Of a DNA stretch of 64,000 nucleotides, positions 1 to 64,000 are shown piece by piece. The position numbers and the translations under genes were made by a program. The notes beneath the pieces are model-generated. The model saw only the letters and a program-made list of their open reading frames with translations, was not told where the DNA came from and ran no database searches. This DNA is from Kineosporia sp. NBRC 101731 (lineage in GTDB: Bacteria > Actinomycetota > Actinomycetes > Actinomycetales > Kineosporiaceae), in NCBI RefSeq assembly GCF_030269305.1, contig NZ_BSTC01000006.1, positions 186,001 to 250,000 of the forward strand, written 5' to 3'. Every line of letters starts with the position of its first letter. Positions within the stretch are counted from its first letter, which is position 1.

Positions 1-557
1 AGTTCTGGTGTCAGTAGGACGTCGATGACGGCGTGGACGCGGGTGGTCGTGCTGGTGTTGCGGACGGAGTGCTCGCGGGAGAAGTCGCCGTACCAAAAGG
101 TTCCCGGCTGCCAGCAGTGCTCGACTCCGTCGAGCGTCAGCACCGCTTCGGGTGTCGTGACGATAGGGATGTGCAGGCGCATGAATCCTCGGTCGAGCTG
201 GTACTTCAGATCGCGGTGCGGGGCGATGACGGCTCCCGGTCCCAGGGCCATCAGTCGTGCTGCGTTGCGTGGAGAGGGAATTGATTCCAGCACCTGCGCC
301 AGGTACGGCAACTGTCCGAGCCAGAAGGTCGGCGCGAACGGTTCGCAGCCGGGTCCGCCTGGGTCGGTGCGCTCGGAGTCGCCGCCCGGGCTGTGCAGCG
401 GCAGGATGCGCCAGTCGATGGCGGCCGGTTTGCTGATTCCGTGGACGGTGTGCGAACGCTGAAGGTCCCACGTGTGGCCGGTGACGCCCGAGAGTTCGTC
501 CTGCAGACGGCGTGCATCGAGATCGAGAGTCAGCCGGGTCGCGGCGTAGGTACTCAT
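1..557 (-). CDS. Aspartyl/asparaginyl beta-hydroxylase-fold protein (partial, 3' end outside window)
   Basis: About 185 residues are visible; the reading frame runs off the left edge without a stop. The start is ATG at 557, with AGGAGG 5-6 bases upstream. The protein has the Fe(II)/2-oxoglutarate-type layout of the Asp/Asn beta-hydroxylase family (PF05118-like): a HRD (HxD) motif in IAPHRDLKYQ, the strand LHIPIVT, and a distal His in FSREHSVRN. It starts 24 bases after the ATP-grasp gene stop, so it is probably co-transcribed with that gene, the P450 and the MSYDH mini-gene. Inference: the central Asp of MSYDH is an attractive substrate for beta-hydroxylation. Family assignment is from motif recognition; the substrate is not shown by the sequence. 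Confidence 0.75.
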   Translation of the reverse strand, partial: MSTYAATRLTLDLDARRLQDELSGVTGHTWDLQRSHTVHGISKPAAIDWRILPLHSPGGDSERTDPGGPGCEPFAPTFWLGQLPYLAQVLESIPSPRNAARLMALGPGAVIAPHRDLKYQLDRGFMRLHIPIVTTPEAVLTLDGVEHCWQPGTFWYGDFSREHSVRNTSTTTRVHAVIDVLLTPE

Positions 558-581
558 GAATCCTCCTGATCTGAAGAGGGT

Positions 582-1991
582 TTACGACGAGAAGTTCAGC
601 ACAGTGGTTCCCACGTGCTGGCTGGGGTCGATCGCGTCGGCGGGGATCGCTGCGAAGCGTTCGTCGAGGCGCCCGAAGGACTCCTCGTAGCCGACGGCAG
701 GGTCGTAGGCGATGCAGAAGACGAACTGCACCGGCGCTCCTGGTGTCAGCGGAATGGCCGGCATGGACACGATCACTCCGGACCGGGTCACGTCGTCGTA
801 GCGCAGATCCAGGTCGTCCAGCGCAGTCAGGAACGTGTCGAAGCTGGGGACCACCCACGTGGGCGGGACGTGATACTCCACGACGCTGCGCCGAGGCTCG
901 GCGTTCACGTCAACGATCTGGTGGGCGATCGTCTGGTAGATGTGCAGCGACCCGGAGACCTGGGCGTTGACCTCGGTGAACACCACCTGGCCGTCGGGCA
1001 GCACCAGCGCATCGGCGCTGAGGTACCCGCGGTAGCCGAAGGCGCGGTACGCCTCGGCCAGGCGAGCGCCGCCGTCCAAGAGTGCGGTTCGGGTCTGCTC
1101 GGGCACGTCGGGAGACAGCGGCACGACCTGATGGCTCAGGCGGCGGGCCACGTAGATCAGGTGCCCTGTCTCTGTCGGGTGAGTGCCGTCGTCGGAGGCG
1201 TAGTGCTCGGAGTAGACCGCGGATGCGTTCACCGCGAACTCCTCGATGACCACGGGCCAGCGGCCGTTGGTGCTGGCCCAACTCCATCGCTCGCGCCAGT
1301 ACGCTTCGACACCGCTCGTTCCGGGCGCTAGATGGTGAAGGTGGCGTGCGCCGACGTGGTCCACGAGCAGGCGCGGGTCGCGGACCAGCAACTGGTTGCC
1401 GACGCCGGCGCCGTTGTGTGCCTGCTTCACCATGACGGCGCGATCGCCCGACCGTTCCAGCAGTGCGTTCGTGGCGGCCACGGCTTCGACCTGGCTTCGG
1501 CAGACCCGGCCGACGGGGATCCGGACTCCAGCTGCGGCGGCCAGTGCTCGAAAGTTGGCCTTGTTGTTGCCGAGCTCGCCTCCTCCCTGAGCGAAGAAGG
1601 CAGCGCCGGGAAACTGGGCGCTGATACCGATCGCGTCAGCGAACCGCGCTACCGATGCCGACGGCCACAGAGCAAAGATCTCGTCGACTGTCGCCGTTCC
1701 CGATGGCCCCAGCGTGGCCCGGACCTCTGCTATTAGATCGGGGTTTTCGAGAGACATCGGATCGAGGACCTTGTTGCCCCAAGTTCCAGCAGGAGCGACG
1801 ATGATGGTCAGTTCAGCACGAGGAACGCCGGTATGGACGAGGGCGTACTCGAGGAAACCGGCGTCAGGCTGGCAGCACAGCAGGATCAGGTCTCCCGGGT
1901 GAGCGAACCAGAGGACGCGTTGGGTCCAGGCCCTCATGTCCGTGCGTTCGCGGATCGACGGGTCGATGTGGTTGCCGATCAGGATTCTCAT
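582..1991 (-). CDS. PGM1-like ATP-grasp peptide ligase with pre-ATP-grasp domain
   Basis: The 469-residue protein has an N-terminal Rossmann-like pre-ATP-grasp part (about 1-140) followed by an ATP-grasp fold. Seen in the sequence: the nucleotide-binding Lys in VMVKQAHNGAGVGN, the hinge segment VVIEEF, and the metal-binding E-x-N in FTEVNAQVSGS. This layout resembles the peptide ligase PGM1 of pheganomycin biosynthesis, which joins an amino-acid-like cap to the N-terminus of a ribosomal peptide. The gene lies 38 bases downstream of the P450 and 24 bases upstream of the hydroxylase-like gene, all on one strand. Inference: it extends or caps the P450-crosslinked peptide made from MSYDH. An amino-acid ligase acting on another substrate is the main alternative. 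Confidence 0.8.
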   Translation of the reverse strand: MRILIGNHIDPSIRERTDMRAWTQRVLWFAHPGDLILLCCQPDAGFLEYALVHTGVPRAELTIIVAPAGTWGNKVLDPMSLENPDLIAEVRATLGPSGTATVDEIFALWPSASVARFADAIGISAQFPGAAFFAQGGGELGNNKANFRALAAAAGVRIPVGRVCRSQVEAVAATNALLERSGDRAVMVKQAHNGAGVGNQLLVRDPRLLVDHVGARHLHHLAPGTSGVEAYWRERWSWASTNGRWPVVIEEFAVNASAVYSEHYASDDGTHPTETGHLIYVARRLSHQVVPLSPDVPEQTRTALLDGGARLAEAYRAFGYRGYLSADALVLPDGQVVFTEVNAQVSGSLHIYQTIAHQIVDVNAEPRRSVVEYHVPPTWVVPSFDTFLTALDDLDLRYDDVTRSGVIVSMPAIPLTPGAPVQFVFCIAYDPAVGYEESFGRLDERFAAIPADAIDPSQHVGTTVLNFSS

Positions 1992-2029
1992 GGAGTCCCC
2001 AATAGCGCTGAAATCGATTCGAATTGAGA

Positions 2030-3193
2030 TCAGATGCGGAGTGCTGCCGGTAGGACGTCGAAGGCTCGCATCGTTGCTGTTGGACGCCGCTTCCCTGTGC
2101 TCACCGGCTCCAAATGGGCTGGATGGTCAGCGAGGGCAGAGATCAGCGCGCGCAATCCCGCGGCAGCGGCGGTCGTCCCGATACAGGCGTGGGTTCCCCA
2201 GCCGTACCCGAGGTGAGGATTCGGGGAGCGCTCAGGAAGGATACGGTCCGGCTCCGCGAAGGCATCCGGGTCGCGATTGGCCGCGACGAACAACGGAATA
2301 ATCTTCTGCCCTGGCGTGATCTGAACTCCACTGATGCGGGCAGAAACCAGCGCGACGCGAGTCGTTCCCTGCACTGGACCGTCGAACCGGACCAGTTCGT
2401 CAACGGCGGTGCCCAAGAGACCACCTTCTCGAAGCCCTTCCAGGATCTCAGGGTGAGCGAGAAGGACCCCGATGGAGTTGCCGATGGCCGCGGACATGGT
2501 GCTGTATCCACCCTGGAACATCACGCGGGCAGTGTTTTTCACGTACAGCTGGACGAGTTCTTTGTCATCGCTGGTCGCTCGACGAACCTGGGCCAGGAGC
2601 CCCGTACCTCGCTGCCCGGCGTACCAGCCATCGACCAGGTCGCTCAGTTCCTGGCGGGCCTTCCGCCCTGGCTCGATCAGAGCGGGGTTCAGTCCGCCGT
2701 CCATGCTGCGCATGATGGCGTCCGAAATCTCTGCGAACTCTTGGTACGGAGGGGTCTGCACCCCCAGTAGATCTCCCATCAACGACAGGGACAGGGGCAC
2801 CGCGAGCTCCGCGATGACGTCGAACTCGTCCCTGTCCGTGAGCTCGTCCAATCGCTGCTTGGCGAACCGGCGCGTGCGCTCCTCCATCGCCGACAAGGGC
2901 TGGGCGTGCAGGGCATTCATGAAAAGCGATCGGATGTAACCCTGCTCGGGAGGGTCGAGGGTCTGGACGCTCTGGCTTTCGGCCGGGACGTCTCGTCCGT
3001 TGCGACGCGGGTCGCGGGCGAAGGTCTGATGATCGCGAAGGACCCGGACGCAATCCGCGTACCGTGTCAGCACCCAAGACTGCATTCCCTCATGCCAGAA
3101 GACCGGAGTTTCGCGTCGCAGGTCGCTCAGGAGCGGGTAGGGGTTCGCCAAGGTGCTGGCGTCCAGCGGGTTGTACCGATCAACGACAAGCAC
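2030..3193 (-). CDS. Cytochrome P450, candidate biarylitide-type peptide cross-linking enzyme
   Basis: The chosen GTG start at 3193 sits behind GGGGAGG and gives 387 residues beginning VLVVDRYNPLD; the frame is open further upstream, but that part overlaps the MSYDH mini-gene and its leader. P450 signatures are the ExxR in DELVR and the heme-ligand loop GYGWGTHACIG. The I-helix reads QGGYSTMSAA, so the usual acidic residue of the acid-alcohol pair is replaced by Ser. The gene begins 83 bases after the stop of an 18-base gene encoding MSYDH, which is the layout of biarylitide loci, where a P450 joins the Tyr and His or Trp side chains of a pentapeptide M-x-Y-x-H/W. P450 assignment is secure; the peptide-cross-linking role rests on context. 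Confidence 0.88.
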   Translation of the reverse strand: MLVVDRYNPLDASTLANPYPLLSDLRRETPVFWHEGMQSWVLTRYADCVRVLRDHQTFARDPRRNGRDVPAESQSVQTLDPPEQGYIRSLFMNALHAQPLSAMEERTRRFAKQRLDELTDRDEFDVIAELAVPLSLSLMGDLLGVQTPPYQEFAEISDAIMRSMDGGLNPALIEPGRKARQELSDLVDGWYAGQRGTGLLAQVRRATSDDKELVQLYVKNTARVMFQGGYSTMSAAIGNSIGVLLAHPEILEGLREGGLLGTAVDELVRFDGPVQGTTRVALVSARISGVQITPGQKIIPLFVAANRDPDAFAEPDRILPERSPNPHLGYGWGTHACIGTTAAAAGLRALISALADHPAHLEPVSTGKRRPTATMRAFDVLPAALRI

Positions 3194-3276
3194 GGCTCGC
3201 CTCCCCGTGGATTTGGCTGATGTGGGCGGGGTTTCGCCCGGCCCGGAGATTGAGGCGCTCCGGGCCGGCCGCAGAA

Positions 3277-3294
3277 TCAGTGGTCGTAGGACAT
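3277..3294 (-). CDS. MSYDH pentapeptide mini-gene, candidate biarylitide-like RiPP precursor
   Basis: Six codons, ATG TCC TAC GAC CAC TGA, encode Met-Ser-Tyr-Asp-His. The start is preceded by GGAGGAGG at a 6-base spacing, the best Shine-Dalgarno in the locus, and the P450 gene follows after 83 bases. Known biarylitide precursors such as MRYYH have the pattern M-x-Y-x-H/W and lie directly before a P450 that cross-links positions 3 and 5; MSYDH fits that pattern. Its Asp at position 4 is unusual, and an Asp-hydroxylase-fold gene lies in the same run. A chance short frame is the alternative, but the strong ribosome site, the motif and the P450 agree with each other. Confidence 0.8.
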   Translation of the reverse strand: MSYDH

Positions 3295-3300
3295 CACGAA

Positions 3301-3309
3301 CCTCCTCCC
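3301..3309 (-). promoter_or_regulatory. Strong ribosome binding site of the MSYDH mini-gene
   Basis: On the minus strand this reads GGGAGGAGG, ending 6 bases before the ATG of MSYDH. A near-complete anti-16S complement in front of a five-residue frame is the main sign that the mini-gene is translated. The long in-frame extension of the P450 reading frame also crosses here, so this site decides between starts: it serves MSYDH, while the P450 has its own GGGGAGG before 3193. Confidence 0.75.
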
Positions 3310-3350
3310 GTCGAAGCAGAATCCTGAGGCGAGCGGCGGTCGAACCGGAC

Positions 3351-3397
3351 ACGAACTCGGCTCCGACGACAGCCTCACCAATCAGAGCCGAGTTCGT
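3351..3397. repeat. Perfect 13-base inverted repeat upstream of MSYDH
   Basis: Arms ACGAACTCGGCTC (3351-3363) and GAGCCGAGTTCGT (3385-3397) are exact complements around a 21-base loop. No T-run follows on either strand, so a simple terminator is unlikely. It lies about 55 bases upstream of the MSYDH start, where a leader hairpin or an operator for a dimeric regulator would be expected. Confidence 0.6.
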
Positions 3398-3483
3398 TTG
3401 CGTACCGGTGGCCGAGGAGGGATTCGGCCTCCGGCGACCTCATTGAGAATGCCTGAGAAGGCAGGGACGACGAACCTCGCCGA

Positions 3484-3514
3484 GGGACGTTTCGGGGACG
3501 TCCCGGAACGTCCC
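3484..3514. repeat. Nested palindromes with three ACGT cores, downstream of the HAD gene
   Basis: GGGACGTTTC (3484-3493) pairs with GGAACGTCCC (3505-3514) with one mismatch and encloses the perfect palindrome GGGACGTCCC (3495-3504). The cluster begins just past the HAD gene stop and about 190 bases before MSYDH. It could be a terminator for the HAD transcript or a multi-site operator for the RiPP operon; there is no clear T-run. Confidence 0.45.
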
Positions 3515-3522
3515 CCGGGTTC

Positions 3523-4212
3523 TCAGTGGCTGAGCGAGTGCAGGTAGTCGATCAAGCTGGAACCTTCCCGGAGGTCGCTGAGCACCAAGGGTGCGCCGGC
3601 CGAACGGAGCGTTTCAGCGCTGTCCACGCCGGTCGCGACGGCGATGACGTGAGCCCCAGCATCCTTCGCCGCCTGCACATCACGAGGAGTGTCTCCAATG
3701 AGCACGACCGGCGTAGCGAGGGGCAAGCCGTGATGCTGGTGGACCCGTCTCCTCGCAACCTCGACCAGCGCCCCGCGATCTTCGGAATGCTCGCCGTAGG
3801 CCCCGCACTCCAGGTCCAGCAGGCCATCGAGCCCGAAGGCCCGAACCTTGACCAGGGCGTTGGCTGCGATGTTGCCCGTCAGGACGGACGAAACGAAGTT
3901 CCGTTCCGCAGCCGCGAGCATGAGGACGTCTCGAACACCGGGAAGTACTTCGCCCCTGCGAGCCAGCTCGGCTTCCATGCCGGCCCCAGCAGCCTTCAGG
4001 GCAGGAGCCACGACGTTCCAGCCCGGAGGCTCAAGGCCGTGGTCGAGGAACATCTGTCGGCAGATGAGCCTGTCGGTTCGCCCCTCCGTCCGTGCACGGT
4101 GAAGAGGTGGTCGGCCGGTGAGGCGGGTGAAGGCATCGGCGTAGATCTGCTTGCTCACGCCGTTGTTCTCGATCAGCGTGTGGTCGATGTCCCAGAGCAC
4201 GATGAGCGGCAC
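3523..4212 (-). CDS. HAD-family hydrolase (phosphoglycolate phosphatase-like)
   Basis: The 229-residue protein has the HAD motifs in order: DIDHTL near the N-terminus (nucleophile and acid Asp), LTGN (motif II Thr), and GDTPRD (motif IV acids). A helical cap domain lies between about residues 15 and 100. The start is GTG. It is divergent from the DUF5919-type regulator at 4311, with about 98 bases between them, and lies upstream of the MSYDH operon on the same strand. HAD phosphatases act on small phosphorylated metabolites; the substrate cannot be read from the sequence. Together with the Nudix and HD genes it forms a small nucleotide/phosphate-hydrolase neighbourhood. Confidence 0.88.
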   Translation of the reverse strand: MPLIVLWDIDHTLIENNGVSKQIYADAFTRLTGRPPLHRARTEGRTDRLICRQMFLDHGLEPPGWNVVAPALKAAGAGMEAELARRGEVLPGVRDVLMLAAAERNFVSSVLTGNIAANALVKVRAFGLDGLLDLECGAYGEHSEDRGALVEVARRRVHQHHGLPLATPVVLIGDTPRDVQAAKDAGAHVIAVATGVDSAETLRSAGAPLVLSDLREGSSLIDYLHSLSH

Positions 4213-4310
4213 GCTGCCCCAGCGTAGGACGCCAGGGGGCGAAGGCAGAGTGCACCATGGTTGAAATGCGCTCTTGCGCCCGATACCAGACCTCGGGTTT
4301 GCTGTGCTGA

Positions 4311-5060
4311 GTGAACGAGCGATTGCGTTCCGCTCTGGTGCAGCGGGGGCTGACCGTGGCAGAAGTCGCGGCCGAGTGCGGCGTCGATCCCAAGACCGCC
4401 AGCCGATGGGTCAGCGGACGTGTGCCCCAACGACGGCACCGCTGGAGCATCGCTCATCTGCTCGGCCTGGACGAGGAGCACCTCTGGCCCGAAGCACCGG
4501 ACAACGCGGCAGGAGCCTCCACCGCGACGAGCGAGATCGTGGCCGCCTTCGCCAACCGCGCCAGCGTTCCACGTGACCTGTGGCTGGAGCTGCTGCGAGG
4601 GGCCTCGAAGCACATCGACGTGCTGGTCTTCTCCGGCACCTTCTTCGCCCAGACCAACCCGCACATCGCCCGCATGCTGCAGGAACGCGCCGAGGCCGGT
4701 GCCCGCATCCGGCTGTGCTTCGGAGACCCGGAGGGCCAGGCCGTCCGACTGAGGGGCGAGGAAGAGGGAATCGGTGAGAGCCTGGCCGCCAAGATCCGCG
4801 CCTCGCTGACGTACTACCGAACGCTCGTCGGTCGTCCCGGCTGCGAGGTTCACCTCCACGACACCACGCTGTACAACTCGCTCTTCCGGTACGACGACCA
4901 ACTCCTGGTCAACCCGCACATCTGGGGGCAGCCCGCCAGCGCCAACCCGCTGTTCCAGCTGAGACGGAACGACGGCACCGACGCCGAATGGTTCGACCGG
5001 TACGAGCAGAGCTTCGACGCCATCTGGAGCACCACGCGTCCCTGGGCGCCCGAGAAGTAG
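4311..5060 (+). CDS. XRE-type HTH regulator with C-terminal DUF5919/PLD-like domain
   Basis: The GTG start gives 249 residues. Residues 1-60 are a helix-turn-helix of the XRE/Cro kind (LTVAEVAAECGVDPKTASRW). Residues about 90-245 form a DUF5919-like domain common in actinobacterial regulators, with segments such as LLRGASKHIDVLVFSGTFF and VHLHDTTLYNSLFRYDD that resemble phospholipase-D folds. The Nudix gene starts 10 bases after its stop, so the two are an operon. It is divergent from the HAD gene and probably controls these hydrolase genes. The ligand of the C-terminal domain is unknown. Confidence 0.8.
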   Translation: MNERLRSALVQRGLTVAEVAAECGVDPKTASRWVSGRVPQRRHRWSIAHLLGLDEEHLWPEAPDNAAGASTATSEIVAAFANRASVPRDLWLELLRGASKHIDVLVFSGTFFAQTNPHIARMLQERAEAGARIRLCFGDPEGQAVRLRGEEEGIGESLAAKIRASLTYYRTLVGRPGCEVHLHDTTLYNSLFRYDDQLLVNPHIWGQPASANPLFQLRRNDGTDAEWFDRYEQSFDAIWSTTRPWAPEK

Positions 5061-5070
5061 GAGCACCATC

Positions 5071-5538
5071 ATGGGCAGGACCGAGTACTACTACGACAAC
5101 ACCGCCCCCAAGGCCAACTCCCTGGTGCCGGCCAGCAACCTGCTCGTCGTCAACGAAGCCGGCGAGATCCTCCTGCAGCGACGCCGCGACACCGGCCAGT
5201 GGGCGCTCCCCGGTGGCGCGCAGGACATCGGCGAGAGCGCGGCCCAGTGCGCGGTGCGCGAGTGCGAGGAAGAGACCGGCATCATCGCCGAGGTGACCGG
5301 CTTCCTCGGGGTCTACTCCAACCCGTCCCACATCGTCGCCTACACCGACGGCGAAGTCCGCCAGCAGTTCGAGGTCGCCTACATCGGCCGCCCGATCGGC
5401 GGCGAGCCCACCATCAACGACGAAGCCGACGGCGTGCGCTGGGTCAACCCCGAGAACCTGACCGACCTCGACATCCACCCGAGCATGCACGAGCAGATCG
5501 GCCACTACCTGGCCGGCACCTACCCCTACCTCGGGTAA
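5071..5538 (+). CDS. Nudix hydrolase
   Basis: The 155-residue protein carries the full Nudix box: GG, then REC-EEETGI, with the GGAQDIGE start and the metal-binding glutamates of ECEEETG. The length is that of a single-domain Nudix enzyme, which hydrolyses nucleoside diphosphates linked to another group. The gene follows the HTH regulator by 10 bases. Its stop is 4 bases from the stop of the convergent HD-domain gene. The substrate is not predictable; NTP clean-up or ADP-sugar hydrolysis are usual family roles. Confidence 0.92.
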   Translation: MGRTEYYYDNTAPKANSLVPASNLLVVNEAGEILLQRRRDTGQWALPGGAQDIGESAAQCAVRECEEETGIIAEVTGFLGVYSNPSHIVAYTDGEVRQQFEVAYIGRPIGGEPTINDEADGVRWVNPENLTDLDIHPSMHEQIGHYLAGTYPYLG

Positions 5539-5542
5539 GGCC

Positions 5543-6106
5543 TCAGAGCACGACGCCCGCGGTTGCGGCGGCCGTCCGGATCCGATCCACACTGGCATGG
5601 ATCTCCGGCGCGGCCCGGCGGATGAACCGGCCGACGATGCTCTCCTGCCCGTAGCGGGACAAGATCTCGTCAACCCGCTCCTCAGTGCTGGTGGGCAGGC
5701 CGTCGGGCGTGGTGGTCATGTCGCAGAACACCAGCGCGTCCACCAGCAACGGCTGGTCGACGAGCGGGAACTCGGAACTGAGCACATCACGCAGGCCACG
5801 CTCCTCGGCCTCGAGGAGCGCGTAGGAATGGTTCGCCACAAGACGAACAACCAGCTCATCGACTCCATTTGACTGAAGGAACCGGGCCCCGTCGAGCGGA
5901 TGAAAGCCGGTGGCTACAAGGTTCGGTGTGTACCCGATGTCGTGCAGCACCGCTGCAGCTTCAAGAACATCGGCCCGATCTTGCAGCAGGGGTCCCAACT
6001 GCTGCGCCCGGTCGGCAACTCCCAACGAGTGAGCCCAGCGACGCGGAAGCACTTCTCCTAGCTGACTTTCCGCAAGTGACCGGGCGCTGGCCACCGTGGT
6101 CATCAT
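5543..6106 (-). CDS. HD-domain phosphohydrolase
   Basis: The 187-residue protein has the metal-binding HD pattern: a first His in RRWAHSLGVADRA, the HD pair in AAVLHDIGY, a following His in ANHSYALL, and a distal Asp in LVFCDMTT. Small proteins of this type hydrolyse nucleotides or phosphoesters. Translation starts at the tandem ATG ATG behind GGAGGGG. The gene converges with the Nudix gene and is divergent from the defence operon at 6271. Specific function unknown. Confidence 0.85.
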   Translation of the reverse strand: MMTTVASARSLAESQLGEVLPRRWAHSLGVADRAQQLGPLLQDRADVLEAAAVLHDIGYTPNLVATGFHPLDGARFLQSNGVDELVVRLVANHSYALLEAEERGLRDVLSSEFPLVDQPLLVDALVFCDMTTTPDGLPTSTEERVDEILSRYGQESIVGRFIRRAAPEIHASVDRIRTAAATAGVVL

Positions 6107-6270
6107 GAAGATCCCCTCCCGATCCTACCGAACTGCGGGTATAGGCGATCAGTCTTCGGTACCCGAGAGGATCTATGTACGATTCTCACTCAATGTCAGG
6201 CATATAGTACCGGGAGCTACCACCCAGGCGAATATGTCGACCCGAGCATCACTTCTCATCGCGGGATGGA

Positions 6271-7989
6271 ATGTCGATACCCCAGGGAACAGGGACCGAG
6301 TCCGGCGCCGGTGACCAACTCGAGAATGCCGACGGGCGACTAACGTCCGCGCGTCAGCCCTCGTCCTGGGTCGCGCCTCCGGCTCTTACCGGCAGTGTTT
6401 CGCCGATCCGTATCTCCGCCGGCGCTATGGACCGTGTGGACCGAAGTTGCGATCTCTACTTGGCCGTCAAGGCACGCCCTGCCCTGTGGTCTCACGTGCC
6501 GCCGAGGCTGGAAAAGCAGCCGCTCCCTATCGGTGTCGTCATGGAGGTCTTGGACAAAATCGAGTTCAAGCATCAATCCGTGGAAGTAGCGCTTGCCGAA
6601 GTCTTCGAGCGAAAGTCCTTGCACGAAGGCGTGCACGTATTCGTCGCCAGCGCGGTCCAGAAGTACCTCGACGCGACCGGCAGCTCCGAGCAACTGCTGC
6701 CTGTGCATGACCAGTGGGTCGTTCAGCACCGCGATGCCGGCGTTAGGGAACTCTGGACCTGGGGCCGTCGCTACCGCTCCCGGGACGGAGGCACGCGGGA
6801 AGTCCGGCTCCTCCGGCAGGGGCGGGGTGGCACTCGTCAGCGAAGCGACGGCGAACGAGCAGTAGCCGCGTACACGACCGCCGTCGGCTCGCCCGCTCCT
6901 CAGCTCCGGTTCGGCCAGTGGCAGCAGAAATTTGCCGTGCGTGAGGCTGAGAACGTGAGCCAGGTCAAGGTAGTGGAGGTCGATCTGGTCGAGGGCACCC
7001 AGCATGTGTGGTTCACCGGATCAGTGGACGATGCGACGACCACGTACGATCATGCAGGGCGCTCTGCCGCTGGCCGACTGGCGTACGGCCACCATCGCGA
7101 ACCTGGAAAGTGTTTCGACTGTCGGCTGCTCACCTCATGCGACGAGGTCGTTCGGGCCCCTGGCCTCTTGGGAATTCGTTCTCAGGAACGCCTGCGGCAA
7201 GTGTCCATCAGCGATCTGCGCTACTACGCCAAGTGCCCAGCTCAGTACTTTCTCAGCAGTGCCGCACATCTTCCTCGTTTCAACGAGTACTCCATGGCAG
7301 CCCGGCTCGGGCAGGCCGTTCACGAGTACCTGGAAAACCGCCATCGCGAGGAGAACGGCCCGTGCCTGGCCGCGGACATGCCGACAACCCCAGGCTGGTC
7401 GGACGCTCGTTGGGACCTCGACTCACGAGCCGATGAAACCGGGCGGCGCATGCTCAGCCATCATCCCGAGGTCTGCCCCTTGAGGCGGGAAATTTCAGAC
7501 CTGACTCTCGAGAAGACCTTCATGCTGCACGACACGGTTGCTCAGGTACTCGTGGCGGCCAAGTGCGACCTCGTCTACCAGGACGACGGTTCATGGGTCT
7601 GGCGGGAGACAAAGACTACTAGCCGTGAGCAGGCTAGCGACGATGTCATTGCGGAATACCCGCAGGTCGCGCTCGCAGTCGGCATTCTCGGACGGGGGCT
7701 GCTCGGCGGTTTTGTTGAAGGATCGAGAGTCGAACTCGAGATCCTCCGTCCAACTCACTCTGACCTCATACCCATCGATCCGGCCGATACCGAGACTTTC
7801 GCGCAGGCCGAGGCGGTCATCAGAGACCTGGCAAGCCCTTGGCGAAGTGACTCATCCTTCGCTCCCACTCCGAGCCAAGATTGTCGGACCTGTCCTGTAA
7901 GCAAGTGGTGTCCGAGCGCGGAGGTTCCGGATCCGCCGAGCTTGTCCGAGGAGACCACACCCAGTGCCTACCGAAAGCCGAGCACCTGA
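6271..7989 (+). CDS. PD-(D/E)XK (RecB/Cas4-like) nuclease, first gene of the pPIWI-RE operon
   Basis: The 572-residue protein has two parts. The C-terminal half (about 305-555) is a RecB/AddB/Cas4-type nuclease: a Cys in DLRYYAKCPAQYF, the helix GQAVHEYLE, an acidic residue in AKCDLVYQD, the active-site WRETKTT, and C-x2-C-x5-C in CRTCPVSKWC; the four Cys suggest an Fe-S cluster. The N-terminal half ends in its own C-x2-C-x5-C (CFDCRLLTSC), hinting at a second, degenerate module. It overlaps the next gene by 26 bases, so translation is coupled. As an addition to the usual three pPIWI-RE genes it may process DNA ends. The exact start is uncertain. Confidence 0.8.
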   Translation: MSIPQGTGTESGAGDQLENADGRLTSARQPSSWVAPPALTGSVSPIRISAGAMDRVDRSCDLYLAVKARPALWSHVPPRLEKQPLPIGVVMEVLDKIEFKHQSVEVALAEVFERKSLHEGVHVFVASAVQKYLDATGSSEQLLPVHDQWVVQHRDAGVRELWTWGRRYRSRDGGTREVRLLRQGRGGTRQRSDGERAVAAYTTAVGSPAPQLRFGQWQQKFAVREAENVSQVKVVEVDLVEGTQHVWFTGSVDDATTTYDHAGRSAAGRLAYGHHREPGKCFDCRLLTSCDEVVRAPGLLGIRSQERLRQVSISDLRYYAKCPAQYFLSSAAHLPRFNEYSMAARLGQAVHEYLENRHREENGPCLAADMPTTPGWSDARWDLDSRADETGRRMLSHHPEVCPLRREISDLTLEKTFMLHDTVAQVLVAAKCDLVYQDDGSWVWRETKTTSREQASDDVIAEYPQVALAVGILGRGLLGGFVEGSRVELEILRPTHSDLIPIDPADTETFAQAEAVIRDLASPWRSDSSFAPTPSQDCRTCPVSKWCPSAEVPDPPSLSEETTPSAYRKPST

Positions 7990-9118
7990 CCTATCCGTCT
8001 TCACCGGCGTGATGCTGCTGCACATGGTCGCCACCGCGCTGGTAGAGCTATCGCGGCATAACCGCTCACCCGACCCCGTCTACTCGGACCGGGTTCTGAA
8101 GGCATACAACCACCTCGTGCTCCGCTGCCTTCAACAGCGGGTCGCACCTCCCTTCAGCGTCGCGGACATGTCGAGCTGGGCGACCAAGCGCTCCATCGGA
8201 CAATGGCCCTTCGACCTGCCCGCCGACGCGGAGAAGTTCGATGAGTTCCTCGTCGACCCGGAAACCGGTGTTCCCACACAGCTGTGTCGCGAATGGGAGG
8301 TGACCGCTCCTGACACGGCGGCGGAGATTTTCGAGAACGACATCATCCGTGAAGTCTTTGCCACCTGTCAGGCGGCCCGCTCTCCTCGTTCATACACGGC
8401 CTTCCGGCGCCTGCTGATCGAGCAGCCAGTCCTGTCCGGCCATGAGAAGGCCACGCTCCTGGGCACAAGGCCCGAACTGGGAGTGGTGATGGAAACGGTC
8501 AACCGCTGCTACGAGCCGGCACCGGCCGCCTACCGCGGTGATGATGGCCGGTTCGCCGTCTGCTCCCGCTGCAGCTGCTTGCTGAAACCTTCCGGATCGT
8601 CTTGGCGGTGTGAGCTGGACCGTTGTCGGCGAGAGGGGAGCGCAACGCCGGGTCGGCTTCTCGACGGCCGGGAGACCAACGGCATCTACCAGCTGAGGGC
8701 ACCATTACGAACCTTCATTACCGGACCGGGGATCGCCGAGATCGACTTGGAGAAGAAGCTGATCGCTAAAGGTCTCATCCCCGAGATGTGGCCGGGCTGT
8801 GACGCTTACGACCTCAGAATCACTCTCCCTGATCGCCAAGTCTGGGCGATCGATGTCAAGGATCGCGCCAATCCCGCTTTACTGGGCAACACCGCCACTG
8901 TGTTCAGGCCCGACCCGCCGTACAACCACGCGTTCCTTGTCGTCCCCCAGTATCGATTCGACGACCGCGACGGCTATCGGATCACTTTCAATCACTACTG
9001 CCCACCCGAGGTCAAGGATCGTGTGACTCTCCTCAGCGACAGAGCCTTCCTCAGGAAACTGTCCAACAGGTTGACCCAGTTGAAGAAGATCTCCGAGGGG
9101 GGCCTGAGAGATGCGTGA
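7964..9118 (+). CDS. pPIWI-RE system restriction-endonuclease subunit (Y domain plus REase)
   Basis: The GTG start overlaps the previous gene; the protein has 384 residues. The N-terminal about 190 residues are helical and match the position of the pPIWI_RE_Y module. A zinc-ribbon-like set follows (CSRCSC ... CELDRC, about 199-220). The C-terminal REase has a PD-(D/E)XK core, YDLRITLP ... WAIDVKD (about 281-297). In the pPIWI-RE systems described by Burroughs, Iyer and Aravind, such a REase is encoded with a DinG-type helicase and the pPIWI-RE protein, as here. It overlaps the helicase start by 8 bases. Role: the likely DNA-cutting effector of the defence system. Confidence 0.78.
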   Translation: MPTESRAPDLSVFTGVMLLHMVATALVELSRHNRSPDPVYSDRVLKAYNHLVLRCLQQRVAPPFSVADMSSWATKRSIGQWPFDLPADAEKFDEFLVDPETGVPTQLCREWEVTAPDTAAEIFENDIIREVFATCQAARSPRSYTAFRRLLIEQPVLSGHEKATLLGTRPELGVVMETVNRCYEPAPAAYRGDDGRFAVCSRCSCLLKPSGSSWRCELDRCRREGSATPGRLLDGRETNGIYQLRAPLRTFITGPGIAEIDLEKKLIAKGLIPEMWPGCDAYDLRITLPDRQVWAIDVKDRANPALLGNTATVFRPDPPYNHAFLVVPQYRFDDRDGYRITFNHYCPPEVKDRVTLLSDRAFLRKLSNRLTQLKKISEGGLRDA

Positions 9119-12100
9119 CCGCAGCAGCTGGCACCAGGAGCTCTCTGGCGAGCTCAACGAGGTATGGGAAACACGAGCAGGTTTCAACGTCGGAGACATG
9201 CTGGACATCGAGCTGGCCCTGTTCCTCGGAATTACCGTCCTCCCGAAGCGGCCGGTCGGCGACTTCTGGACGCTACTCAGCGGCTATCCCTACGAAGAAG
9301 TCTTCGGGGATGTTCGTACCGCCGAAGCCCGCATGATGATCCGCCGCGGGCGCCACTTTCTCTGGGACCGGAGCCGCCGTTACGCCTGGCGAAACGCGCT
9401 GAGCGCCTATCTCGATGTCGACATACGGCTGCGTCAGTACGCTTTCGACAGCGTCGACGATCTACCACGCAAGCTGCAACCGGCCCGGGCTCACGACCGC
9501 GAAACGACCTACCTCCGGCTACTTACCGAAGCACCGCCTGTCGAAAAGCGGAGTCTTCCCATCGCAGGATCAGGCGATCACATCTTCCACGTGCGCGACC
9601 AGCGCCACTCAGTTCACATTCCAACTGAGCTGCTCGACATCGAACCACTGGTAGGGCACCCTCTCGACGACATGCCGTTGGGCGGTGGCGAACCGATCAC
9701 TGTGACCATCGCAGAACTCGAAGATGCCGCCAGCGCAATGGACGAAGCCGAGTCCAAAACTAATGGCAAGAAGAATGATTGGGCTCGAAGGCTCAAGCGA
9801 GTCGAGGTTCTCATGCGGGACGAGCAGGCACAGACGTTCCGCTCCCAGCCTCAGCTACGCATCGAGCACCTCATGAACATGGTGGGCATGGTCGGCGCTG
9901 GCAAGTCGACAGTTCGCGACATCCTGGCCTACCACCTTGCGAAGCACCCCAAGAGGGAACAGCGGCGCAGGACGACCATCGTCGTAGGGGATGTGGCCGA
10001 GGTCCTCACAATTACCGAGCAGTTTCGGCGCCTTGGGGTGAAAGCATCCCCCGTACTGGGGCAATCGACGCTGGAACGAAATATTCATCGCGTCCATAGG
10101 CGCAGTGAGTCCCCGACCCAGACCATGCTGAATCACAACAGCCCCGGTTTCGAGCATCTTTCGAGCGCCTGCCCTCTCGATGCCCTACGGGGTTTCGAGG
10201 CTCGACGCTCCCTCCCCATCAATGCAGCTCCCTGCACAGGCCTATACACAGCCGAGGCGGTTGAGGAAGAGGAGCAGCGACGCGAGGCTCTCGCGAAGGC
10301 TGAGCCGACACCGGGAAGGAAGAGGCGAAGGGTGCGTAAGGCGAAGCGCCACGGCTGCCCGCTGTGGTCCGCGTGCCCACGCCACAGCGCCTCTCGCAGT
10401 TTGGTGGAGGCACAGATCTGGGTCGCTACGCCGGCATCTCTTGTGCACAGTCGAGTGCCAAATCACCTGAACGGCGAGAATCTTAGATACCTCGAACTTG
10501 CCTGCCGAAGAAGCGATCTCATCATCGTGGATGAAGCAGACCGCGTTCAGATGCAGCTCGATTCAGCTTTCGCACCAGCAGCAACGCTGGTGGCCCGAGG
10601 GACTGAGTCATGGCTGGACGAGGTCGGAAAACACAAACTCACGGAGTTGGCCAACCAAGGTCGGTTGCAGCTCTCGAGCGCCGAGATCGATGACTGGACC
10701 AACTCGCTCAACACCGTGATCTCGGCAACCGACCGCATCTACTCGATGTTGATCAACAACGGCCCCCTCCGGCGCTGGATAGTCCAGGATTACTTCAGCG
10801 CGGTCACCATGCATCAATGGCTCCTCAATGAGTGGTTTCCCGAACAGCGAAAGGCGCGCAAGGAAAGCCATTCCACTGGAGCCGAGGTCGACGAGGTCCC
10901 GCAAGGCTCCGATCGGGAACAGCTCCTGCGGGTGGGAAACATCTTGGACCGCTTCCGGGACGCCCCCCTTACGCCACAGCGGGCCAGGGAACCAGACGAT
11001 ACGGACGTGGATCTGGTCAACGCTCTCGTAGCGATGGCGGCCGAGCTTCTGCACATCACCCGTGGCGCTGCCCGGGAATTCCAACGGGAACGGCTTCAGA
11101 AGCTTCTCCAAGAACTTGTCCCGGACAACCCTTCTGTCGCGGGCGATCTCGACGCAAACCTGTACCGGTTCGAGTTCACCCTACTTCTCGCGGTCCTCCA
11201 TGACCGCCTCGACCATGTCACCACGTTCTGGCCCCGAGTCGAGGCTGCGCTCAACCTCGAATCCACCTCGAACGCTCTATCTCGTCGGCCTCCACGCGAC
11301 TACATGCCGGTGGTCCCCGAATCGCCTATGGGTAACGTCTTGGGTTTCCAGTTCCAGGCCGGCGACCGTAACGAAGAGGGCGACCAGAGCGGCGAGCTTC
11401 GCTTCTTCCGGTGTAACGGGGTCGGACGCGAATTACTGCTGGAACTCAACAACATTCCCCGGGTCGACAACCGTCCTGGCCCTAACGTCCTGCTGATGTC
11501 GGCCACCAGCTGGGCCGGTACATCGAGCCGTTACCAGATCCACGCCCAAGTCGATGCGATCTTGCGCCCCCATGAGAGCGAAGTGGAGGCTATCAAGGAG
11601 AGTACCTTCCAGACTCTCTTCCTGACCAAGCCCGGGAGTTCCACCGCCTTGCGCCTCTCCGGGGCAAGCCCGGAGGAACGTCCCAAGGAGCTGGAACAGA
11701 TGCTTCACCAGCTCGCTGTTCCCGATCGCAGCTTGGCCGCAACCAAATCGCTTCTGCAACAGGAATTAGACGACATTGAGGACCCTCAACGCCGCCGCAT
11801 TCTTCTGCTTGTCGGGAGCTATGCAGAGGCTCAGCAGGCCGGGCACTTCCTCAATCGACAGCACGAATGGACCGGCAACGTAACAATTTTGGTGTCGGAC
11901 GATACGGATCTCGACCATTCATGGTCGAACCTACCGACCGAGACAGGCCAGCTCTATCTCCGCCGAGGCGAACTCACTCAGTTCCCCGACATCGGAGGGC
12001 AACTGCTCATCGCTCCGTTGCTGGCAGTGGAGCGAGGCCACAACATCGTCGTGCCCGGTGGAAAGGCAGCCATCGGCAGTGTCTACTTCCTTGCCCGACC

Positions 12101-12596
12101 GCACCATCGGCCCGATGATATTGCCCTCGCTACCCAGTCGATCAACGACTGGGCTGTCCGACAGGTCCGAGGACCCGAGCGCCACTTTGCCCAATCCGCC
12201 CTTGCCACGGCCAGTCCAGACCAAGCCGGCCGCAAGTTCCGTGCCGCCGCGGCCAAGAAGTGGCATCGATTCCTTACTCGTCGGATGTCCTGGACCAGCC
12301 TGCCGGACACAGAGAAGTCCGCCTTCACCTGGGATCAGCTCGTCGTCATTTGGCAAGTCATCGGCCGTCTCGTCCGTGGAGGGGTCGCGGCGCGCGTCTA
12401 CTTTGTCGACGGTGCCTTTTCCCCACGTGAAGCTCGACTTTCCGGGGAAGATACTCCGGCCACCAGCCTCCTACTGAGCATGCTCGAGGAGCTGAAGCCG
12501 TACTTCGATCCAGAGTCAACGAAGAGTCCTATCGATCGTTCACTGGTCAACGCCTTGTACGACCCGCTCTACCGCGCACTCAACGACATGGTCTAA
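9111..12596 (+). CDS. DinG-type Fe-S helicase of the pPIWI-RE system
   Basis: The 1161-residue protein starts inside the REase stop region. It has a Walker A motif GMVGAGKST (about 260), a DEAD-like Walker B motif IIVDEADRV (about 470), and a motif-VI-like VIGRLVRGG (about 1082). Between motifs I and II lie four well-placed Cys (SACPLD, APCTGL, HGCPLWSACP), the pattern of the Fe-S cluster in XPD/DinG helicases. The N-terminal about 240 residues precede the motor and correspond in position to the pPIWI_RE_Z module. It is expected to unwind or translocate on DNA for the Argonaute-like partner. The helicase assignment is firm; the detailed role is inferred from the operon. Confidence 0.82.
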   Translation: MRDRSSWHQELSGELNEVWETRAGFNVGDMLDIELALFLGITVLPKRPVGDFWTLLSGYPYEEVFGDVRTAEARMMIRRGRHFLWDRSRRYAWRNALSAYLDVDIRLRQYAFDSVDDLPRKLQPARAHDRETTYLRLLTEAPPVEKRSLPIAGSGDHIFHVRDQRHSVHIPTELLDIEPLVGHPLDDMPLGGGEPITVTIAELEDAASAMDEAESKTNGKKNDWARRLKRVEVLMRDEQAQTFRSQPQLRIEHLMNMVGMVGAGKSTVRDILAYHLAKHPKREQRRRTTIVVGDVAEVLTITEQFRRLGVKASPVLGQSTLERNIHRVHRRSESPTQTMLNHNSPGFEHLSSACPLDALRGFEARRSLPINAAPCTGLYTAEAVEEEEQRREALAKAEPTPGRKRRRVRKAKRHGCPLWSACPRHSASRSLVEAQIWVATPASLVHSRVPNHLNGENLRYLELACRRSDLIIVDEADRVQMQLDSAFAPAATLVARGTESWLDEVGKHKLTELANQGRLQLSSAEIDDWTNSLNTVISATDRIYSMLINNGPLRRWIVQDYFSAVTMHQWLLNEWFPEQRKARKESHSTGAEVDEVPQGSDREQLLRVGNILDRFRDAPLTPQRAREPDDTDVDLVNALVAMAAELLHITRGAAREFQRERLQKLLQELVPDNPSVAGDLDANLYRFEFTLLLAVLHDRLDHVTTFWPRVEAALNLESTSNALSRRPPRDYMPVVPESPMGNVLGFQFQAGDRNEEGDQSGELRFFRCNGVGRELLLELNNIPRVDNRPGPNVLLMSATSWAGTSSRYQIHAQVDAILRPHESEVEAIKESTFQTLFLTKPGSSTALRLSGASPEERPKELEQMLHQLAVPDRSLAATKSLLQQELDDIEDPQRRRILLLVGSYAEAQQAGHFLNRQHEWTGNVTILVSDDTDLDHSWSNLPTETGQLYLRRGELTQFPDIGGQLLIAPLLAVERGHNIVVPGGKAAIGSVYFLARPHHRPDDIALATQSINDWAVRQVRGPERHFAQSALATASPDQAGRKFRAAAAKKWHRFLTRRMSWTSLPDTEKSAFTWDQLVVIWQVIGRLVRGGVAARVYFVDGAFSPREARLSGEDTPATSLLLSMLEELKPYFDPESTKSPIDRSLVNALYDPLYRALNDMV

Positions 12597-12627
12597 GTCC
12601 GAAACCTCATCGCTCAGAGAGGCACTC

Positions 12628-15468
12628 ATGCGGTACGACTACACACAGCCCGCAGCGTTCGTCGCGGATCGCGAGCTCGTCCTGCCCCTTCAGACGTTGT
12701 CCTTCCCCACTTCTTGGCGTCGGCCGATCCTCGACCTGTTTACCGCGGGCTGGAGCGAAGAGTGGCGTGCACGCGCTAAACAGGTTCCCTTGCAACGGTT
12801 GAACGCACTTCTGCGAGCAGCGGCACCGGACCTTGTTTCCACGGCAACCCGCGCTCAGCTTGGCGAGGAACACCCCTGGCTGTTCGCTTCAGCGGCATTC
12901 CCTGAACCGGTACTCGCTACTTTCATTAACGCCTGGCTCCATGACCTGCCAAAGAGTGAGGAGGGCAAAGCCCTTGTTCTGCCGACGATAGATCGTCTTA
13001 ACTCAGCAGGCACACTCCAGTGGGAACCCCGATCGATCAGCCTCACTGAACGCACGCTCTCCGCCGGCGGAACTCCGGTTCCGGAGCGGCATCTCTTCAG
13101 TCTGCTCCCTGACTATGCAGCAAGTCTTATCGCCGGATCCGCCTACGAGCATCACAATGGCAGTGTCCAGTTTCACCAGACGGCTCTCAACCCCGCCAAT
13201 GGGTATGCGGAGCTGATCTCCTGGCCACCCTTGCAGCACCACACTGGGCGAGGCGTTAATCAGACTACTTGGTACTACAGCGCGACAATCAAAATTGGCT
13301 TGCGAACAACACCTTTCGATCCGGCGATGAGACTGCACGTGCACACCGGCATTCGTCGTTGGACTCTGGGTGAAGTTCGTACGCGGGGACGCTACGGAGC
13401 ATCGACCTACATGCTGTCCAGCAACCCGTTCGTCGCCGGAGCTCCGATCCCGCAGAGATTTGCTGTTGCTCAACTGCTCTGGAACAAGCAGTCCAAGGAC
13501 ATGGGCTGGAAGCAGGGAGGGGTTGGACAGATCCTTCCGCGCGTAGGTGCCTTGGAGTATCTCCCCGCTCCCGATCAGCTTGCCCACAAGTCGGAAGCCT
13601 GGATCTACGGCCGCGACGGAGTTACTGCTGCGGTCACTTACCACACGACCATGAAGGGGCGGAGTCACCCGGTGGGGCCAGGACTCATGCCCGCGGAGCG
13701 CAGCAGGCTCACGTCATGGATCGGGCGCTGCTTGGAACCCAGCTTTAGGCTCGACGAGCCCCTCGTCCGGGTTATGCCAGCTGGTAAAGGAATTCAGTCG
13801 TTCACGAAACTCAAGTCGGTACCTAAGACCAAGGCTTCCATGACCGATAGCGAGATTGAGGAGGTGACCTCTCGCCAGGCAGATGTGCGCGCGATGAACG
13901 CCACCATCGCACAGGGAAATGCCAGGATGAGGAGGCAGCAACTGGCCGAGGCTGTCGGCGGAACGCTTGGCGTCGTGTTGCTCTTCCAGGGCGAGGGCGA
14001 CGGCATGCAGAGTCGACTACTCGGCACCGTCCAGAGGCTGTTGGACCTCCCCGCCCGGACCGCCAGCGGGCGCGGCTCCTGGACTTGGTCTGTCGACGGT
14101 TTCACGCTCAACGTACACTCGCGACCACTCGGCCAACTGGGTGGTCCGCTCGGCGATGGGACGACTCCCCAAAAGGGCAAGAAGCACGACGAGCAGATCA
14201 AGATCCGACGTGGTGTTGTCGCCTCGACTGTTGCTCAGATCGCCGAGGAGGCGGGCGATACGCCCCAGCTCGTTCTCGTCGAGCTTGATGGACGGGACGA
14301 CTTCGATAAGCGAACGACCGACCCAAAGTTCGCTGTTCGCATCGGCTGTGCCGATGCTGGCATGGTCAGCCAGTTCGTCCAACCGGATAAGGTCGACGAG
14401 GAAGATCCGAAAGCCGCCGACGAAAACAACAATCTTCGGGCTGAAGCGGCTTGGTTGGACGGCTTTCGGCAACTGGGTGAGCGATTCATCCCGCGACACC
14501 GTCTCGGTGACGAAGTGCCAGAATCTCTCCACCAGTTGGCATTCTGGGTCGTCAAGCGACGCAACGATGACACGAACAGTCATCAGGTCTTTGCCCCAAT
14601 CGCTGTTCTTATTAAGCCTGACGAGAAGTGCGTAATGGGCAAGACCAGCGACATGGATGAATGGGTTCCTTACCCTGAACTCCTCAAGCGGCTTGCTGGT
14701 GCTCATTTTCATGCTGCGCGAGCGAATGAAGACCAACAGAAGGAACAGCTTGCTGCCTTCATTCGCAGAACTTTGACCAGCCTGCGGAGCACCGAAACTT
14801 TGGTCGTGACAGAGACACATAACATTCGCTACCGACTGCCGACCATGCTGAACTCGGACATGATTCCGGACCGTCTGCAGCTCGCCGGCCTGAAACCCCA
14901 ACGGATCACTGCTTTCGGGAAGAAGCTGAGACTCGTCAGGGTCGGTGGTAACGATCGCCTGGAGACGCCGCAAGCGTGGGCCTACGCAGATGAACGCATC
15001 GGGATCTCCGACGGGCTCTGGCAAAGGGCAAGCGGAGGAGAGGCTGACGATGGCTCTAGGGTCTTCTACAGCACTGTTGATAAGCCGGGGACTCATAACA
15101 AGGTCAGAGTCGACCATTCCAAGCTCACACCGCACTACCAGGAGAAGGCGGAGTCCGGCGTCGACGGTGCTGAGAGTGAGGCCCGAAACCATTTGGATCC
15201 CTCTAAAAACGCTTGGAATGCCGAACTTCTCGAGATTGTCGTAGTGGCTAAACCCGATGCCGAGAAGGCCTCTACGTGGGCGACTTTCCTTCATCAGCAA
15301 CGTCACTGCTCGGACGACTACCGGGAATCTCTTGGTAGGCCACTGATCTTGCATCTGGCTCGGCTGACCAATCAGTACGCGCTGCCTGCGGACGACACAA
15401 TCGAAGATGATGGAGAGGAAGACGAGGAGGAGTCGGATCCAGAGGTGCAGCTTGAACTGGACATCTGA
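12628..15468 (+). CDS. pPIWI-RE protein (prokaryotic Argonaute-like, RNase H-fold PIWI)
   Basis: The ATG is preceded by GAGAGG. The 946-residue protein matches the pPIWI-RE layout: an N-terminal X-type module (about 1-370), a middle MID-like part, and a C-terminal RNase-H-fold PIWI part containing QLVLVELDGRDD, FAVRIGCADAG and THNIRYRLP, where the family-defining Arg/Glu pair is expected. The extreme C-terminus is strongly acidic. The family is predicted to bind an RNA-DNA hybrid or guide and to work with the neighbouring REase and DinG helicase in conflict with phage or plasmids. The call rests on overall resemblance and on the adjacent REase and helicase genes; domain borders are approximate. 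Confidence 0.8.
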   Translation: MRYDYTQPAAFVADRELVLPLQTLSFPTSWRRPILDLFTAGWSEEWRARAKQVPLQRLNALLRAAAPDLVSTATRAQLGEEHPWLFASAAFPEPVLATFINAWLHDLPKSEEGKALVLPTIDRLNSAGTLQWEPRSISLTERTLSAGGTPVPERHLFSLLPDYAASLIAGSAYEHHNGSVQFHQTALNPANGYAELISWPPLQHHTGRGVNQTTWYYSATIKIGLRTTPFDPAMRLHVHTGIRRWTLGEVRTRGRYGASTYMLSSNPFVAGAPIPQRFAVAQLLWNKQSKDMGWKQGGVGQILPRVGALEYLPAPDQLAHKSEAWIYGRDGVTAAVTYHTTMKGRSHPVGPGLMPAERSRLTSWIGRCLEPSFRLDEPLVRVMPAGKGIQSFTKLKSVPKTKASMTDSEIEEVTSRQADVRAMNATIAQGNARMRRQQLAEAVGGTLGVVLLFQGEGDGMQSRLLGTVQRLLDLPARTASGRGSWTWSVDGFTLNVHSRPLGQLGGPLGDGTTPQKGKKHDEQIKIRRGVVASTVAQIAEEAGDTPQLVLVELDGRDDFDKRTTDPKFAVRIGCADAGMVSQFVQPDKVDEEDPKAADENNNLRAEAAWLDGFRQLGERFIPRHRLGDEVPESLHQLAFWVVKRRNDDTNSHQVFAPIAVLIKPDEKCVMGKTSDMDEWVPYPELLKRLAGAHFHAARANEDQQKEQLAAFIRRTLTSLRSTETLVVTETHNIRYRLPTMLNSDMIPDRLQLAGLKPQRITAFGKKLRLVRVGGNDRLETPQAWAYADERIGISDGLWQRASGGEADDGSRVFYSTVDKPGTHNKVRVDHSKLTPHYQEKAESGVDGAESEARNHLDPSKNAWNAELLEIVVVAKPDAEKASTWATFLHQQRHCSDDYRESLGRPLILHLARLTNQYALPADDTIEDDGEEDEEESDPEVQLELDI

Positions 15469-15544
15469 CCTGGCGGAGCGCTAGATGCCAAAGGCCATTC
15501 CCAGGAAAGCATTTAGCGGGAGGTAGTTTCTGGCCGCGAGCGGA

Positions 15545-15652
15545 CTAAGTCGCATGGGCGTTCGTGGCCAGACGATACATCTGGTTCTTCGACATACGCG
15601 GAAGCTGGTGGTTGTGGCGGATGTCCCATGGCCACCAGCGTCCGCCCAGCAT
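15545..15652 (-). CDS. Small basic ORF (35 aa) directly after the integrase
   Basis: The frame MLGGRWWPWD ... SKNQMYRLATNAHAT begins 6 bases after the integrase stop codon and stays in the integrase frame. It is rich in Trp and Arg, with no recognised domain. There is no good ribosome site, so it would depend on translational coupling. It may be a small accessory protein, or a remnant of a longer integrase or excisionase gene. It occupies most of the 190 bases between the convergent pPIWI-RE gene and integrase gene. Confidence 0.3.
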   Translation of the reverse strand: MLGGRWWPWDIRHNHQLPRMSKNQMYRLATNAHAT

Positions 15653-15658
15653 CAGGGA

Positions 15659-17128
15659 TCAAATCGCAAGACCAAGCGTTTCATGGAGCTGCCTAACCTT
15701 CGCAACTGTCGCCCGAAGCTGTTCCAGCTCAGCGAGTTCGGCCTCACGCTCCTGGCTAGTCTGGGGCTCGGTCACAGGCCGGGCGCCATGCCGCATGACC
15801 GCCAACGCGTCGAGGGCTGTCTCGTCAGCGTTCGGCAGAGTGTGCAGGTACCGCTCGGTCGTGCTGATCGACGCGTGCCCGAGCCGTTCCTTCACCACCT
15901 GCAGATCAGCCCCGCCGGCCAACAGCCATGAAGCGTGAGCGTGGCGCAGTCCGTGCGGCGTCACATGAAAGCCGAGCTCGGCCTTGGCGAGCGCCTTCAT
16001 CCAGATGTTCGTCCGGAACCACCCGCGGCCGATGTGCCCGTCGGTGGCCACCGCCCGCGGCTTCCGCGGAGCATCTTTCCCTCCGGCTCGACGCTGCGCC
16101 CGGTACGCCGCGACGGCGTCCTTGCAGTACTGGCATCGGCACTTGCCCGGGCCGTAAGCGGACGTGGTGCCGTGGAGGAAGGTGCGTCCCTGAGCATTCG
16201 GCTCGGTCCGCCCGAGGGTCTCGGGATCGGGGAGGACTTCCGGCCGGCTCCGTCGGGCGGTAGTGGCCTCGGGCGCTTCAAAGAGCAGGTCGTCGGCTCC
16301 GACCCCTCGCGCCTCGATGTGTAGGGCGATCTTGTCCACGAGGTGCTGGCTGAGCTTGAACGACCGGTACTCCTGGTCCTTCGGGTAAGCCTTGACGATG
16401 AAGCGCTGACCGTCGGGCCGGTCCTTGGATGTCAGCTCGGTGACAGCCCGCGAGACGACGAGCATCCTGGTCTGCAGGTCGAGGTCCTTGGGCCGGAGTT
16501 CGGTCAGCTCGCCCCAGCGGAGCCCCGACTCGATGTCGGTCTCGACCAGCAGACGCATCGTCTCGCCAGGCAGGGCGAGGTGCACGCGGTCGTACATCTC
16601 CGGAGTCAGGATGCGGCGCGGCCGGGTCGGGACCGGCGGGGTCTTCACTCCACGGCCAGGGTGGACCGGAACGATCTGATCGTTGAACGCCGTCGTGAAG
16701 ATGGCGTCCACGATCACCTTGCACTTGGCGATCGTGGCAGGGGACGCGCCGTAGTCCTGCCCCTGGAGGGTCGTGATCCACGCCCGGAGGTCACTGGAGA
16801 GAATCTCCTGCATCCGCATCGTCCCGAGCTCAGGGATCACATAGAGGTCGAGCCGGTTCCGGTAGGTCTCGCGGGTGCTGGCCTCGATGACGTGGTTGGG
16901 GAACCACTGGGTCTCGACGTAGGCCTCCAGGGTCTGCCGACCCCGGCGGGGATCGCCGACCTGTGCCGCAGCGGTGCTGTTCTCCGCAGCGTTCCCGGCG
17001 CGCTCCGCCGCCCGGTAGGAGGAGAAGGTGCCGGCCACCCGACGGCGGTTCCTCTTATCACGGTAGCGAGCCGTGTAGGTGATCTTCCCGCTCCGGCCGA
17101 CTCGTTCCTCAACCCACGCCATGCTCAT
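15659..17128 (-). CDS. Tyrosine recombinase (integrase) of the genomic island
   Basis: The start is ATG at 17,128, or 17,122; about 489 residues. Domains in order: an N-terminal arm-binding motif ([19 protein letters not shown]), a SAM-like core-binding domain (about 80-180), and a catalytic domain with Arg in [18 protein letters not shown] (H-x-x-R), His in ERLGHAS, and the nucleophile Tyr in TTERYLHTL. An insertion before the HxxR motif contains CRCQYC in an HGT ... [16 protein letters not shown] segment, probably zinc-binding. The gene reads away from the tRNA-derived attachment site 150 bases upstream, as is usual for actinobacterial integrative elements. It would catalyse site-specific integration and excision. 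Confidence 0.92.
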
Positions 17129-17280
17129 CCCTAAGATCGGCCTGGGGGCAATTTGGGGGCAGACGCTGCCGGACTCCTCCGAATGGGACCGGACGCCTGC
17201 GAACCAGAAATGCCCTATGACCTGCACTTTATCAATCTGGATGATCGCGGGCCGAAGAGCTGGAAGACGTCGGAACCGCG

Positions 17281-17322
17281 TTCACACGGCAGGGGTCACT
17301 GGTTCGAACCCAGTATCGCCCA
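17281..17322 (+). other. 3' half of tRNA-Val(CAC): island attachment site
   Basis: From TTCACAC onward the sequence is a tRNA 3' half: anticodon-loop TTCACAC, the 3' anticodon strand GGCAG, the T-arm CTGGTTCGAACCCAG, the acceptor strand ATCGCCC, and discriminator A. The matching 5' half (it should begin GGGCGAT) is absent, and the bases just before (CCGCG) cannot form the anticodon stem. So this is a duplicated 3' end left by integration, with the crossover in the anticodon loop. The CAC triplet in the anticodon position indicates tRNA-Val. Confidence 0.75.
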
Positions 17323-17327
17323 CCCGG

Positions 17328-17363
17328 AAAAACCCCAGGTCAGATTCCTGACCTGGGGTTTTT
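17328..17363. terminator. Bidirectional rho-independent terminator
   Basis: A perfect 16-base stem (AAAAACCCCAGGTCAG / CTGACCTGGGGTTTTT) with a 4-base loop. It ends the tRNA transcript on the plus strand and, on the minus strand, the long biosynthetic operon whose last gene stops at 17,370. Confidence 0.9.
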
Positions 17364-17369
17364 GATGTT

Positions 17370-19163
17370 TCAGTCCGGACGGGGCACCAGCCGGCCCAGG
17401 AAGGCCAGCACCGCCTCGTTGAACGCGTCGGCCTGCTCGAAGGGCAGGAAGTGCGCGGACTCCGGGACCACGGTCAGCTCGGCCCCCGGAACCCGGGCGG
17501 CGACGTCCTCCGCCAGCTGCACCGACACCAGGGTGTCCTTGGCACCGTGCAGCACCAGGGTCGGGCAGGTGATCGTGGCCAGCGCCGGGCCGGCGTCGTA
17601 CCGCACCCCGGCCAGGCTGAGCTGGCAGAAGCTGTCCGGGTCCTGCGTGGTGAGCCGGAAGAACGTCTTCAGCTTGTCCAGGGCGATCCGGTTGTCGTCG
17701 ATGTAGCCGGGGGTGAAGAGGTGCTCCAGGCAGGTCTCGAGCAGTTCCTCCATGCCCCGGGTGCGGGCCAGCTCGCGCCAGGCGGCGGTGGTCTGCTGGA
17801 TCTGCTCGTCGGCCTGGGCGTAGGCCGAGGTCAGGACGAGCCCGGTGACCAGGTCCGGGCGCCGGGCCGCGACCTCGGCGGCCACGGCCGCGCCGAGGGC
17901 CACACCGGCCAGGTGCGCCGGTCCGATCCCGGTGCTCTCGAGCAGCTCGATCAGGTCGTCGGCGAGCAGTTGCACCGAGGTGCCGTCCGGGCTGGGCGTG
18001 CTGATCCCCGTGCCGCGGGCGTCAAAGGTGATGACGCGGTAGCCGGCCTGCCGGAACGGTGCCACCTGGCGGGCCCAGAAGCTGGAGTCGCCCCCGAGCG
18101 GGCTGAGCAGCACGATCACCGGGGCCTGGGCCGGGTCCACCCCGTCGGCCGTCTCCGAGCGCCAGAACAGCTTCGCCCCGTTGATGTCGGCGCGTGGTTG
18201 TTTCGGCTTGCCGAAGAGGTGGTCGAGGACCTGGGGCACCAGGGAGCCCGGTGAGTTCTCCAGCCGGCGGATCACCGGTGCCGGGTCGTAGTTGCGCATC
18301 CCTCCGGGGATGAAAGTCTTCGCGTAGCGGTACATCACCGGATCGAACTGGGTGGTGTGGGGGATCGACCGCACGTGCCGCCGATCCAGCAGCAGGATCG
18401 CGGTCTCGGTGGCCACCAGCGACGCGGCGAGCCCGCAGGCGCACGAGAGCGAGGGGCCGGTGCCGGCCGAGAAGTCGGTGTTCGACTCGGGGCGGGACAC
18501 GTCGTAGTACTCGATCTGGGCCAGCTCCGGGACGATCCCGCAGGCGTACCGCATCTGCATCTCCAGCGGGTCCATGTCCGGCTCGATCCCGCAGTACTCC
18601 TCCAGACCCATCCCCTCCGGGTCGAACACCTGGAGGCAGGCGCTGAACCCGATCGGCGAGCCCATCAGCGTGAACAGCCCGTGCTCGCGGGTCTTCTGGT
18701 GCAGCGCGACGTGCGTGGTGATGCTGTAGAAATCGACCGCGTCGATGGCCACGTCGGCACCGCGGAAGAGACCGTCGGCCGTGGTGTCGGTGAAACCCTC
18801 GGGAAAGACCTCGATCCGGGCGAGCGGATTGATCCGGTGGATCTCCTCCGCGATCACCTCCACCTTCAGCCGCCCGACCGTCTCGGTGCTCGCCCCGTAC
18901 TGCCGGTTGATGTTCGCCAGCTCGAACCGGTCGAAGTCGGCCAGCCGGAACCCACCGACACCCAGCCGGGCGAGCATCACCGCGACGTTGCCGCCGATCC
19001 CGCCCAGGCCGGCGATCGCGACGGTGCTCGCGCCCAGCCGCTCCTGCTCACCGCCGGTGAGGATCCCCTGGTTCCGGCTGAACGACCGGGCGTACACGGT
19101 GTCTGCGTCCAGATCCTGCAAGTCCTGCCGGTCCTGGACGCCGGTCTCGGGGCGCACGCTCAT
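17370..19163 (-). CDS. ThiF/E1-like adenylyltransferase fused to an alpha/beta-hydrolase lacking its nucleophile
   Basis: The 597-residue fusion has a ThiF/MoeB-type domain at about 25-290, with the nucleotide loop GLGGIGGN (52-59), ADFDRFELANINRQ (75-88) and AIDAVD. From about 345 to 597 there is an alpha/beta-hydrolase fold with the acid in HGAKD (542) and the His in PESAHFLPF (570). The expected G-x-S-x-G elbow reads GVALG, so the nucleophilic Ser is Ala421. E1-like enzymes adenylate carboxyl groups of peptides or carrier proteins, for example MccB. As the last gene of the biosynthetic run, it may activate a product carboxylate, with the dead hydrolase acting as a binding or cyclising scaffold. 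Confidence 0.82.
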   Translation of the reverse strand: MSVRPETGVQDRQDLQDLDADTVYARSFSRNQGILTGGEQERLGASTVAIAGLGGIGGNVAVMLARLGVGGFRLADFDRFELANINRQYGASTETVGRLKVEVIAEEIHRINPLARIEVFPEGFTDTTADGLFRGADVAIDAVDFYSITTHVALHQKTREHGLFTLMGSPIGFSACLQVFDPEGMGLEEYCGIEPDMDPLEMQMRYACGIVPELAQIEYYDVSRPESNTDFSAGTGPSLSCACGLAASLVATETAILLLDRRHVRSIPHTTQFDPVMYRYAKTFIPGGMRNYDPAPVIRRLENSPGSLVPQVLDHLFGKPKQPRADINGAKLFWRSETADGVDPAQAPVIVLLSPLGGDSSFWARQVAPFRQAGYRVITFDARGTGISTPSPDGTSVQLLADDLIELLESTGIGPAHLAGVALGAAVAAEVAARRPDLVTGLVLTSAYAQADEQIQQTTAAWRELARTRGMEELLETCLEHLFTPGYIDDNRIALDKLKTFFRLTTQDPDSFCQLSLAGVRYDAGPALATITCPTLVLHGAKDTLVSVQLAEDVAARVPGAELTVVPESAHFLPFEQADAFNEAVLAFLGRLVPRPD

Positions 19164-19219
19164 ACTGGTCCTCCTGGCTGGCCGTGATGGACGGGATAGC
19201 TGTGGGAGAGAGCGGATGT

Positions 19220-20620
19220 TCAGCGATCCGGGGAGGCAGTGGCCGCAGCGGCGACGACGCCGGCGTACAACCGCAGTCCGTCGCGGAACGCGTCGAGCGC
19301 CACCCGCTCGTTGCTGCCGTGCATGCCGTGGATGTCGGCGGCGGGCAGGGGGAACGGGACCCAGCCGAAGGCGGGCACCCCCGCCGCCCGCCAGAACCGC
19401 GCGTCGCTGGCGCCGGGGGAGAGGATCGGCGCGGTCCGGGCCGACGGGTCCAGCTGGTGCAGGGCGCCGGTGAGGAGCTCGAAATCTGCTGTGGTGAAGG
19501 ATGACTCGTACGGGGCCTTGTGCATGACGGTTCGGATCTGCAGGCGTGGCTCACGGGCCACCTTCTGCAGCCGCTCGACGACGGCTTCGGGAGTGCCGCC
19601 CGGGAGCAGCCGCAGGCTCAGCGTCGCCGTGGCGCGTCCCGGGACGACGTTCGCCTTGTACCCGCTGGACAGCACCGTCAGCGCGCAGGTCTGGGTGATC
19701 ATGGCCGCGATCAGCGGGTTCTTCCGGAGCGGGCCGCCCCCGATCCGCTGCAGCAGGGCCGGCCGGCGCAGGAGCGCGCGGTGCAGGCCCGACTCGGACT
19801 CGGCCAGCACCGCGCACAGCCGGGCCGTCGGCTCGGTGATGCGGGCCGGTTCCGGCTGGTCCAGGATGCGCTGCAGGGCGCGTACCAACAACGCCGGGGC
19901 CGAGTCCGGATCAGGCATACCGGCGTGGTGAGGGGTTCCGTCGACGCTGAGTTCCAGCTCGAGATAACCCTTCTCGGCCACGGCCAGGGTGTGCAGCGTC
20001 CCGCCGCCGGGCACCGCGTCGACGGGGGAGAACGCGCCCTCGCCCAGCACCAGCGAGGTGGCTAGCAGTTCCGGGCGATTCTCCAGGAGCCAGTGAGCTC
20101 CGTAGGTGCCCCCGGTCTCCTCGTCCGCCGCGACCACCAGCCGCACCTCACGGGCCAGGGGCACCCGCAGCCGGTGCAGCAGGATCATCGTCGTGAGCTG
20201 GGCGATGCCGAGGCCCTTGAGGTCCAGGACCCCGCGGCCGTACAGATACCCGTCGACCACGTCCGCGGCGAACGGGTCGAGGTCCCAGTCACCGCGGACC
20301 ACCGGCACCACGTCGCTGTGGCTGAGCAGGGTGATCGAGCCGTTCCCGGGCGTGGCCGCGGGCAACCGGGCGATCAGGCTGACCCGGCCGGGCGCGGCCT
20401 CGAGGAGTTCGTGCTCGATCCCCTCGGCCTCCAGCAGCCCGGCCAGCCACCCGGCGGCCGGGGACTCGTCGGCCGAGCGGGCCGGATCGGCGCCGTCGAG
20501 CGCGTTCGGGTCGTTCACCGTGGGGAAGCGCACATAGGTGCGCAACCGTTCCAGCGCCTCGTCCTGGACCTGGGCCCAGGACACCCCCGCGTCCCACGCC
20601 GTGCCGGCGGTCGTCGTCAT
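19220..20620 (-). CDS. M20-family metallohydrolase (dipeptidase/deacylase)
   Basis: The 466-residue protein shows M20 zinc-site motifs: SHSDVVPV (His and Asp), GRGVLDLKG (bridging Asp), ADEETGG (general-base and metal Glu pair), and a C-terminal His in DIHGMHGSNE. Family members cut dipeptides or remove N-acyl groups (ArgE, DapE, carboxypeptidase G2). Its ATG overlaps the stop of the GNAT-like gene by four bases, so the two are coupled. Inference: the pair could form a protect/deprotect step, with acyl transfer followed by hydrolysis. It lies in the same minus-strand run as the radical SAM genes. Confidence 0.9.
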   Translation of the reverse strand: MTTTAGTAWDAGVSWAQVQDEALERLRTYVRFPTVNDPNALDGADPARSADESPAAGWLAGLLEAEGIEHELLEAAPGRVSLIARLPAATPGNGSITLLSHSDVVPVVRGDWDLDPFAADVVDGYLYGRGVLDLKGLGIAQLTTMILLHRLRVPLAREVRLVVAADEETGGTYGAHWLLENRPELLATSLVLGEGAFSPVDAVPGGGTLHTLAVAEKGYLELELSVDGTPHHAGMPDPDSAPALLVRALQRILDQPEPARITEPTARLCAVLAESESGLHRALLRRPALLQRIGGGPLRKNPLIAAMITQTCALTVLSSGYKANVVPGRATATLSLRLLPGGTPEAVVERLQKVAREPRLQIRTVMHKAPYESSFTTADFELLTGALHQLDPSARTAPILSPGASDARFWRAAGVPAFGWVPFPLPAADIHGMHGSNERVALDAFRDGLRLYAGVVAAAATASPDR

Positions 20621-21480
20621 CGTGCGGCCTCCCGTGGTGTCGTGTCCTGGGCCCGGGGCGCGGTCAGGGAGGCCGTCGCCCGCAGGGTGGCGTACAGGTC
20701 GGCGTAGGCCTTTTCGCAGTAGTCCCGGAACGCGTCGAGCGGTTCCGCCCGCATGCGGCCGACCAGGGCGAACGTGTCGCCGGCGGAGTAGCGCAGCCGG
20801 CTGTCGCAGTACTCGTTGAGAGCGCGGTTCGAGCTGTACGGCGTCTCGCGGTAGAAGAACTGGGCCTCCTCCCGCAGGATGAAGGTGTCCGGGTCGAACT
20901 CGACCTCCGGGTCGAAGCGCTCCACCACCAGCCGGGCGACCTCGCGCTGCTCGTCGTCCGGCGCCGGGCTGTCGGGGGCCGGGTACATGTCACACACGGC
21001 CCCGAGAAACGACATGATGTAAGGGCTTTGGGTGATCGCCGTGAGGTAGGCATGCCCGTCGCGGACGTTGCGGTGAATCTCCGGCGTCTCGAGCAGGAAG
21101 TCCCAGAGCACGCCGAACAGCACCGGCAGGATTCCCCGCCGCTGCACCGAGGGCATCAGGGCCAGGCTGCCGACATGCAGGATCGAGGCTCCGGACGGCG
21201 TGCGGTCGCGGACCACCCCGGCCAGCCCGACCAGGGTGCCCTCCTGCCGCAGCAGAGCCAGGGAGTCGGCGTGGAACAGCGACTCGAGCTTGAACACCTG
21301 GTGGAAGTGCTCCAGCTGCTCGGCGGAGTCCCAGCCTCGCGACAGGGCCGCGAGCCGCACCACCTGATCGCGGATCGACTCCAGGAGATCGGTGTGCTGG
21401 TGGACGTTCTCGGCGACCAGTTCGATCTCGAGGTCTTCGTGGGACGCGCACATGCCGGCCGGGAACAGCCGGCCCGTCAC
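20617..21480 (-). CDS. GNAT-like acyltransferase
   Basis: The 287-residue protein has a GNAT core: the strand GTLVGLAGVVRD, the strand ILHVGSLALMPSVQRRGI, and the acetyl-CoA loop QRRGILPVLF (about 125-135). The C-terminal about 110 residues are an extension with many acidic and aromatic residues. It overlaps the HgcAB-like gene upstream by four bases and the M20 gene downstream by four bases. The acceptor substrate is not evident. GNAT assignment is moderate because overall similarity is weak outside the acetyl-CoA loop. Confidence 0.65.
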   Translation of the reverse strand: MTGRLFPAGMCASHEDLEIELVAENVHQHTDLLESIRDQVVRLAALSRGWDSAEQLEHFHQVFKLESLFHADSLALLRQEGTLVGLAGVVRDRTPSGASILHVGSLALMPSVQRRGILPVLFGVLWDFLLETPEIHRNVRDGHAYLTAITQSPYIMSFLGAVCDMYPAPDSPAPDDEQREVARLVVERFDPEVEFDPDTFILREEAQFFYRETPYSSNRALNEYCDSRLRYSAGDTFALVGRMRAEPLDAFRDYCEKAYADLYATLRATASLTAPRAQDTTPREAAR

Positions 21481-22739
21481 TGGCGCTTCCCGGTGACCGG
21501 CGGCTCGGACCGTTCACCGGGCACCGGGACCGGGAGCGAGATCGGCCCCGGCATGGCGCCCTCGACCACGACCTGATTGCCGTTGATGATCGTCGTCGGC
21601 ATCCCGATCCAGCTGTTCTCACCGGCGATGTGCGACCAGTCCCGGGTCATCAGCAGGTCGAGGTTGCGAATGCTCTTCACATCGCCCTTGATCGAACCGG
21701 TGCGGTTGAAGATCGCCAGGTCGTCGCACTGCTTGACACAGGCCATGCACTCGATGCAGTTACCGGGGTTGACCACCACCATCCGGTGGTCACCGGTGCG
21801 CCGCCGGGCGAACACGTCGCTCGGGCAGACGTCCTGGCAGTCCATGCAGTTCGTGCACATCTCCGGATCGATGATGGGACTGAAATCGCTGTGGTAGTCG
21901 CCCTTCTTGATCCAGTGGGCGACCGTGCTCTTGTACACCGGGGAGCTGCCGCACCCGTCCATCGCCATCAGCAGCACCACCGCGACCAGGCTGACCAGCC
22001 AGAGGGTCATCTCACCGGCCGACCAGCCGCGCCAGAGGCCCAGTGCGACCAGGGGCGTGCCGAGGATCACGGCGATCAGGGCCGTGCGCCGGTAGCGCCT
22101 CTCGCTGGGCAGCACGTTCCAGGTGGCGAAGCCGAAGACGTAGACCGTGAGGATCAGGGCCATCAGCCCGAAGACGTAGCGCGGCCAGAAGAGTGCGCCC
22201 ACCGCGATGGTCAGGGAGTAGGCGCAGGCGGTGCTCAGCGCCTGCTCCATCCGGTCGGCGAAACCGAACTGGACCAGCACCATGTCGTGCGTGCGCCGGC
22301 TCCGGTTGGTCAGGTACCGCGGGATGTCGTTCAGGTGCGTCGGCCCCCAGATGATCCGGAAGCCGGTCTGCTCCTTCACGGCGTGCGCGTCCACCCCCGG
22401 TGCCGCGTACGGCGGGGCGATGAGCCGCCGGTGGTCGACGACGTCGGCCAGGCCGGCCACGTTCACGGCGTCGATGACGTCGTGCTCGGAGTACTCGTTC
22501 ATCCCCGCCGCGCACCAGACGTTCGACCCGCGGGAGTTGGCCACGAGCAGCCAGGCGTCGAAACCACGGAGCACCTTGAGCAGCCGGTACACGGTGAGCG
22601 TGTAGTTGCCGCTGATCAGGACGGGGGAGTTGCGATCGGGGTGCCCGACCTTCCGCAGGCCGAGCGGGCAGGGGAAGTTGTAGTGCCGGAAGAAGATATG
22701 GAAGACCTGCCAGAACCAGAGCTTGATCCGGAACATCAT
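21477..22739 (-). CDS. Fused HgcA/HgcB-like corrinoid membrane protein with two [4Fe-4S] clusters
   Basis: The 420-residue protein has three parts. Residues 30-150 read like the HgcA corrinoid domain: GFDAWLLVANSRGSNVWCAAG with the cap-helix motif N-V-W-C-A-A-G (Cys76), then VVDHRRLIAPPYAAPGVDAHAVK. About four membrane helices follow (168-262). Residues 290-345 are a ferredoxin with CTNCMDCQDVCP (295-305) and CIECMACVKQC (328-338), like HgcB. HgcA/HgcB methylate mercury in anaerobes through a corrinoid whose cobalt is bound by that Cys; fused homologues that do not methylate mercury are also known. Here the motif's usual Lys is Met80. In this locus it more likely supplies methyl groups or electrons for biosynthesis. 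Confidence 0.75.
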   Translation of the reverse strand: MMFRIKLWFWQVFHIFFRHYNFPCPLGLRKVGHPDRNSPVLISGNYTLTVYRLLKVLRGFDAWLLVANSRGSNVWCAAGMNEYSEHDVIDAVNVAGLADVVDHRRLIAPPYAAPGVDAHAVKEQTGFRIIWGPTHLNDIPRYLTNRSRRTHDMVLVQFGFADRMEQALSTACAYSLTIAVGALFWPRYVFGLMALILTVYVFGFATWNVLPSERRYRRTALIAVILGTPLVALGLWRGWSAGEMTLWLVSLVAVVLLMAMDGCGSSPVYKSTVAHWIKKGDYHSDFSPIIDPEMCTNCMDCQDVCPSDVFARRRTGDHRMVVVNPGNCIECMACVKQCDDLAIFNRTGSIKGDVKSIRNLDLLMTRDWSHIAGENSWIGMPTTIINGNQVVVEGAMPGPISLPVPVPGERSEPPVTGKRQ

Positions 22740-23458
22740 CCCTCGCTCACCATCGGCCGTCGGCTGGCTTCCTGCTGGCGGACGTCGTCGTCCGGACCCG
22801 GTTCCTTGATCCCCTGCACCAGCCGGAACGACGTGCCCGGGAACACCGTGCTGGAGACGACCGTGAATCCGGCGTCCGCGATGATCCCGTCCAGGTCACG
22901 GATGGGGAACAACGGACGGCGCAGGAAGAGGAACTGGGGGATCCAGAAGATCGTCATCATGAACCGGTAGATGGTGCGGACGACGAGCGTGCGGGGCCAG
23001 CACTCGTCACCGATCAGCACCTGGCCACCGGGGCGCAGCATGCGCCGGCAGTCCCGCAGGATGTAGTGCAGGTAGTCGGGCGGGAACTCGCCGAGCACCA
23101 TGGTCGCGGTGATGACGTCGAACGACTCGTCGGCGAAGTGTTTGTGGGTCTGTGTCACGCTGTCGTGCACCAGATCGAGCCGGTCGGACACGCCGGCCTC
23201 ACGGGCCCTCCGTCCAGATTCGCCGATCATGTACTCCGCGGCGTCGAGCCCTGTCACCCGGGCGCCCCGCTCGATGCAGCGCATGGCCAGGGTGCCGGTG
23301 CCGCAGCCCAGGTCGAGGACGTGGTCACCGTCGTTGACCTGCTCGGCGATCCGGGCTTTCATCCGGTCGATCCGGCCGAACGTCATCAGCCGGACCGCCC
23401 AGTCGTAGCGTTCCGGGGCATGCTCGACCCAGACCATCCATCCGTACATCAGCACCAT
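22736..23458 (-). CDS. Class I SAM-dependent methyltransferase
   Basis: The 240-residue protein has the Rossmann SAM motif VLDLGCGTGTLA (about 48-59), the acidic post-II residue in VTGLDAAEYM, and motif III MLRPGGQVLIGD. A hydrophobic segment TIYRFMMTIFWIPQFLFL near residues 170-190 could touch the membrane or a lipid substrate. The start has GAGGAGA upstream. Its stop overlaps the HgcAB-like start by four bases, so the methyltransferase and the corrinoid-like protein are translationally coupled. UbiE/small-molecule type; substrate unknown. Confidence 0.88.
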   Translation of the reverse strand: MVLMYGWMVWVEHAPERYDWAVRLMTFGRIDRMKARIAEQVNDGDHVLDLGCGTGTLAMRCIERGARVTGLDAAEYMIGESGRRAREAGVSDRLDLVHDSVTQTHKHFADESFDVITATMVLGEFPPDYLHYILRDCRRMLRPGGQVLIGDECWPRTLVVRTIYRFMMTIFWIPQFLFLRRPLFPIRDLDGIIADAGFTVVSSTVFPGTSFRLVQGIKEPGPDDDVRQQEASRRPMVSEG

Positions 23459-23487
23459 GAGCGTGTCTCCTCACCGAATCGTGGGCC

Positions 23488-24447
23488 TCATGCGGGGGGC
23501 CGGTGGGCTCCCGACGGGTCGCGGCTGGCGTTCAGGAAGCCCGTGACGAACTGGTTCACCAGTTCGGGAGCCTCTTCCTGGGGGAGATGGCCGACGTGCG
23601 CGAGCACCTCGCGCCGGGCCCGTGGCGCCTCCCGCACGAAGCGGTCGGCGTCACCGGCGGGCAGGACCGAGTCCTTCTCCCCCCACAGCAGCAGGACCTC
23701 CTGGCGCAGCCCGGGAACCCGGGCCGCCAGGGCGTCCTCGTCCAGCCCTCTCAATGTGGCCAGATAGGCGGGAGCGCAGCCCGGATCGGTCAGCAGCGGC
23801 TGCTGGTACACCTCCAGCACATCGGTCGTCGCCTGCTCGGGCAGGGCGTACGAGCGGCGCAGCCGGGAGCGCACCAGCCGCCGCCCCAGCCGCGGGGAGC
23901 GCAGCACCGGCCCGGCCAGGGCCGAGAGCAGCCCGATCCGCGAGAGTTTCGCGGCGCTGTGCCGCCCGCCCGGGTAACAGACGGGGTTGATCAGCACCAG
24001 CCCCTGCACCCGGTCGGGGGCCAGGTCGGCCAGGGTGATGGCGACCGCGGCGCCGAACGAGCTGGCGACCACGGTCACCTCCGGCACCCCGAGCGCGTCG
24101 AGCACCGCGATGACCACGGCGGCGTGCCCGGCCAGGGTGTAGTCAGCCCCGGCCGGCTTGCCGGACTGCCCGAAACCCCGCAGATCCATGGCGATCACAT
24201 CGGCCTGCCGGGCCAGGTGATCGATGTTGTGCCGCCAGGTGAACGACGAGAGCGGGATGCCGTGCAGCAGCAGAACCGGCGGCCCGCTCCCCTTACGGAT
24301 CACCGTCACCGAGCCGCCGGGTACGTCGACGAGGGAGGCCGCGGCGTAGAACACCGCGACCTCACCCGCCGCGGCGGGGGTCAGGCCGGTGGTGTCCAGC
24401 GGAGGGGTCGAGCCGGCGGAACCGTCGTCGTGGGTCATCGGGATCAC
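23488..24447 (-). CDS. Alpha/beta-fold hydrolase
   Basis: The 319-residue protein has the oxyanion motif LLLHGIPLS, the nucleophile elbow VVASSFGAA (Ser in A-S-S-F-G, with Ala in place of the first Gly), the acid in LLWGEKDSV, and the catalytic His in LAHVGHLPQEEAPE. The fold is that of esterases, epoxide hydrolases and dehalogenases. It starts three bases after the HemW-like gene's reading direction changes hands (24,447 against its stop at 24,451), and the methyltransferase follows after 29 bases. It probably hydrolyses or transesterifies an intermediate of the same pathway. Confidence 0.88.
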   Translation of the reverse strand: MIPMTHDDGSAGSTPPLDTTGLTPAAAGEVAVFYAAASLVDVPGGSVTVIRKGSGPPVLLLHGIPLSSFTWRHNIDHLARQADVIAMDLRGFGQSGKPAGADYTLAGHAAVVIAVLDALGVPEVTVVASSFGAAVAITLADLAPDRVQGLVLINPVCYPGGRHSAAKLSRIGLLSALAGPVLRSPRLGRRLVRSRLRRSYALPEQATTDVLEVYQQPLLTDPGCAPAYLATLRGLDEDALAARVPGLRQEVLLLWGEKDSVLPAGDADRFVREAPRARREVLAHVGHLPQEEAPELVNQFVTGFLNASRDPSGAHRPPA

Positions 24448-24450
24448 CCC

Positions 24451-25737
24451 TCAGTGCACGAGTTCGGAGATGCCGAAACGCACCTCACCGGGGGCGGGCG
24501 GGGTGAGGTCGTCCTCGGCGTAGAACTTCTCGTACACGTTGGTCGAGTGCAGCTGGCCCTTGCGGGTGAGGACGATCAGGTCCTCGATGTTCTCCAGCAG
24601 CCCCTCGTCGAAGCACTCGGCCATCTCGGTGCCGAACACGCTGTCGATGTCGACCCCGAACCGGTCGATGAAGTCGGTGCGCGAGACCTCACACATCTTC
24701 AGCCCCCGGATGACGACCCGGCGCATCTCCTGCTTCTTGGTCAGGTAGGTGGCGAAGTCCAGGGGGATGCGGCCCTGATCGATGAGCTCGTGGTACTGCT
24801 TCAGCCCCTTCACGTTCGTGTAGAGCCGGTTGTGCACCACGCTCTTCGAGGAGACCCCGAACCCGAGCATGGGCCACGTCCGCCAGTAGTACTCCAGGAA
24901 CTTCGAGTAGCCCGGCCCGCGATCCGGATGGAAGTACCCGGTCGAGCTGACCCTCTGGAAACCGTTGCCCTCCAGCTGGTCCAGCGCGTAGGAGTACATG
25001 GCCAGCTCCTCGTCGGGAGTCGGCAGGGTGAGCTTGTCGTTGATGATCTGGTGGTGGAAGGCCGTGTTGGGCCAGATCTCCAGCCCGTACGTGGTCAGGC
25101 AGCTGGGCTCCAGCTCGATGCCGCGGTCGACGGCCCGCCGCCAGGAGTCCATGGTCAGGTTCGGCAGCGGGAAGATCAGGTCCAGGTTGATGTGGCTGTA
25201 CCCGGCATCCTTGATGATCTTGTAGGCGCGCTCGGCGGTGGCCACGTCGTGCGAGCGGTTGCAGATCCGCAGCAGCTCGTCGTCGAAGGCCTGGATGCCC
25301 AGGCTGATCCGGTTGAACCCGGCCTCCTGGATGGTCTCGACCTTCTCCGCGGTGACCGTCGGCGGGTCGAACTCCAGGCAGATCTCGGCGTCGGCATTGA
25401 CCTCGAACGTCTCACGGCACGCCGTCAGCAGCCGGGCCAGCTGTTCACCCTCCAGCAGGCCGGGGGTGCCCCCGCCGAAGTAGATGGCGTCGACGTTGAA
25501 CCGGGGGAACACACCGTGCTGCGGATAGGTGCGGATCTCCTTCTCGAGCGCCTGCACGTACTTCTCCCGGACCTCCGCGCCCCGGTTGATGTACACCGTG
25601 TAGTCGCAGAACCCGCACTTCTGCAGGCAGAACGGGACGTGCAGGTAGAGGACCGCGCTCTCCGGGCGGAAGTACTCGTCGTAGTCGACGTACTGGTACT
25701 TGAACGGGTAGGTGTGGATGTTCCGACGAATGATCAC
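24451..25737 (-). CDS. HemW/HemN-like radical SAM enzyme
   Basis: The GTG start (25,737) behind AAGGGG gives 428 residues. The radical SAM cluster motif is C-x3-C-x2-C in LHVPFCLQKCGFCDY (about 37-44), followed by the GGGTPGLLE loop and SLGIQAFDDELL, which are typical of coproporphyrinogen oxidase-like HemN/HemW proteins. A HemN C-terminal-like domain follows (FLEYYWRTWPMLGFGVSS). HemW homologues act as heme chaperones, while related enzymes methylate or cyclopropanate natural products. Because it sits between a SPASM radical SAM gene and hydrolase/methyltransferase genes, a biosynthetic role is more likely than housekeeping. No B12-binding domain is seen. Confidence 0.85.
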   Translation of the reverse strand: MIIRRNIHTYPFKYQYVDYDEYFRPESAVLYLHVPFCLQKCGFCDYTVYINRGAEVREKYVQALEKEIRTYPQHGVFPRFNVDAIYFGGGTPGLLEGEQLARLLTACRETFEVNADAEICLEFDPPTVTAEKVETIQEAGFNRISLGIQAFDDELLRICNRSHDVATAERAYKIIKDAGYSHINLDLIFPLPNLTMDSWRRAVDRGIELEPSCLTTYGLEIWPNTAFHHQIINDKLTLPTPDEELAMYSYALDQLEGNGFQRVSSTGYFHPDRGPGYSKFLEYYWRTWPMLGFGVSSKSVVHNRLYTNVKGLKQYHELIDQGRIPLDFATYLTKKQEMRRVVIRGLKMCEVSRTDFIDRFGVDIDSVFGTEMAECFDEGLLENIEDLIVLTRKGQLHSTNVYEKFYAEDDLTPPAPGEVRFGISELVH

Positions 25738-25751
25738 TCGGGTCCCCTTGA

Positions 25752-27401
25752 TCAGACGGTGGTGTGCTCGACGCCGTTCAGCTGCTGGAAGTACGTGAAG
25801 CCGGCCGCCTCGTGGGCGTCGGGCGGCGCGGTCCGGCTGTTCGGCAGCACGGGCCGGCCGCAGGAGACGAACATGTCGGAGAGTTGCGAGCGGTCCGTGC
25901 TCCGGTACTCCTCGGAGGAGCGGGCCATCATCCGCAGGACCTCCTCGGCCAGCAGCAGCTGGTAGTTGCAGGACTCCTGGTTCAGCACGTTCAGATCGCC
26001 GGTGGCCACGAAGTTCTCCTGCTTGCAGCCCCCGCCGCAGATGTACCGGGCCCAGCAGCCGCTGCACACCGGGTGGTCGTCCACCGGCAGGCGCCACTGC
26101 GTCGGCTCCACCGTCAGCCCCTCGGCCCCGTTGCCCACGTCGAACGCCTGGTCACCGACCAGGCGGTGGCAGGGACTGACGGAGCGGTCGGGGGAGTGGG
26201 TGAAGTAGGTGCGGCCGCCCGAGCAGAAGGCCAGGGCGAGCTGGCCCTCCATGGCCAGCTGGACCGTGCGCTCGTACTCCAGGACCCCCTTGAACCGGTT
26301 GTCCGGGGAGAACAGCCGCGGGTACTCGGCGAGGAAGTCGCGGAACTGCTCGACCATCCCGTCCTGGAGGAAGAAGTTGATGAAGTGCTGTCCGGGCGTG
26401 ACTGCCGGGGTAGCACAGGACGAGGTGGTCGCCGGGGGTGTCTCCTGGTCATCGGTGCGTTGCCCGGGGAAGGTGGGCATGGTGAGGAACACCGGCGCGC
26501 GGCCCGTCGGCGCCGGTTCCGGCGTGGAGGGCGTGGAGGACGTGGAGGGCGTGGAGGACGCGGACGGGTCGTCGTCCACCGGGAAGACACCGGGGTAGAT
26601 CTGGAAGTAGTCGAAGATGTTGGTGTCGTACAGCTGACGCATGTTGTCGATCAGCGACGGCTCGCGCTGGGCCACGGTCATCCGGGCGACCATGGAAATG
26701 GAATCACTCGCGGCCCGCACCTTCTCGGCATTGCTCATGACCCGGTCGTACGATCCGCGGCCGCCCTTGGCCGGCCGGTTCAGGTCTTGTACCTCGCGGC
26801 CTCCGTCGATGGAGACCGAGACGATGAACCGGTGCCGCGCGAAGATGTCGAGGATGCCCTTCGGCAGAAGGGTCAGGTTGGTGGAGATGCGGTAGACGAA
26901 CGTGATGCCGCGTTCGGTCGAGTGCCGGACGGAACGGTCGCAGATCTCCTTGATCACCGCGAAGTTCGCCAGCGGCTCGCCGCCGAAGAACTCGAAGCGC
27001 ACCGACTGGCTGTCGGTCAGGTTCTCGTCGATGAAGGTGAAGATGTCGTCGACGGAGGTCTGGCCCATGGCGTCGGTGATCCGCCCGTAGTCGCCGCCCT
27101 CGGCGAAACAGTAGGTACAGGCCAGATTGCAGACATTGGTCAGGTTGACGTTGACCGCGAGGTCCGCGCCGTCCTCGAAGCTGCTGGTCGCCAGCACGTT
27201 CCGGTTGTCCTCGGTGATCTGCCCGAGCTCGCCCAGACGCTCCCACTCCTCGCGCTCGGCCGGCGTCAGCCGGTCGAGACCGCCCCGCAGCCGCTCGCCG
27301 GTCTCGCGGGGGACGACGAACGACCGGTGGTTGCCGGTGAGGAACAACAGGCTGGTGTGCTCCTCCAGATCGATGACCCGGTAGTCGGTGTCCGGCCTCA
27401 C
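25752..27401 (-). CDS. SPASM-domain radical SAM enzyme
   Basis: The start is GTG at 27,401, overlapping the upstream stop by four bases (549 residues). The N-terminal about 100 residues precede the radical SAM domain with CNLACTYC. A typical FEFFGGEPL strand follows, and a C-terminal SPASM/twitch region contains CHRLVG, CSGCWARYICGGGC and CNYQ, which would bind two auxiliary Fe-S clusters. Such enzymes modify peptides (sactionine, cyclophane or epimerised residues) or act as anaerobic sulfatase maturases. An acidic, Ser/Thr/Pro-rich linker (DDDPSASSTPSTSS) encoded by 9-base repeats splits the barrel region. No substrate peptide is evident. Confidence 0.88.
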   Translation of the reverse strand: MRPDTDYRVIDLEEHTSLLFLTGNHRSFVVPRETGERLRGGLDRLTPAEREEWERLGELGQITEDNRNVLATSSFEDGADLAVNVNLTNVCNLACTYCFAEGGDYGRITDAMGQTSVDDIFTFIDENLTDSQSVRFEFFGGEPLANFAVIKEICDRSVRHSTERGITFVYRISTNLTLLPKGILDIFARHRFIVSVSIDGGREVQDLNRPAKGGRGSYDRVMSNAEKVRAASDSISMVARMTVAQREPSLIDNMRQLYDTNIFDYFQIYPGVFPVDDDPSASSTPSTSSTPSTPEPAPTGRAPVFLTMPTFPGQRTDDQETPPATTSSCATPAVTPGQHFINFFLQDGMVEQFRDFLAEYPRLFSPDNRFKGVLEYERTVQLAMEGQLALAFCSGGRTYFTHSPDRSVSPCHRLVGDQAFDVGNGAEGLTVEPTQWRLPVDDHPVCSGCWARYICGGGCKQENFVATGDLNVLNQESCNYQLLLAEEVLRMMARSSEEYRSTDRSQLSDMFVSCGRPVLPNSRTAPPDAHEAAGFTYFQQLNGVEHTTV

Positions 27402-28867
27402 GACGGGCTCGCCTCGGTGATGTCGAGGAACGTGGCGCCGCGGTTGGGGGCCGTGACCGCATAGCTCGGGAACGGGGTGACGTCTTCGTTGAGGGCGCCG
27501 GTGGCCACCTCCACGGTGGGGAAGTGAGCCCGGTCGAAGACCTCGTGCAGGCTGCACTTCACGCCCTCCGGCGAGATCGCGACCTGAACGCCGTGTTCGT
27601 CGGGGGTGGCCTTGGCCGCGGCGAACCGGTAGCTCTCGCCGGGGGCCAGGGGCAGCGGCGTCCAGGCCGTGCCGGCCGCCGGGTCGCCGAAGCGGCGCTG
27701 GTAGACGACCTGGCTCTCGGTGCCCTCGTTGAGCAGCTGGATGTGCAGCGACCGGATATCACCGTGCCACGTGAAGTCGGCCACCTGGTACTGGTCGGGA
27801 AGACTGTCCACCGTGGTCGGCCGGGGCGCGGGCGGGAGCAGTTTCATCCCGGTCGGCGCGCCGCACGAGGTGCACTCGGCGGTGGAGTTGACGCCGACCA
27901 GCCGGGCGTTCAGCCCGTACCGGGTGACCTGCAGGATGCCGCAGTTCCAGCATGTCGTGTTGGTGGCGTCGTTGTCGTAGACGTTACCGAGATAGACGTT
28001 GCGGATACCCATGTCGAGAGCCGTGGCGCGGGCGGACTCCAGCCGGTCGATCGGGGTGCGCCGGCTGTCGGTCATCTTGTAATCGGGGTGGAAGCGGACG
28101 AAGTGCACCGGGACGGTCGCGTCGAGCTGCTCACCCACGAAGGTGGAGATCGCCCGGGCGGTGTCGTCGTTGTCGCTGAGGTCGGTGACCATGAGGGTGG
28201 ACACCTCGACGTGCTTGCCGGCGGCGTAGACCTGTTTGGTGCCCTCCAGAACCGGCTCGATCCAGCCCTTGGTCAGGCGACGGTAGTACTTCGGGTCCAT
28301 CGACTTCACCGAGATCGAGAAGATGTCGATCACCGGGAGGAGCTCCTCGATCGCCTCCGGCGAGATGAAGAAGGCCGACTTGAAGAGGTTGATCATGCCT
28401 TCCTGCCGGGCCAGGGCTGCGGTCTCGGTGACGAACTCGTGCCAGACTACCGGGTCGTTGTAGGTCCACGAGATAACGCGGATTCCGTGGCTTTTGGCGA
28501 TCTCAACGACCTGCTCGGGGGTGTAGTTCCAGACGTCTCCGTCGGCGACGAAGCGGGCCTGGGAGGTCTTCCAGTTGTGGCAGTAATCGCAGTTCAGCAT
28601 GCAGCCGATGTTTCCCATGGAGAGGATCGGCTCGCCGGGTGCGTAGTGGAAAACCGCCTCGGTCTCGATGGTCTCTTCGGTGGCGTGCACCGATCGCCCG
28701 TAGTTCAGGGTGACCAGCTTGCCGTTCTGATTGGCGCGCACCATGCAGAAACCGTATTTACCGGGCCGGATCTTGCAGTTTCGGGGACTGAGATGGCACC
28801 GCACGATGCCATTCTCGAGCTCTTCGGAGAGCTTTGCCGGACGGGGGTTCTCTTGCCACTGAGCCAA
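27398..28867 (-). CDS. AmrS-like (AmmeMemoRadiSam) radical SAM enzyme with C-terminal extension
   Basis: The best start is TTG at 28,867, preceded by GAGAGG (489 residues); an upstream in-frame ATG at 28,927 has no ribosome site. The first part resembles AmrS: IVRCHLSPRNC, PILSMGNIGCMLNCDYCHNW (C-x3-C-x2-C), ISWTYNDPVVWHE, and a CWNCG ... CTSCG zinc-ribbon-like pair. AmrS proteins are about 340 residues; here about 150 extra residues form a beta-rich tail. AmrS usually accompanies MEMO1 and AMMECR1 homologues, which are not present here. The gene is first after the promoter at 29,175-29,203 and is coupled to the SPASM gene. Confidence 0.82.
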   Translation of the reverse strand: MAQWQENPRPAKLSEELENGIVRCHLSPRNCKIRPGKYGFCMVRANQNGKLVTLNYGRSVHATEETIETEAVFHYAPGEPILSMGNIGCMLNCDYCHNWKTSQARFVADGDVWNYTPEQVVEIAKSHGIRVISWTYNDPVVWHEFVTETAALARQEGMINLFKSAFFISPEAIEELLPVIDIFSISVKSMDPKYYRRLTKGWIEPVLEGTKQVYAAGKHVEVSTLMVTDLSDNDDTARAISTFVGEQLDATVPVHFVRFHPDYKMTDSRRTPIDRLESARATALDMGIRNVYLGNVYDNDATNTTCWNCGILQVTRYGLNARLVGVNSTAECTSCGAPTGMKLLPPAPRPTTVDSLPDQYQVADFTWHGDIRSLHIQLLNEGTESQVVYQRRFGDPAAGTAWTPLPLAPGESYRFAAAKATPDEHGVQVAISPEGVKCSLHEVFDRAHFPTVEVATGALNEDVTPFPSYAVTAPNRGATFLDITEASPS

Positions 28868-29174
28868 GATGATCAGCCTCTCGGTCCATCGATCAGCCAC
28901 GGCATGGTCACGGGCATCGCCGGCCACTGCCCGGCGATGGACGGCGCGAAGCCGCGGCGCTCAGGTATCTCGAAGATGCTGTGAGGCCGCAAGTTTCGGG
29001 CTATTTTCGATGAACGCCGTCGCCACCGGGCCCCTCGGGGGCATACCCCCGCCGCATCACTCCAGGCACCGGCAGACTCCGGCCGCGGTGGTTCCGACCG
29101 GAATTCGAAAGCGGTTGAATGGGCTGTAGGCCTTGTGCTGGAGGGCGTTACAGCCGACTGCGTACTAGAGTTGA
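28868..29174 (-). other. About 300-base leader before the radical SAM genes; no convincing gene
   Basis: Transcription from the promoter just upstream would give a 5' leader of about 300 bases. Two tiny frames are present: 18 codons at 29,001-29,057 and MPVTMPWLIDGPRG at 28,873-28,917, which ends 5 bases before the radical SAM start. Neither has a usable Shine-Dalgarno. I see no riboswitch that I can name. Confidence 0.4.
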
Positions 29175-29203
29175 ATGATACAACCACGATATGGGCAGGT
29201 CAA
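29175..29203 (-). promoter_or_regulatory. Sigma-70-type promoter of the radical SAM operon
   Basis: On the minus strand: -35 TTGACC (29,203-29,198), a 17-base spacer, and -10 TATCAT (29,180-29,175). This is one of the best housekeeping-type promoters in the window and lies between the second ATP-grasp gene and the radical SAM genes. The downstream genes can therefore be expressed separately from the ATP-grasp pair. Confidence 0.6.
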
Positions 29204-29253
29204 GAAGTCCTTTTCGTGGTCTTTACGCTGCCGGAGAGTGCCATTCGAGTGCA

Positions 29254-30510
29254 TTACAGTCGGTTGTTCGTGACGTAGGGCGTGACGCGCAGGGCCGCAC
29301 CCGCGGCGTCCAGCGCCGCCACGCATTCCTCCTGTGTTGCGGCCAACGCCGTCGCGAGACCGATCCGGCGGTCCAGGCGGGTGTTTCGGGCAGCGTCCAC
29401 CACGTCACCGGCCTCCACCAGCGGGGTGAGCAGGTCGGTCCCTTCCGGTAAACCCTCCCCGGCGATCGAGATGTCCTTGATCGTCACCGTACCCTCGGGC
29501 GGGTAGAAGAACCGGATCCCGGCCCAGCCGGCCGAGCTGGGTGTCACCGGGGCGGGGCGGCCGGTCGCCACGGCGGCGGCCACCAGCCCGGGATCGATCC
29601 CGGACGCGAGGCGCCCCAGATAGGGGATGAGGTCGCCGCCGAGCCGTCCGTTGATCTCGATGAGCACGGGACCGCTTGGGGTGAGGCGGAATTCGGTGTG
29701 GGTCCAGCCGTCGACGAATCCTACGCCGCGATGGATCCGATCGATCTCCCGGATCAGGCCGGCATCGGCCTGCCAGGGGGAGGGGAACTCGACCAGATGC
29801 CCGGTCTCCTCGAACCAGGGGGCGAAACCGGTCTGTTTACGGGTCACGAACAGCGGCGTGGCCCGGCCGCCCTGGACCACGGAGTCCACGCTGATCTCCG
29901 GTCCGGTGACGTACTCCTCGATCAGGACCGGTCTCTCGTAGTCCGGCGTGTGCCGGAACGGCATCGCCCGGGTCTGGGGGAAGTGCTCGGCCAGCTCGAC
30001 CTCGTCGTGCACCAGGACGACGCCCATGCTGCCGCCCAGGGCCCGCGGTTTCACTACCACCGGGTACCCGATCTGCGTGGCCGCGGCGCGGGCCTCGTCC
30101 AGGGTGCCGGCGAGCGCGAAGCGGGGTTGCCGGACGCCCAGGCCGGTCAGGGTGGTGCGGGTCTGGAACTTGTCGCGGCAGCGGGCGGCCGCGCCCGGGT
30201 CCGCCCCGGGCAGCCCGAGGTCGGCCGAGGCCAGCGCGGTCTGGAGCACATGCTCCTCGTGCCAGGTCATCACCCCGGCGACGGGCCGCCCGGCCGCGAT
30301 CGTGCGGGTCTGTTCCCTGACCGTCGCGGCGCCGGTGTCGGGCAGGACGGTGCAGTCCTCCAGGTAGGGCTGTTGCCAGCCGGGTTCCCCGGCATCCAGG
30401 AGATGAATCCGGTACCGGGCGGCGATCGATCGGAAAAGGTACTCGCGGAAGGGGCGTCCGCCGCTCGCGACCACGATCAGCCACGGCCGCTCGTCCTGCG
30501 TTCTCGCCAT
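29254..30510 (-). CDS. ATP-grasp carboxylate-amine ligase (second)
   Basis: The ATG at 30,510 follows GGGGAGA; 418 residues. The ATP-grasp fold shows a binding Lys in YPVVVKPRALGGSMGVV (about 150-166), the hinge VLIEEYVTGPEISVDS, and metal ligands in PVLIEINGRLGGD. The arrangement (CRDKFQTR before the ATP-binding loop, then GPE, then EINGR) is that of carnosine-synthase/BacD-like L-amino-acid ligases. It follows the first ATP-grasp gene by 51 bases and precedes the radical SAM operon. Two such ligases together could build a dipeptide or tripeptide core from free amino acids. Confidence 0.85.
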   Translation of the reverse strand: MARTQDERPWLIVVASGGRPFREYLFRSIAARYRIHLLDAGEPGWQQPYLEDCTVLPDTGAATVREQTRTIAAGRPVAGVMTWHEEHVLQTALASADLGLPGADPGAAARCRDKFQTRTTLTGLGVRQPRFALAGTLDEARAAATQIGYPVVVKPRALGGSMGVVLVHDEVELAEHFPQTRAMPFRHTPDYERPVLIEEYVTGPEISVDSVVQGGRATPLFVTRKQTGFAPWFEETGHLVEFPSPWQADAGLIREIDRIHRGVGFVDGWTHTEFRLTPSGPVLIEINGRLGGDLIPYLGRLASGIDPGLVAAAVATGRPAPVTPSSAGWAGIRFFYPPEGTVTIKDISIAGEGLPEGTDLLTPLVEAGDVVDAARNTRLDRRIGLATALAATQEECVAALDAAGAALRVTPYVTNNRL

Positions 30511-30561
30511 CGTCTCTCCCCGCTCGTGGTCCGGCCGCACGGGCCTTGGCATCGCTATGTG

Positions 30562-31839
30562 TCACGCTGCGATCCGCAGCCGGCCCTCCAGCTCGCGCAC
30601 GGTCTCGTAGTCGGCCTCCACCTGCGCGGCGTCGGGCGAGGACAGCACCACGACCCCGATGTCGAGGCTCTGGAACAGGCCGCGGGTGGTCTCGACCCGG
30701 GCGCCGTCCTGGACCCGGAGGCCGCCGGCGTGAAAGCTCTTCAGGTCGCGCAGGCCACTCATCACCCGGGTGTTCCCGAGGATGCCGGTGCCCCGGGCCC
30801 GGAGGAAGACGATGCGCATGGGCCGCTGCAGGACATATCCGTCGGGGGCCGGCCCGCCACCGGTGAAGTACCGCACCAGGCGGTCAATCTGGCTGTCGCC
30901 GTTGGCGACGCGGCAGAGGTGGGAGTGCTCGCTGCCGTGCGGCCGGGCGGCCACCTCGATCAGCCGGCAGCCCGCCGGTGTGCGCATGACCTCGGCGTGG
31001 CCCGGACCGTAGCGATAGCCGAGCGCGTCGAGCACCGAGCGGGTGTACCCGAAGACCTCCTCGGCCTCGGGGGCGTCCGGGGGTAGCCACTCCATGAAGT
31101 CGTAGACCGCCATGTAGGGGCCGTTGTCCGCCTTGCGGTAACGCCCGGCCGAGGCGATCGAGTGCCGGCCGTCCAGGCTCACCGTGTCGATCACGTACTC
31201 GGGCCCGGTCAGGTGCTCCTGGACCAGAACGGTCTCGTTCACGATGCCGACCTGGTTGACCGTGCCCAGCAGGCCGGTGAACACGGGACGCCAGTCGGTG
31301 CCCGCGGCAACCCGGTTCACGCTGTCGGTACCGGCCCCCTCGGGTGGCTTGACGACCAGGTCACTGCCCTCGAGACCGGACGCGGTCCACCATTTCTCGA
31401 CTTCGTCGATCGAGTTACTGGTGATCTGCCGCGGTACCGCCACCCCGGCCGCGGCGAGTGCGCCCGCCATCCGGCCCTTGTGCCGACGGGCGAAGGCCAG
31501 GCGCGGGTCGTGGGCGAGGTCCGGCAGCAGCTCGGCGGCCAGGGTGTCGGCGAGCTCGACGCCGGTGTCACAACCGGCGAGTACGCATCGGGGGCGCCAT
31601 CTGCGTAACTGGGCCGTCAGGTCGAAATCGTCGCCACTGGAATAGATGTTATCGACGAAGTCGTCCGGCCGGTAGGTACCGGCGAACACCGACGGGGGTT
31701 GTGGGGCGGTCAGAACGGCGACCACCGGGACCCCTGCGGCGCGGAATTCGCCGGCCAGGAGAGCTCCGGAGGAGTACGGGTCGACGATGACGGCGGGGCC
31801 GCCGGCATCGTCCGGTCCAGGGGATCGGCTCGCGAGCAT
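30562..31839 (-). CDS. ATP-grasp carboxylate-amine ligase (first)
   Basis: The ATG at 31,839 has GGAGG 8 bases upstream; 425 residues. ATP-grasp features are RRHKGRMAGALAAAGV before the fold, DLVVKPPEGAGTDSV (Lys and Gly-rich loop), VLVQEHLTGPEYVIDT, and the metal-binding EVAARPHGSEHS. This HGS variant of the usual ENGR is typical of peptide/amino-acid ligases of the biotin-carboxylase-like ATP-grasp group. It is the first gene of the minus-strand biosynthetic run and divergent from the HelD-like ATPase. A TTGACA element at 31,974-31,979 (minus strand) could be its -35 box. Confidence 0.85.
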   Translation of the reverse strand: MLASRSPGPDDAGGPAVIVDPYSSGALLAGEFRAAGVPVVAVLTAPQPPSVFAGTYRPDDFVDNIYSSGDDFDLTAQLRRWRPRCVLAGCDTGVELADTLAAELLPDLAHDPRLAFARRHKGRMAGALAAAGVAVPRQITSNSIDEVEKWWTASGLEGSDLVVKPPEGAGTDSVNRVAAGTDWRPVFTGLLGTVNQVGIVNETVLVQEHLTGPEYVIDTVSLDGRHSIASAGRYRKADNGPYMAVYDFMEWLPPDAPEAEEVFGYTRSVLDALGYRYGPGHAEVMRTPAGCRLIEVAARPHGSEHSHLCRVANGDSQIDRLVRYFTGGGPAPDGYVLQRPMRIVFLRARGTGILGNTRVMSGLRDLKSFHAGGLRVQDGARVETTRGLFQSLDIGVVVLSSPDAAQVEADYETVRELEGRLRIAA

Positions 31840-32043
31840 TCGCTGGTCCTCCTCGGCGAGGCAGGGCGCTGATGCTGATGGATGAGTCCTCAACCAGAAC
31901 GCAATCTTTGGTGCTTTGAGCAGGAGAATCCTTGACTGGAGCCGAAAAGCATGGCATCACCGGTACGTCCACCTGTCAACCCCCGGTTCCTTTTGGGGAG
32001 AGTTCCCGGTGGAGGGGGAGCGGGTGCCGTAGGCTTAGTGTTC

Positions 32044-34143
32044 GTGCCGGGGGAAAACGATGTCGTCCTGAAGGCGGAACAGGAGTACCTGGCGGTGGCC
32101 CGGGGCCACCTGGCCAGGATGCGTGAGAACGTACTGTCCCTGGAGGCGCACGGGGTCGACGGCACGCACTCCCGTCTGCTGGCTTCCGTGCTGCGGCGCC
32201 GGGCCGAGCTCCTCCTCGACGACCCTCAGACGCCACTGTTTTTCGGTCGTATCGACACGGCGTCCGGCGAGCACTGGTACGTCGGGCGGCGCCATGTGGC
32301 GGATGAGGACGGTGATCCCGTCGTGGTCGACTGGCGCGCCGACGTCTCTCTCGGTTTCTACCGGGCCGGCCGTCGTGAGCCGTTGGGGATCGACCGGCGA
32401 CGCCGGTTCGGTCTCGACGGTGGCCGGATCACCGGTTTCGAGGACGAGTGGCTGGGCCGGCAGGCGACCGCGGGGTTCCACAGCGCCCTCCTGGAGAAGG
32501 AGATCGAGCGGCCCCGGGTCGGCCCGATGCGTGACATCGTCTCGACCATCCAGCCGGAGCAGGACGAGATCGTCCGTTCAGCAGGCGATGTCACCGTGTG
32601 CGTTCAGGGGGCCCCGGGTACCGGCAAGACGGCGGTCGGCCTGCACCGGGCCGCCTGGCTGCTGTACACCTACCGCGAGCGGCTGAGTCGCAGTGGCGTC
32701 CTGGTGGTCGGCCCGAACAGCGCCTTTCTTGACCATATCAGTGCTGTACTGCCGAGTCTCGGTGAGCTGCAGGTCCGGCAGACCACGATCGAGCGGCTCA
32801 CCGCCTCCGTGCCGGTGCGCGGCGTCGAGCCGGTCGCCCGGGCCGTGCTCAAGGGCGACGCCCGGATGGCCGAGGTGCTGCGACGCGCGGTCTGGTCGCA
32901 TGTGGGCAGGGCGACCGAGGCGCTGATCCTGCCCCGGGGCTCACGCCGCTGGCGGCTGCCGGCCTCCCAGATCAACGAGATCGTCGCCGAACTGACCTGC
33001 CGGGGCGTGCGTTACGGCTCCGCCCGGCACATGCTCCCGCACCGTCTGGCTCATGCCCTGCTGGCGCTGATGGAAGAGGCCGGCGAGGCACCGGACGACC
33101 GGGTCCAGGATGCCGTGGCCCGCTCCCGGGAGGTCCGGCGCTGCGCCGACACCGTCTGGCCGGCCTTGGTGCCACGTAAGGTGTTGCACCAGTTGCTGTC
33201 CGACCCCACCGCCCGGGCGGAGTGGGCCGGTGGCGTGCTGACCGGCGCCGAACTGGACACGCTCGGCTGGGAGAAGCCGCCGCGCAGTGCCGGCTCCGCC
33301 CGGTGGTCACTGGCCGACAGCGTTCTCCTGGACGAGATCGAGGGCCTGATCGAACGTCTTCCCAGCCTGGGACACGTGGTGGTGGACGAGGCCCAGGACC
33401 TGTCACCGATGCAGCTGAGGGCTGTCGGGCGCCGCTGTGAGAACGGCTCGGCGACCGTGCTGGGCGACATCGCCCAGGGCACGACCGCGTGGGCCACCTC
33501 CTCCTGGCAGGAGTCGCTGAGCCATCTCGGGCACGGCGACGGCCACATCGAGGAACTCACCCGCGGATTCCGAGTCCCCTCCTCGGTGATCGATTTCGCC
33601 GCCCGGCTGTTGCCCCTGATCGCCCCGGGCCTGACGGCACCCGAATCGGTCCGCGACGACCCGGGTGGTCTCGACCTCCTGGCGGTGCTGGACGGCTCCC
33701 AGGTGTGGGCCGAGACCGTCGCGGCCCTCCGGCGTGTGGGTGAACGGGCCGGGTCGGTCGGTCTCATCGTCGCCGACGACCAGCTCGATGCGGCCGAGAT
33801 CGCCCTGGCCGGTCTGTCGCAGGCGTTCGTAACCCTCGGTCCGGGCAGGAATTCCGCCGGGAGTCCGGAACCGGGCCCGGTGGGTGGCGATGATCCGGAG
33901 CAGGATGCCCTCCAGGCGCTGGAAGCGCTGGCGGCCGAGTCGCCGCGGCTGAGTCTCGTGCCGGCCTCGGTGGCCAAGGGGCTGGAGTTCGACCACGTGA
34001 TCGTGGTCGAACCCGCCGGCATCGCCGAGGCCGAGCCGGACCTGCGGACCGGCCTGCGCCGGCTGTACGTCGTCCTGACCCGGGCCGTGAGCACCCTGAC
34101 CGTCGTCCACCATCGTCCGCTGCCGGAGGCCCTCCAGGGGTGA
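32044..34143 (+). CDS. HelD-like RNA polymerase-recycling ATPase (UvrD-type helicase fold)
   Basis: I place the start at GTG 32,044, about 8 bases after a TAGGCT -10-like box (leaderless); GTG 32,038 is an alternative. The 699 residues contain an N-terminal coiled arm (EQEYLAVARGHLARM), the HelD signature FFGRIDT ... WYVGRRHV ... VVVDWRAD, Walker A GAPGTGKTA, Walker B VVVDEAQDLSP, and SF1 motifs ELTRGFRVP, VASVAKGLEFDHVIV-like and LYVVLTRA. HelD proteins release stalled RNA polymerase from nucleic acid; in some actinobacteria (HelR) they protect against rifamycins. I saw no rifamycin-associated promoter element upstream. Confidence 0.87.
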   Translation: MPGENDVVLKAEQEYLAVARGHLARMRENVLSLEAHGVDGTHSRLLASVLRRRAELLLDDPQTPLFFGRIDTASGEHWYVGRRHVADEDGDPVVVDWRADVSLGFYRAGRREPLGIDRRRRFGLDGGRITGFEDEWLGRQATAGFHSALLEKEIERPRVGPMRDIVSTIQPEQDEIVRSAGDVTVCVQGAPGTGKTAVGLHRAAWLLYTYRERLSRSGVLVVGPNSAFLDHISAVLPSLGELQVRQTTIERLTASVPVRGVEPVARAVLKGDARMAEVLRRAVWSHVGRATEALILPRGSRRWRLPASQINEIVAELTCRGVRYGSARHMLPHRLAHALLALMEEAGEAPDDRVQDAVARSREVRRCADTVWPALVPRKVLHQLLSDPTARAEWAGGVLTGAELDTLGWEKPPRSAGSARWSLADSVLLDEIEGLIERLPSLGHVVVDEAQDLSPMQLRAVGRRCENGSATVLGDIAQGTTAWATSSWQESLSHLGHGDGHIEELTRGFRVPSSVIDFAARLLPLIAPGLTAPESVRDDPGGLDLLAVLDGSQVWAETVAALRRVGERAGSVGLIVADDQLDAAEIALAGLSQAFVTLGPGRNSAGSPEPGPVGGDDPEQDALQALEALAAESPRLSLVPASVAKGLEFDHVIVVEPAGIAEAEPDLRTGLRRLYVVLTRAVSTLTVVHHRPLPEALQG

Positions 34144-34157
34144 AGGCCTCCGGCAGC
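34119..34157 (+). terminator. Hairpin at the end of the HelD-like gene
   Basis: GCTGCCGGAGGCC (34,119-34,131) and GGCCTCCGGCAGC (34,145-34,157) form a 13-base stem spanning the stop codon. There is no T-run, but its position between convergent genes suits a bidirectional stop. Confidence 0.5.
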
Positions 34158-34182
34158 TGATCGGGTAGTGGTCAGGCGGTGG

Positions 34183-35805
34183 TCAGGCGGTGTCCGCCTG
34201 GACCTTCCGGCGCCCGGCGTCGGTGTCCTCGGTGTCCTCGGTGACGGGCTCCTCGACGACCAGGACCGGGTCGTCGCCGGGGGCCCGGCGGGGGAGCCGG
34301 AACGCCAGCACCGTGGCCAGGAGGGCGCCCACCGCGGCCACCCACAGCCCGGACGTCATCGCGTCGACGAACGCACTGCGCGCCGCATCGGCGAGACCGG
34401 CTCCGGCCGGGCCGAGTTGGTCGGCCGTGCGCAGGGCCCCGGAGATGCCGTCCTGCGCGCGCTCGGCCTGCTCCGGCGTCAGCGCCGCACCGATGGTGTC
34501 GAGGTCGAGCCGGGTGTGGTACCCGGTGGCCAGAAGCGTTCCGAGAGCGGCGATCCCGATGGCCACGCCGACCTCGTGGGTGAGGTTGTTGATCGCGGAC
34601 GCCACCCCGGCCCGGTTTTCCGGGAGGCAGGCGATGATCACCCGGGTGGCCTGCGCGGTCCCGAGGCCGATGCCGACCCCGGCGAACACCAGCAGCAGGA
34701 ACGTCGAGGTGTAGGTCTTGCCGTCGGCCAGCGCGGCCTGCAGACCCAGCCCCACGGTGATCAGGGCCAGCCCGGTGACCGTGACCATGCGCAGTCCCCA
34801 GCGGCGGCTGAACCGGGCGCTGGCCGGCGCGCTGATGCCCACGGCGACGGCGAACGGGATCACCGCGACCCCGGCGGTCATGGCCGGCCAGTCCAGGACG
34901 AACTGGAGGTACTGCGTGGTGTAGAAGAGCGAGCTCCCCAGGCAGAGGTAGCCGATACCGATGGCGATGACCGCCGCCCCGAGGACCGTGCTGCGGAAGA
35001 CCCGCAGATCGAGCATCGGGGCCGGGGTGCGGAGTTCATGGGCGACGAAGGCGGCGAGCAGGGCGAACCCGAAGATCAGGGTGGCGATCGTGGTGGTGGA
35101 CGCCCAGCCGCGGCCCGGCGCGCCGATGACCCCCCACAGGGTGACCCCCAGGCCGGCGGTGGACAGGAGCGCCCCGAACGGGTCGAGCGGCACCGGGTGG
35201 TCGGCGCGCGACCGGGGGACGAGCAGGAGGGCCGCCGGGACGACGAGGGCGAGGAAGGGCAGGTTGATCCAGAAGATGGCGCGCCAGCCCAGGTTGTCCA
35301 CGAGGAATCCGCCGAGGGTGGGCCCGAGGACCGACCCGACACCGGAGGCCCCGGCCCAGACCCCGTAAGCGCGGGCGCGCTCGGACTCGTCGGGGAAGAT
35401 CGTGGGCAGGATGGAGAGCGTGGCGGGAAGGATCAGGGCGGCGCCGACCCCCAACAGGGCACGGGCCACGACGATCTGGGAGGCGCCGTCGGCCACGGAG
35501 GCCACGACGGAGGCCACGCCGAAAACGCCGTAGCCGATCAACATCACCCCCTTGCGGCCGAACCGGTCGCCCAGGGCGCCGGCGGTCATGATCAGCCCGG
35601 CGAACACGATCACGTACGAGTTGACGATCCACTGCAGTTGGGCCGACGTCGCGTCGGTGCCGCGGACGATGGCGGGCAGGGCCACGTTCGCCACGCTGGT
35701 GTCACACATGACCACGAGCAGGCTGAAGCTGAGGGTGGCCAGGGCCCACCAGCGGTGGGGGGCGCCGCGCGGGGTCGGTGCCGAGGAGCTGGATCCTTCT
35801 GACAC
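34183..35805 (-). CDS. MFS drug exporter, DHA2 (14-helix) family
   Basis: The GTG start behind GAAGGA gives 540 residues with about 14 membrane helices. Seen: WWALATLSFSLLVVMCDTSVANVALP in the first helix region (the D-x-T-x-V-N-V-A-L-P motif of the DHA2 family) and loop motif A GDRFGRK. These proton antiporters expel drugs or secondary metabolites such as those of the EmrB/QacA group. A MarR-type regulator gene is divergent at 36,014, so the exporter is probably repressed by it. The C-terminal tail is hydrophilic and acidic. Confidence 0.9.
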   Translation of the reverse strand: MSEGSSSSAPTPRGAPHRWWALATLSFSLLVVMCDTSVANVALPAIVRGTDATSAQLQWIVNSYVIVFAGLIMTAGALGDRFGRKGVMLIGYGVFGVASVVASVADGASQIVVARALLGVGAALILPATLSILPTIFPDESERARAYGVWAGASGVGSVLGPTLGGFLVDNLGWRAIFWINLPFLALVVPAALLLVPRSRADHPVPLDPFGALLSTAGLGVTLWGVIGAPGRGWASTTTIATLIFGFALLAAFVAHELRTPAPMLDLRVFRSTVLGAAVIAIGIGYLCLGSSLFYTTQYLQFVLDWPAMTAGVAVIPFAVAVGISAPASARFSRRWGLRMVTVTGLALITVGLGLQAALADGKTYTSTFLLLVFAGVGIGLGTAQATRVIIACLPENRAGVASAINNLTHEVGVAIGIAALGTLLATGYHTRLDLDTIGAALTPEQAERAQDGISGALRTADQLGPAGAGLADAARSAFVDAMTSGLWVAAVGALLATVLAFRLPRRAPGDDPVLVVEEPVTEDTEDTDAGRRKVQADTA

Positions 35806-36013
35806 GGCAGTCCTTCGGTGCAGGGCCCGGGACCGGGATCCCGAGGAGCGGACAGATTTCGCGGAAAATGCACTTCAGAACGCGAGAATGGACGCACGGC
35901 AGGGCCGCGCATCGCCCCAGAAATGTGCTGGGTTAGGATGTCGGCCCAGCTTATTCCGTACAGTTGAGCCGTGCAACTATGGTCGCCCGATCGGGCAGGA
36001 ATCAGGGGAGCGG

Positions 36014-36511
36014 ATGGACGCACAGCAGACGGACGCCGTCGCGGCCCGCCCGGCGGGCGACGCCGTCGTCGTCCACGATCTCCTCAGCCGCCTGGTCCGC
36101 GCGTCGTGGCGCATGCAGCTGTCGGTCACCGAGGTGGACGACGAGGGGGACCCACTGACCCTGTCCGAGGGGTTCGCCCTGGTCGAGCTGAACACGGCCG
36201 GTGAGATGTCCCAGCAGGACCTGGTCGTGCGACTCGGTCTGGAGAAGAGCTCGGTCAGCCGCCTGGTCGCGGGGCTGCAGCGCCGAGGGCTGGTGTCCCG
36301 CGAGCGCCGGCCCTCCAACCAGCGTTTCGTCCGGCTGCTCCTGACCTCGCGCGGGCAGGCCGTGGCGGTGCGGGTGGACGCCACGCACCGGATGCGTCAC
36401 CAGCGTCTCCTGGGCGGTCTCAGCGAGGTCCAGGTCGAGGCGCTCGCGACCGGGCTGAGCGCGCTGGTGCCCGCGATGGAAGGCGACGCGGGTCCGGGTG
36501 CCACGGCCTGA
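36014..36511 (+). CDS. MarR-family transcriptional regulator
   Basis: The ATG at 36,014 follows GGGGAG; 165 residues. The winged HTH is seen in MSQQDLVVRLGLEKSSVSRLVAGLQRRGLVSRERRPSN-type order: helix, recognition helix SSVSRLVAGL and wing RRPSNQRFV. Flanking N- and C-terminal helices would dimerise. It is divergent from the DHA2 exporter gene with about 208 bases between, the classic layout of a drug-sensing repressor and its efflux pump. The short dyad AGTTG/CAACT (35,962-35,978) in between could be part of its operator. Confidence 0.88.
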   Translation: MDAQQTDAVAARPAGDAVVVHDLLSRLVRASWRMQLSVTEVDDEGDPLTLSEGFALVELNTAGEMSQQDLVVRLGLEKSSVSRLVAGLQRRGLVSRERRPSNQRFVRLLLTSRGQAVAVRVDATHRMRHQRLLGGLSEVQVEALATGLSALVPAMEGDAGPGATA

Positions 36512-36814
36512 CGTGGCTCACCGAAGGGACCACCCCGGGGCCGGGGTCGGGGACGCCGTGATCCGGACGGCGGCCGTGAAGTCGGCGTCCATGGTGGCCT
36601 TGCGCCGGGCGATCGACCTGACCTGGCCGTATTCCGGCCGCTGACGGAACTGTCGTCCTGGCCATAGCGAAACGTACTGAGCGTCAGTTCTTCTGGGATG
36701 CCCTCGGGCCCGCATCGGCCACCATTGACCGATGTGCGCAGCACTCCGGAAGTCTGCTAGATTTCCGTACGTCGAAGGACGGGAACGGTTCGCCGGTCTG
36801 GTTCTTGGGTGCAA
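36512..36814. other. Intergenic stretch between marR-type gene and tRNA-Gly
   Basis: About 300 bases without a supported gene. Short frames exist on both strands, but none has a ribosome site or recognisable product. It must hold the tRNA promoter near its right end; I could not pick a clear -35/-10 pair. Confidence 0.4.
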
Positions 36815-36887
36815 GCGGATGTAGCTCAGTTGGTAGAGCGCCACTCTTCCAGGGTGGAGGTCGCGTGTTCGATCCTCGCCGTCCGCT
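36815..36887 (+). tRNA. tRNA-Gly (anticodon UCC)
   Basis: The 73-base cloverleaf has acceptor GCGGATG pairing with CGTCCGC (one T-G wobble), D-arm AGCTCAGTTGGTAGAGC, anticodon stem CCACT/GGTGG around the loop CTTCCAG (anticodon TCC at 36,848-36,850), and T-arm CGTGTTCGATCCTCG. CCA is not encoded; the discriminator base is T. Confidence 0.95.
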
Positions 36888-36892
36888 CAACA

Positions 36893-36934
36893 TGCGGGAA
36901 GCTCGAAGCCCAGTCTTCGAGCTTCCCGCATTTT
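36893..36934 (+). terminator. Rho-independent terminator after tRNA-Gly
   Basis: A 16-base perfect stem TGCGGGAAGCTCGAAG / CTTCGAGCTTCCCGCA with a 6-base loop, followed by TTTT. It lies directly after the tRNA gene. Confidence 0.9.
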
Positions 36935-36980
36935 GCCGGTCTACCTCAGGGTCTGGCTCTTTTCGTGGGGTTCTCTTCGC

Positions 36981-37343
36981 TCACCCCAGCGCCAGTACCA
37001 GGCCGGCCACGACGAGCACGGCGGCCGTGATCCCGTGAATGCCCAGGGCGGTGGAGAGTTTTCCGCCGTTGGTGACCACGATGACGGCGTCGGCGACCGG
37101 GGTGAGGGCCGCGGCGATCAGGCCCCAGCCGAACGGGGTGCTGCCGGTGGCCGCCCAGATCACCAGAAGCACCACGCCGGAGGTGATGTCGCGGGCGCCC
37201 TTGATGGCGGTCAGCGCCCGGAGGCTGTCAGCAGGAACGCCGAAGTCGAGTGTCGTCTGCCGGGGCAGGAGGAGGAACCGGGTGCCGATGACGATGATGG
37301 CGACGCAACCGAGGATCGCGATCACCAGGGCGGTGACATGCAT
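36981..37343 (-). CDS. Small four-helix membrane protein, DUF4267 family
   Basis: The 120-residue protein has four hydrophobic helices (ALVIAILGCVAIIVIGTRFL, TSGVVLLVIWAATG, GLIAAALTPVADAVIVV, GITAAVLVVAGLVLALG) and the conserved-looking AIKGARDITSG segment between helices 1 and 2, as in DUF4267 proteins. It has no catalytic motif. It is divergent from a TetR gene at 37,401, and an inverted repeat lies between them, so it is probably the regulator's target. Function unknown; a role in membrane stress or transport is only a guess from context. Confidence 0.8.
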   Translation of the reverse strand: MHVTALVIAILGCVAIIVIGTRFLLLPRQTTLDFGVPADSLRALTAIKGARDITSGVVLLVIWAATGSTPFGWGLIAAALTPVADAVIVVTNGGKLSTALGIHGITAAVLVVAGLVLALG

Positions 37344-37363
37344 GAGGGGTCCTTCCCGTAGTT

Positions 37364-37393
37364 ATCTAGCAACGTTATCTAACCATGCTAGAT
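37364..37393. promoter_or_regulatory. Operator between DUF4267 gene and TetR gene
   Basis: Inverted repeat ATCTAGCA (37,364-37,371) and TGCTAGAT (37,386-37,393) with a 14-base spacer, in the 57-base divergent promoter region. Perfect arms and position fit a TetR dimer site controlling both genes. Confidence 0.6.
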
Positions 37394-37400
37394 TACGGGT

Positions 37401-37943
37401 ATGTCTCCTCGACCGGCTCCGGACCTGAAGCAGCGGCGTGATCAGGTCATCGAGCTCGCCCGGGCCCTCGCCGAGTCGAAGGGCTGGGGGGCCGTCACGA
37501 TGCGCCGTCTGGCCGGGGATCTCGGGGTCACCCAGCCGGTGCTCTACTCGGCCTTCGCCTCCCGGCAGGCACTCGTCGACGCCGTGGCGCTCGAAGGATT
37601 CGCCGACCTGGCCGCGGCCCTGGCGGCGGTCGACCCCTCGCCCCGGGCGCGGATGCGCGCGTACCTCGACCACGCCGCCGCCCACCCGCGGGTCTACGAG
37701 GCGATGTTCTCCCTGCCCTCAGGCCTGCCCTTCGCGGCCGACGACACCCCGGCGCCGCTCCGGCGGGCCTTCTCGGTCATTCGTGAGGCATTTCCGGATG
37801 CCGACGGCACCCGGGCGGAGGTCGCCTGGTCGGTCCTTCACGGTCTGGCCACCCTTCACGCCGGCGGACGCCTACGTGAAGGGCAGGTACAGGCCCGGCT
37901 CGATCTCGCTCACCGGCTGCTCACGGAGCCGGGAGCGGATTGA
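37401..37943 (+). CDS. TetR/AcrR-family transcriptional regulator
   Basis: The 180-residue protein has an N-terminal HTH (VTMRRLAGDLGVTQPVLYSAFASRQALVDAV, with recognition helix QPVLYSAF) and a helical ligand-binding half of the WHG type. It is divergent from the DUF4267 membrane gene, sharing a 57-base promoter region with a perfect inverted repeat. It most likely represses both itself and the neighbour and is released by a small ligand. Ligand unknown. Confidence 0.9.
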   Translation: MSPRPAPDLKQRRDQVIELARALAESKGWGAVTMRRLAGDLGVTQPVLYSAFASRQALVDAVALEGFADLAAALAAVDPSPRARMRAYLDHAAAHPRVYEAMFSLPSGLPFAADDTPAPLRRAFSVIREAFPDADGTRAEVAWSVLHGLATLHAGGRLREGQVQARLDLAHRLLTEPGAD

Positions 37944-37978
37944 GCTGTGGCCCGGCCCCGGCGGACCGGGCCACAGCT
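37943..37978. terminator. Terminator between convergent TetR and GH16 genes
   Basis: AGCTGTGGCCCGG (37,943-37,955) pairs with CCGGGCCACAGCT (37,966-37,978) around a 10-base loop. It sits exactly in the gap between two convergent genes. Confidence 0.8.
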
Positions 37979-37983
37979 CTTCG

Positions 37984-39327
37984 TCACACCAGGGAGAACT
38001 TCTGCGCCGCAGAGCCGTTGCAGTCCCAGATCTGGAGCCGGGTGCCGTTGGCCGTGGCTCCCGACGGGGAGTCGATGCAGCGCCCGGTCGTCGGGTTCTT
38101 CATCGAGCCGTCGGACTGCGCCACCCAGTTCTGGTAGCCGCCGCCGTTGCAGTTCGCGAGCTGCAGCTTGGTGCCCGCCGCACTGGCTCCGCCCGCGATG
38201 TCCAGGCACTTGCCCAGGGTCTGCAGGGTCTGACCGCCGGCGGTCCAGTGCTGGTCCTTGGCCGCGGACTGGCAGTCCCACAGTTGTACCGCGGTGCCGT
38301 CGCCCCCGGTGTCGTCACCGGCCACGTCCACGCACTTGCCACCGGGGCCCTTGATGGTCTTGCCGGTCACCGTGCCGCCGCCGGAAGCGCCCTTGTTGTA
38401 GACGGCCACCGAGTCGATGACGAGCTTGCCGCCCGAGACCGTGGAGGCGTTGGGCCCACCACCGAAGGCGTTGGGGAAGCCACCGCCGATCGCCAGGTCG
38501 TAGATGATGAAGAACGGGTGATCGATGGCGTCGGCCCAGGTGGTGGCGTCTACCTGGTTGGCCTTGATCGTGTAGAAGTTGTTGCCGTCCAGGTAGAACC
38601 GGACCTGCTCGGGTGAGGTCGAGCGGTCGATCTCCACGGCGTAGTTGTGGAACCCGGTCGAGCAGCCCGCACAGGAACGTTCGCCCGAGGTGATCCCCGT
38701 CGACTCGTTGCACGGGCCACCCGGGTTGACGCCGCAGTGGATGGCGGAGAACACCGAGGGGCGGCCGTTGATGTTCTCCAGGATGTCGATCTCACCGGAC
38801 TTCGGCCACGTCACCCCGGAACGCAGCGGGGCGCCGAGCATCCAGAACGCCGGCCAGTAGCCGGCACCGTTGGCGGTGGTCACATCGGGCTGCTGGAGCC
38901 GGGACTCGATCCGGACCACACCGCCCGGGGCGGCGCCGAACGTGGCCGCCTGCGTCTCGACGCGGCCCGAGGTCCAGCCGGAGGCCGGGTCTGAGCCGGA
39001 GTGGTTCGCCTTCAGTACCAGGTGGCTCTGGCCGTCGTAGTACACGTTCGACGTGCTGTTGGTCATGGTCTCGATCTCGCCGGTGCCGAAGCTGCTGCCC
39101 GGGCCGGTGTCGTACTTCCATTTGCTCTGGTCCAGGCCGGTGTTCGCGGCCCCGTCGAAATCGTCGCTCCAGGTGAGCGTGAAGCCGGACGGGGTGGCGG
39201 GCACCGTCGCGCTGGCGCTCTGCGACACGGTGAACGCGGCGGCGAGGGCAACGGCCCCGGCGACGGCGACGAGGGGGAGCACTCTCCTCGAGGCGCGGCG
39301 TTTCAGGAAACCCAGGGGTGGGCGCAT
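37984..39327 (-). CDS. Secreted GH16 beta-glucanase-type enzyme with ricin-type lectin (CBM13) domain
   Basis: The ATG at 39,327 behind GGAG gives 447 residues; the longer upstream frame lacks a ribosome site. A signal peptide (KRRASRR, then VLPLVAVAGAVALAAAF) is followed by a GH16 domain (about 45-290) with the catalytic E-x-D-x-x-E in GEIDILEN. After a Gly-rich linker comes a beta-trefoil with three repeats (CVDVAG ... DQHW, CLDIAG ... YQNW, CIDSPS ... QKF). GH16 enzymes cut beta-1,3/1,4-glucans, agar or carrageenan; laminarinase activity is the commonest actinobacterial case. The lectin domain would anchor the enzyme to polysaccharide outside the cell. Confidence 0.93.
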   Translation of the reverse strand: MRPPLGFLKRRASRRVLPLVAVAGAVALAAAFTVSQSASATVPATPSGFTLTWSDDFDGAANTGLDQSKWKYDTGPGSSFGTGEIETMTNSTSNVYYDGQSHLVLKANHSGSDPASGWTSGRVETQAATFGAAPGGVVRIESRLQQPDVTTANGAGYWPAFWMLGAPLRSGVTWPKSGEIDILENINGRPSVFSAIHCGVNPGGPCNESTGITSGERSCAGCSTGFHNYAVEIDRSTSPEQVRFYLDGNNFYTIKANQVDATTWADAIDHPFFIIYDLAIGGGFPNAFGGGPNASTVSGGKLVIDSVAVYNKGASGGGTVTGKTIKGPGGKCVDVAGDDTGGDGTAVQLWDCQSAAKDQHWTAGGQTLQTLGKCLDIAGGASAAGTKLQLANCNGGGYQNWVAQSDGSMKNPTTGRCIDSPSGATANGTRLQIWDCNGSAAQKFSLV

Positions 39328-39457
39328 GATCTGATCTCCGGACGTCAGGGGGAACCGGGATGCGCCGCCATTTTCGGGGTGGCGGCGCGTCAGGGTATCC
39401 CCGAGCCCGGGCCGTGGGAACGGCCGGAGAATCAGAGGGCATTCATTTGGGGCAGCT

Positions 39458-40192
39458 TTAGGGTTGGGACAAGGAGCCGAGCCCTTCCACCGCCCGGTCG
39501 AGCCACTCGCCCAGGAGTCGCTGCTCGGCGTCACTGAGCATGCCGAGCTGGGGAGCGACCGCGCGGAACGCGACCGTCGTGGCCAGGGGCCCGTTCTCCG
39601 GGGGAGCCGGCGCGTCGGTGAGGATCTGCCGCAGCACCGCCTCGTACATGCTCCCGGCGAGACCCTCGTCCCTCTGCTCGGGCGGTGTGGTCAGGAGTAG
39701 CTGGATGGTGCCGATCCCGGCCGCCTGAATGATGCCGACGGCCCGGTTCTCGCTGACCCGCAGCCGCCCGGTCAGGGCCACCCGGTGCACCCGTGCCTCC
39801 AGGACGCGCCGGCCCGACCGGGCCGACGGCGAATGGAGGACGCGGTCGGGGTCGCTGAGGAGCCGGAACAGGGACGGGTTGGTGAGACCGAAGTCGATCT
39901 GGGTCTCCCAGCCGGCCCGAAGATCTTCCAGCGCATCGGTATTGGCCGCCGACACCTCCTCGACACGCGCGGCCTTGGCTGCCACGAAGGTGGCCATGAC
40001 GTGCTCGGCCACGGCGTCGAGCAGGCCGTCCTTGTCGCCGAAGAGCCGGTAGATCGCGGGAGCCTGCACGCCGGCCTCCTCCGCGACCCCGCGGGTGGTG
40101 ACTGCCGCGGCGCCGTGCTCGCGCAGGAGGCGTGCGGCCACTTCGACGATCTTGGCGCGGTGGTCGTTACGCCGGCTGGGGGCTTCGGTCAC
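39458..40192 (-). CDS. TetR/AcrR-family transcriptional regulator
   Basis: The GTG start gives 244 residues. The HTH is at about 12-60 ([33 protein letters not shown]). The C-terminal part is a long helical ligand domain ending in [14 protein letters not shown]-like helices. It is divergent from the NAD(P)-binding oxidoreductase at 40,288, with a 95-base shared promoter containing GATAAC direct repeats. It probably controls that gene in response to an electrophile or quinone-like ligand. Confidence 0.9.
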
Positions 40193-40287
40193 GTACCGAT
40201 GATAACAACGATAACGACGCCTTGCTATCGACTTGATTCCAGCGTTACTGTCATGTCGCTACCGCTGATATCAACGAAAGGCTGATC

Positions 40288-41142
40288 ATGATCATCGTCA
40301 CCGGGGCCACCGGCGCCCTGAACGGCTCGACCGTCGACCACCTGCTCGACCGCGTTCCCGCCCAGGAGATCGCCGTGGTGGCCCGCGACGTCACCAAGGC
40401 CCAGCGGTTCGCCGAGCGGGGAGTCGCCGTCCGCCCGGGCGACTACCACGAACCGGATTCTTTGCCAGCTGCTTTCGAGGGTGCCGACCAGCTGTTGCTG
40501 GTCTCCTCGAGCGACCCGGCCAGCCCCGCCGTCCCTGCGCACCGCGCGGCGATCGAGGCGGCCGTGAGGGTGGGGGTGGGTCGCATCCTGTACACGAGCC
40601 ACCAGGGCGCCGCGCCGGACAGTCCCTTCGCCCCCGCGCGCGACCATTTCGCCACCGAGCAGATCCTCGCCGACTCGGGGGTCGCCTGGACCTCGCTGCG
40701 CAATGGCTTCTACGCCCACAGTCTCGCCTGGCTGCTGGGGCAGTGGCAGGAGACCGGCCGGATCACGGTCCCGGGCGACGGTCCGGTGTCGTGGACCTCG
40801 CGTGAGGACGAGGGTGAGGCCGCCGCGGTCATTCTCACCTCGGGCACGGCCTACGACGGCCCGACCACGATCACGGCGAGCGCCGCCCCCACCTTCGAGG
40901 AGATCGCGATGATCGCTTCGGAGCTGACCGGCCGGGCCATCGCCTGCGAGGTGATCGACCCGGAGGCGTGGGTCGCCGCCCGGACCGCCGGTGGGCAGCC
41001 GGAATTCATGGTGCGGTTCCTGCTCGGCATGTACCAGGCGGCCCAGCAGGGCTTCTTCGCCGGTACCGACCCCCTGCTGAAGACGCTGATCGGCCGGGAG
41101 CCGGCGACCGTCCGGGACGCGCTCGCCGGCCTGATGGCCTGA
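40288..41142 (+). CDS. NmrA/QOR2-like NAD(P)H-binding oxidoreductase
   Basis: The ATG is preceded by GAAAGG at 6 bases; 284 residues. The N-terminal Rossmann motif is VTGATGALNGSTV (variant of G-x-x-G-x-x-G), followed by VARDVTKAQRF and LLLVSSSDP. The layout is that of atypical short-chain dehydrogenases of the NmrA/quinone oxidoreductase 2 group, which bind NAD(P)H and reduce quinones or act as redox sensors. It is divergent from a TetR regulator, a common arrangement for electrophile-responsive reductases. Confidence 0.85.
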   Translation: MIIVTGATGALNGSTVDHLLDRVPAQEIAVVARDVTKAQRFAERGVAVRPGDYHEPDSLPAAFEGADQLLLVSSSDPASPAVPAHRAAIEAAVRVGVGRILYTSHQGAAPDSPFAPARDHFATEQILADSGVAWTSLRNGFYAHSLAWLLGQWQETGRITVPGDGPVSWTSREDEGEAAAVILTSGTAYDGPTTITASAAPTFEEIAMIASELTGRAIACEVIDPEAWVAARTAGGQPEFMVRFLLGMYQAAQQGFFAGTDPLLKTLIGREPATVRDALAGLMA

Positions 41143-41206
41143 GCCGACCGGGTACTCCTGGCAGAAGGCCGCGGGCCGACCGGCCGCCGGGTCGGCGCCG
41201 GGACCG

Positions 41207-42844
41207 TCAGCGTCCCTGGTCGACCAGCCAGTCCCAGGCGTCGGCCATGCTGCCGTCCAGGTCGCCGTCCGCCACCTCGCTCACCACGGCGTCGGGCACC
41301 GGGTACACCGCGTCCTGGTCGCCCGACATCCACAGGGTGACGAAAAAGGCGTTCTCCTTGAGGGTTCGGCGCAGGGCCGAGACCAGTTCGTCGTACTGGC
41401 CGTCGGCCAGATCGTTCAGCGCCTCGACCGCCCAGGAGGTGCCGTCGCGGGTGTCGATCCGGGCGTCGAAGGTGGCGTCGGCCCCCGCGTGGACCCCGAT
41501 CCAGAACGGCTCGGCCCGGGGGTAGGCACCGACCAGGTCGGCGGACGGGAACGCGTAGGCCTCCTCGGACCCGCCCTCGCCGAACGCCTGGAACCGGAAC
41601 AGCGCCCTGAGCTTGTGCAGGGCCAGGAGCGAGGCCACGGCCCGGACGTGCTCGACCTGGGTCTGCTGCCGCAGGCGGCCCTTCTCCTTGAGTACGGACC
41701 AGAAGAAGACCAGCAGGTCGTTCTGCTGCTGGGGCCACCGGGCCGACGGCAGTCCGGCCAGGAGCCCGGCCAGGTCGCCCATCACCGCGACGGGGTCGAG
41801 GGGTTCGGGCGCGTCGTCCGGGACCGGCTCGTCCAGCGGGTCCGCGAGTGCGGGCAGCGGGGGAGTCACCGGTTCGCCGGGCGCGCGGCGCAGGTACGAC
41901 AGGCTGCGCTGGATCATCACATCGGTGATGTCCGTGTCGCCCTCGTCGAGGCCGGCGAACTGCGTGACCTGCTTCATCGACGGCACCCACCAGCTGGTCA
42001 GGCGCTCGCCGATCTCGTCGGCGGTGAAGTCGACCGGCAGCACGCTGCGGACGACGGCGAGCAGGCCGGGCTCCTCCTTGTCGAGGAAGTAGAACCAGTA
42101 GGGGAACTGGAGATCGAGGTGCTGCACGAAGGTGCGCACCTCGGCGATCTCCCACAGTTCCTGCTCCGTCTCGTCGTATCCGTCGACGGTGATGACGACC
42201 GATTCCAGACAGAGCCGGGCGAGCAGAGGACTCCTCAGCATCGGGGTGAGGGCCTGGAGCACGCGGGAGACGTCGCGGGCCCGGACCTGGTCGCGCGTCA
42301 CCACCACCGACCAGCGTCCCGGGCCGGAGGCGATCATCGAGTCGGCCCGCCGGTCGGAGGATTCGGCCGGCGCCAGGGTCTCGACATCGTGCAGCGCCTC
42401 CTGCCCGGCACGCAGCACCGCGGTGCCCAGGATCCGGGCGTCATCCGGCCCCTGGGTCCGCAGTTCGACGAAGTTGCCGGTGGAGCACTCCACGTCGGCC
42501 CGGTGGCTGAGGTCGTCCTGGGCCAGCTCGGCGCGGACCACGGTGCGGACCTCGAACGCGGCGGCGATGGTGTTCTGCCGGCGGTCGAAGCAGATGCAGC
42601 GCTGCTGGGTGACGACGTGGAAACGGCTTTGCGAGTAGTCCTCCGGGACGATGGCGCGGATCCTCTCACCGGTCCGCAGCAGGGGCTGGACGGCGAGCGC
42701 GATCACACCGGCGCCCATCGGATCGAGCGCGCTCCCGATCAGCATGCGCTGTGCCGAGGGCGTCGTGATGCCCGGTCTGACCCCTTCACGTCTACCGTCG
42801 TGCGCCATGTCCACACGCGTGAGCTTAAGTTGCGTCTGGGGCAT
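41207..42844 (-). CDS. Hypothetical protein with CRR6-like middle domain
   Basis: The 545-residue protein has no signal peptide or membrane helix. Residues about 175-320 (SVVVTRDQVRARDVSRVLQ, then FPYWFYFLDKEEPGL, then SWWVPSMKQVTQF) resemble the domain annotated as chlororespiratory reduction 6-like in actinobacteria; I hold that loosely. The first 170 residues look like a beta-rich PH-like domain (FHVVTQQRCICFDRR). The start is uncertain because no good ribosome site is near 42,844. It converges with the oxidoreductase gene and is divergent from the ECF sigma gene, so either partner could be linked. Function unknown. Confidence 0.5.
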   Translation of the reverse strand: MPQTQLKLTRVDMAHDGRREGVRPGITTPSAQRMLIGSALDPMGAGVIALAVQPLLRTGERIRAIVPEDYSQSRFHVVTQQRCICFDRRQNTIAAAFEVRTVVRAELAQDDLSHRADVECSTGNFVELRTQGPDDARILGTAVLRAGQEALHDVETLAPAESSDRRADSMIASGPGRWSVVVTRDQVRARDVSRVLQALTPMLRSPLLARLCLESVVITVDGYDETEQELWEIAEVRTFVQHLDLQFPYWFYFLDKEEPGLLAVVRSVLPVDFTADEIGERLTSWWVPSMKQVTQFAGLDEGDTDITDVMIQRSLSYLRRAPGEPVTPPLPALADPLDEPVPDDAPEPLDPVAVMGDLAGLLAGLPSARWPQQQNDLLVFFWSVLKEKGRLRQQTQVEHVRAVASLLALHKLRALFRFQAFGEGGSEEAYAFPSADLVGAYPRAEPFWIGVHAGADATFDARIDTRDGTSWAVEALNDLADGQYDELVSALRRTLKENAFFVTLWMSGDQDAVYPVPDAVVSEVADGDLDGSMADAWDWLVDQGR

Positions 42845-42977
42845 CCAGGAAAAATCCCGGGACCTGCCCGGATTCCGGGCCGGAGATTTCCGTCATTCTT
42901 GCGCCTTCGGGCGAGTCATCAGCACGGGCACCAGGCCCACCACGGTGATCACCACGACTGCGGATTGGTTCGACGAG

Positions 42978-44771
42978 ATGACGAAGCGGGCACCGACCTC
43001 GGATGTACTCCTCCTGGCCGACCGGGTACGGGCGGCCCAGAGGGGTGACCGGGACGTTCTCGGGGAACTGATCGGGGAGCACCTCGTCATGCTCTACAAC
43101 GTGGCCGGCCGGGCCCTGCGCGGGCACGCCGACGTGGACGACGTGGTGCAGAACACGCTCATCAGCGTGGTCGAGAACCTGCCGTCGCTGCGGGAGCCCG
43201 AGCGTTTCTCCGGATGGGTGCTGGCCATCGCCCGGCGGGAGATCGCCGACCACCTCCGGCGCCGGCGGGTGGCGGCGGAGCGCGGCCAGGTGCTGGACGA
43301 GGCCGCACCGGTGGCTGATCCCGGATCGGATTTCACCGAGCTGGCGATTCTGCGGCTGGGCCTGACCGGCCAGCGCCGGCAGGTGGCCCAGGCGTCGGAC
43401 TGGCTGGACCCGGAGTCCCGGTTCGTGCTGTCGCTGTGGTGGCTCGAGCTGATCGGGCAGATCACCCGGGCCGACCTGAGTACGGCGCTGGGCACGAGCG
43501 CGGGCCACGCGGCCGTGCGGGTCCGGCGCATGCGCGAGCAACTGGAGACCTCCCGTGAGATCGTCGGCGCGCTGCAGACCCGGCCGGGATGCCCGGACCT
43601 GCCGGCCCGGCTGGACGGCTGGGACGGCGTACCCGGTCCGGTGTGGCGCAAGCGGCTGGCCCGGCATCTGCGGGACTGCCGGTACTGCACGGGTCATCGC
43701 CCGGCGCTGGTACCGCCGGAGCGGCTCCTGGCCGGGCTGGTCATGCTTCCCCTCGCGTACTCGCTGACCGGCTTGCCCTCGGTGCCGGCGATCCTGGCCG
43801 ATTCGTCCATGACCGGGGCAGCATCAACCGGGGCAGCCGGGGGCTGGCTGGGCGGCTCGGTGGTCGGGAAGCTCGTGGCGGTGGTCGCCGGGGCGGCGGT
43901 GGTCGCGGGCGGGGCTGCTGTCGTCACGCATCGGGATCCGCCCACCACCGGCCGGCCCGACCGGGTTCCGGTCGCCGTCGCGCCGACCCAGGCGGTCACG
44001 CCGACCCAGACGGCCACGCCGGTCACGGCGGCCACATCCATCACGCCCACGACGGCGCAGCCGTCACCCAGCCGCACGACCACGGCTCGTGACCCGCGTC
44101 CACCATTACCGCTCTACGGCACCACGGTGGACCGCGCCGAACCGGCACCGCCGGCGAACGTCCGCCCGCAGCCGCTGCCGGTCCGCCCGGAGGGCACCCT
44201 CGAGGTCGCGGCCAGCGGCGACCTCGACCCCCGGCCGGACGTGACGTCTCTCGTGCACCGGGGCGAGTGGGTGACCTTCCGCGGACGCGGGTACGTCCGG
44301 GTCGAGACCGCGATGGCGATCACCGAGCGCGTCGGCGCCGTGACCATGCCGTCGTGGACCGGGTTGCGGGGCAAGCTGTTCCATGTCGCGTCCGGTCGTG
44401 GTTACCGTCTCGACGACCAGATCCCCGACCGGCCGGAGGGTTACACCTGGATGGGTGACCCGGAGCACGGTCAGGCCGTTCTGCCGGCCGGGGCGCAGCA
44501 GATGTGGGGCTGGGAGTACTACTACCTGGACGGCGAGGTCACGTTCACGTCCAACGAGGCAGGCGCGGACTACAACCTCTACGTGCACATCGTGGACCGC
44601 GCGACGATCGACGACGACCTGCTGACGGCTCCGGACCCGGAACAGGGCCGGGTGCGGTACGGGCTCAACCGCGATGTCGGCACGAACGCCGCGCCGGTGC
44701 CCCAGTACGTCACCCGCGCCGACCCGCCCGACCCGGCGACCGTGCCCCGCCGGAGCCGGGTCAGTGGATGA
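42978..44771 (+). CDS. ECF sigma factor fused to membrane anchor and extracytoplasmic domain
   Basis: The start is ATG 42,978 or the in-frame GTG 42,945; about 597 residues. Region 2 is clear (ADVDDVVQNTLISVVENL, FSGWVLAIARREIADHLRRRR) and a region-4-like HTH follows (LSTALGTSAGHAAVRVRRMRE). Then comes HLRDCRYCTGH, resembling the H-x3-C-x2-C zinc site of anti-sigma factors, a transmembrane helix (VGKLVAVVAGAAVVAGGAAVV), a Thr/Pro-rich stalk, and an outer domain of about 220 residues. Sigma factor and sensor are thus one polypeptide. Activation would need release or conformational signalling from outside. Upstream and downstream genes are unrelated. Confidence 0.8.
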   Translation: MTKRAPTSDVLLLADRVRAAQRGDRDVLGELIGEHLVMLYNVAGRALRGHADVDDVVQNTLISVVENLPSLREPERFSGWVLAIARREIADHLRRRRVAAERGQVLDEAAPVADPGSDFTELAILRLGLTGQRRQVAQASDWLDPESRFVLSLWWLELIGQITRADLSTALGTSAGHAAVRVRRMREQLETSREIVGALQTRPGCPDLPARLDGWDGVPGPVWRKRLARHLRDCRYCTGHRPALVPPERLLAGLVMLPLAYSLTGLPSVPAILADSSMTGAASTGAAGGWLGGSVVGKLVAVVAGAAVVAGGAAVVTHRDPPTTGRPDRVPVAVAPTQAVTPTQTATPVTAATSITPTTAQPSPSRTTTARDPRPPLPLYGTTVDRAEPAPPANVRPQPLPVRPEGTLEVAASGDLDPRPDVTSLVHRGEWVTFRGRGYVRVETAMAITERVGAVTMPSWTGLRGKLFHVASGRGYRLDDQIPDRPEGYTWMGDPEHGQAVLPAGAQQMWGWEYYYLDGEVTFTSNEAGADYNLYVHIVDRATIDDDLLTAPDPEQGRVRYGLNRDVGTNAAPVPQYVTRADPPDPATVPRRSRVSG

Positions 44772-44773
44772 GA

Positions 44774-44801
44774 GGCCCCGCGACCGGTCCGTCGCGGGGC
44801 C
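44774..44801. terminator. Terminator between convergent ECF and alginate-lyase genes
   Basis: GGCCCCGCGAC (44,774-44,784) pairs with GTCGCGGGGCC (44,791-44,801) around the loop CGGTCC, immediately after the ECF gene stop and before the convergent gene's stop. Confidence 0.8.
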
Positions 44802-44808
44802 CCATCCC

Positions 44809-46080
44809 TCAGCGCCGGCTCTGACGCTTCGTCTTCGTCAGGGGACGGGTGAACATCAGCGTCCCGAAACCCAGCTGGTCATAGCCGCCGCTGGCCGAGC
44901 CGTAGTCACCCCCGCCCCCTTCGGCGCGGATGCTCTTCGCCATCGCGGTGACGTTCGGGGCGGCCAGCCCGCGCCGGTTGACGTAGTGGTGGAAGACCTG
45001 TTCCCAGACCGGGCGCACCTCTCCCCGCCCGGCGGGGGAGATCACGCTCTGGGTCCGCCGGGCCCCGGTGACGCCGGTGCCCCACTCGTAGGTGGTGAAG
45101 GGCACCTCGTTGCCGAGGTTGTAGCGGGCCACGTACTCCGCCCCCTTGAGGAACCGGTTGTCGTCGAAGCCGTACAGGTCCACGCCCTGGTTCCAGGCCA
45201 TCTCGCAGATGGCGCCGAGCAGGCCGACGCCCATGATGCTGTGGCCCTGGTCGCGGCCGCTCTCCTGCCACTGCCCGAGCTCACCGTGCAGGAAGGGCAC
45301 GGCGTGGGGGATCGAGCCGTTGCCGGGCCCGGTCTTCAGATAGGTGACGGCGCGGTCGAACAGGCTCCGGTCGTCGCACAGGATGCCGATCGCCATCACC
45401 GAGGCGAGGTTCGACAGGTCCCAGTTGGCCCAGTAATTCGTGATGTAAGCGTCGTTGTGCCTGGTCAGGAACTGGTCGTTCAGCGGGTAGAAGACCTTCG
45501 TGAGAAGGCTCTGGGCGCCCGCCAGGTCGAAGCCCTGGTAGCCGCGGAGCAGTTCGGCCGTGTTGGCCAGCTGATAGCCGTAGATCCCGGCCGCGAGGAA
45601 CCGGTCGGCGTTCCCGGTGACCTGTTTCAGGTTCGACGACCAGGCGTTCAGGATGCCGACGGCGGCCAGGGCGTGCGCCGGGTCGTCGGTGATCCGCCAG
45701 CGCAGCGCGTTCTGGTAGGCGGCGTGCACATCGATGAAGAACTGGGCGTAGTTCTGCCCGGCACCGCCACGCACCACGGTCGCCAGCGGCCGGGGCTTCC
45801 AGGTCGCGTGCGAGCGGCCGTTGGCGGTCAGGCGCTGCCAGCCGGCGGTGACGACGGCGTCACCGGCCGCGATACTGCTGCGGATCCGGGTGAAGTCGGC
45901 CTTCGTGTGCAGCAGACCGGGATGGGCGAACGTCGCGGCTGTCGCCGCTGTCGTGGCCGCCGGCTCTACCGCCGCTGCCGGTCTCACCGCCACGCCGACG
46001 GCGGCCGCGGTCCCGAGGGCCCCGGCACCGAGGAGCAGGTTGCGGCGGGTGACGGATACTGATGAACGCATGGAGGTCAT
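44809..46080 (-). CDS. Secreted alginate lyase-family protein (Tat substrate)
   Basis: The 423-residue protein begins with a twin-arginine signal (VTRRNLLLGAGALG) and an Ala-rich cleavage region. The mature part is an all-alpha toroid of the alginate_lyase (PF05426) type with NYWANWDLSNLASVM and the active-site stretch QESGRDQGHSIMGVG. Such enzymes cleave mannuronate-containing or other uronate polysaccharides by beta-elimination. It stands alone, convergent with the ECF gene and divergent from an NmrA-type gene. Together with the GH16 and GH30 genes it points to degradation of plant or algal cell-wall polymers. Confidence 0.88.
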   Translation of the reverse strand: MTSMRSSVSVTRRNLLLGAGALGTAAAVGVAVRPAAAVEPAATTAATAATFAHPGLLHTKADFTRIRSSIAAGDAVVTAGWQRLTANGRSHATWKPRPLATVVRGGAGQNYAQFFIDVHAAYQNALRWRITDDPAHALAAVGILNAWSSNLKQVTGNADRFLAAGIYGYQLANTAELLRGYQGFDLAGAQSLLTKVFYPLNDQFLTRHNDAYITNYWANWDLSNLASVMAIGILCDDRSLFDRAVTYLKTGPGNGSIPHAVPFLHGELGQWQESGRDQGHSIMGVGLLGAICEMAWNQGVDLYGFDDNRFLKGAEYVARYNLGNEVPFTTYEWGTGVTGARRTQSVISPAGRGEVRPVWEQVFHHYVNRRGLAAPNVTAMAKSIRAEGGGGDYGSASGGYDQLGFGTLMFTRPLTKTKRQSRR

Positions 46081-46185
46081 CTCTCGCAGGGGGACACGGT
46101 CATCAGGAACGACCGTCCGGGTCCCACCGGAATGACAGAAACTGGGAAGCTGTTTTCCGGTAGCGGGACTGAGGGAGAGAAAACC

Positions 46186-47028
46186 ATGGGCACATCACCG
46201 ATCGCGGTCACGGGATCGACCGGCCGGCTCGGGGGAAGGGTGGCCCGCCACCTCGCCGAAGCCGGCGCCACCCAGCGCCTCCTGGTGCGCGATCCGGGCC
46301 GGGCACTCCAACTGCCGGACTCCAGCGTCCACCCGTTCAGCTACACCGACCGGCAGGCGGCGACGAGTGCCCTGGACGGGGTCGCGGTGCTCTTCATGGT
46401 CTCGGCGCCCGAGAGCCAGGAGCGACTCGACCTGCACCGCTCGTTCATCGACGCGGCGGCCGCGGCCGGGGTGCCCCACATCGTCTACACCTCGTTCGTC
46501 GGCGCGGCCGCCGACGCGACCTTCACCCTGGCCCGTGACCACCACGTCACCGAGGAACACATCAAGGCCAGCGGTATGCGCTGGACCTTCCTGCGCGACA
46601 GCTTCTACCTCGACCTGGCCGCGAACCTGGCCGGTGACGACGGGGTGATCCGCGGCCCGGCCGGCCAGGGACGCTGCGCCTTCGTCGCCCACACCGACGT
46701 CGCCCGCACCGCCGCCGCCGTCCTGCTCTCCCCGGAACAGCACCAGGACCGGCAGTACGACCTGACCGGGCCGCAGGCCCTGACCCTCGTGGAGGTCGCC
46801 GAGACCGTCAGCGCCGCCCGGGGCCGGTCCGTCGTCTTCCACGACGAGACGATCGAGGAGGCCTACGCCTCACGGGCCGGGTACGGGGCGCCGGACTGGC
46901 AGCTCGATGCCTGGGTGAGCACCTACACGGCCATCGCCGGCAACGTCATGGCCCCGGTCAGCCCGGCGATCGAGGACATCACCGGCACCGCCCCGATGAG
47001 CCTGGCCGAGTACCTGAAGCAGGACTGA
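46186..47028 (+). CDS. NmrA-like NAD(P)-binding protein
   Basis: ATG 46,186 behind GGGAGAG is preferred to the longer frame from 46,132; 280 residues. The Rossmann motif AVTGSTGRLGGRVARHL is at the N-terminus; RLLVRDPGRA carries the residues that would read the NADP phosphate. The typical central Tyr-x3-Lys of classical SDRs is absent, as in NmrA and QOR2-like proteins. It probably reduces a quinone or acts as a redox-sensing scaffold. No regulator gene is adjacent. Confidence 0.85.
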   Translation: MGTSPIAVTGSTGRLGGRVARHLAEAGATQRLLVRDPGRALQLPDSSVHPFSYTDRQAATSALDGVAVLFMVSAPESQERLDLHRSFIDAAAAAGVPHIVYTSFVGAAADATFTLARDHHVTEEHIKASGMRWTFLRDSFYLDLAANLAGDDGVIRGPAGQGRCAFVAHTDVARTAAAVLLSPEQHQDRQYDLTGPQALTLVEVAETVSAARGRSVVFHDETIEEAYASRAGYGAPDWQLDAWVSTYTAIAGNVMAPVSPAIEDITGTAPMSLAEYLKQD

Positions 47029-47078
47029 GACGCGTCAGCCGTCGGCTGGTGGTACCAGCCGGACCCGTTGCCGCGTGG

Positions 47079-47399
47079 TCAGACGGGGCACGTGGCGGGT
47101 TCCCTCTGGGCCGGCCCGGCGAGTCGCCAGAAACAGCGCGCGGAATGGATCATTCCGTAGACCGGGATCAACGACAGGACGAAACTGAACCAGCTCCGGC
47201 TCTCGACCCCGCAGATGACGGCGATGGTCAGGTAGGCGAGGCCACCGATCGTGTCTCTGGTCAGCTGCCCGAGATCGAGCCATTCCCCGAGGTGGCGGGG
47301 GCCGATCGTGGCGAGGGCCCAGAGAGCCACCCACAGGAGAACGCAAAGGCCGCGCCGGGCATAGACCTGCGGGGTGATGTCCACGTCGGGTCGGCTCAT
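47079..47399 (-). CDS. Small membrane protein, unknown function
   Basis: The 106-residue frame has about three hydrophobic segments (RGLCVLLWVALWALATIG, TIGGLAYLTIAVICGV, WFSFVLSLIPVYGMIHSAR). I recognise no family. The ribosome site is weak, but codon use resembles the neighbours and the frame is free-standing between a convergent NmrA-type gene and a serine hydrolase gene. It could be a small inner-membrane protein of the type frequently found alone in actinobacteria. Confidence 0.5.
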   Translation of the reverse strand: MSRPDVDITPQVYARRGLCVLLWVALWALATIGPRHLGEWLDLGQLTRDTIGGLAYLTIAVICGVESRSWFSFVLSLIPVYGMIHSARCFWRLAGPAQREPATCPV

Positions 47400-47600
47400 T
47401 TCGGGACGAGGGCCGGGGTGATCAGAGTAAGGGCCTCACCGAGCTTTCGGTGCAGGGGCTCGTGCCGGGTTCATCGCCGCAGGTCACCGGACCGATCGAT
47501 CAGGTCCGGAACAAGAGCGGCGAAGAGCCTGTCGTAGCAGGCGTCCGGGCAAGGCCGGTCGCCAGATGTGCGCGACCGGCCTTTTCCGGGGGTGGCGACG

Positions 47601-48890
47601 TCAGCCGGCGGCCGAGGGGGTCGGGGTGATGCCGTGCAGGGCGTCGGTGACGGAGGCCGGGACGGGCTGGTCGAGCATCTCGCAGATGGTCACGTCCTCG
47701 GCGGCGAAGGCGACCTGGGCGTAACGGTTCACGCCGTCGTTGGCCTTGGTGTCGCTGGGCTCGGCGGTGGTGTCGCTGACCGCGGTGCGCCGGCCGTCCT
47801 CGGTGGCCACGGCGGTGCTGTGGTGGCCCAGGGTGTCGCCACCGTGGCCCCAGACGGTGCCGCACGCGCCGTCGATGCGGAACAGGCCCAGACCGTAGCC
47901 GCCCTTGATCGGGTAGTCGGCCGGCACGTCGACCGTCTTCTTCATCTGGTTGAGCTGGTGCTGGGAGAACAGTTTTCCGCTCAGGACACCGGAGAAGAAG
48001 CGGGACAGGTCGTTCGCGTCGGACACGATCGCGCCGGCGGCACCGCCCCAGCCACCGATGGGCCAGGTGGACGTATCGACCTTCGTCGGGGTGGCGCCCG
48101 AGAAGTTGACCGCGTACCCGTGGGCGTAGCCGGGCCCGGTGTTCGTGGCGCGCGGGTCGGCGTAGTAGGTGTGCCGCAGGCCCAGGGGCTTGGCGATGCG
48201 CTGCTGTACCAGGTCGGGCAGGGACTTGCCGGTCTGCTTCTGCAGGATCAGGCCGATCAGCGTGTAGTTGGTGTTGGAGTACGACCAGCTCGTGCCCGGG
48301 GCGAAGTTCGGGTCGTGCTTGAACGCGACGTCCAGCAGCTCCTGCTCGGTCCAGACGCGCTGCGGGTCTTCGGTCAGCTGGGCGAAGAAGTCCTCGTCGC
48401 CGGTGTAGCTGAACAGGCCGCTGGTGTGGTTGAGCAGCATCCGGACGGTGATGTTCTTCCCGTTCGGCACGACGCCGGGCAGGTACTTCGCGACCGGGGC
48501 GTCCAGGCGCAGCTGATGCCGGTCGACCAGCTGCAGGGCCAGGGCCGACATGAAAGTCTTGGTGTTGCTGCCGATCTCGAACTGGTCGCGAGTGGTGAGC
48601 GGGCGTCCGGTGGCGATGTCGGCGAGCCCGGCGACCGTGAACGCGGTGCGGTGGCCGTCGTCGATCCGGGCGACGTAGCCGGGGGCGCCGGAGGCCAGCA
48701 CCTGCTCGGCGACGTCGCGCATCGGGCTCTGGCGGGCCGGGGCCGCAGTGCCGGCCGAGGCTGCGGTTCCGGCCGAAGCTGCGCCCGCCGCGGCGATCGC
48801 GCCCGAACCGGCCAGAACAGCGGCACTGAGCGCGACCGCCGTGCGGCGACGCGGGCCGGCGGGCTTCCTGGTGGCGGTGTCTGTCGTCAT
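47601..48890 (-). CDS. Secreted serine hydrolase, beta-lactamase/D,D-peptidase fold
   Basis: The 429-residue protein has a signal peptide (RRRTAVALSAAVLAGSGAIAAAG). Catalytic motifs of class C beta-lactamase-like enzymes follow: S-x-x-K in IGSNTKTFMS, Y-x-N in WSYSNTNY, and HGGD-type WGHGGDTLGH in place of KTG. These enzymes include D-alanyl-D-alanine carboxypeptidases, esterases and beta-lactamases; the Streptomyces R61-type carboxypeptidase is the closest in layout. It acts outside the cell. Flanked by a small membrane gene and the GH30 gene. Confidence 0.9.
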   Translation of the reverse strand: MTTDTATRKPAGPRRRTAVALSAAVLAGSGAIAAAGAASAGTAASAGTAAPARQSPMRDVAEQVLASGAPGYVARIDDGHRTAFTVAGLADIATGRPLTTRDQFEIGSNTKTFMSALALQLVDRHQLRLDAPVAKYLPGVVPNGKNITVRMLLNHTSGLFSYTGDEDFFAQLTEDPQRVWTEQELLDVAFKHDPNFAPGTSWSYSNTNYTLIGLILQKQTGKSLPDLVQQRIAKPLGLRHTYYADPRATNTGPGYAHGYAVNFSGATPTKVDTSTWPIGGWGGAAGAIVSDANDLSRFFSGVLSGKLFSQHQLNQMKKTVDVPADYPIKGGYGLGLFRIDGACGTVWGHGGDTLGHHSTAVATEDGRRTAVSDTTAEPSDTKANDGVNRYAQVAFAAEDVTICEMLDQPVPASVTDALHGITPTPSAAG

Positions 48891-49008
48891 GCGTCCAGCC
48901 TGTCGCGATCGTCCCTGGCGATCATTGCCACAGGCTGCCCACCCGCCCGGGTGCTGGCCGCACCCCGCCTGGTGGTGCAGGCACTACCTGAACCGGTGAA
49001 GGCTCAGG

Positions 49009-50868
49009 TCACAGGCCTGCCCACTTCTGGTGCCCTGCCCCGGTGCAGGTCCAGATCTGCAGGGTGGCGCCATTGGTGGTCGAGCCGTCCCGCACGTCGA
49101 GGCACTTGCCGCTGGCCTTGTTCACCAGGTTGTGCTCGGAGTACGTCCACTGCTGGTTACCGGATCCGTAGCAGTCCCACAGTTGCACGGCCGTGCCGTT
49201 CGCGGTGCCGTTGTCCGTGACGTCCAGGCACTTGCCGAGCGCGCGCACCGTACCGTCGGCCGGGTGCGTCCACTGCTGGTTGGCGGCCCCGAAGCAGTCC
49301 CACATCTGTGGGGTGGCCCCGTCGGCGGTCGAGCTGTCGGCGACGTCGAGACATTTGCCGCCGAGCCCGGTGATCCGGGTGCCCGCGGTGCCGGTGGACG
49401 CCGTGGTGGACGCAGTCGCGGACGGGGTGGGTGTCGTTGCCGGGGTGCCACCGGGCCAGGTGAACGTGGCCATCGATCCGGCCGGCAGGCGGTACCCGAA
49501 GAGCTTGCCCCGGTAAGAGACCTGGAAGTTCTGCGCGCCACCGGTGTTCACGGCCACCAGTGCGACCGTACCGTCCGGGTTGCGGAAGGCCACGTTCTCG
49601 ATGCCGCCCTGCTTCTGCGCGGTCGAGGCGATGCGCACGGCACAGGGCTTCACGAACTTGCTCAGGTGACCCAGCACGTAGTACTCGGCGTTGTACGAGA
49701 ACTTTCCGCCGTCGACGGTGACCACCCCGGTGCAGTTCTGGCAGCTGCCGATCTGCGGACCGTGATCGGCGTCGAGCGCGATGTTCCAGGTGGCGACCGT
49801 GCGGGCCCAGTTGCGGGTCGCGCCGATGGCCAGGTTACGACCCTGCCACCACAGGCTGTCGCCGAAGGTCTTGGAGGTGTCGGCAGATTCGGTGCCGGAG
49901 CACTCGGTGAAGAAGATGTCTTTCTGCGGTGCGGCGTCGTGCACGGTGCTCTGGCCCGTGGGATCGCCCTCGTAGCAGTGGAATGCCGTGCCGGCCACGT
50001 TCGCCCCGGTCGCGGCCAGCACGGCCTCGGGGTAGACCGGGTCGTTCCAGTTGTGGTCGTAGCCGAGGATCTTCGTCGTCAGCCCGGCGGCCGCCAGTCG
50101 GGGCGCCAGCGCATTGATCACCGAGGCCTCGAGTGAGGCCGGGATCTTCATGCCCGGGTATCCCGGCGGCTGGAACTCCGGCTCGTTCTGAACACTCAGG
50201 TAGGAGAGGGGAACCCCGGCCGCCTGGTACGCCTTCGCGGTCTTGACCAGATAGTCGGCGTAGGCGCCGACGCTGCTCGCGGAAAGGGTTCCCCCGACCA
50301 GCTGGGCGGGAGTCTTCATCGAGGCCGGCGCGCTCCACGGCGTTCCCATGTAGGTGATCTCGGGGTTGAGCGTCTTGGCCTGCTTCAGCAGCGGCAGGAT
50401 GTAGTCCTGGTCGTGCGCGATGGAGAAGCCTTTGCCGTCGTCGTAGGTGTAGAACGACCGGGAGTAGTCGCTCGCGCCGAGCGGCTGGCGCAGGAAGCTC
50501 AGGCCGATGCCGGAGTCCGGGTCGAACAGTTTCTTCATGACGGTGTCGCGAGCGGTCGAGGTGAACACGTTGTACGCCGCGGAATCGGTGAACGAGGCCC
50601 CGAAACCGACCATGCTCTGATAGGTCGTCTCCGGGTCGACCGTGATGACCGGCCCGGAACCGGCCGTTCCGAAGGGCACCGCCGCCTGCCGGGCCAGCAG
50701 GTTCGTCCGGTCGGGGGTGGTCAGCCAGACGTTCGCGTTCACCTCGGCCGCCGACGAGGACAGGCTCATGGTGACGAGATATCCCGTCACGACCGCCGCG
50801 ACCGTCGTGATGCTGCCCGCGAACAGGCTCCGGCGGTTTCGGCGGCGCCAGGATGCAGCGGATGACAC
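49009..50868 (-). CDS. Secreted GH30 glycosidase with C-terminal ricin-type lectin domain
   Basis: The GTG start gives 619 residues with a signal sequence (NRRSLFAGSITTVAAVVTGYL). The GH30 barrel plus beta-sandwich spans about 50-480: the acid/base Glu lies in YLSVQNEPEFQPP and the nucleophile Glu in IFFTECSG. A Thr/Ala-rich linker leads to a beta-trefoil (CBM13) with CLDVADSS, CLDVTDNG and CLDVRDGS repeats and QQW motifs. GH30 enzymes include glucosylceramidases, beta-1,6-glucanases and xylanases; a beta-1,6-glucanase or fucosidase role is possible. A dre-like palindrome lies upstream, suggesting sugar-responsive control. Confidence 0.92.
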   Translation of the reverse strand: MSSAASWRRRNRRSLFAGSITTVAAVVTGYLVTMSLSSSAAEVNANVWLTTPDRTNLLARQAAVPFGTAGSGPVITVDPETTYQSMVGFGASFTDSAAYNVFTSTARDTVMKKLFDPDSGIGLSFLRQPLGASDYSRSFYTYDDGKGFSIAHDQDYILPLLKQAKTLNPEITYMGTPWSAPASMKTPAQLVGGTLSASSVGAYADYLVKTAKAYQAAGVPLSYLSVQNEPEFQPPGYPGMKIPASLEASVINALAPRLAAAGLTTKILGYDHNWNDPVYPEAVLAATGANVAGTAFHCYEGDPTGQSTVHDAAPQKDIFFTECSGTESADTSKTFGDSLWWQGRNLAIGATRNWARTVATWNIALDADHGPQIGSCQNCTGVVTVDGGKFSYNAEYYVLGHLSKFVKPCAVRIASTAQKQGGIENVAFRNPDGTVALVAVNTGGAQNFQVSYRGKLFGYRLPAGSMATFTWPGGTPATTPTPSATASTTASTGTAGTRITGLGGKCLDVADSSTADGATPQMWDCFGAANQQWTHPADGTVRALGKCLDVTDNGTANGTAVQLWDCYGSGNQQWTYSEHNLVNKASGKCLDVRDGSTTNGATLQIWTCTGAGHQKWAGL

Positions 50869-50946
50869 TTCTCGGTTCCCTTCATCGACGGCTTCGTCCC
50901 GTCCGCCGATGCTGGCCGCTGCACCGTGGCGGTGCCTTAAAACAGT

Positions 50947-50963
50947 TTTGGGTCTGGACCAAA
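50947..50963. promoter_or_regulatory. DasR-like (dre) operator upstream of GH30 gene
   Basis: The 17-base palindrome TTTGGGTCTGGACCAAA contains GGTCTGGACC. The core GGGTCTGGACCA differs at two positions from the TGGTCTAGACCA core known for the GlcNAc regulator DasR. It lies about 80 bases before the GH30 start. Confidence 0.45.
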
Positions 50964-51021
50964 TCCAGCCCCGGCCGGTCTTCGATCAGTGATCGGGATG
51001 GGGTGCGGCCGTCACCGGCGA

Positions 51022-51062
51022 AAGTGGAAGAGAAATTCAACTTGAGAATCCAGTTTCCACTT
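51022..51062 (+). promoter_or_regulatory. Inverted repeat around the -35 region of the TetR gene
   Basis: AAGTGGAA (51,022-51,029) and TTCCACTT (51,055-51,062) are perfect arms flanking TTGAGA (-35 like). TAGGGT (-10 like) lies 18 bases further on, just before ATG 51,078. The arrangement suits autorepression by the TetR protein. Confidence 0.5.
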
Positions 51063-51077
51063 AGCTAGGGTCGGGGC

Positions 51078-51710
51078 ATGCCCGAGAGTTCCGCGGTCCT
51101 GCGCCGCGATGCCGAGCGCAATCGGCAACTGCTGCTGCGCACCGCCTCTGACCTCATGGCCGAGGCCGGGCTCCAGGTGTCCTACGAGGACATCGCCCGG
51201 GCCGCCGGTACCGGGATGGGCACGGTGTACCGCCGTTTTCCGCAACGTCAGGATCTGATCGACGCACTGTTCAGTGAGCACGTCGACATGGTGATGGGGC
51301 TGGCGGAGGAGGCTGCGCTCCAGGACGATGCCTGGGCCGGCCTGGTCTGGTTCCTCGAGCGGCAACTGGAACGCGAGGCCGCCCATCGCGGGCTCAGTGA
51401 ACTTCTGCGGGGCCGGGAGCAGTCGTCCGACCTGGTGGTCCAGACCCGGGCCCGGATGACACCGATCATCACCGACCTGATCGCCCGGGCGGTGCGGGCC
51501 GAACAGCTACCCCCGGGGGTGGTTCCGGGTGACTTCGTGGCGGTGCACCTCATGGTCGGCAGCATTCTGGACGCTTCCCGCGCCTTCGACCCCGACCTGT
51601 GGCGCCGGGCCCTGCAGATCGGGCTGGCCGGCCTGCGCCATGCCGATCTACCCGACCCGGCCCCCGGCAACGACATCATCGACCGTCTCTACGGCGACTA
51701 CCGGAAGTGA
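51078..51710 (+). CDS. TetR/AcrR-family transcriptional regulator
   Basis: The 210-residue protein has the HTH at about 15-60 (YEDIARAAGTGMGTVYRRFPQRQDLIDAL-type order, recognition helix GTVYRRFP) and a helical C-terminal domain. It starts within a few bases of a -10-like TAGGGT, so the mRNA may be nearly leaderless. A PPOX-type oxidoreductase gene begins 12 bases after its stop and is probably its co-transcribed target. The inverted repeat at 51,022-51,062 is the likely operator. Confidence 0.9.
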   Translation: MPESSAVLRRDAERNRQLLLRTASDLMAEAGLQVSYEDIARAAGTGMGTVYRRFPQRQDLIDALFSEHVDMVMGLAEEAALQDDAWAGLVWFLERQLEREAAHRGLSELLRGREQSSDLVVQTRARMTPIITDLIARAVRAEQLPPGVVPGDFVAVHLMVGSILDASRAFDPDLWRRALQIGLAGLRHADLPDPAPGNDIIDRLYGDYRK

Positions 51711-51722
51711 AGGTCCAGCCCA

Positions 51723-52117
51723 TGTCCGCACTGCCCCAGAACCTGCTCGACGTCCTCTCCGGACCGGCCATCTGCTTCGTCACCACGCTGATGCCGGACG
51801 GTGCCCCGCAGATCAGCCAGACCTGGGTGGACACCGACGGCGAGCACCTTCTCGTCAACACGGTGGACACCCATCAGAAGATGCGGAACATCCGGCGTGA
51901 CCCGCGCGTGGCCATCGGCATCACCGACCCGCAGGCGCCGTCCCGGTCCTGGGCCCTGCGCGGGACCGTGGTCTCCGAGAGCACCGAGGGCGCGGAGGCC
52001 CACATCGACAAGCTCGCGCAGAAGTACCTCGGCCGCCCCTATCCCTGGTGGGGTGGCCGCGACCAGCAGCGGGTCCTTCTCACCGTGAAGATCGACAAGG
52101 TGCACACCCCCGGCTGA
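51723..52117 (+). CDS. PPOX-class F420-dependent oxidoreductase
   Basis: The 131-residue split beta-barrel protein has the family segments AICFVTTLMPDGAPQISQTWVD, HLLVNTVDTHQKMRNIRRDPRVAI and RVLLTVKIDKVHT. Proteins of this size and motif bind F420 or flavin and reduce small electrophiles. GAAGG lies before its ATG, and it follows the TetR gene by 12 bases in an operon. F420 rather than FMN is inferred from the actinobacterial subfamily resemblance. Confidence 0.88.
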
Positions 52118-52128
52118 GGGGTCTGGTC

Positions 52129-53196
52129 TCAGGGCAGGTTGGCCAGGCTGTTGCGGCGTTGCGCCCCGGCGACCAGGTTGACCGCGCCCAGCACCACCGC
52201 GCCGGTGCCGGCGAACAGGCCGAGCGTCAGCAGGGGAGTGGTCAGCGACGCGTCGGGGAAGTAGAGCACCCGCCGCAGCAGGGTGGCACCGGCGCCGGGA
52301 GGCAGTACCTGACCGAAATCACGCCACGCGACCGGCATCATGGGCAGGGCGGTCGCGGCGCCGCTGATCGGGGTGCCGAGCAGGAAGTACAGCACACCCC
52401 CGACACCGGCCCCGGCACTGCCGATGAGGGAGACCAGGGCGCTGACCGAGGCGGTCACGGCAAGATTGATCAGCGCCAGGCAGAGAGCCAGTTTCCAATA
52501 GTGGACGTGGTTCCCGACACCGAATGCGTGGGCGAGGGTGGAGATTCCGGCTCCCACCACGAGGGCGTACAGCACCAGGAAGAGCACGGGGAGCTCACCG
52601 CGGGCCCAGTTGGCGCGATACCGCGGTACCAGCCGCCCCAGCCCCACGGAGCCGATCGTGCCCACCAGCACGACGACCTGGAGCAGAATGGCCAGGCTGC
52701 CGCCCGCGGAGTCGCCGGCGGGAAGCGGGCTGATCTCGCTCACCGTCGTCGGCCCGCCGGAGGTCCCGTCCGACGTACTGAACATCGCGGTGAGGGCCGC
52801 GGCGACCTGGGGCGAGGCCGCCGTGGACTTCAGCAGTTCGGTGCTGTCGATGCCCGTGACGACCGCGCCGTAGGTGTCCAGCCGCCGGATGCCCTCGACG
52901 GCCTGTGCCCGGCTGCCGTAGGTGACGAGATCGAGCGCGCTGCCCGCCTGTTCGGCCATCGCGGTACGGCCGGACTCCGCCCCCACGTAGCCCAGCGGCA
53001 GACGGTGCGGCCGTGGCGCGTGGGAGATGCTCAGCAACGCCGACCCGAGCAGGGTCAGGATGGCGACGCCGAGCGCAGCGATGATCGCGGCGCGGACCCA
53101 GAAGTGCATCTCTCGGGTCTTTTCCGCCGCGGGCGGAAGAATCTGCCCGCTGTCCTCGTCCGGAGCGTACTCGCCGGGCTGGGCCACCGTACCCAT
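52129..53196 (-). CDS. Membrane protein of ABC-2/DUF3533-like type
   Basis: The 355-residue protein has one N-terminal helix (WVRAAIIAALGVAILTLLGSALL), an extracellular domain of about 110 residues (including the strand LPLGYVGAESGR and DLVTYGSRAQAVEGI), then about five clustered helices. This layout is shared by DUF3533, YhgE/Pip-type and ABC-2 permease-like proteins. No ATPase gene is adjacent. It may secrete or anchor a surface component, but the sequence gives no direct clue. It converges with the PPOX gene. Confidence 0.6.
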   Translation of the reverse strand: MGTVAQPGEYAPDEDSGQILPPAAEKTREMHFWVRAAIIAALGVAILTLLGSALLSISHAPRPHRLPLGYVGAESGRTAMAEQAGSALDLVTYGSRAQAVEGIRRLDTYGAVVTGIDSTELLKSTAASPQVAAALTAMFSTSDGTSGGPTTVSEISPLPAGDSAGGSLAILLQVVVLVGTIGSVGLGRLVPRYRANWARGELPVLFLVLYALVVGAGISTLAHAFGVGNHVHYWKLALCLALINLAVTASVSALVSLIGSAGAGVGGVLYFLLGTPISGAATALPMMPVAWRDFGQVLPPGAGATLLRRVLYFPDASLTTPLLTLGLFAGTGAVVLGAVNLVAGAQRRNSLANLP

Positions 53197-53572
53197 GAGC
53201 TCGCCTTCCTCGGGGATCGGTCAGGACGATGCTGGCAGTCCGGGGGCTGCGCGTCAGTTCGGGCTCACCCGTTGGGCGGCAGGCACCGCGGTATCGCGCC
53301 GGTCGCTACTGGCGGTTACTCACAGCTAGCTCCGGCCTCCAGGGTTGTCGTACTTCTCCTGGTCAGTTCCTGTTCAGGTCCTGGTCAAGTCATGATCAGA
53401 GCCTTCGTCCACCACGCCGACAGGCGCTCCGTCCTCAGCAGCGATACGTTCCGTGGCGGTGCCTCGTCCGTTCGGGCGGGACCGGGGGCGGCTCGAGACC
53501 GCGGGCCCCGCCGATGTGGCACTGAAGCGGGAGCACCGGGAAACCCGGGGTTCGGGCACGAAGGGTCTACCA
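53197..53572. promoter_or_regulatory. Intergenic promoter region with three 11-base direct repeats
   Basis: The 376 bases separate the divergent membrane-protein and glycosyltransferase genes. Three adjacent 11-base units, TCCTGGTCAGT, TCCTGTTCAGG and TCCTGGTCAAG (53,357-53,389), are spaced exactly one helical turn apart, like OmpR/PhoP-type sites; the GTTCA core recalls actinobacterial PHO boxes. No gene is supported in the rest. Confidence 0.5.
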
Positions 53573-54685
53573 GTGAGAATTGCGTTGTTGGCCCACCTGC
53601 ACCATCCGATCGCCGAGCCCTTCGCCGGCGGCATGGAGATGCATACCCACCTGGTGGCTGACGAACTCGTGCGGCGGGGGCACGACGTGACCCTGTTCGC
53701 CCGGGAGAACAGCTCGACGTCGGCCCGGCTCGAACCGATCCTCGACGACAGCTTCGTGTACGGGGCGGTGCGGCACAGTCACAGCCGCGACGAGGTGCTG
53801 GACACCGCCATGCGCCGCGCCCTGGCCCGGATCGAGGACGGCGGCTTCGACCTCGTCCTCAACAACTCGCTGAGCCCGCTGCCCTACCGCGACCTCGCCG
53901 GCCACCCGATGCTCACGGTGCTGCACACCCCACCCACGCTCGAGAAGGTCAACGCCGTCATCGAGGCCCCGGGCTGGGAGCCCGGGCCCCGGCACGCGTT
54001 CGTCGCCGTCTCGCGCTTCACCGCGATGGCGTGGCGCTCGCTGCTGCCGGAGGTGGGGGTCGTGCCCAACGGCATCGACCTGGACCAGTGGCGCGCGGTG
54101 GCCGGCCAGGAGCGCGGTCTGGCCGTCTGGTCGGCCCGGATCACGCCGGAGAAGGGTCTGCACCTGGCGATCGACGCGGCCCGGGCGGCGGGTATGCACC
54201 TGGAGTTCACCGGCATCGTGGGTGACCCGCAGTACTTCGAGGACGAGATCAGGCCGCGCACGGGCCCGGACGTGCGCTACCGCGGCCACCTGACCCACGA
54301 GCAGCTGGCCTCCCAGATGTCGAAGGCCGAGGTGTTCCTGGCCACCCCGCTGTGGGACGAGCCGTTCGGCCTGGCGATGGTCGAGGCGATGGCCTGCGGC
54401 ACCCCGGTGGCGGCGCTGCCCAACGGAGCCTGCCCCGAAGTGGTCCTGCCCTCGGGCGGAGCCGTGGCCGACAAGGCCTCGGTGGACGGCCTGGCCGCCG
54501 CGATCGACGTGGCCCGCACGATGAACCGCCGCAAGGTCCGGCGCCACGCGCGGCGTTACGACGCCCGCACCATGATGAATCAGTACGAGGCCCTGATGCT
54601 GGAACTGACCGGGACTTCCCAAGCCGTTTCCGCCGTGGAATCCGCTGTGGGCGCCGGCCCCCTGCCCGACGCGCTGAGCGCCTGA
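53573..54685 (+). CDS. GT4-type glycosyltransferase
   Basis: The GTG at 53,573 behind AAGGG gives 370 residues; the longer upstream frame lacks a ribosome site. GT-B fold signatures are the N-terminal AEPFAGGMEMHTHLVADEL, WSARITPEKGLHLAIDAA in the C-terminal domain, and the E-x7-E pattern in WDEPFGLAMVEAMACGTPV. GT4 enzymes transfer sugars from nucleotide donors with retention. It is the first of three glycosyltransferase genes, with 9- and minus-4-base spacings, so the operon likely builds one surface or metabolite glycan. Confidence 0.92.
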   Translation: MRIALLAHLHHPIAEPFAGGMEMHTHLVADELVRRGHDVTLFARENSSTSARLEPILDDSFVYGAVRHSHSRDEVLDTAMRRALARIEDGGFDLVLNNSLSPLPYRDLAGHPMLTVLHTPPTLEKVNAVIEAPGWEPGPRHAFVAVSRFTAMAWRSLLPEVGVVPNGIDLDQWRAVAGQERGLAVWSARITPEKGLHLAIDAARAAGMHLEFTGIVGDPQYFEDEIRPRTGPDVRYRGHLTHEQLASQMSKAEVFLATPLWDEPFGLAMVEAMACGTPVAALPNGACPEVVLPSGGAVADKASVDGLAAAIDVARTMNRRKVRRHARRYDARTMMNQYEALMLELTGTSQAVSAVESAVGAGPLPDALSA

Positions 54686-54694
54686 GGCGCACCC

Positions 54695-55720
54695 GTGAGA
54701 CCGATTCTGTACTACGTCCACCATCAGGGTCTGGGGCACTGGCGACGCGCCCTGGCCGTGGCCGGAATGCTCGAGCGGCCCGTGGTTCTCGCCTCCTCGG
54801 GGCCGCCGCCGGGGGAGTTGCCGGCGACGTGCCGCCACCTCCGGCTGCCGCTGGACTGGTCCGATCGCGACTACGGTGACGGGGCGGGGAACGATGCCCA
54901 TGGTCAACTGCATTGGGCTCCGCTGCACGAAGACGGTCTGCTGCACCGGCATCAGATGCTGCTGGATGCGGTGGCCCGCTACCGCCCGCTCCTCGCGGTG
55001 GTCGACGTTTCGGTCGAGGTGACCGTTCTGCTGCGCACCAGTGGGGTTCCGGTGGTGGCGGTGCGTCAGCCCGGACTGCGCGACGACCCCGCGCACGCCC
55101 TGGGTTTCGCCCTGGCGGACGAGGTGGTCATGCCGGTGCCGCAGTCCTGGGGGCTGCACACCGGTCGGCCGCGTACGCGGGCGGTCGGGTTGGTGAGCGG
55201 CGCTCGCCGGGTGGTGGCCGAGTCCGACGATGGAGGACGCCCGCGGGCGGTGGTCCTCGTGGGTTCGGGTGGTTCGCGGCTGGGTGCGAAGGCGTGTGCG
55301 CAGATCGCGGCCGGGCTCCCCGGCCACGATGTGCACGTGCTGGGGCTTTCGGGGCCCACTGCTGCGAATCTGAGCTTTCGGGGCCGGATCGAGGACGTGG
55401 GGACGGAGTTGGGCGCGGCCCACGTGGCGATCGGGAACACCGGTCTGGGAACCCTCGGCGATGTGGTGGCAGCCCGGAGACCGTTCGTGGCGCTGCCCGA
55501 GGAACGTCCGTTCGGGGAGCAGGAGGCCACCGCCCGGGCCCTGGAGGCAGCGGGGGATGCCGTGGTACTGACCCGGATGCCCGGGCCGACCGGGTGGGCG
55601 CAGGCCGTGGCCCGCGCCACCACGCCGCCCGCCCTGGTCGCGGACGGCGCCGAACGATTCGCCCGGCTGCTCGAAGAGCGTTGCCGCACGGTTGATCCGG
55701 TGGCGGTGACGGTCGGATGA
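54695..55720 (+). CDS. GT28/MurG-like glycosyltransferase
   Basis: The GTG start gives 341 residues. The N-terminus YYVHHQGLGHWRRALAVAGML matches the H-x-x-G-H-x-x-R acceptor loop of MurG/GT28-like proteins, and the C-terminal donor domain has AHVAIGNTGLGTLGDVVAARRPFVALPEERPFGEQEATA. The central sheet of the C-terminal domain is intact, so the gene looks functional. It overlaps the GT2 gene by four bases. Sugar donor and acceptor are unknown. Confidence 0.82.
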   Translation: MRPILYYVHHQGLGHWRRALAVAGMLERPVVLASSGPPPGELPATCRHLRLPLDWSDRDYGDGAGNDAHGQLHWAPLHEDGLLHRHQMLLDAVARYRPLLAVVDVSVEVTVLLRTSGVPVVAVRQPGLRDDPAHALGFALADEVVMPVPQSWGLHTGRPRTRAVGLVSGARRVVAESDDGGRPRAVVLVGSGGSRLGAKACAQIAAGLPGHDVHVLGLSGPTAANLSFRGRIEDVGTELGAAHVAIGNTGLGTLGDVVAARRPFVALPEERPFGEQEATARALEAAGDAVVLTRMPGPTGWAQAVARATTPPALVADGAERFARLLEERCRTVDPVAVTVG

Positions 55721-56529
55721 CCGGCCTCGCGGTGGTCACCATCGTGGCCGGACGACGCGGTCACCTGACCCATCTGCTCGAAGGGCTGCAACACCAGACC
55801 CGTCCGGCGGACGAGCTGGTGATCGTGCGCATGGACGACGAGACCGTCACTCTGCCCAGCCGCCCGGCGCGGCGGGTGACCGTGGTCGATCTGCCGCCCG
55901 AGAACGGGCATCTGCGCCTGGCCGCGGCCCGCAACCTGGGGGTGCGCACGAGCGACGCCCAGCACGTCGTGCTGCTGGACGTCGACTGCATCCCCGGGCG
56001 GCGTCTGGTCGAGACCTACGCGGACGCCCTGGAACGGGTGGACGGACTGGTCACCGGGCCGCTGCGGTATCTCGCCGAGGGAGCCGTGCGCAGCGGCTGG
56101 AGCGAACCGCACCTGCGCCGTCACTCCGAGCAGCACCCCGCCCGCCCGGCGCCCGAGCCGGGACGGCTGGTGCGCGACGACCGGCACGAACTGGCGTGGA
56201 CGACGTCCCTGGCCCTGCGACGGGACTCGTTCGACCGGATCGGCGGTTTCGACGAGCGCTTCAGCGGGTACGGCGGCGAGGATACCGATTTCGCGGTCCG
56301 GGCCGAGCAGGCCGGACTGGGCGTGTGGTGGAGCGGTGACGCGGTGGCCTACCACCAGCACCACGCGAGCCAGAGCCCACCGTTGCCGCACCTGAACGAC
56401 ATCGTTCGCAATGCAGGTCTTTTCGCCGAGCTGCACGGCTGGTACCCGATGCGCGGGTGGCTGGAGGAGTTCCGCCGGCGTGGCCTGATCGACTTCGACC
56501 CCGACGCCGGGCTGCTGCGGGTCCGCTGA
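55717..56529 (+). CDS. GT2-family glycosyltransferase with galactosyltransferase-type C-terminus
   Basis: ATGA overlap with the previous gene; 270 residues. The GT-A motif is LLDVDCIPG (metal-binding D-x-D), the C-terminal part has GGFDERFSGYGGEDTDFAVRAE, the GWGGED-like acceptor/base segment of galactosyltransferases. Inverting transfer from a nucleotide sugar is expected. It is the last gene of the three-gene operon; an XRE-type regulator gene follows 21 bases later and may be transcribed with it or separately. Confidence 0.92.
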   Translation: MTGLAVVTIVAGRRGHLTHLLEGLQHQTRPADELVIVRMDDETVTLPSRPARRVTVVDLPPENGHLRLAAARNLGVRTSDAQHVVLLDVDCIPGRRLVETYADALERVDGLVTGPLRYLAEGAVRSGWSEPHLRRHSEQHPARPAPEPGRLVRDDRHELAWTTSLALRRDSFDRIGGFDERFSGYGGEDTDFAVRAEQAGLGVWWSGDAVAYHQHHASQSPPLPHLNDIVRNAGLFAELHGWYPMRGWLEEFRRRGLIDFDPDAGLLRVR

Positions 56530-56550
56530 ACGGGTCGATACCCTCGCGGT

Positions 56551-57381
56551 ATGGACAAGCGCGCAGAACTGGGCACCTTCCTGCGCCGGCGCCGGGAGAC
56601 GGCGCCGCCCCTGGTCGCGGTCCGGGCCGGTTCACGCCGTCGTACGCCCGGGCTGCGCCGCGAAGAGGTCGCCGAGCTCGCGAACATCTCCACGGTCTAC
56701 TACGAGCGGCTGGAACAGGCCCGCGGATCGCTGCCGTCCGCCCCGGTGCTGGCCGGTCTGGCTCACGCCCTGCGGCTGGAGGACGACGCCCGCGACCACC
56801 TCTACCGCCTGGCCGGGCATGCTCCGCCGGCCCGGCCCCGGACCGGCGAGGACGTCGATCCGGCCCTGGACTACGTGATGGACGCGGTGGCCGGCACCAC
56901 CCCGGCCTCCATCACCGACGGCCTCGGTGACGTGCTGAAGCAGAACCGGCTCAACCGGGAGCTGCTCGGGGATGTGACCGGCCTGCCGGGCTGGGAGGCG
57001 AACCTGACCTGGCGCTGGTTCACCTCACCGGCCTGGCGCGACCTGATGGAACCCCGCGACCAGCACGAGGCCTCCGGTCTGGCCTACGCCGCCGACCTGC
57101 GGGCCGGCCTGGCCCGGCGGGAGCCGGACGCCCGGGCCGCGGCCCTGCTGGCCGACCTGCTCGCCACCAGCGAGGAATTCGTCGAGGCGTGGGACCGGCA
57201 CGTGGTGTCGGCGCTGCACTGTGCGGCCAAGGTGATCGAGCACCCGGAGGTCGGGCGGATCGACCTGGAGTGTTCCGTCATCACCAGTCCGACCTCGTCG
57301 CAACGCCTTCTGCTTCTGAAGCCCACACCCGGCACCCCGAGCGCCGGGCGGATCGCCCGGCTGGCAGCCCCGTACAACTAG
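56551..57381 (+). CDS. XRE-type regulator with MmyB-like ligand-binding domain
   Basis: The 276-residue protein begins with an HTH (about 1-75) containing RRRTPGLRREEVAELANISTVYYERLEQAR, the signature of MmyB-like actinobacterial regulators. The C-terminal about 170 residues (NRLNRELLGDVTGLPGWEANLTWRWF-type start) form the MmyB-like PAS-type domain that binds fatty-acid-like ligands. It lies before an alpha/beta-hydrolase gene, commonly a target of this regulator type. Confidence 0.9.
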   Translation: MDKRAELGTFLRRRRETAPPLVAVRAGSRRRTPGLRREEVAELANISTVYYERLEQARGSLPSAPVLAGLAHALRLEDDARDHLYRLAGHAPPARPRTGEDVDPALDYVMDAVAGTTPASITDGLGDVLKQNRLNRELLGDVTGLPGWEANLTWRWFTSPAWRDLMEPRDQHEASGLAYAADLRAGLARREPDARAAALLADLLATSEEFVEAWDRHVVSALHCAAKVIEHPEVGRIDLECSVITSPTSSQRLLLLKPTPGTPSAGRIARLAAPYN

Positions 57382-57420
57382 TGCGTGGTTAGGCTTCGGC
57401 CGGCTTCCTAGGGTGGGCGC

Positions 57421-58248
57421 ATGCGAAACGTCATTCTCGTTCACGGGCTCTGGCACGGCAGCTGGTGCTGGAGCCTCGTCGCCGAGCACCTGGCCGCCCG
57501 GGCCGTTCCCTCGATCGCCGTCGACCTCGACGGGCACGGCCTGAACTGCAGGTCCCCGAAATCCCGCTGGGCCCGGCCCTTTGATGCCACGGCGTTCGCC
57601 ACGGAGCCCTCACCGGTCGCCGCCGTGACCGCGTCGTCCGCCGCGGCCGCGCTGGTGGCGCAGATCCGCCGGATCGGGGGCGGGGAGCCGTGTGTCGTGG
57701 TCGCCCACAGCATGGGCGGGATCGTCGCGACCCTGGCGGCCGAGCTGGAACCCACCCTGTTCTCGCACCTGGTCTACGTCACGGCCTTCGCGCCCGTCAG
57801 TGGTCTCCCGGGGGCCGCCTACATCGCCTTTCCCGAGAACGCCGGGGAAACGGTGGGGCCGCTGCTGCGCGGAGACCTGTTCGCCACCGGGGCACTGCGC
57901 CTGGATCCCGCGGACCCCGAGCTGAGCGGTGCCGTACGCGAAACGTTCTACGGTGACGTGGAACCCGCCACCGCACAGGCGGCCCTGGCGCTGATCACCC
58001 CCGACGGCCCGGCCGGGATCGCCGGCGAGACCTTCACCGTGACCCGGGAACGCTACGGATCGGTGCCGCACACCTACGTCGTCTGCACCCAGGACACCGC
58101 GATCCGGCCCGATCTCCAGCGCCGCTTCGCCCGCGAGATCGATGCTGTCTCCTCCACCCCCACCACCGTCGTGGAGTTCGACAGCTCGCACTCGCCGTTC
58201 ATGTCGATGCCGGAACCGCTCTCGGAGGTCATCGCCGCTCTCTGGTGA
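57421..58248 (+). CDS. Alpha/beta hydrolase (salicylate-esterase/hydroxynitrile-lyase-like)
   Basis: The 275-residue protein has LVHGLWHGSWCWSLVAEHL (oxyanion hole and helix), the nucleophile elbow AHSMGG, the acid in VVCTQDTAIRPDLQ, and His in DSSHSPFMSMPEPL. This order and the NVILVHGLWHGSWCW start are typical of the EstC/hydroxynitrile-lyase-like group that cleaves small esters. A TAGGGT -10-like box lies 7 bases before the ATG, suggesting a leaderless mRNA. The upstream MmyB-like gene is a plausible regulator. Confidence 0.9.
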   Translation: MRNVILVHGLWHGSWCWSLVAEHLAARAVPSIAVDLDGHGLNCRSPKSRWARPFDATAFATEPSPVAAVTASSAAAALVAQIRRIGGGEPCVVVAHSMGGIVATLAAELEPTLFSHLVYVTAFAPVSGLPGAAYIAFPENAGETVGPLLRGDLFATGALRLDPADPELSGAVRETFYGDVEPATAQAALALITPDGPAGIAGETFTVTRERYGSVPHTYVVCTQDTAIRPDLQRRFAREIDAVSSTPTTVVEFDSSHSPFMSMPEPLSEVIAALW

Positions 58249-58264
58249 CGCCCGTCACCAATTC

Positions 58265-58296
58265 TTGAAACTCACATGGATGTGAGGTTCTAGCGT
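58265..58296 (+). promoter_or_regulatory. MerR-type promoter of the SDR gene
   Basis: -35 TTGAAA (58,265-58,270) and -10 TAGCGT (58,291-58,296) are 20 bases apart, longer than the usual 17, and the spacer holds the dyad CTCACAT-GG-ATGTGAG (58,271-58,286). Long spacer plus centred palindrome is the hallmark of MerR-family activation. No merR-like gene is adjacent, so the regulator would act in trans. Confidence 0.7.
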
Positions 58297-58302
58297 GGTC
58301 GT

Positions 58303-59139
58303 ATGACCAGTCCACGAACCATCATCATCACCGGGGCCAGCGACGGGATCGGGGCTGCCGCGGCCCGGCAGCTGGCGGCGAAGGGGGAGCGGGTCGTGAT
58401 CGTCGGACGCTCTCCGGGCAAGACCCGCGAGGTGGCGCAGGCGGCGGGCGGTGCGCCCTACCACCTGGCCGATTTCACCGATCTGTCCCAGGTGCGCCGG
58501 CTCGCCGCCGAACTGCTCGACACCTACCCACGCATCGACGTCCTGGCCAACAACGCGGGCAACAACTTCCGGCACGAGACCACCCGGGACGGGTTCGAGA
58601 AGTCGATGCAGGTCAATCATCTGGCCCCGTTCCTCCTGACGACCCTGCTGCTGGACCGCCTCGTCGCCTCCCGGGCCGCCGTGCTCCAGACCGCGAGCGA
58701 GGCCGCGCGCATCTACGGGAACCTGGATCTGGGCGACCTAGCCAACGAGAAGAAGTGGACGGCCGACAAGGCCTACGGCGACAGCAAACTGGCCAACATC
58801 CTGTTCACCCGGGAGCTGCACCGCCGCTATCACGACCAGGGCATCAGCACGGTCAGCTTCCACCCGGGCAACGTGGCCACGAACATGGGCCAGGACACCA
58901 GCAGCCCGACGCGGTTCATCTGGCGCACGAAGATCGGCCAGGTGCTCGTGCTGAGCAAGCCCGAGGTGGGCGGCCGGACGCTGGTGCGGTACATCGACGG
59001 TACGCCGGGCATCACCTGGGAATCGGGCGCCTACTACGTGGTCGACAAGGCACCGAGGAAGACGCATCCGCAGATCCACGACGCCCGGCTGGCCCGGGAC
59101 CTGTGGGAGCGCAGCGAGCAGCTCCTGGCTCAGGCCTGA
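58303..59139 (+). CDS. Short-chain dehydrogenase/reductase
   Basis: The 278-residue protein has classical SDR motifs: TGASDGIG (NAD(P) loop), NNAG, the catalytic Ser in LQTASEAAR, and YGDSKLAN (Tyr-x3-Lys). The Arg in IVGRSPGKTR suggests NADP(H). It resembles the retinol-dehydrogenase-like group. Its promoter has the MerR arrangement described just upstream. The gene's 3' end overlaps the convergent PH-domain gene by 10 bases. Confidence 0.92.
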   Translation: MTSPRTIIITGASDGIGAAAARQLAAKGERVVIVGRSPGKTREVAQAAGGAPYHLADFTDLSQVRRLAAELLDTYPRIDVLANNAGNNFRHETTRDGFEKSMQVNHLAPFLLTTLLLDRLVASRAAVLQTASEAARIYGNLDLGDLANEKKWTADKAYGDSKLANILFTRELHRRYHDQGISTVSFHPGNVATNMGQDTSSPTRFIWRTKIGQVLVLSKPEVGGRTLVRYIDGTPGITWESGAYYVVDKAPRKTHPQIHDARLARDLWERSEQLLAQA

Positions 59140-59555
59140 TTCTGCTGAGCCTGATTCTTCCGCAGCTCTTCCTCGAGCACGGTCAGGGCCCGGGTGGCCG
59201 TGTCACCGTGGGCGGGGATGTACTGCAGCACCATCCACTCGTCCTCCTTGTTCCACAGCCCCAGGCCCTTCACCCCGCGGTGCTCGAACCGGTCGATGTG
59301 GATCCAGGCGATCCGGCGGCTGCCCAGGTCGTTGCGGTTAACGAGCTGGTAGCCGTCGCTGTACACACCGTTGCCCAGGGCCCGGACGGTGACGGCGAGC
59401 CAGAAGGCCGTGAGAATCGCGGCGACGACCGCGGCCGGGACGTAGCCCTCGGTCAGGAGGGCGATGACACCCAGCACTCCGATGACGGAGATGGTTCCGT
59501 AGACCATGGCCACCCGGCGCGGCGCCGGAACGATTCTCTTGCCCGTGTTACTCAT
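59130..59555 (-). CDS. Two-helix membrane protein with bacterial PH-like domain
   Basis: The 141-residue protein has two N-terminal helices (VAMVYGTISVIGVLGVIALL and AAVVAAILTAFWLAVTV) and then a PH-like beta domain (GYQLVNRNDLGSRRIAWIHIDRFEHR). Small actinobacterial proteins of this plan are often annotated as PH-domain membrane proteins and have no known catalytic role. Overlaps the SDR gene tail to tail. Confidence 0.75.
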   Translation of the reverse strand: MSNTGKRIVPAPRRVAMVYGTISVIGVLGVIALLTEGYVPAAVVAAILTAFWLAVTVRALGNGVYSDGYQLVNRNDLGSRRIAWIHIDRFEHRGVKGLGLWNKEDEWMVLQYIPAHGDTATRALTVLEEELRKNQAQQNQA

Positions 59556-59614
59556 GCCCCAGATCTTGCCGAACCGCCGGGTGGAGGGCCGAGCCGGGTC
59601 GGTCCGGCGGCGTG

Positions 59615-60028
59615 TCAGGCCAGCGCGGTGACGATTGCGCCGGTGATCACGCTGCAGGCGATGAAGTACGGGGCATTGAGCGCGGTGTAGCGGAACGGGT
59701 GGGGAAAGTTCGGGTTGATCGCGATGTTCAGGGTCTGGGCCGCTAGATACCCGACGCCGACCACGAGGCCGAACAGCAGGCCGGTGCCGATCTCGGTGAT
59801 CCGCAGGCTGTTCAGCAGGACCGAACTGGTGAGCACGACCAGGAGGGTGGAGACGAACTGCCCGGCGAAGGCCGATGCGGGCGGCTGCCAGGCCGGCTCG
59901 TTCTCACGGCCCATCACGGCGGCGTACGGCTTGGCCACGACGACGGTGAAGTAGAGGCCGCCGAGCAGGGTGCAGGCCACGGTGGCCACGATGACGGCGA
60001 TCGGGTTGATGCCGAAGTCCAGCGACAC
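59615..60028 (-). CDS. DUF1761 membrane protein
   Basis: The 137-residue protein has four hydrophobic helices and the DUF1761 hallmarks: the N-terminal GGLYFTVVVAKPYAAVMGRE segment and the C-terminal HPFRYTALNAPYFIACSVITGAI segment with small residues for helix packing. It has no catalytic site. It lies between two unrelated genes on the same strand, 65 bases downstream of the MFS stop. Function unknown. Confidence 0.85.
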   Translation of the reverse strand: MSLDFGINPIAVIVATVACTLLGGLYFTVVVAKPYAAVMGRENEPAWQPPASAFAGQFVSTLLVVLTSSVLLNSLRITEIGTGLLFGLVVGVGYLAAQTLNIAINPNFPHPFRYTALNAPYFIACSVITGAIVTALA

Positions 60029-60092
60029 GAGTACTCCTGAGATCTGAAGGCCGGCGGTTCTGCCGGTGCGACGACAATCTCAGGGGTAGCGG

Positions 60093-61304
60093 TCAGATTC
60101 TGTCCTCTATGTGGTCCTGTCGGGGGAGCAGGAAGACCGCTGACACCAGGATGAGACCGCCCATGATCGCCGAGGCCGGGCCCGGGCGGACGAGATCCGC
60201 CAGCGGGCCGGCGATCAGGGGGCCGAGGCCCTGCCCGGTCATCATCCCGACGCCCAGCAGCCCGAAGCCCAGGGCCTCGCGCCCGGTGGGCAGCGCCTCC
60301 CGGAACCGGCCCTGCCCACCGATCTCGAAGGCGAGGCCGATGCTCGCCACGGCGATGAGTGCGGCCGCAAACGGGGCCGGGGGACTGGCCACGAGCGGGA
60401 GCAGGGCCGCACCCAGAAGAAGAAGCAGCCCGGGCACGAGTTTTTCGCGCGTGGGCGGACCGGCCAGCCGGCCCACCGCGGCCGCTCCCACCATCGCGCC
60501 GAGCGGCGCCGCGGCCATCAGGGCCGACGCCGCCAGGCCACCCGCCCCGGAGCCGGCCGCGTAGGGCACGGCCAGCGACTCGACCCCGGCGAGGAGGGCG
60601 AACGGCACCCACCAGAGCAGCAGGAGGGACCGGATCGTGCTCAGTGAGAACAGTTCCCGGTACCCGCGCACGGTGTCCCCGGGGGCCCAGCGGGTGTGGC
60701 CTCGCGCCGGTACCGACGGCAGGCCGACGGTGCTCAGCAGGGCCGCGCCCGCCTGTATCGCAGCGGCCAGCAGCAGGACCCAGGTGGTGCCGAGCGTCTG
60801 CAGCACGACACCACCCACGGCCAGCCCGAGCAGCTGGGCGACCATCGACGTGATCGTGAACAGCGACTGGCCGAGCACGTAACGGTCGCCGGTGAGGAGT
60901 TCGGTCACCACGCCGGACTGCGCGGAGCTGAAGAGGGGATGGACCAGCGCAACGGTCGTCACCACCACGAAACCGGCTGCCGCACCTGAATGACTGGTGG
61001 ACGAGAGGGCCAGCAGGGCGCTGCCGCTCGCCCGGACCAGGCCACCGGTGGCGATCAGGGGCCGGGCCGGGAGGCGGTCGGCCAGGGACGGGAGCAGCAG
61101 CCCACCGACGACACCGGGCAGGAACCCGGCGGCGAAGGCGGCGGACGACCAGGTGGACGAGCCGGTCGCGTCGAAGACGAGCACCGAGAAGGCCAGGATC
61201 TGCAGCGAGATGCCGAGCACCGTCAGGGTGGTCGCACCGAACAGGGCGGCAAAACCCGGTACGGCGAACACCTCCCGATAGGTGGTGCGGGTGTCAGTGC
61301 TCAT
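60093..61304 (-). CDS. MFS transporter (12-helix)
   Basis: The start is ATG 61,304 (403 residues). About 12 hydrophobic helices, with the N-terminal half FGATTLTVLGISLQILAFSVLVF and the loop LADRLPARPLI (motif A-like). The type is that of MDR/enterobactin-exporter-like MFS proteins. It is divergent from an ArsR-type regulator gene at 61,352, whose operator overlaps both promoter regions, so the exporter is probably repressed by that protein. Substrate unknown. Confidence 0.88.
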   Translation of the reverse strand: MSTDTRTTYREVFAVPGFAALFGATTLTVLGISLQILAFSVLVFDATGSSTWSSAAFAAGFLPGVVGGLLLPSLADRLPARPLIATGGLVRASGSALLALSSTSHSGAAAGFVVVTTVALVHPLFSSAQSGVVTELLTGDRYVLGQSLFTITSMVAQLLGLAVGGVVLQTLGTTWVLLLAAAIQAGAALLSTVGLPSVPARGHTRWAPGDTVRGYRELFSLSTIRSLLLLWWVPFALLAGVESLAVPYAAGSGAGGLAASALMAAAPLGAMVGAAAVGRLAGPPTREKLVPGLLLLLGAALLPLVASPPAPFAAALIAVASIGLAFEIGGQGRFREALPTGREALGFGLLGVGMMTGQGLGPLIAGPLADLVRPGPASAIMGGLILVSAVFLLPRQDHIEDRI

Positions 61305-61340
61305 GACGATCAATCTGGCACCGGTGTGGGGGCCGGGCTA

Positions 61341-61364
61341 ATGTTTCGGATATGAGCGAAACAT
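61341..61364. promoter_or_regulatory. Operator overlapping the ArsR-type gene start
   Basis: ATGTTTCG (61,341-61,348) and CGAAACAT (61,357-61,364) are perfect arms around an 8-base centre; the ATG of the regulator (61,352) lies inside. A TAATGT -10-like box overlaps the left arm, so binding would block both divergent promoters. Confidence 0.65.
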
Positions 61365-62347
61365 CGCTGCGCATCACGGTGGACGCCGACGACATCGCGT
61401 CGTCCCGGTTCGCCGTCTCCCCGGCCGGGGAGACCGTGCACCTGGTCGCGATGCTCGCCCGGCGGCGCACCGGGCACCCGCCCCTGCTGCGGCGTTTCGC
61501 CCGTCGGTGGGGCACGATCCGGAACGATCCGGGGGTGCGTGCCCTGGCCTCGCTGCAGCGGCAGCACGAGGGCGTCGACTTCACCTCGCCGCCTCCGGCG
61601 GGGATGGGGCAGACGATTCAGGACGATCTCGCGGCGGTGCGGTCGGGGTCCGTCGGGGCGGCCCGCGAGGAGATGGCCCAGATCCTCGGGCCTCCTGGTC
61701 CGGAGACAGGGGACGATGCGGTGGCCTCGGTTCTCGGTGCCCCCGATGTGCTCGACCAGTTGGCCGACGCGGTCGAACGGGCCTGGGACGTGCTGCTGCG
61801 CCCCGAATGGCCGCGCCTGCTCGCGGTGTTACAGCGTGACGTGCAGCACCGGGCCGGGCGGCTCGTGGCCCTCGGCTGGGCCGCCGGCCTGGAGGGCGTT
61901 CATCCGCGGCTCGGCTGGCACGGCGGTCAGATCCGCCTGTCGGGACGCCCGGACGAGACGGTCTCGCTCGCCGGGCGCGGCCTGCTCTTCGTACCCTCCG
62001 TGTTCCTCACCCAGGGCCTGGCCCTCAGCCTGCACGACCCGCGGCAGCCGATGATCCGCTACTCCTGCCGGGGCACGGCAACGCTCTGGGAGAGCCGGCC
62101 GCTCCGTTCACCAGCCCTGGCGCCCCTGATCGGCGGTACCCGCGCGCGGCTCCTGGAGACCCTGGCCGACCCGGGTTCCACCACCCAGATCGCCGGCGTG
62201 CTCCAGGCGTCCCTCGGGGCCACGGGCGGTCATCTTCGAGTGCTTCTGGACGCGGGTCTCGTCACTCGTGAGCGGGTGGGCCGGTCGGTGGTGTACCGGC
62301 GCACGGAACTGGGCGACAGCCTGGCCGGGAGCAATCGAGAGTCATAG
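61352..62347 (+). CDS. ArsR-type winged-helix regulator with DUF5937-like N-terminal domain
   Basis: The 331-residue protein has a large N-terminal region (about 1-250; segments LLRRFARRWGTIRNDPGVRALAS-type and HPRLGWHGGQIRLSGR) of the DUF5937 kind and a C-terminal winged HTH (TRARLLETLADPGSTTQIAGVLQ, then GGHLRVLLDAGLVTRERVGRSVVYRRT). It is divergent from the MFS gene, with a perfect palindrome over its own start codon, and very likely represses both. The ligand domain is uncharacterised. Confidence 0.85.
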   Translation: MSETSLRITVDADDIASSRFAVSPAGETVHLVAMLARRRTGHPPLLRRFARRWGTIRNDPGVRALASLQRQHEGVDFTSPPPAGMGQTIQDDLAAVRSGSVGAAREEMAQILGPPGPETGDDAVASVLGAPDVLDQLADAVERAWDVLLRPEWPRLLAVLQRDVQHRAGRLVALGWAAGLEGVHPRLGWHGGQIRLSGRPDETVSLAGRGLLFVPSVFLTQGLALSLHDPRQPMIRYSCRGTATLWESRPLRSPALAPLIGGTRARLLETLADPGSTTQIAGVLQASLGATGGHLRVLLDAGLVTRERVGRSVVYRRTELGDSLAGSNRES

Positions 62348-62399
62348 AACTCCGGGGAGTGGGGGCACCTCCCGGCCGAAGGCGGGGGGATTTGCATGA

Positions 62400-62933
62400 T
62401 CACGAACGAAGACGTTCGTGGGCGCGGGCGGCAGTGGCGTGGAAAACGGCCGGGTCGTTCAGGGCCCGGGCCAGGATCAGGGCTCCTTGCAGGGTGGCCA
62501 CCGTGTCGGCGGCGAGTTCGCGGTCACCGGTCGCCGCCTCCAGGGCGTCGAGCCATTCGCTGAAGTAGGCGGTGATCACCTCGGCGAAGCGGTCGCGTTC
62601 CTGGCCGAGGGCGAAGGCGGCGAAGAGGCAGACCAGGTGGCGGGAGGCGAAATAGGTCTCGACGGCGGTGAACATGGCCGCCAGGCGCTGATCGGCGGGG
62701 CCGTCGGCGCGTAGCGGCCCGTAGACCTCCCGGCGGAACCAGTCGCCGACCTCGTCGAGCACGGCGCGGGCCATGTCCTCCTTCCCGCCCGGGAAGAAGT
62801 GGTAAAGGCTGCCCTTGCCCAGCCCGGTCTGTGCGGTGATCGCGGTCAGGCTGGCGCCCTCGTAGCCGTGGAGGCGGAAGGTCGTGGCGAGAGCCAGGAC
62901 GGCGTCGGCCCGGTCGGCCTGAACGCGCGCCAT
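62400..62933 (-). CDS. TetR/AcrR-family regulator of the DUF1348 operon
   Basis: The 177-residue protein has the HTH at about 10-55 (ASLTAITAQTGLGKGSLYHFFPGGKEDMARAV; recognition helix KGSLYHFFP). Its start abuts the stop codon of the upstream DUF1348 gene (no intergenic bases), so both are one transcript. The perfect palindrome at 63,424-63,443 in front of the operon is the likely operator, giving autoregulation. Confidence 0.9.
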   Translation of the reverse strand: MARVQADRADAVLALATTFRLHGYEGASLTAITAQTGLGKGSLYHFFPGGKEDMARAVLDEVGDWFRREVYGPLRADGPADQRLAAMFTAVETYFASRHLVCLFAAFALGQERDRFAEVITAYFSEWLDALEAATGDRELAADTVATLQGALILARALNDPAVFHATAARAHERLRS

Positions 62934-63401
62934 CTACAGGCCCAGGTCGCTGAGGCCGGGGTGGTCGTCGGGCCGGGAGCCGGAGTGGTCCCAGTGGAAG
63001 AGCCGGTCGGTCTCGGCGATGGCCACGTCGTTGATGCTCGCGTGCCGTTCGGCCATGAGGCCCTCGGCGTCGAAGTGCCAGTTCTCGTTGCCGTAGGAGC
63101 GGAACCACTGGCCCTCGCCGGAGCGCCACTCGTAGGCGAAGCGCACCGCGATGCGATCGCCGGTGAAGGCCCACAACTCCTTGATCAGCCGGTACTCGTG
63201 CTCGCGCTCCCACTTGGCGGTCAGGAACGTGACGATCTCCGGACGGCCGGTGAGGAACTGCGAGCGGTTCCGCCAGCGACTGTGGGGGGTGTAGGCCAGG
63301 CTGACCCGCTCGGGATCGCGGCTGTTCCAGGCGTCCTCGGCCAGGCGGACCTTGGTGACCGCGGTGTCGGCGGTGAAGGGTGGGAACGGCGGGCGGGGCA
63401 T
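62934..63401 (-). CDS. DUF1348 (NTF2/SnoaL-like) protein
   Basis: The 155-residue protein has the DUF1348 signature: [58 protein letters not shown] and [13 protein letters not shown]. The fold is an NTF2/SnoaL-like cone. Function of the family is unclear; members are often small stress-inducible proteins near TetR regulators, as here. The ATG is preceded by GAGGAGAAACC. Confidence 0.9.
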
Positions 63402-63423
63402 GGTTTCTCCTCAGCAGCAGATG

Positions 63424-63443
63424 ACTGTACCGAACGGTACAGT
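63424..63443. promoter_or_regulatory. TetR-type operator of the DUF1348-tetR operon
   Basis: Twenty-base palindrome with 9-base perfect arms ACTGTACCG and CGGTACAGT around AA. It is the best operator palindrome in the window, located 23 bases before the DUF1348 start, overlapping the likely promoter (TACAGT as -10 on the minus strand). Confidence 0.8.
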
Positions 63444-63459
63444 GATCGGGGCGAAGAAA

Positions 63460-63494
63460 AAAGGCCGGGAGCCCGACGTGGGCTCCCGGCCTTT
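63460..63494 (-). terminator. Rho-independent terminator after the penicillin-binding protein gene
   Basis: AAAGGCCGGGAGCCC (63,460-63,474) pairs with GGGCTCCCGGCCTTT (63,480-63,494) around a 5-base loop. On the minus strand the stem is followed by a T-run. It lies between the PBP stop and the DUF1348 promoter. Confidence 0.9.
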
Positions 63495-63518
63495 CGACCC
63501 GGATCAGATCACGGCTGC

Positions 63519-64000
63519 TCAGCGGCCGTTGCCGCCACCGCCGGCGTTACCGCCACCGTTGCCACCGGTGTTGCCGCCCGTACCCGTGCCGCCGCCGGCG
63601 TTGCCCCGGCCCCCACCGGTGGTGCCGCCCTTGTCGGTCTTCGGCTTCTGGATCTGGGGTTCCGCACCGACCAGGCTGCTGTCGGCGCTCGGGAACCGCT
63701 CGACCTTCTTGCCCTGGAGCGCGGTCGTCATGATCGACTTCCAGATCGGCCCACCGATGGAACCACCGTAGACGTTCGCCCAGTAGTGGCCGTTGACGGT
63801 GACGCCCAGCATGGGCTTGCGCTGCCCGTTGACCGTCTGCGGGCCGACCCACACGGCGGTCGCCAGCTGCGGGGTGTACCCGGCGAACCAGGTGTCCTGC
63901 GAGTTGTTGGTCGTACCGGTCTTGGCCGAGGCCGGCTGCCCGTTGGGGAGCCCGCCCAGGTGGGACGCGGTACCGGTGGTGAAGGCCCGGCTCAGGCCCA
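63519..64000 (-). CDS. Penicillin-binding protein (class A type), C-terminal part
   Basis: About 160 residues of the C-terminus are visible; the gene continues past the right edge. The transpeptidase KTG motif is seen in ASAKTGTTNNSQD, followed by WFAGYTPQLATAVWVG, which is typical of PBP1-like bifunctional transglycosylase/transpeptidases. The tail after GPIWKSIM is about 70 residues long and ends in a low-complexity Gly/Asn/Thr-rich segment (GGTTGGGRGNAGGGTGTGG). It acts outside the membrane to cross-link peptidoglycan. Confidence 0.9.
   Translation of the reverse strand, partial: GLSRAFTTGTASHLGGLPNGQPASAKTGTTNNSQDTWFAGYTPQLATAVWVGPQTVNGQRKPMLGVTVNGHYWANVYGGSIGGPIWKSIMTTALQGKKVERFPSADSSLVGAEPQIQKPKTDKGGTTGGGRGNAGGGTGTGGNTGGNGGGNAGGGGNGR

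Follow-up and report, generated by a model that had tools for sequence, protein, structure and literature searches.

A Kineosporia gene run combining a biarylitide-type precursor and P450 with two predicted ATP-grasp ligases

The window analyzed here (the whole stretch of 64,000 nucleotides from Kineosporia sp. NBRC 101731) begins within a gene run that encodes the pentapeptide MSYDH, a cytochrome P450 of the biarylitide group and a PGM1-like peptide ligase. On balance, we favor the view that a biarylitide-type RiPP cassette has here been combined with ligation chemistry of the pheganomycin type. The precursor and its conservation, the enzyme families, the gene order and the co-occurrence of the genes are read from the sequence; the chemistry of each step we infer. 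The genes are as follows (positions in the window, or G000:C6 coordinates for what lies beyond it):

3277..3294 (-), precursor minigene MSYDH (bytA-type), 18 bases including the stop codon
2030..3193 (-), cytochrome P450 (bytO-type, RufO/P450Blt-type), GTG start at 3193 with its own GGGGAGG site, heme Cys retained
582..1991 (-), PGM1-like ATP-grasp peptide ligase, 469 aa (PF18604), profile match to the PGM1 structure 3wvq
1..557 (-), PF05118 (Asp/Asn beta-hydroxylase-fold, AspH) 2OG-type oxygenase, first 185 of 330 aa in the window; the full gene, G000:C6:185565-186557 (-), extends beyond the window start
C6:184429-185574 (-), amidinotransferase, same run, outside the window
C6:183188-184429 (-), LAL-type ATP-grasp (the second ATP-grasp), same run, outside the window
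C6:182218-183204 (+), APH-family kinase, convergent, outside the window

The initial annotation had recognized two tailoring genes besides the P450. Both are present, but the set was incomplete: an amidinotransferase, a second ATP-grasp enzyme and an APH-family kinase are conserved as well. The window end was accordingly rejected as the end of the cluster. The genes for AspH, the amidinotransferase and the LAL enzyme overlap end to start in this genome, like members of one operon.

The comparison comprised 35 intact YDH loci, i.e. 30 cassettes and 5 loci of a second group. Left out were L033 (contig end), L004 (treated as one record with L010) and L009 (pheganomycin type), as well as 20 of the 33 loci from the P450 search (L129-L161), in which the pattern found no minigene within 700 bases upstream; among these 20, L140 and L145 alone were rescanned on the upstream side with a wider pattern. 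Other kinds of minigene are possible in them, whereas an ATG-started YDH minigene of five residues would have been revealed by the genus-wide pattern search described below. Weak rows were retained, namely L031 (fragmentary PGM1 and AspH matches), L024 (AspH match ending at residue 270), L019 (partial kinase) and L029 (contig stops ahead of the kinase). As all YDH P450s (35 of 35 rows) form one clade in the tree (support 100/98), the co-occurrence counts given below are not independent events.

The minigene (ATG TCC TAC GAC CAC TGA) follows the strong Shine-Dalgarno sequence GGGAGGAGG as its ribosome-binding site, and 83 bases separate it from the P450 start, just as initially described. Within the window, no other MxYx[H/W/Y]-stop minigene has a Shine-Dalgarno word, and 200 mononucleotide shuffles contain 0.0 such minigenes on average, so that chance does not account for it. 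Indeed, [M/V]xYDH is present in all 30 non-redundant cassettes compared. In the 30 listed loci (29 distinct, as L004 and L010 have the same contig coordinates and were taken as one record) the minigene always lies 70-134 bases ahead of the start of the tblastn P450 match, and Asp4 and His5 are invariant. Over the 29 loci, per-base identity amounts to 97-100% in the Y, D and H codons, 66-83% in the second codon, 62% in the Shine-Dalgarno region, 46% farther upstream and 53% downstream. The frame is thus conserved near related P450 genes; a lack of such conservation would have spoken against it. Furthermore, the ATGNNNTAYGAYCAYTRA pattern, which detects five-residue, ATG-started YDH minigenes, matched in 18 of 392 genomes of the genus of Streptomyces echinoruber (G409), and the reversed control pattern in 1. 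Three of the 18 matches were rejected as precursors because they overlap with a gene start ATGACCACTGA. MAYDH in G864 was rejected too (ribosome-binding site present, no P450 match within 16 kb), and a match in G773 adjoins only a P450 remnant and is excluded from the 35 intact loci.

Among solved P450s, the adjoining P450 (Pfam p450, 8.3e-17) matches RufO entries (3.6e-78) and P450Blt (1.8e-76). A profile search gave RufO at 2.9e-100 and P450Blt at 1.9e-94, with E jumping to 2.9e-50 past ten such entries (of which 8SPP, 9DUJ, 9EBY and 8U2M were identified). The enzyme thus groups with biarylitide P450s, which supports the initial assignment of a biarylitide-type precursor and P450.

The resemblance of the first ATP-grasp protein to PGM1 was also borne out: it belongs to the PGM1 peptide ligase family according to its PreAtp-grasp domain (4.6e-23) and the profile match to 3wvq (E 1.9e-95). 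The amidinotransferase accompanies it at 33 of 33 PGM1-bearing YDH loci. Both genes are found in 30/30 cassettes and in the same three of the five second-group loci (tblastn); neither was found in the remaining two loci, and PGM1 is absent from both whole genomes. PGM1 as the only partner of Asp4 was rejected, as G850 and G1018 possess MSYDH and the P450, have no PGM1 match genome-wide at 1e-20, and carry a LAL-type ATP-grasp in its place. A capping of the peptide N-terminus by PGM1 is plausible, and the conserved amidinotransferase favors it. The latter belongs to the AGAT/StrB family by homology and by D210, H257 and C366, invariant in 13 rows, which we take to be the catalytic-type Asp, His and Cys. 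Relatives with 57-60% identity are found in clusters with dpgA, in L009, L059 and L060 also with PGM1, as in pheganomycin. No arylglycine genes were seen among the annotated cassettes. The closest amidinotransferase sampled outside biarylitide loci (L056, 64%) branches within the cassette clade, with no other query gene in the 18 kb stretch around it; that of L057 (59%) has neither dpgA nor PGM1 in its neighborhood, and the sav-type L096 has the amidinotransferase and no PGM1. Amidination can therefore serve other pathways as well.

The second ATP-grasp protein of the Kineosporia genome has the LAL_C2 domain of L-amino acid ligases and is nearest to 3vot and BacD. LAL_C2 or other ATP-grasp domains were detected in 5/5 proteins scanned; of the four from the second group, that of L131 lacked a LAL_C2 match and that of L129 scored 0.1 bit below the cut-off. 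Such a gene is present at 35/35 intact YDH loci and 0/11 other loci (tblastn). Asp4 thus tracks the LAL-type ligase, which may reflect one event, as the YDH P450s all belong to one clade. The cassette and second-group LALs fall into separate lineages, and it is thus conceivable, if less likely than not, that an amino-acid ligase was recruited twice beside the YDH P450. Within the cassettes, the amidinotransferase and the LAL-type ligase are present in 30/30 and the kinase in 29/30, the exception being L029, where the contig ends before it. The kinase is of the APH type (PF01636) with D222 and D244 invariant in 20 rows, presumably the catalytic-type Asp residues; a PDB search returned a single match (E 0.94), and an NCBIfam scan of the amidinotransferase and the kinase gave no matches. 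Neither an MFS transporter nor a prolyl aminopeptidase was found in the 30 cassettes (tblastn, one query each).

In the pathway that we propose, MSYDH would be made by the ribosome, the P450 would join Tyr3 and His5, and a host peptidase would cut off the MS leader. The amidinotransferase would convert an amino acid and arginine to an N-amidino (guanidino) carboxylic acid, which PGM1 would activate and ligate to the N-terminus that leader removal exposes on the Y-D-H macrocycle. The LAL-type enzyme could add one more amide, either at the Asp4 side chain or at the C-terminus, or could build a dipeptide transferred by PGM1. The PF05118 oxygenase may act on either the peptide or the building block that is added, with Asp4 not necessarily the site of hydroxylation, and the convergent kinase most likely would provide self-protection.

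The initial annotation proposed a beta-hydroxylation of the central Asp in the Y-D-H ring by AspH, with PGM1 capping the N-terminus. The hydroxylase-fold gene itself is confirmed: Pfam Asp_Arg_Hydrox matches at 4.5e-18, and the iron-ligand pattern H114-x-D116...H163 is invariant among the aligned oxygenase rows. AspH is present in 28/30 YDH cassettes (tblastn), and in one of the two exceptions, L026, a 42% relative lies on a different contig of the genome. Nevertheless, we regard this pathway as rather unlikely. No AspH match was seen next to the P450 in L026, in L034 (whose genome has no match at 1e-10) or in any of the five second-group loci, all of which retain YDH. Moreover, AspH relatives adjoin the Asp-free precursors MRYVH, MRYLH and MRYAY at 5 of 11 non-Asp loci (2 of 8 when the count is restricted to those from the P450 search, as L087, L096 and L097 came from an AspH search and are biased towards it). 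The AspH proteins of L087 and L133 (MRYAY) even belong to the supported group that is nearest to the cassette AspH (99/98), and the best PDB matches, both by sequence and by fold, are proline hydroxylases. As AspH occurs across YDH, YVH, YLH and YAY loci and is absent beside some YDH P450s, it was rejected as the explanation of Asp4, and its co-occurrence argues against an Asp-specific reading of the hydroxylase.

It appears improbable that the P450 acts in a rufomycin-like manner, modifying a residue of the pentapeptide with no macrocycle as product, the freed amino acid being amidinated and incorporated by both ATP-grasp ligases into a small peptide. RufO is indeed among the closest solved P450s, an amidinotransferase and two amino-acid ligases make up a non-ribosomal toolkit, and the I-helix motif FQGGYST of all 30 cassette P450s differs from LHAGY in 4/5 YxH-core rows without Asp. 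However, the release of one Tyr does not need the invariant Asp4 and His5, and nitric oxide synthase was not seen among the neighbors scanned or annotated. That the minigene acts as an upstream reading frame with a regulatory role and the P450 has a small-molecule substrate, as its place in the leader region directly ahead of the P450 in the cassettes might suggest, is extremely improbable, because this place varies (3' of the P450 in L129 and L135/L197; ~1.7 kb before the P450 and 27 bases past PGM1 in L130) with the sequence constant, two genomes carry MRYDHCL, and such precursor-P450 pairs are experimentally proven elsewhere, as stated in the available parts of PMC13417212 and PMC12951456.

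The proposed combination of macrocycle and ligation has relatives. The initial statement that no pathway with such tailoring enzymes had been described has to be withdrawn: the available text of PMC13417212 (July 2026) reports 47 biarylitide clusters (BGCs) in which a Pgm1 homologue occurs together with an Asp in position 4 of the precursor. They share with our locus the pentapeptide-type Asp4 precursor, the biarylitide P450 and the PGM1-type ligase; however, Pgm1 is the sole partner named in that text, whereas our comparison adds the amidinotransferase, LAL ligase, AspH and kinase as conserved members. The MRYVH sav cluster of Saccharothrix variisporea, described there as well, likewise combines precursor and P450 with an amidinotransferase (savT) and an Asp/Asn hydroxylase-like protein (savH), but has a YVH core, just two tailoring enzymes and, as far as that text goes, no PGM1; its isolated product was the cross-linked YVH alone, with no further modification. 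Our locus L096 looks like the sav type. The pheganomycin pathway (available parts of PMC8939145 and PMC8359417) has a PGM1 ligase, a related amidinotransferase and a guanidino acid joined to a ribosomal peptide; unlike the cassettes, the pheganomycin-type L009 possesses an annotated pheganomycin-family precursor, dpgA-C and a radical SAM methyltransferase, and no P450 match was found in it. In myxarylin (PMC12951456, available text), a minimal precursor with a Tyr-His cross-link similarly undergoes leader removal and N-terminal tailoring, but by N-methylation instead of ligation, and the word ATP-grasp is absent from the main text of that paper.

According to the available text of PMC13417212, the YVH biarylitide had no reported activity, as in earlier biarylitide assays; possible plant effects of related peptides are mentioned, and the sav product is suspected to be an unfinished intermediate. 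The conserved seven-gene run with its resistance-type kinase, and its presence on four plasmid records, suggest that the finished products of the YDH branch are larger, amidinated and bioactive. More tentatively, and with considerable doubt, one may imagine a doubly ligated product of a mobile, antibiotic-type cassette, in which PGM1 would join a guanidino acid to the N-terminus of the Y-D-H ring, the LAL-type enzyme would join a second unit to the Asp4 side chain, so that Asp4 would never vary, and the APH kinase would protect the host. The locus offers a way to ask whether a tiny ribosomal peptide serves two stand-alone ligases.

All four genes that the initial annotation had placed at the window start, namely those for the minigene MSYDH, a P450, an ATP-grasp resembling the pheganomycin-type peptide ligase PGM1 and a protein of the Asp/Asn beta-hydroxylase fold (PF05118; AspH), were borne out in position. 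The window spans contig positions 186001-250000; the gene run extends beyond its start into the flanking contig sequence of the same genome, and the genes of AspH, amidinotransferase and the L-amino-acid-ligase-type ATP-grasp (LAL) overlap end to start:

3277-3294, minus strand: minigene; the P450 start (3193) lies 83 bases further on
past the window start: remainder of AspH, 330 aa in total
past the window start: amidinotransferase, 381 aa
past the window start: ATP-grasp with LAL_C2 domain (LAL), 413 aa
past the window start, convergent: kinase (PF01636), 328 aa

With a Shine-Dalgarno word required, the window contains one MxYx[H/W/Y]-stop minigene (mean 0.0 in 200 mononucleotide shuffles).

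The locus is distributed patchily, PGM1 being detected in 2 of 6 genomes from the genus and in 2 of 13 from the family. A scan of genome contigs with the PGM1 alignment yielded 25 loci, and a PGM1 query against plasmids 13 records; among the best five of these, four possess the entire run (54-72% identity) and the fifth is a pheganomycin-type cluster. The MSYDH frame, read initially as a biarylitide precursor, is indeed conserved beside related P450 genes: [M/V]xYDH is present in all 30 listed loci (29 distinct); position 2 is occupied by S, T, F or G, whereas Y, D and H never vary. L010, from Kineosporia babensis, has contig coordinates identical to those of the same-genus genome G001. Adding locus L163 gave 30 non-redundant cassettes. 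All of them encode PGM1, LAL and amidinotransferase, 28 AspH (no match in L026 and L034), 29 the kinase (the L029 stretch stops before it) and eight a methyltransferase.

Past the kinase-side genes lie a ThsB-like TIR gene and a TrwC-type relaxase gene (locus stretch L002, 3716-9621), and a tyrosine integrase (window 15659-17227) is located on the opposite flank, which suggests that the cassette is inside a mobile element. Two further loci were noted in the window, the first of them near the cassette (the peptidase-like label was assigned by eye):

6271-15468, plus strand: four-gene pPIWI-RE defence island (PprPDDEXK, PprRE, PprDinG, PprPIWI)
17370-27557, minus strand: second peptide-modification-like locus (ThiF/hydrolase fusion, peptidase-like protein, HemN-like radical SAM, PapB-like radical SAM/SPASM)

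The P450 groups with biarylitide P450s, as had been proposed. Its top PDB matches were RufO (8SPP, 9DUJ, 9EBY) and P450Blt (8U2M), as these entries are identified in the accessible text of PMC12186263, both in the single-sequence search (3.6e-78 and 1.8e-76) and in the profile search (2.9e-100 and 1.9e-94). In the latter, where identities were assigned to these four of the top ten entries, 9jvj and 9jv0 followed at about 1e-84 before a drop to 2.9e-50. In a tree of 85 rows (long-branch flags on L034, L130 and L135), all 35 P450s of YDH loci form one clade (100/98), which divides into the 30 cassettes (100/100) and five YDH loci outside cassettes, hereafter the second group (100/99); the MRYAY P450s are the next branch. 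The I-helix reads FQGGYST in 30/30 cassette P450s, FNAS[YF] in 5/5 of the second group and LHAGY in four of five rows with other YxH cores.

The second group came from 392 Streptomyces genomes. Among these, ATGNNNTAYGAYCAYTRA occurred in 18 and the reversed pattern in one; a biarylitide-group P450 adjoins in 13 of the 18 and a P450 remnant in one (G773), three matches overlap the start of a gene, and the last lacks a P450 match in its vicinity. L131 and L132 encode an MRYDHCL precursor, P450, MFS-like transporter, LAL, PGM1 and a distant amidinotransferase (27-28% to that of the cassette); MRYDHCL, upstream of the P450, extends the YDH core by two C-terminal residues. In L129 and L135/L197, MSYDH lies downstream of the P450 and LAL is present; PGM1 had no match across either whole genome. 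In L130, MTYDH lies 27 bases past PGM1 and ~1.7 kb ahead of the P450. Since separation of bytA and bytO is said, in the accessible part of PMC13417212, to be unique to the MRYWY clade, L130 may be an addition to the known cases. L130 and L197 share a related alpha/beta hydrolase (68% identity), a candidate leader peptidase; the L197 protein scores 294 bits against the prolyl aminopeptidase model TIGR01249, above its cut-off of 260. The biarylitides so far characterised have no dedicated protease in the cluster, as far as the available text of PMC12951456 states.

In pheganomycin biosynthesis, PGM1 joins a guanidino acid to the peptide N-terminus (PMC8359417, PMC8939145, as far as accessible). 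As amidinotransferase and PGM1 are jointly present or jointly absent in YDH loci, the former would produce the acid used by PGM1. A search across the class found amidinotransferase matches in 16 of 394 genomes, and eight of the stretches were fetched. L055 is a cassette, taken as the same contig as L031; dpgA is present in L058, L059 and L060, the last two with PGM1 too, yet neither was found in the stretches of L056 (64%), L057 (59%), L061 and L062 (about 44%). The family is thus common in pheganomycin-type clusters and also occurs outside them. In the tree, the L056 protein is a long-branch member of the cassette clade. In each of the L057 and L058 genomes, a pair of amidinotransferase genes is separated by about 3 kb, and L057 has two weak P450 matches as well. 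The kinase may serve self-protection, a guess based on its family.

According to the accessible text of PMC13417212, 47 of 277 biarylitide clusters have Pgm1 and Asp4 (the Asp of the YDH core), and the sav cluster carries genes for an amidinotransferase and AspH, with no tailoring by them observed there; ATP-grasp genes in the vicinity of some bytAO pairs had already been noted (PMC9113118). No paper on the whole gene set turned up in the literature listings, a search whose scope excluded Table S1 of PMC13417212, papers behind subscription and the mining work by Zdouc et al. and Nam et al.

The suggestion that AspH acts on the central Asp found no support in gene co-occurrence. The predicted structure (mean pLDDT 87.9) best matched proline cis-4-hydroxylase, over part of the model, followed by a nucleoside-antibiotic-pathway hydroxylase, proline 3-hydroxylase and human AspH; the substrate is not readable from this modelled fold. 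In L084 and L093-L095, an AspH relative has a LAL-type ATP-grasp 1-2 kb off, and these stretches gave no P450 match; the pair may be a hydroxylation-ligation module of its own. We compared 35 intact YDH loci with 11 loci with other cores (13-16 kb stretches), absence meaning no tblastn match at 1e-8 passing the coverage filter. AspH was present in 28/35 and 5/11, respectively, and in two of the eight other-core loci found via the P450 (the remaining three came via the AspH search); therefore, Asp4 does not track AspH. The corresponding counts were 33/35 and 0/11 for PGM1, 33/35 and 1/11 (L096, MRYVH) for amidinotransferase, 29/35 and 0/11 for the kinase, and 35/35 and 0/11 for LAL. In a midpoint-rooted LAL tree, the cassette and second-group proteins are apart (100/100), which is consistent with, but because of a long-branch warning and three proteins entered twice not proof of, LAL having been recruited twice. 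Asp4 tracks the LAL ligase, all within a single P450 clade, and for that reason the association may represent one event.
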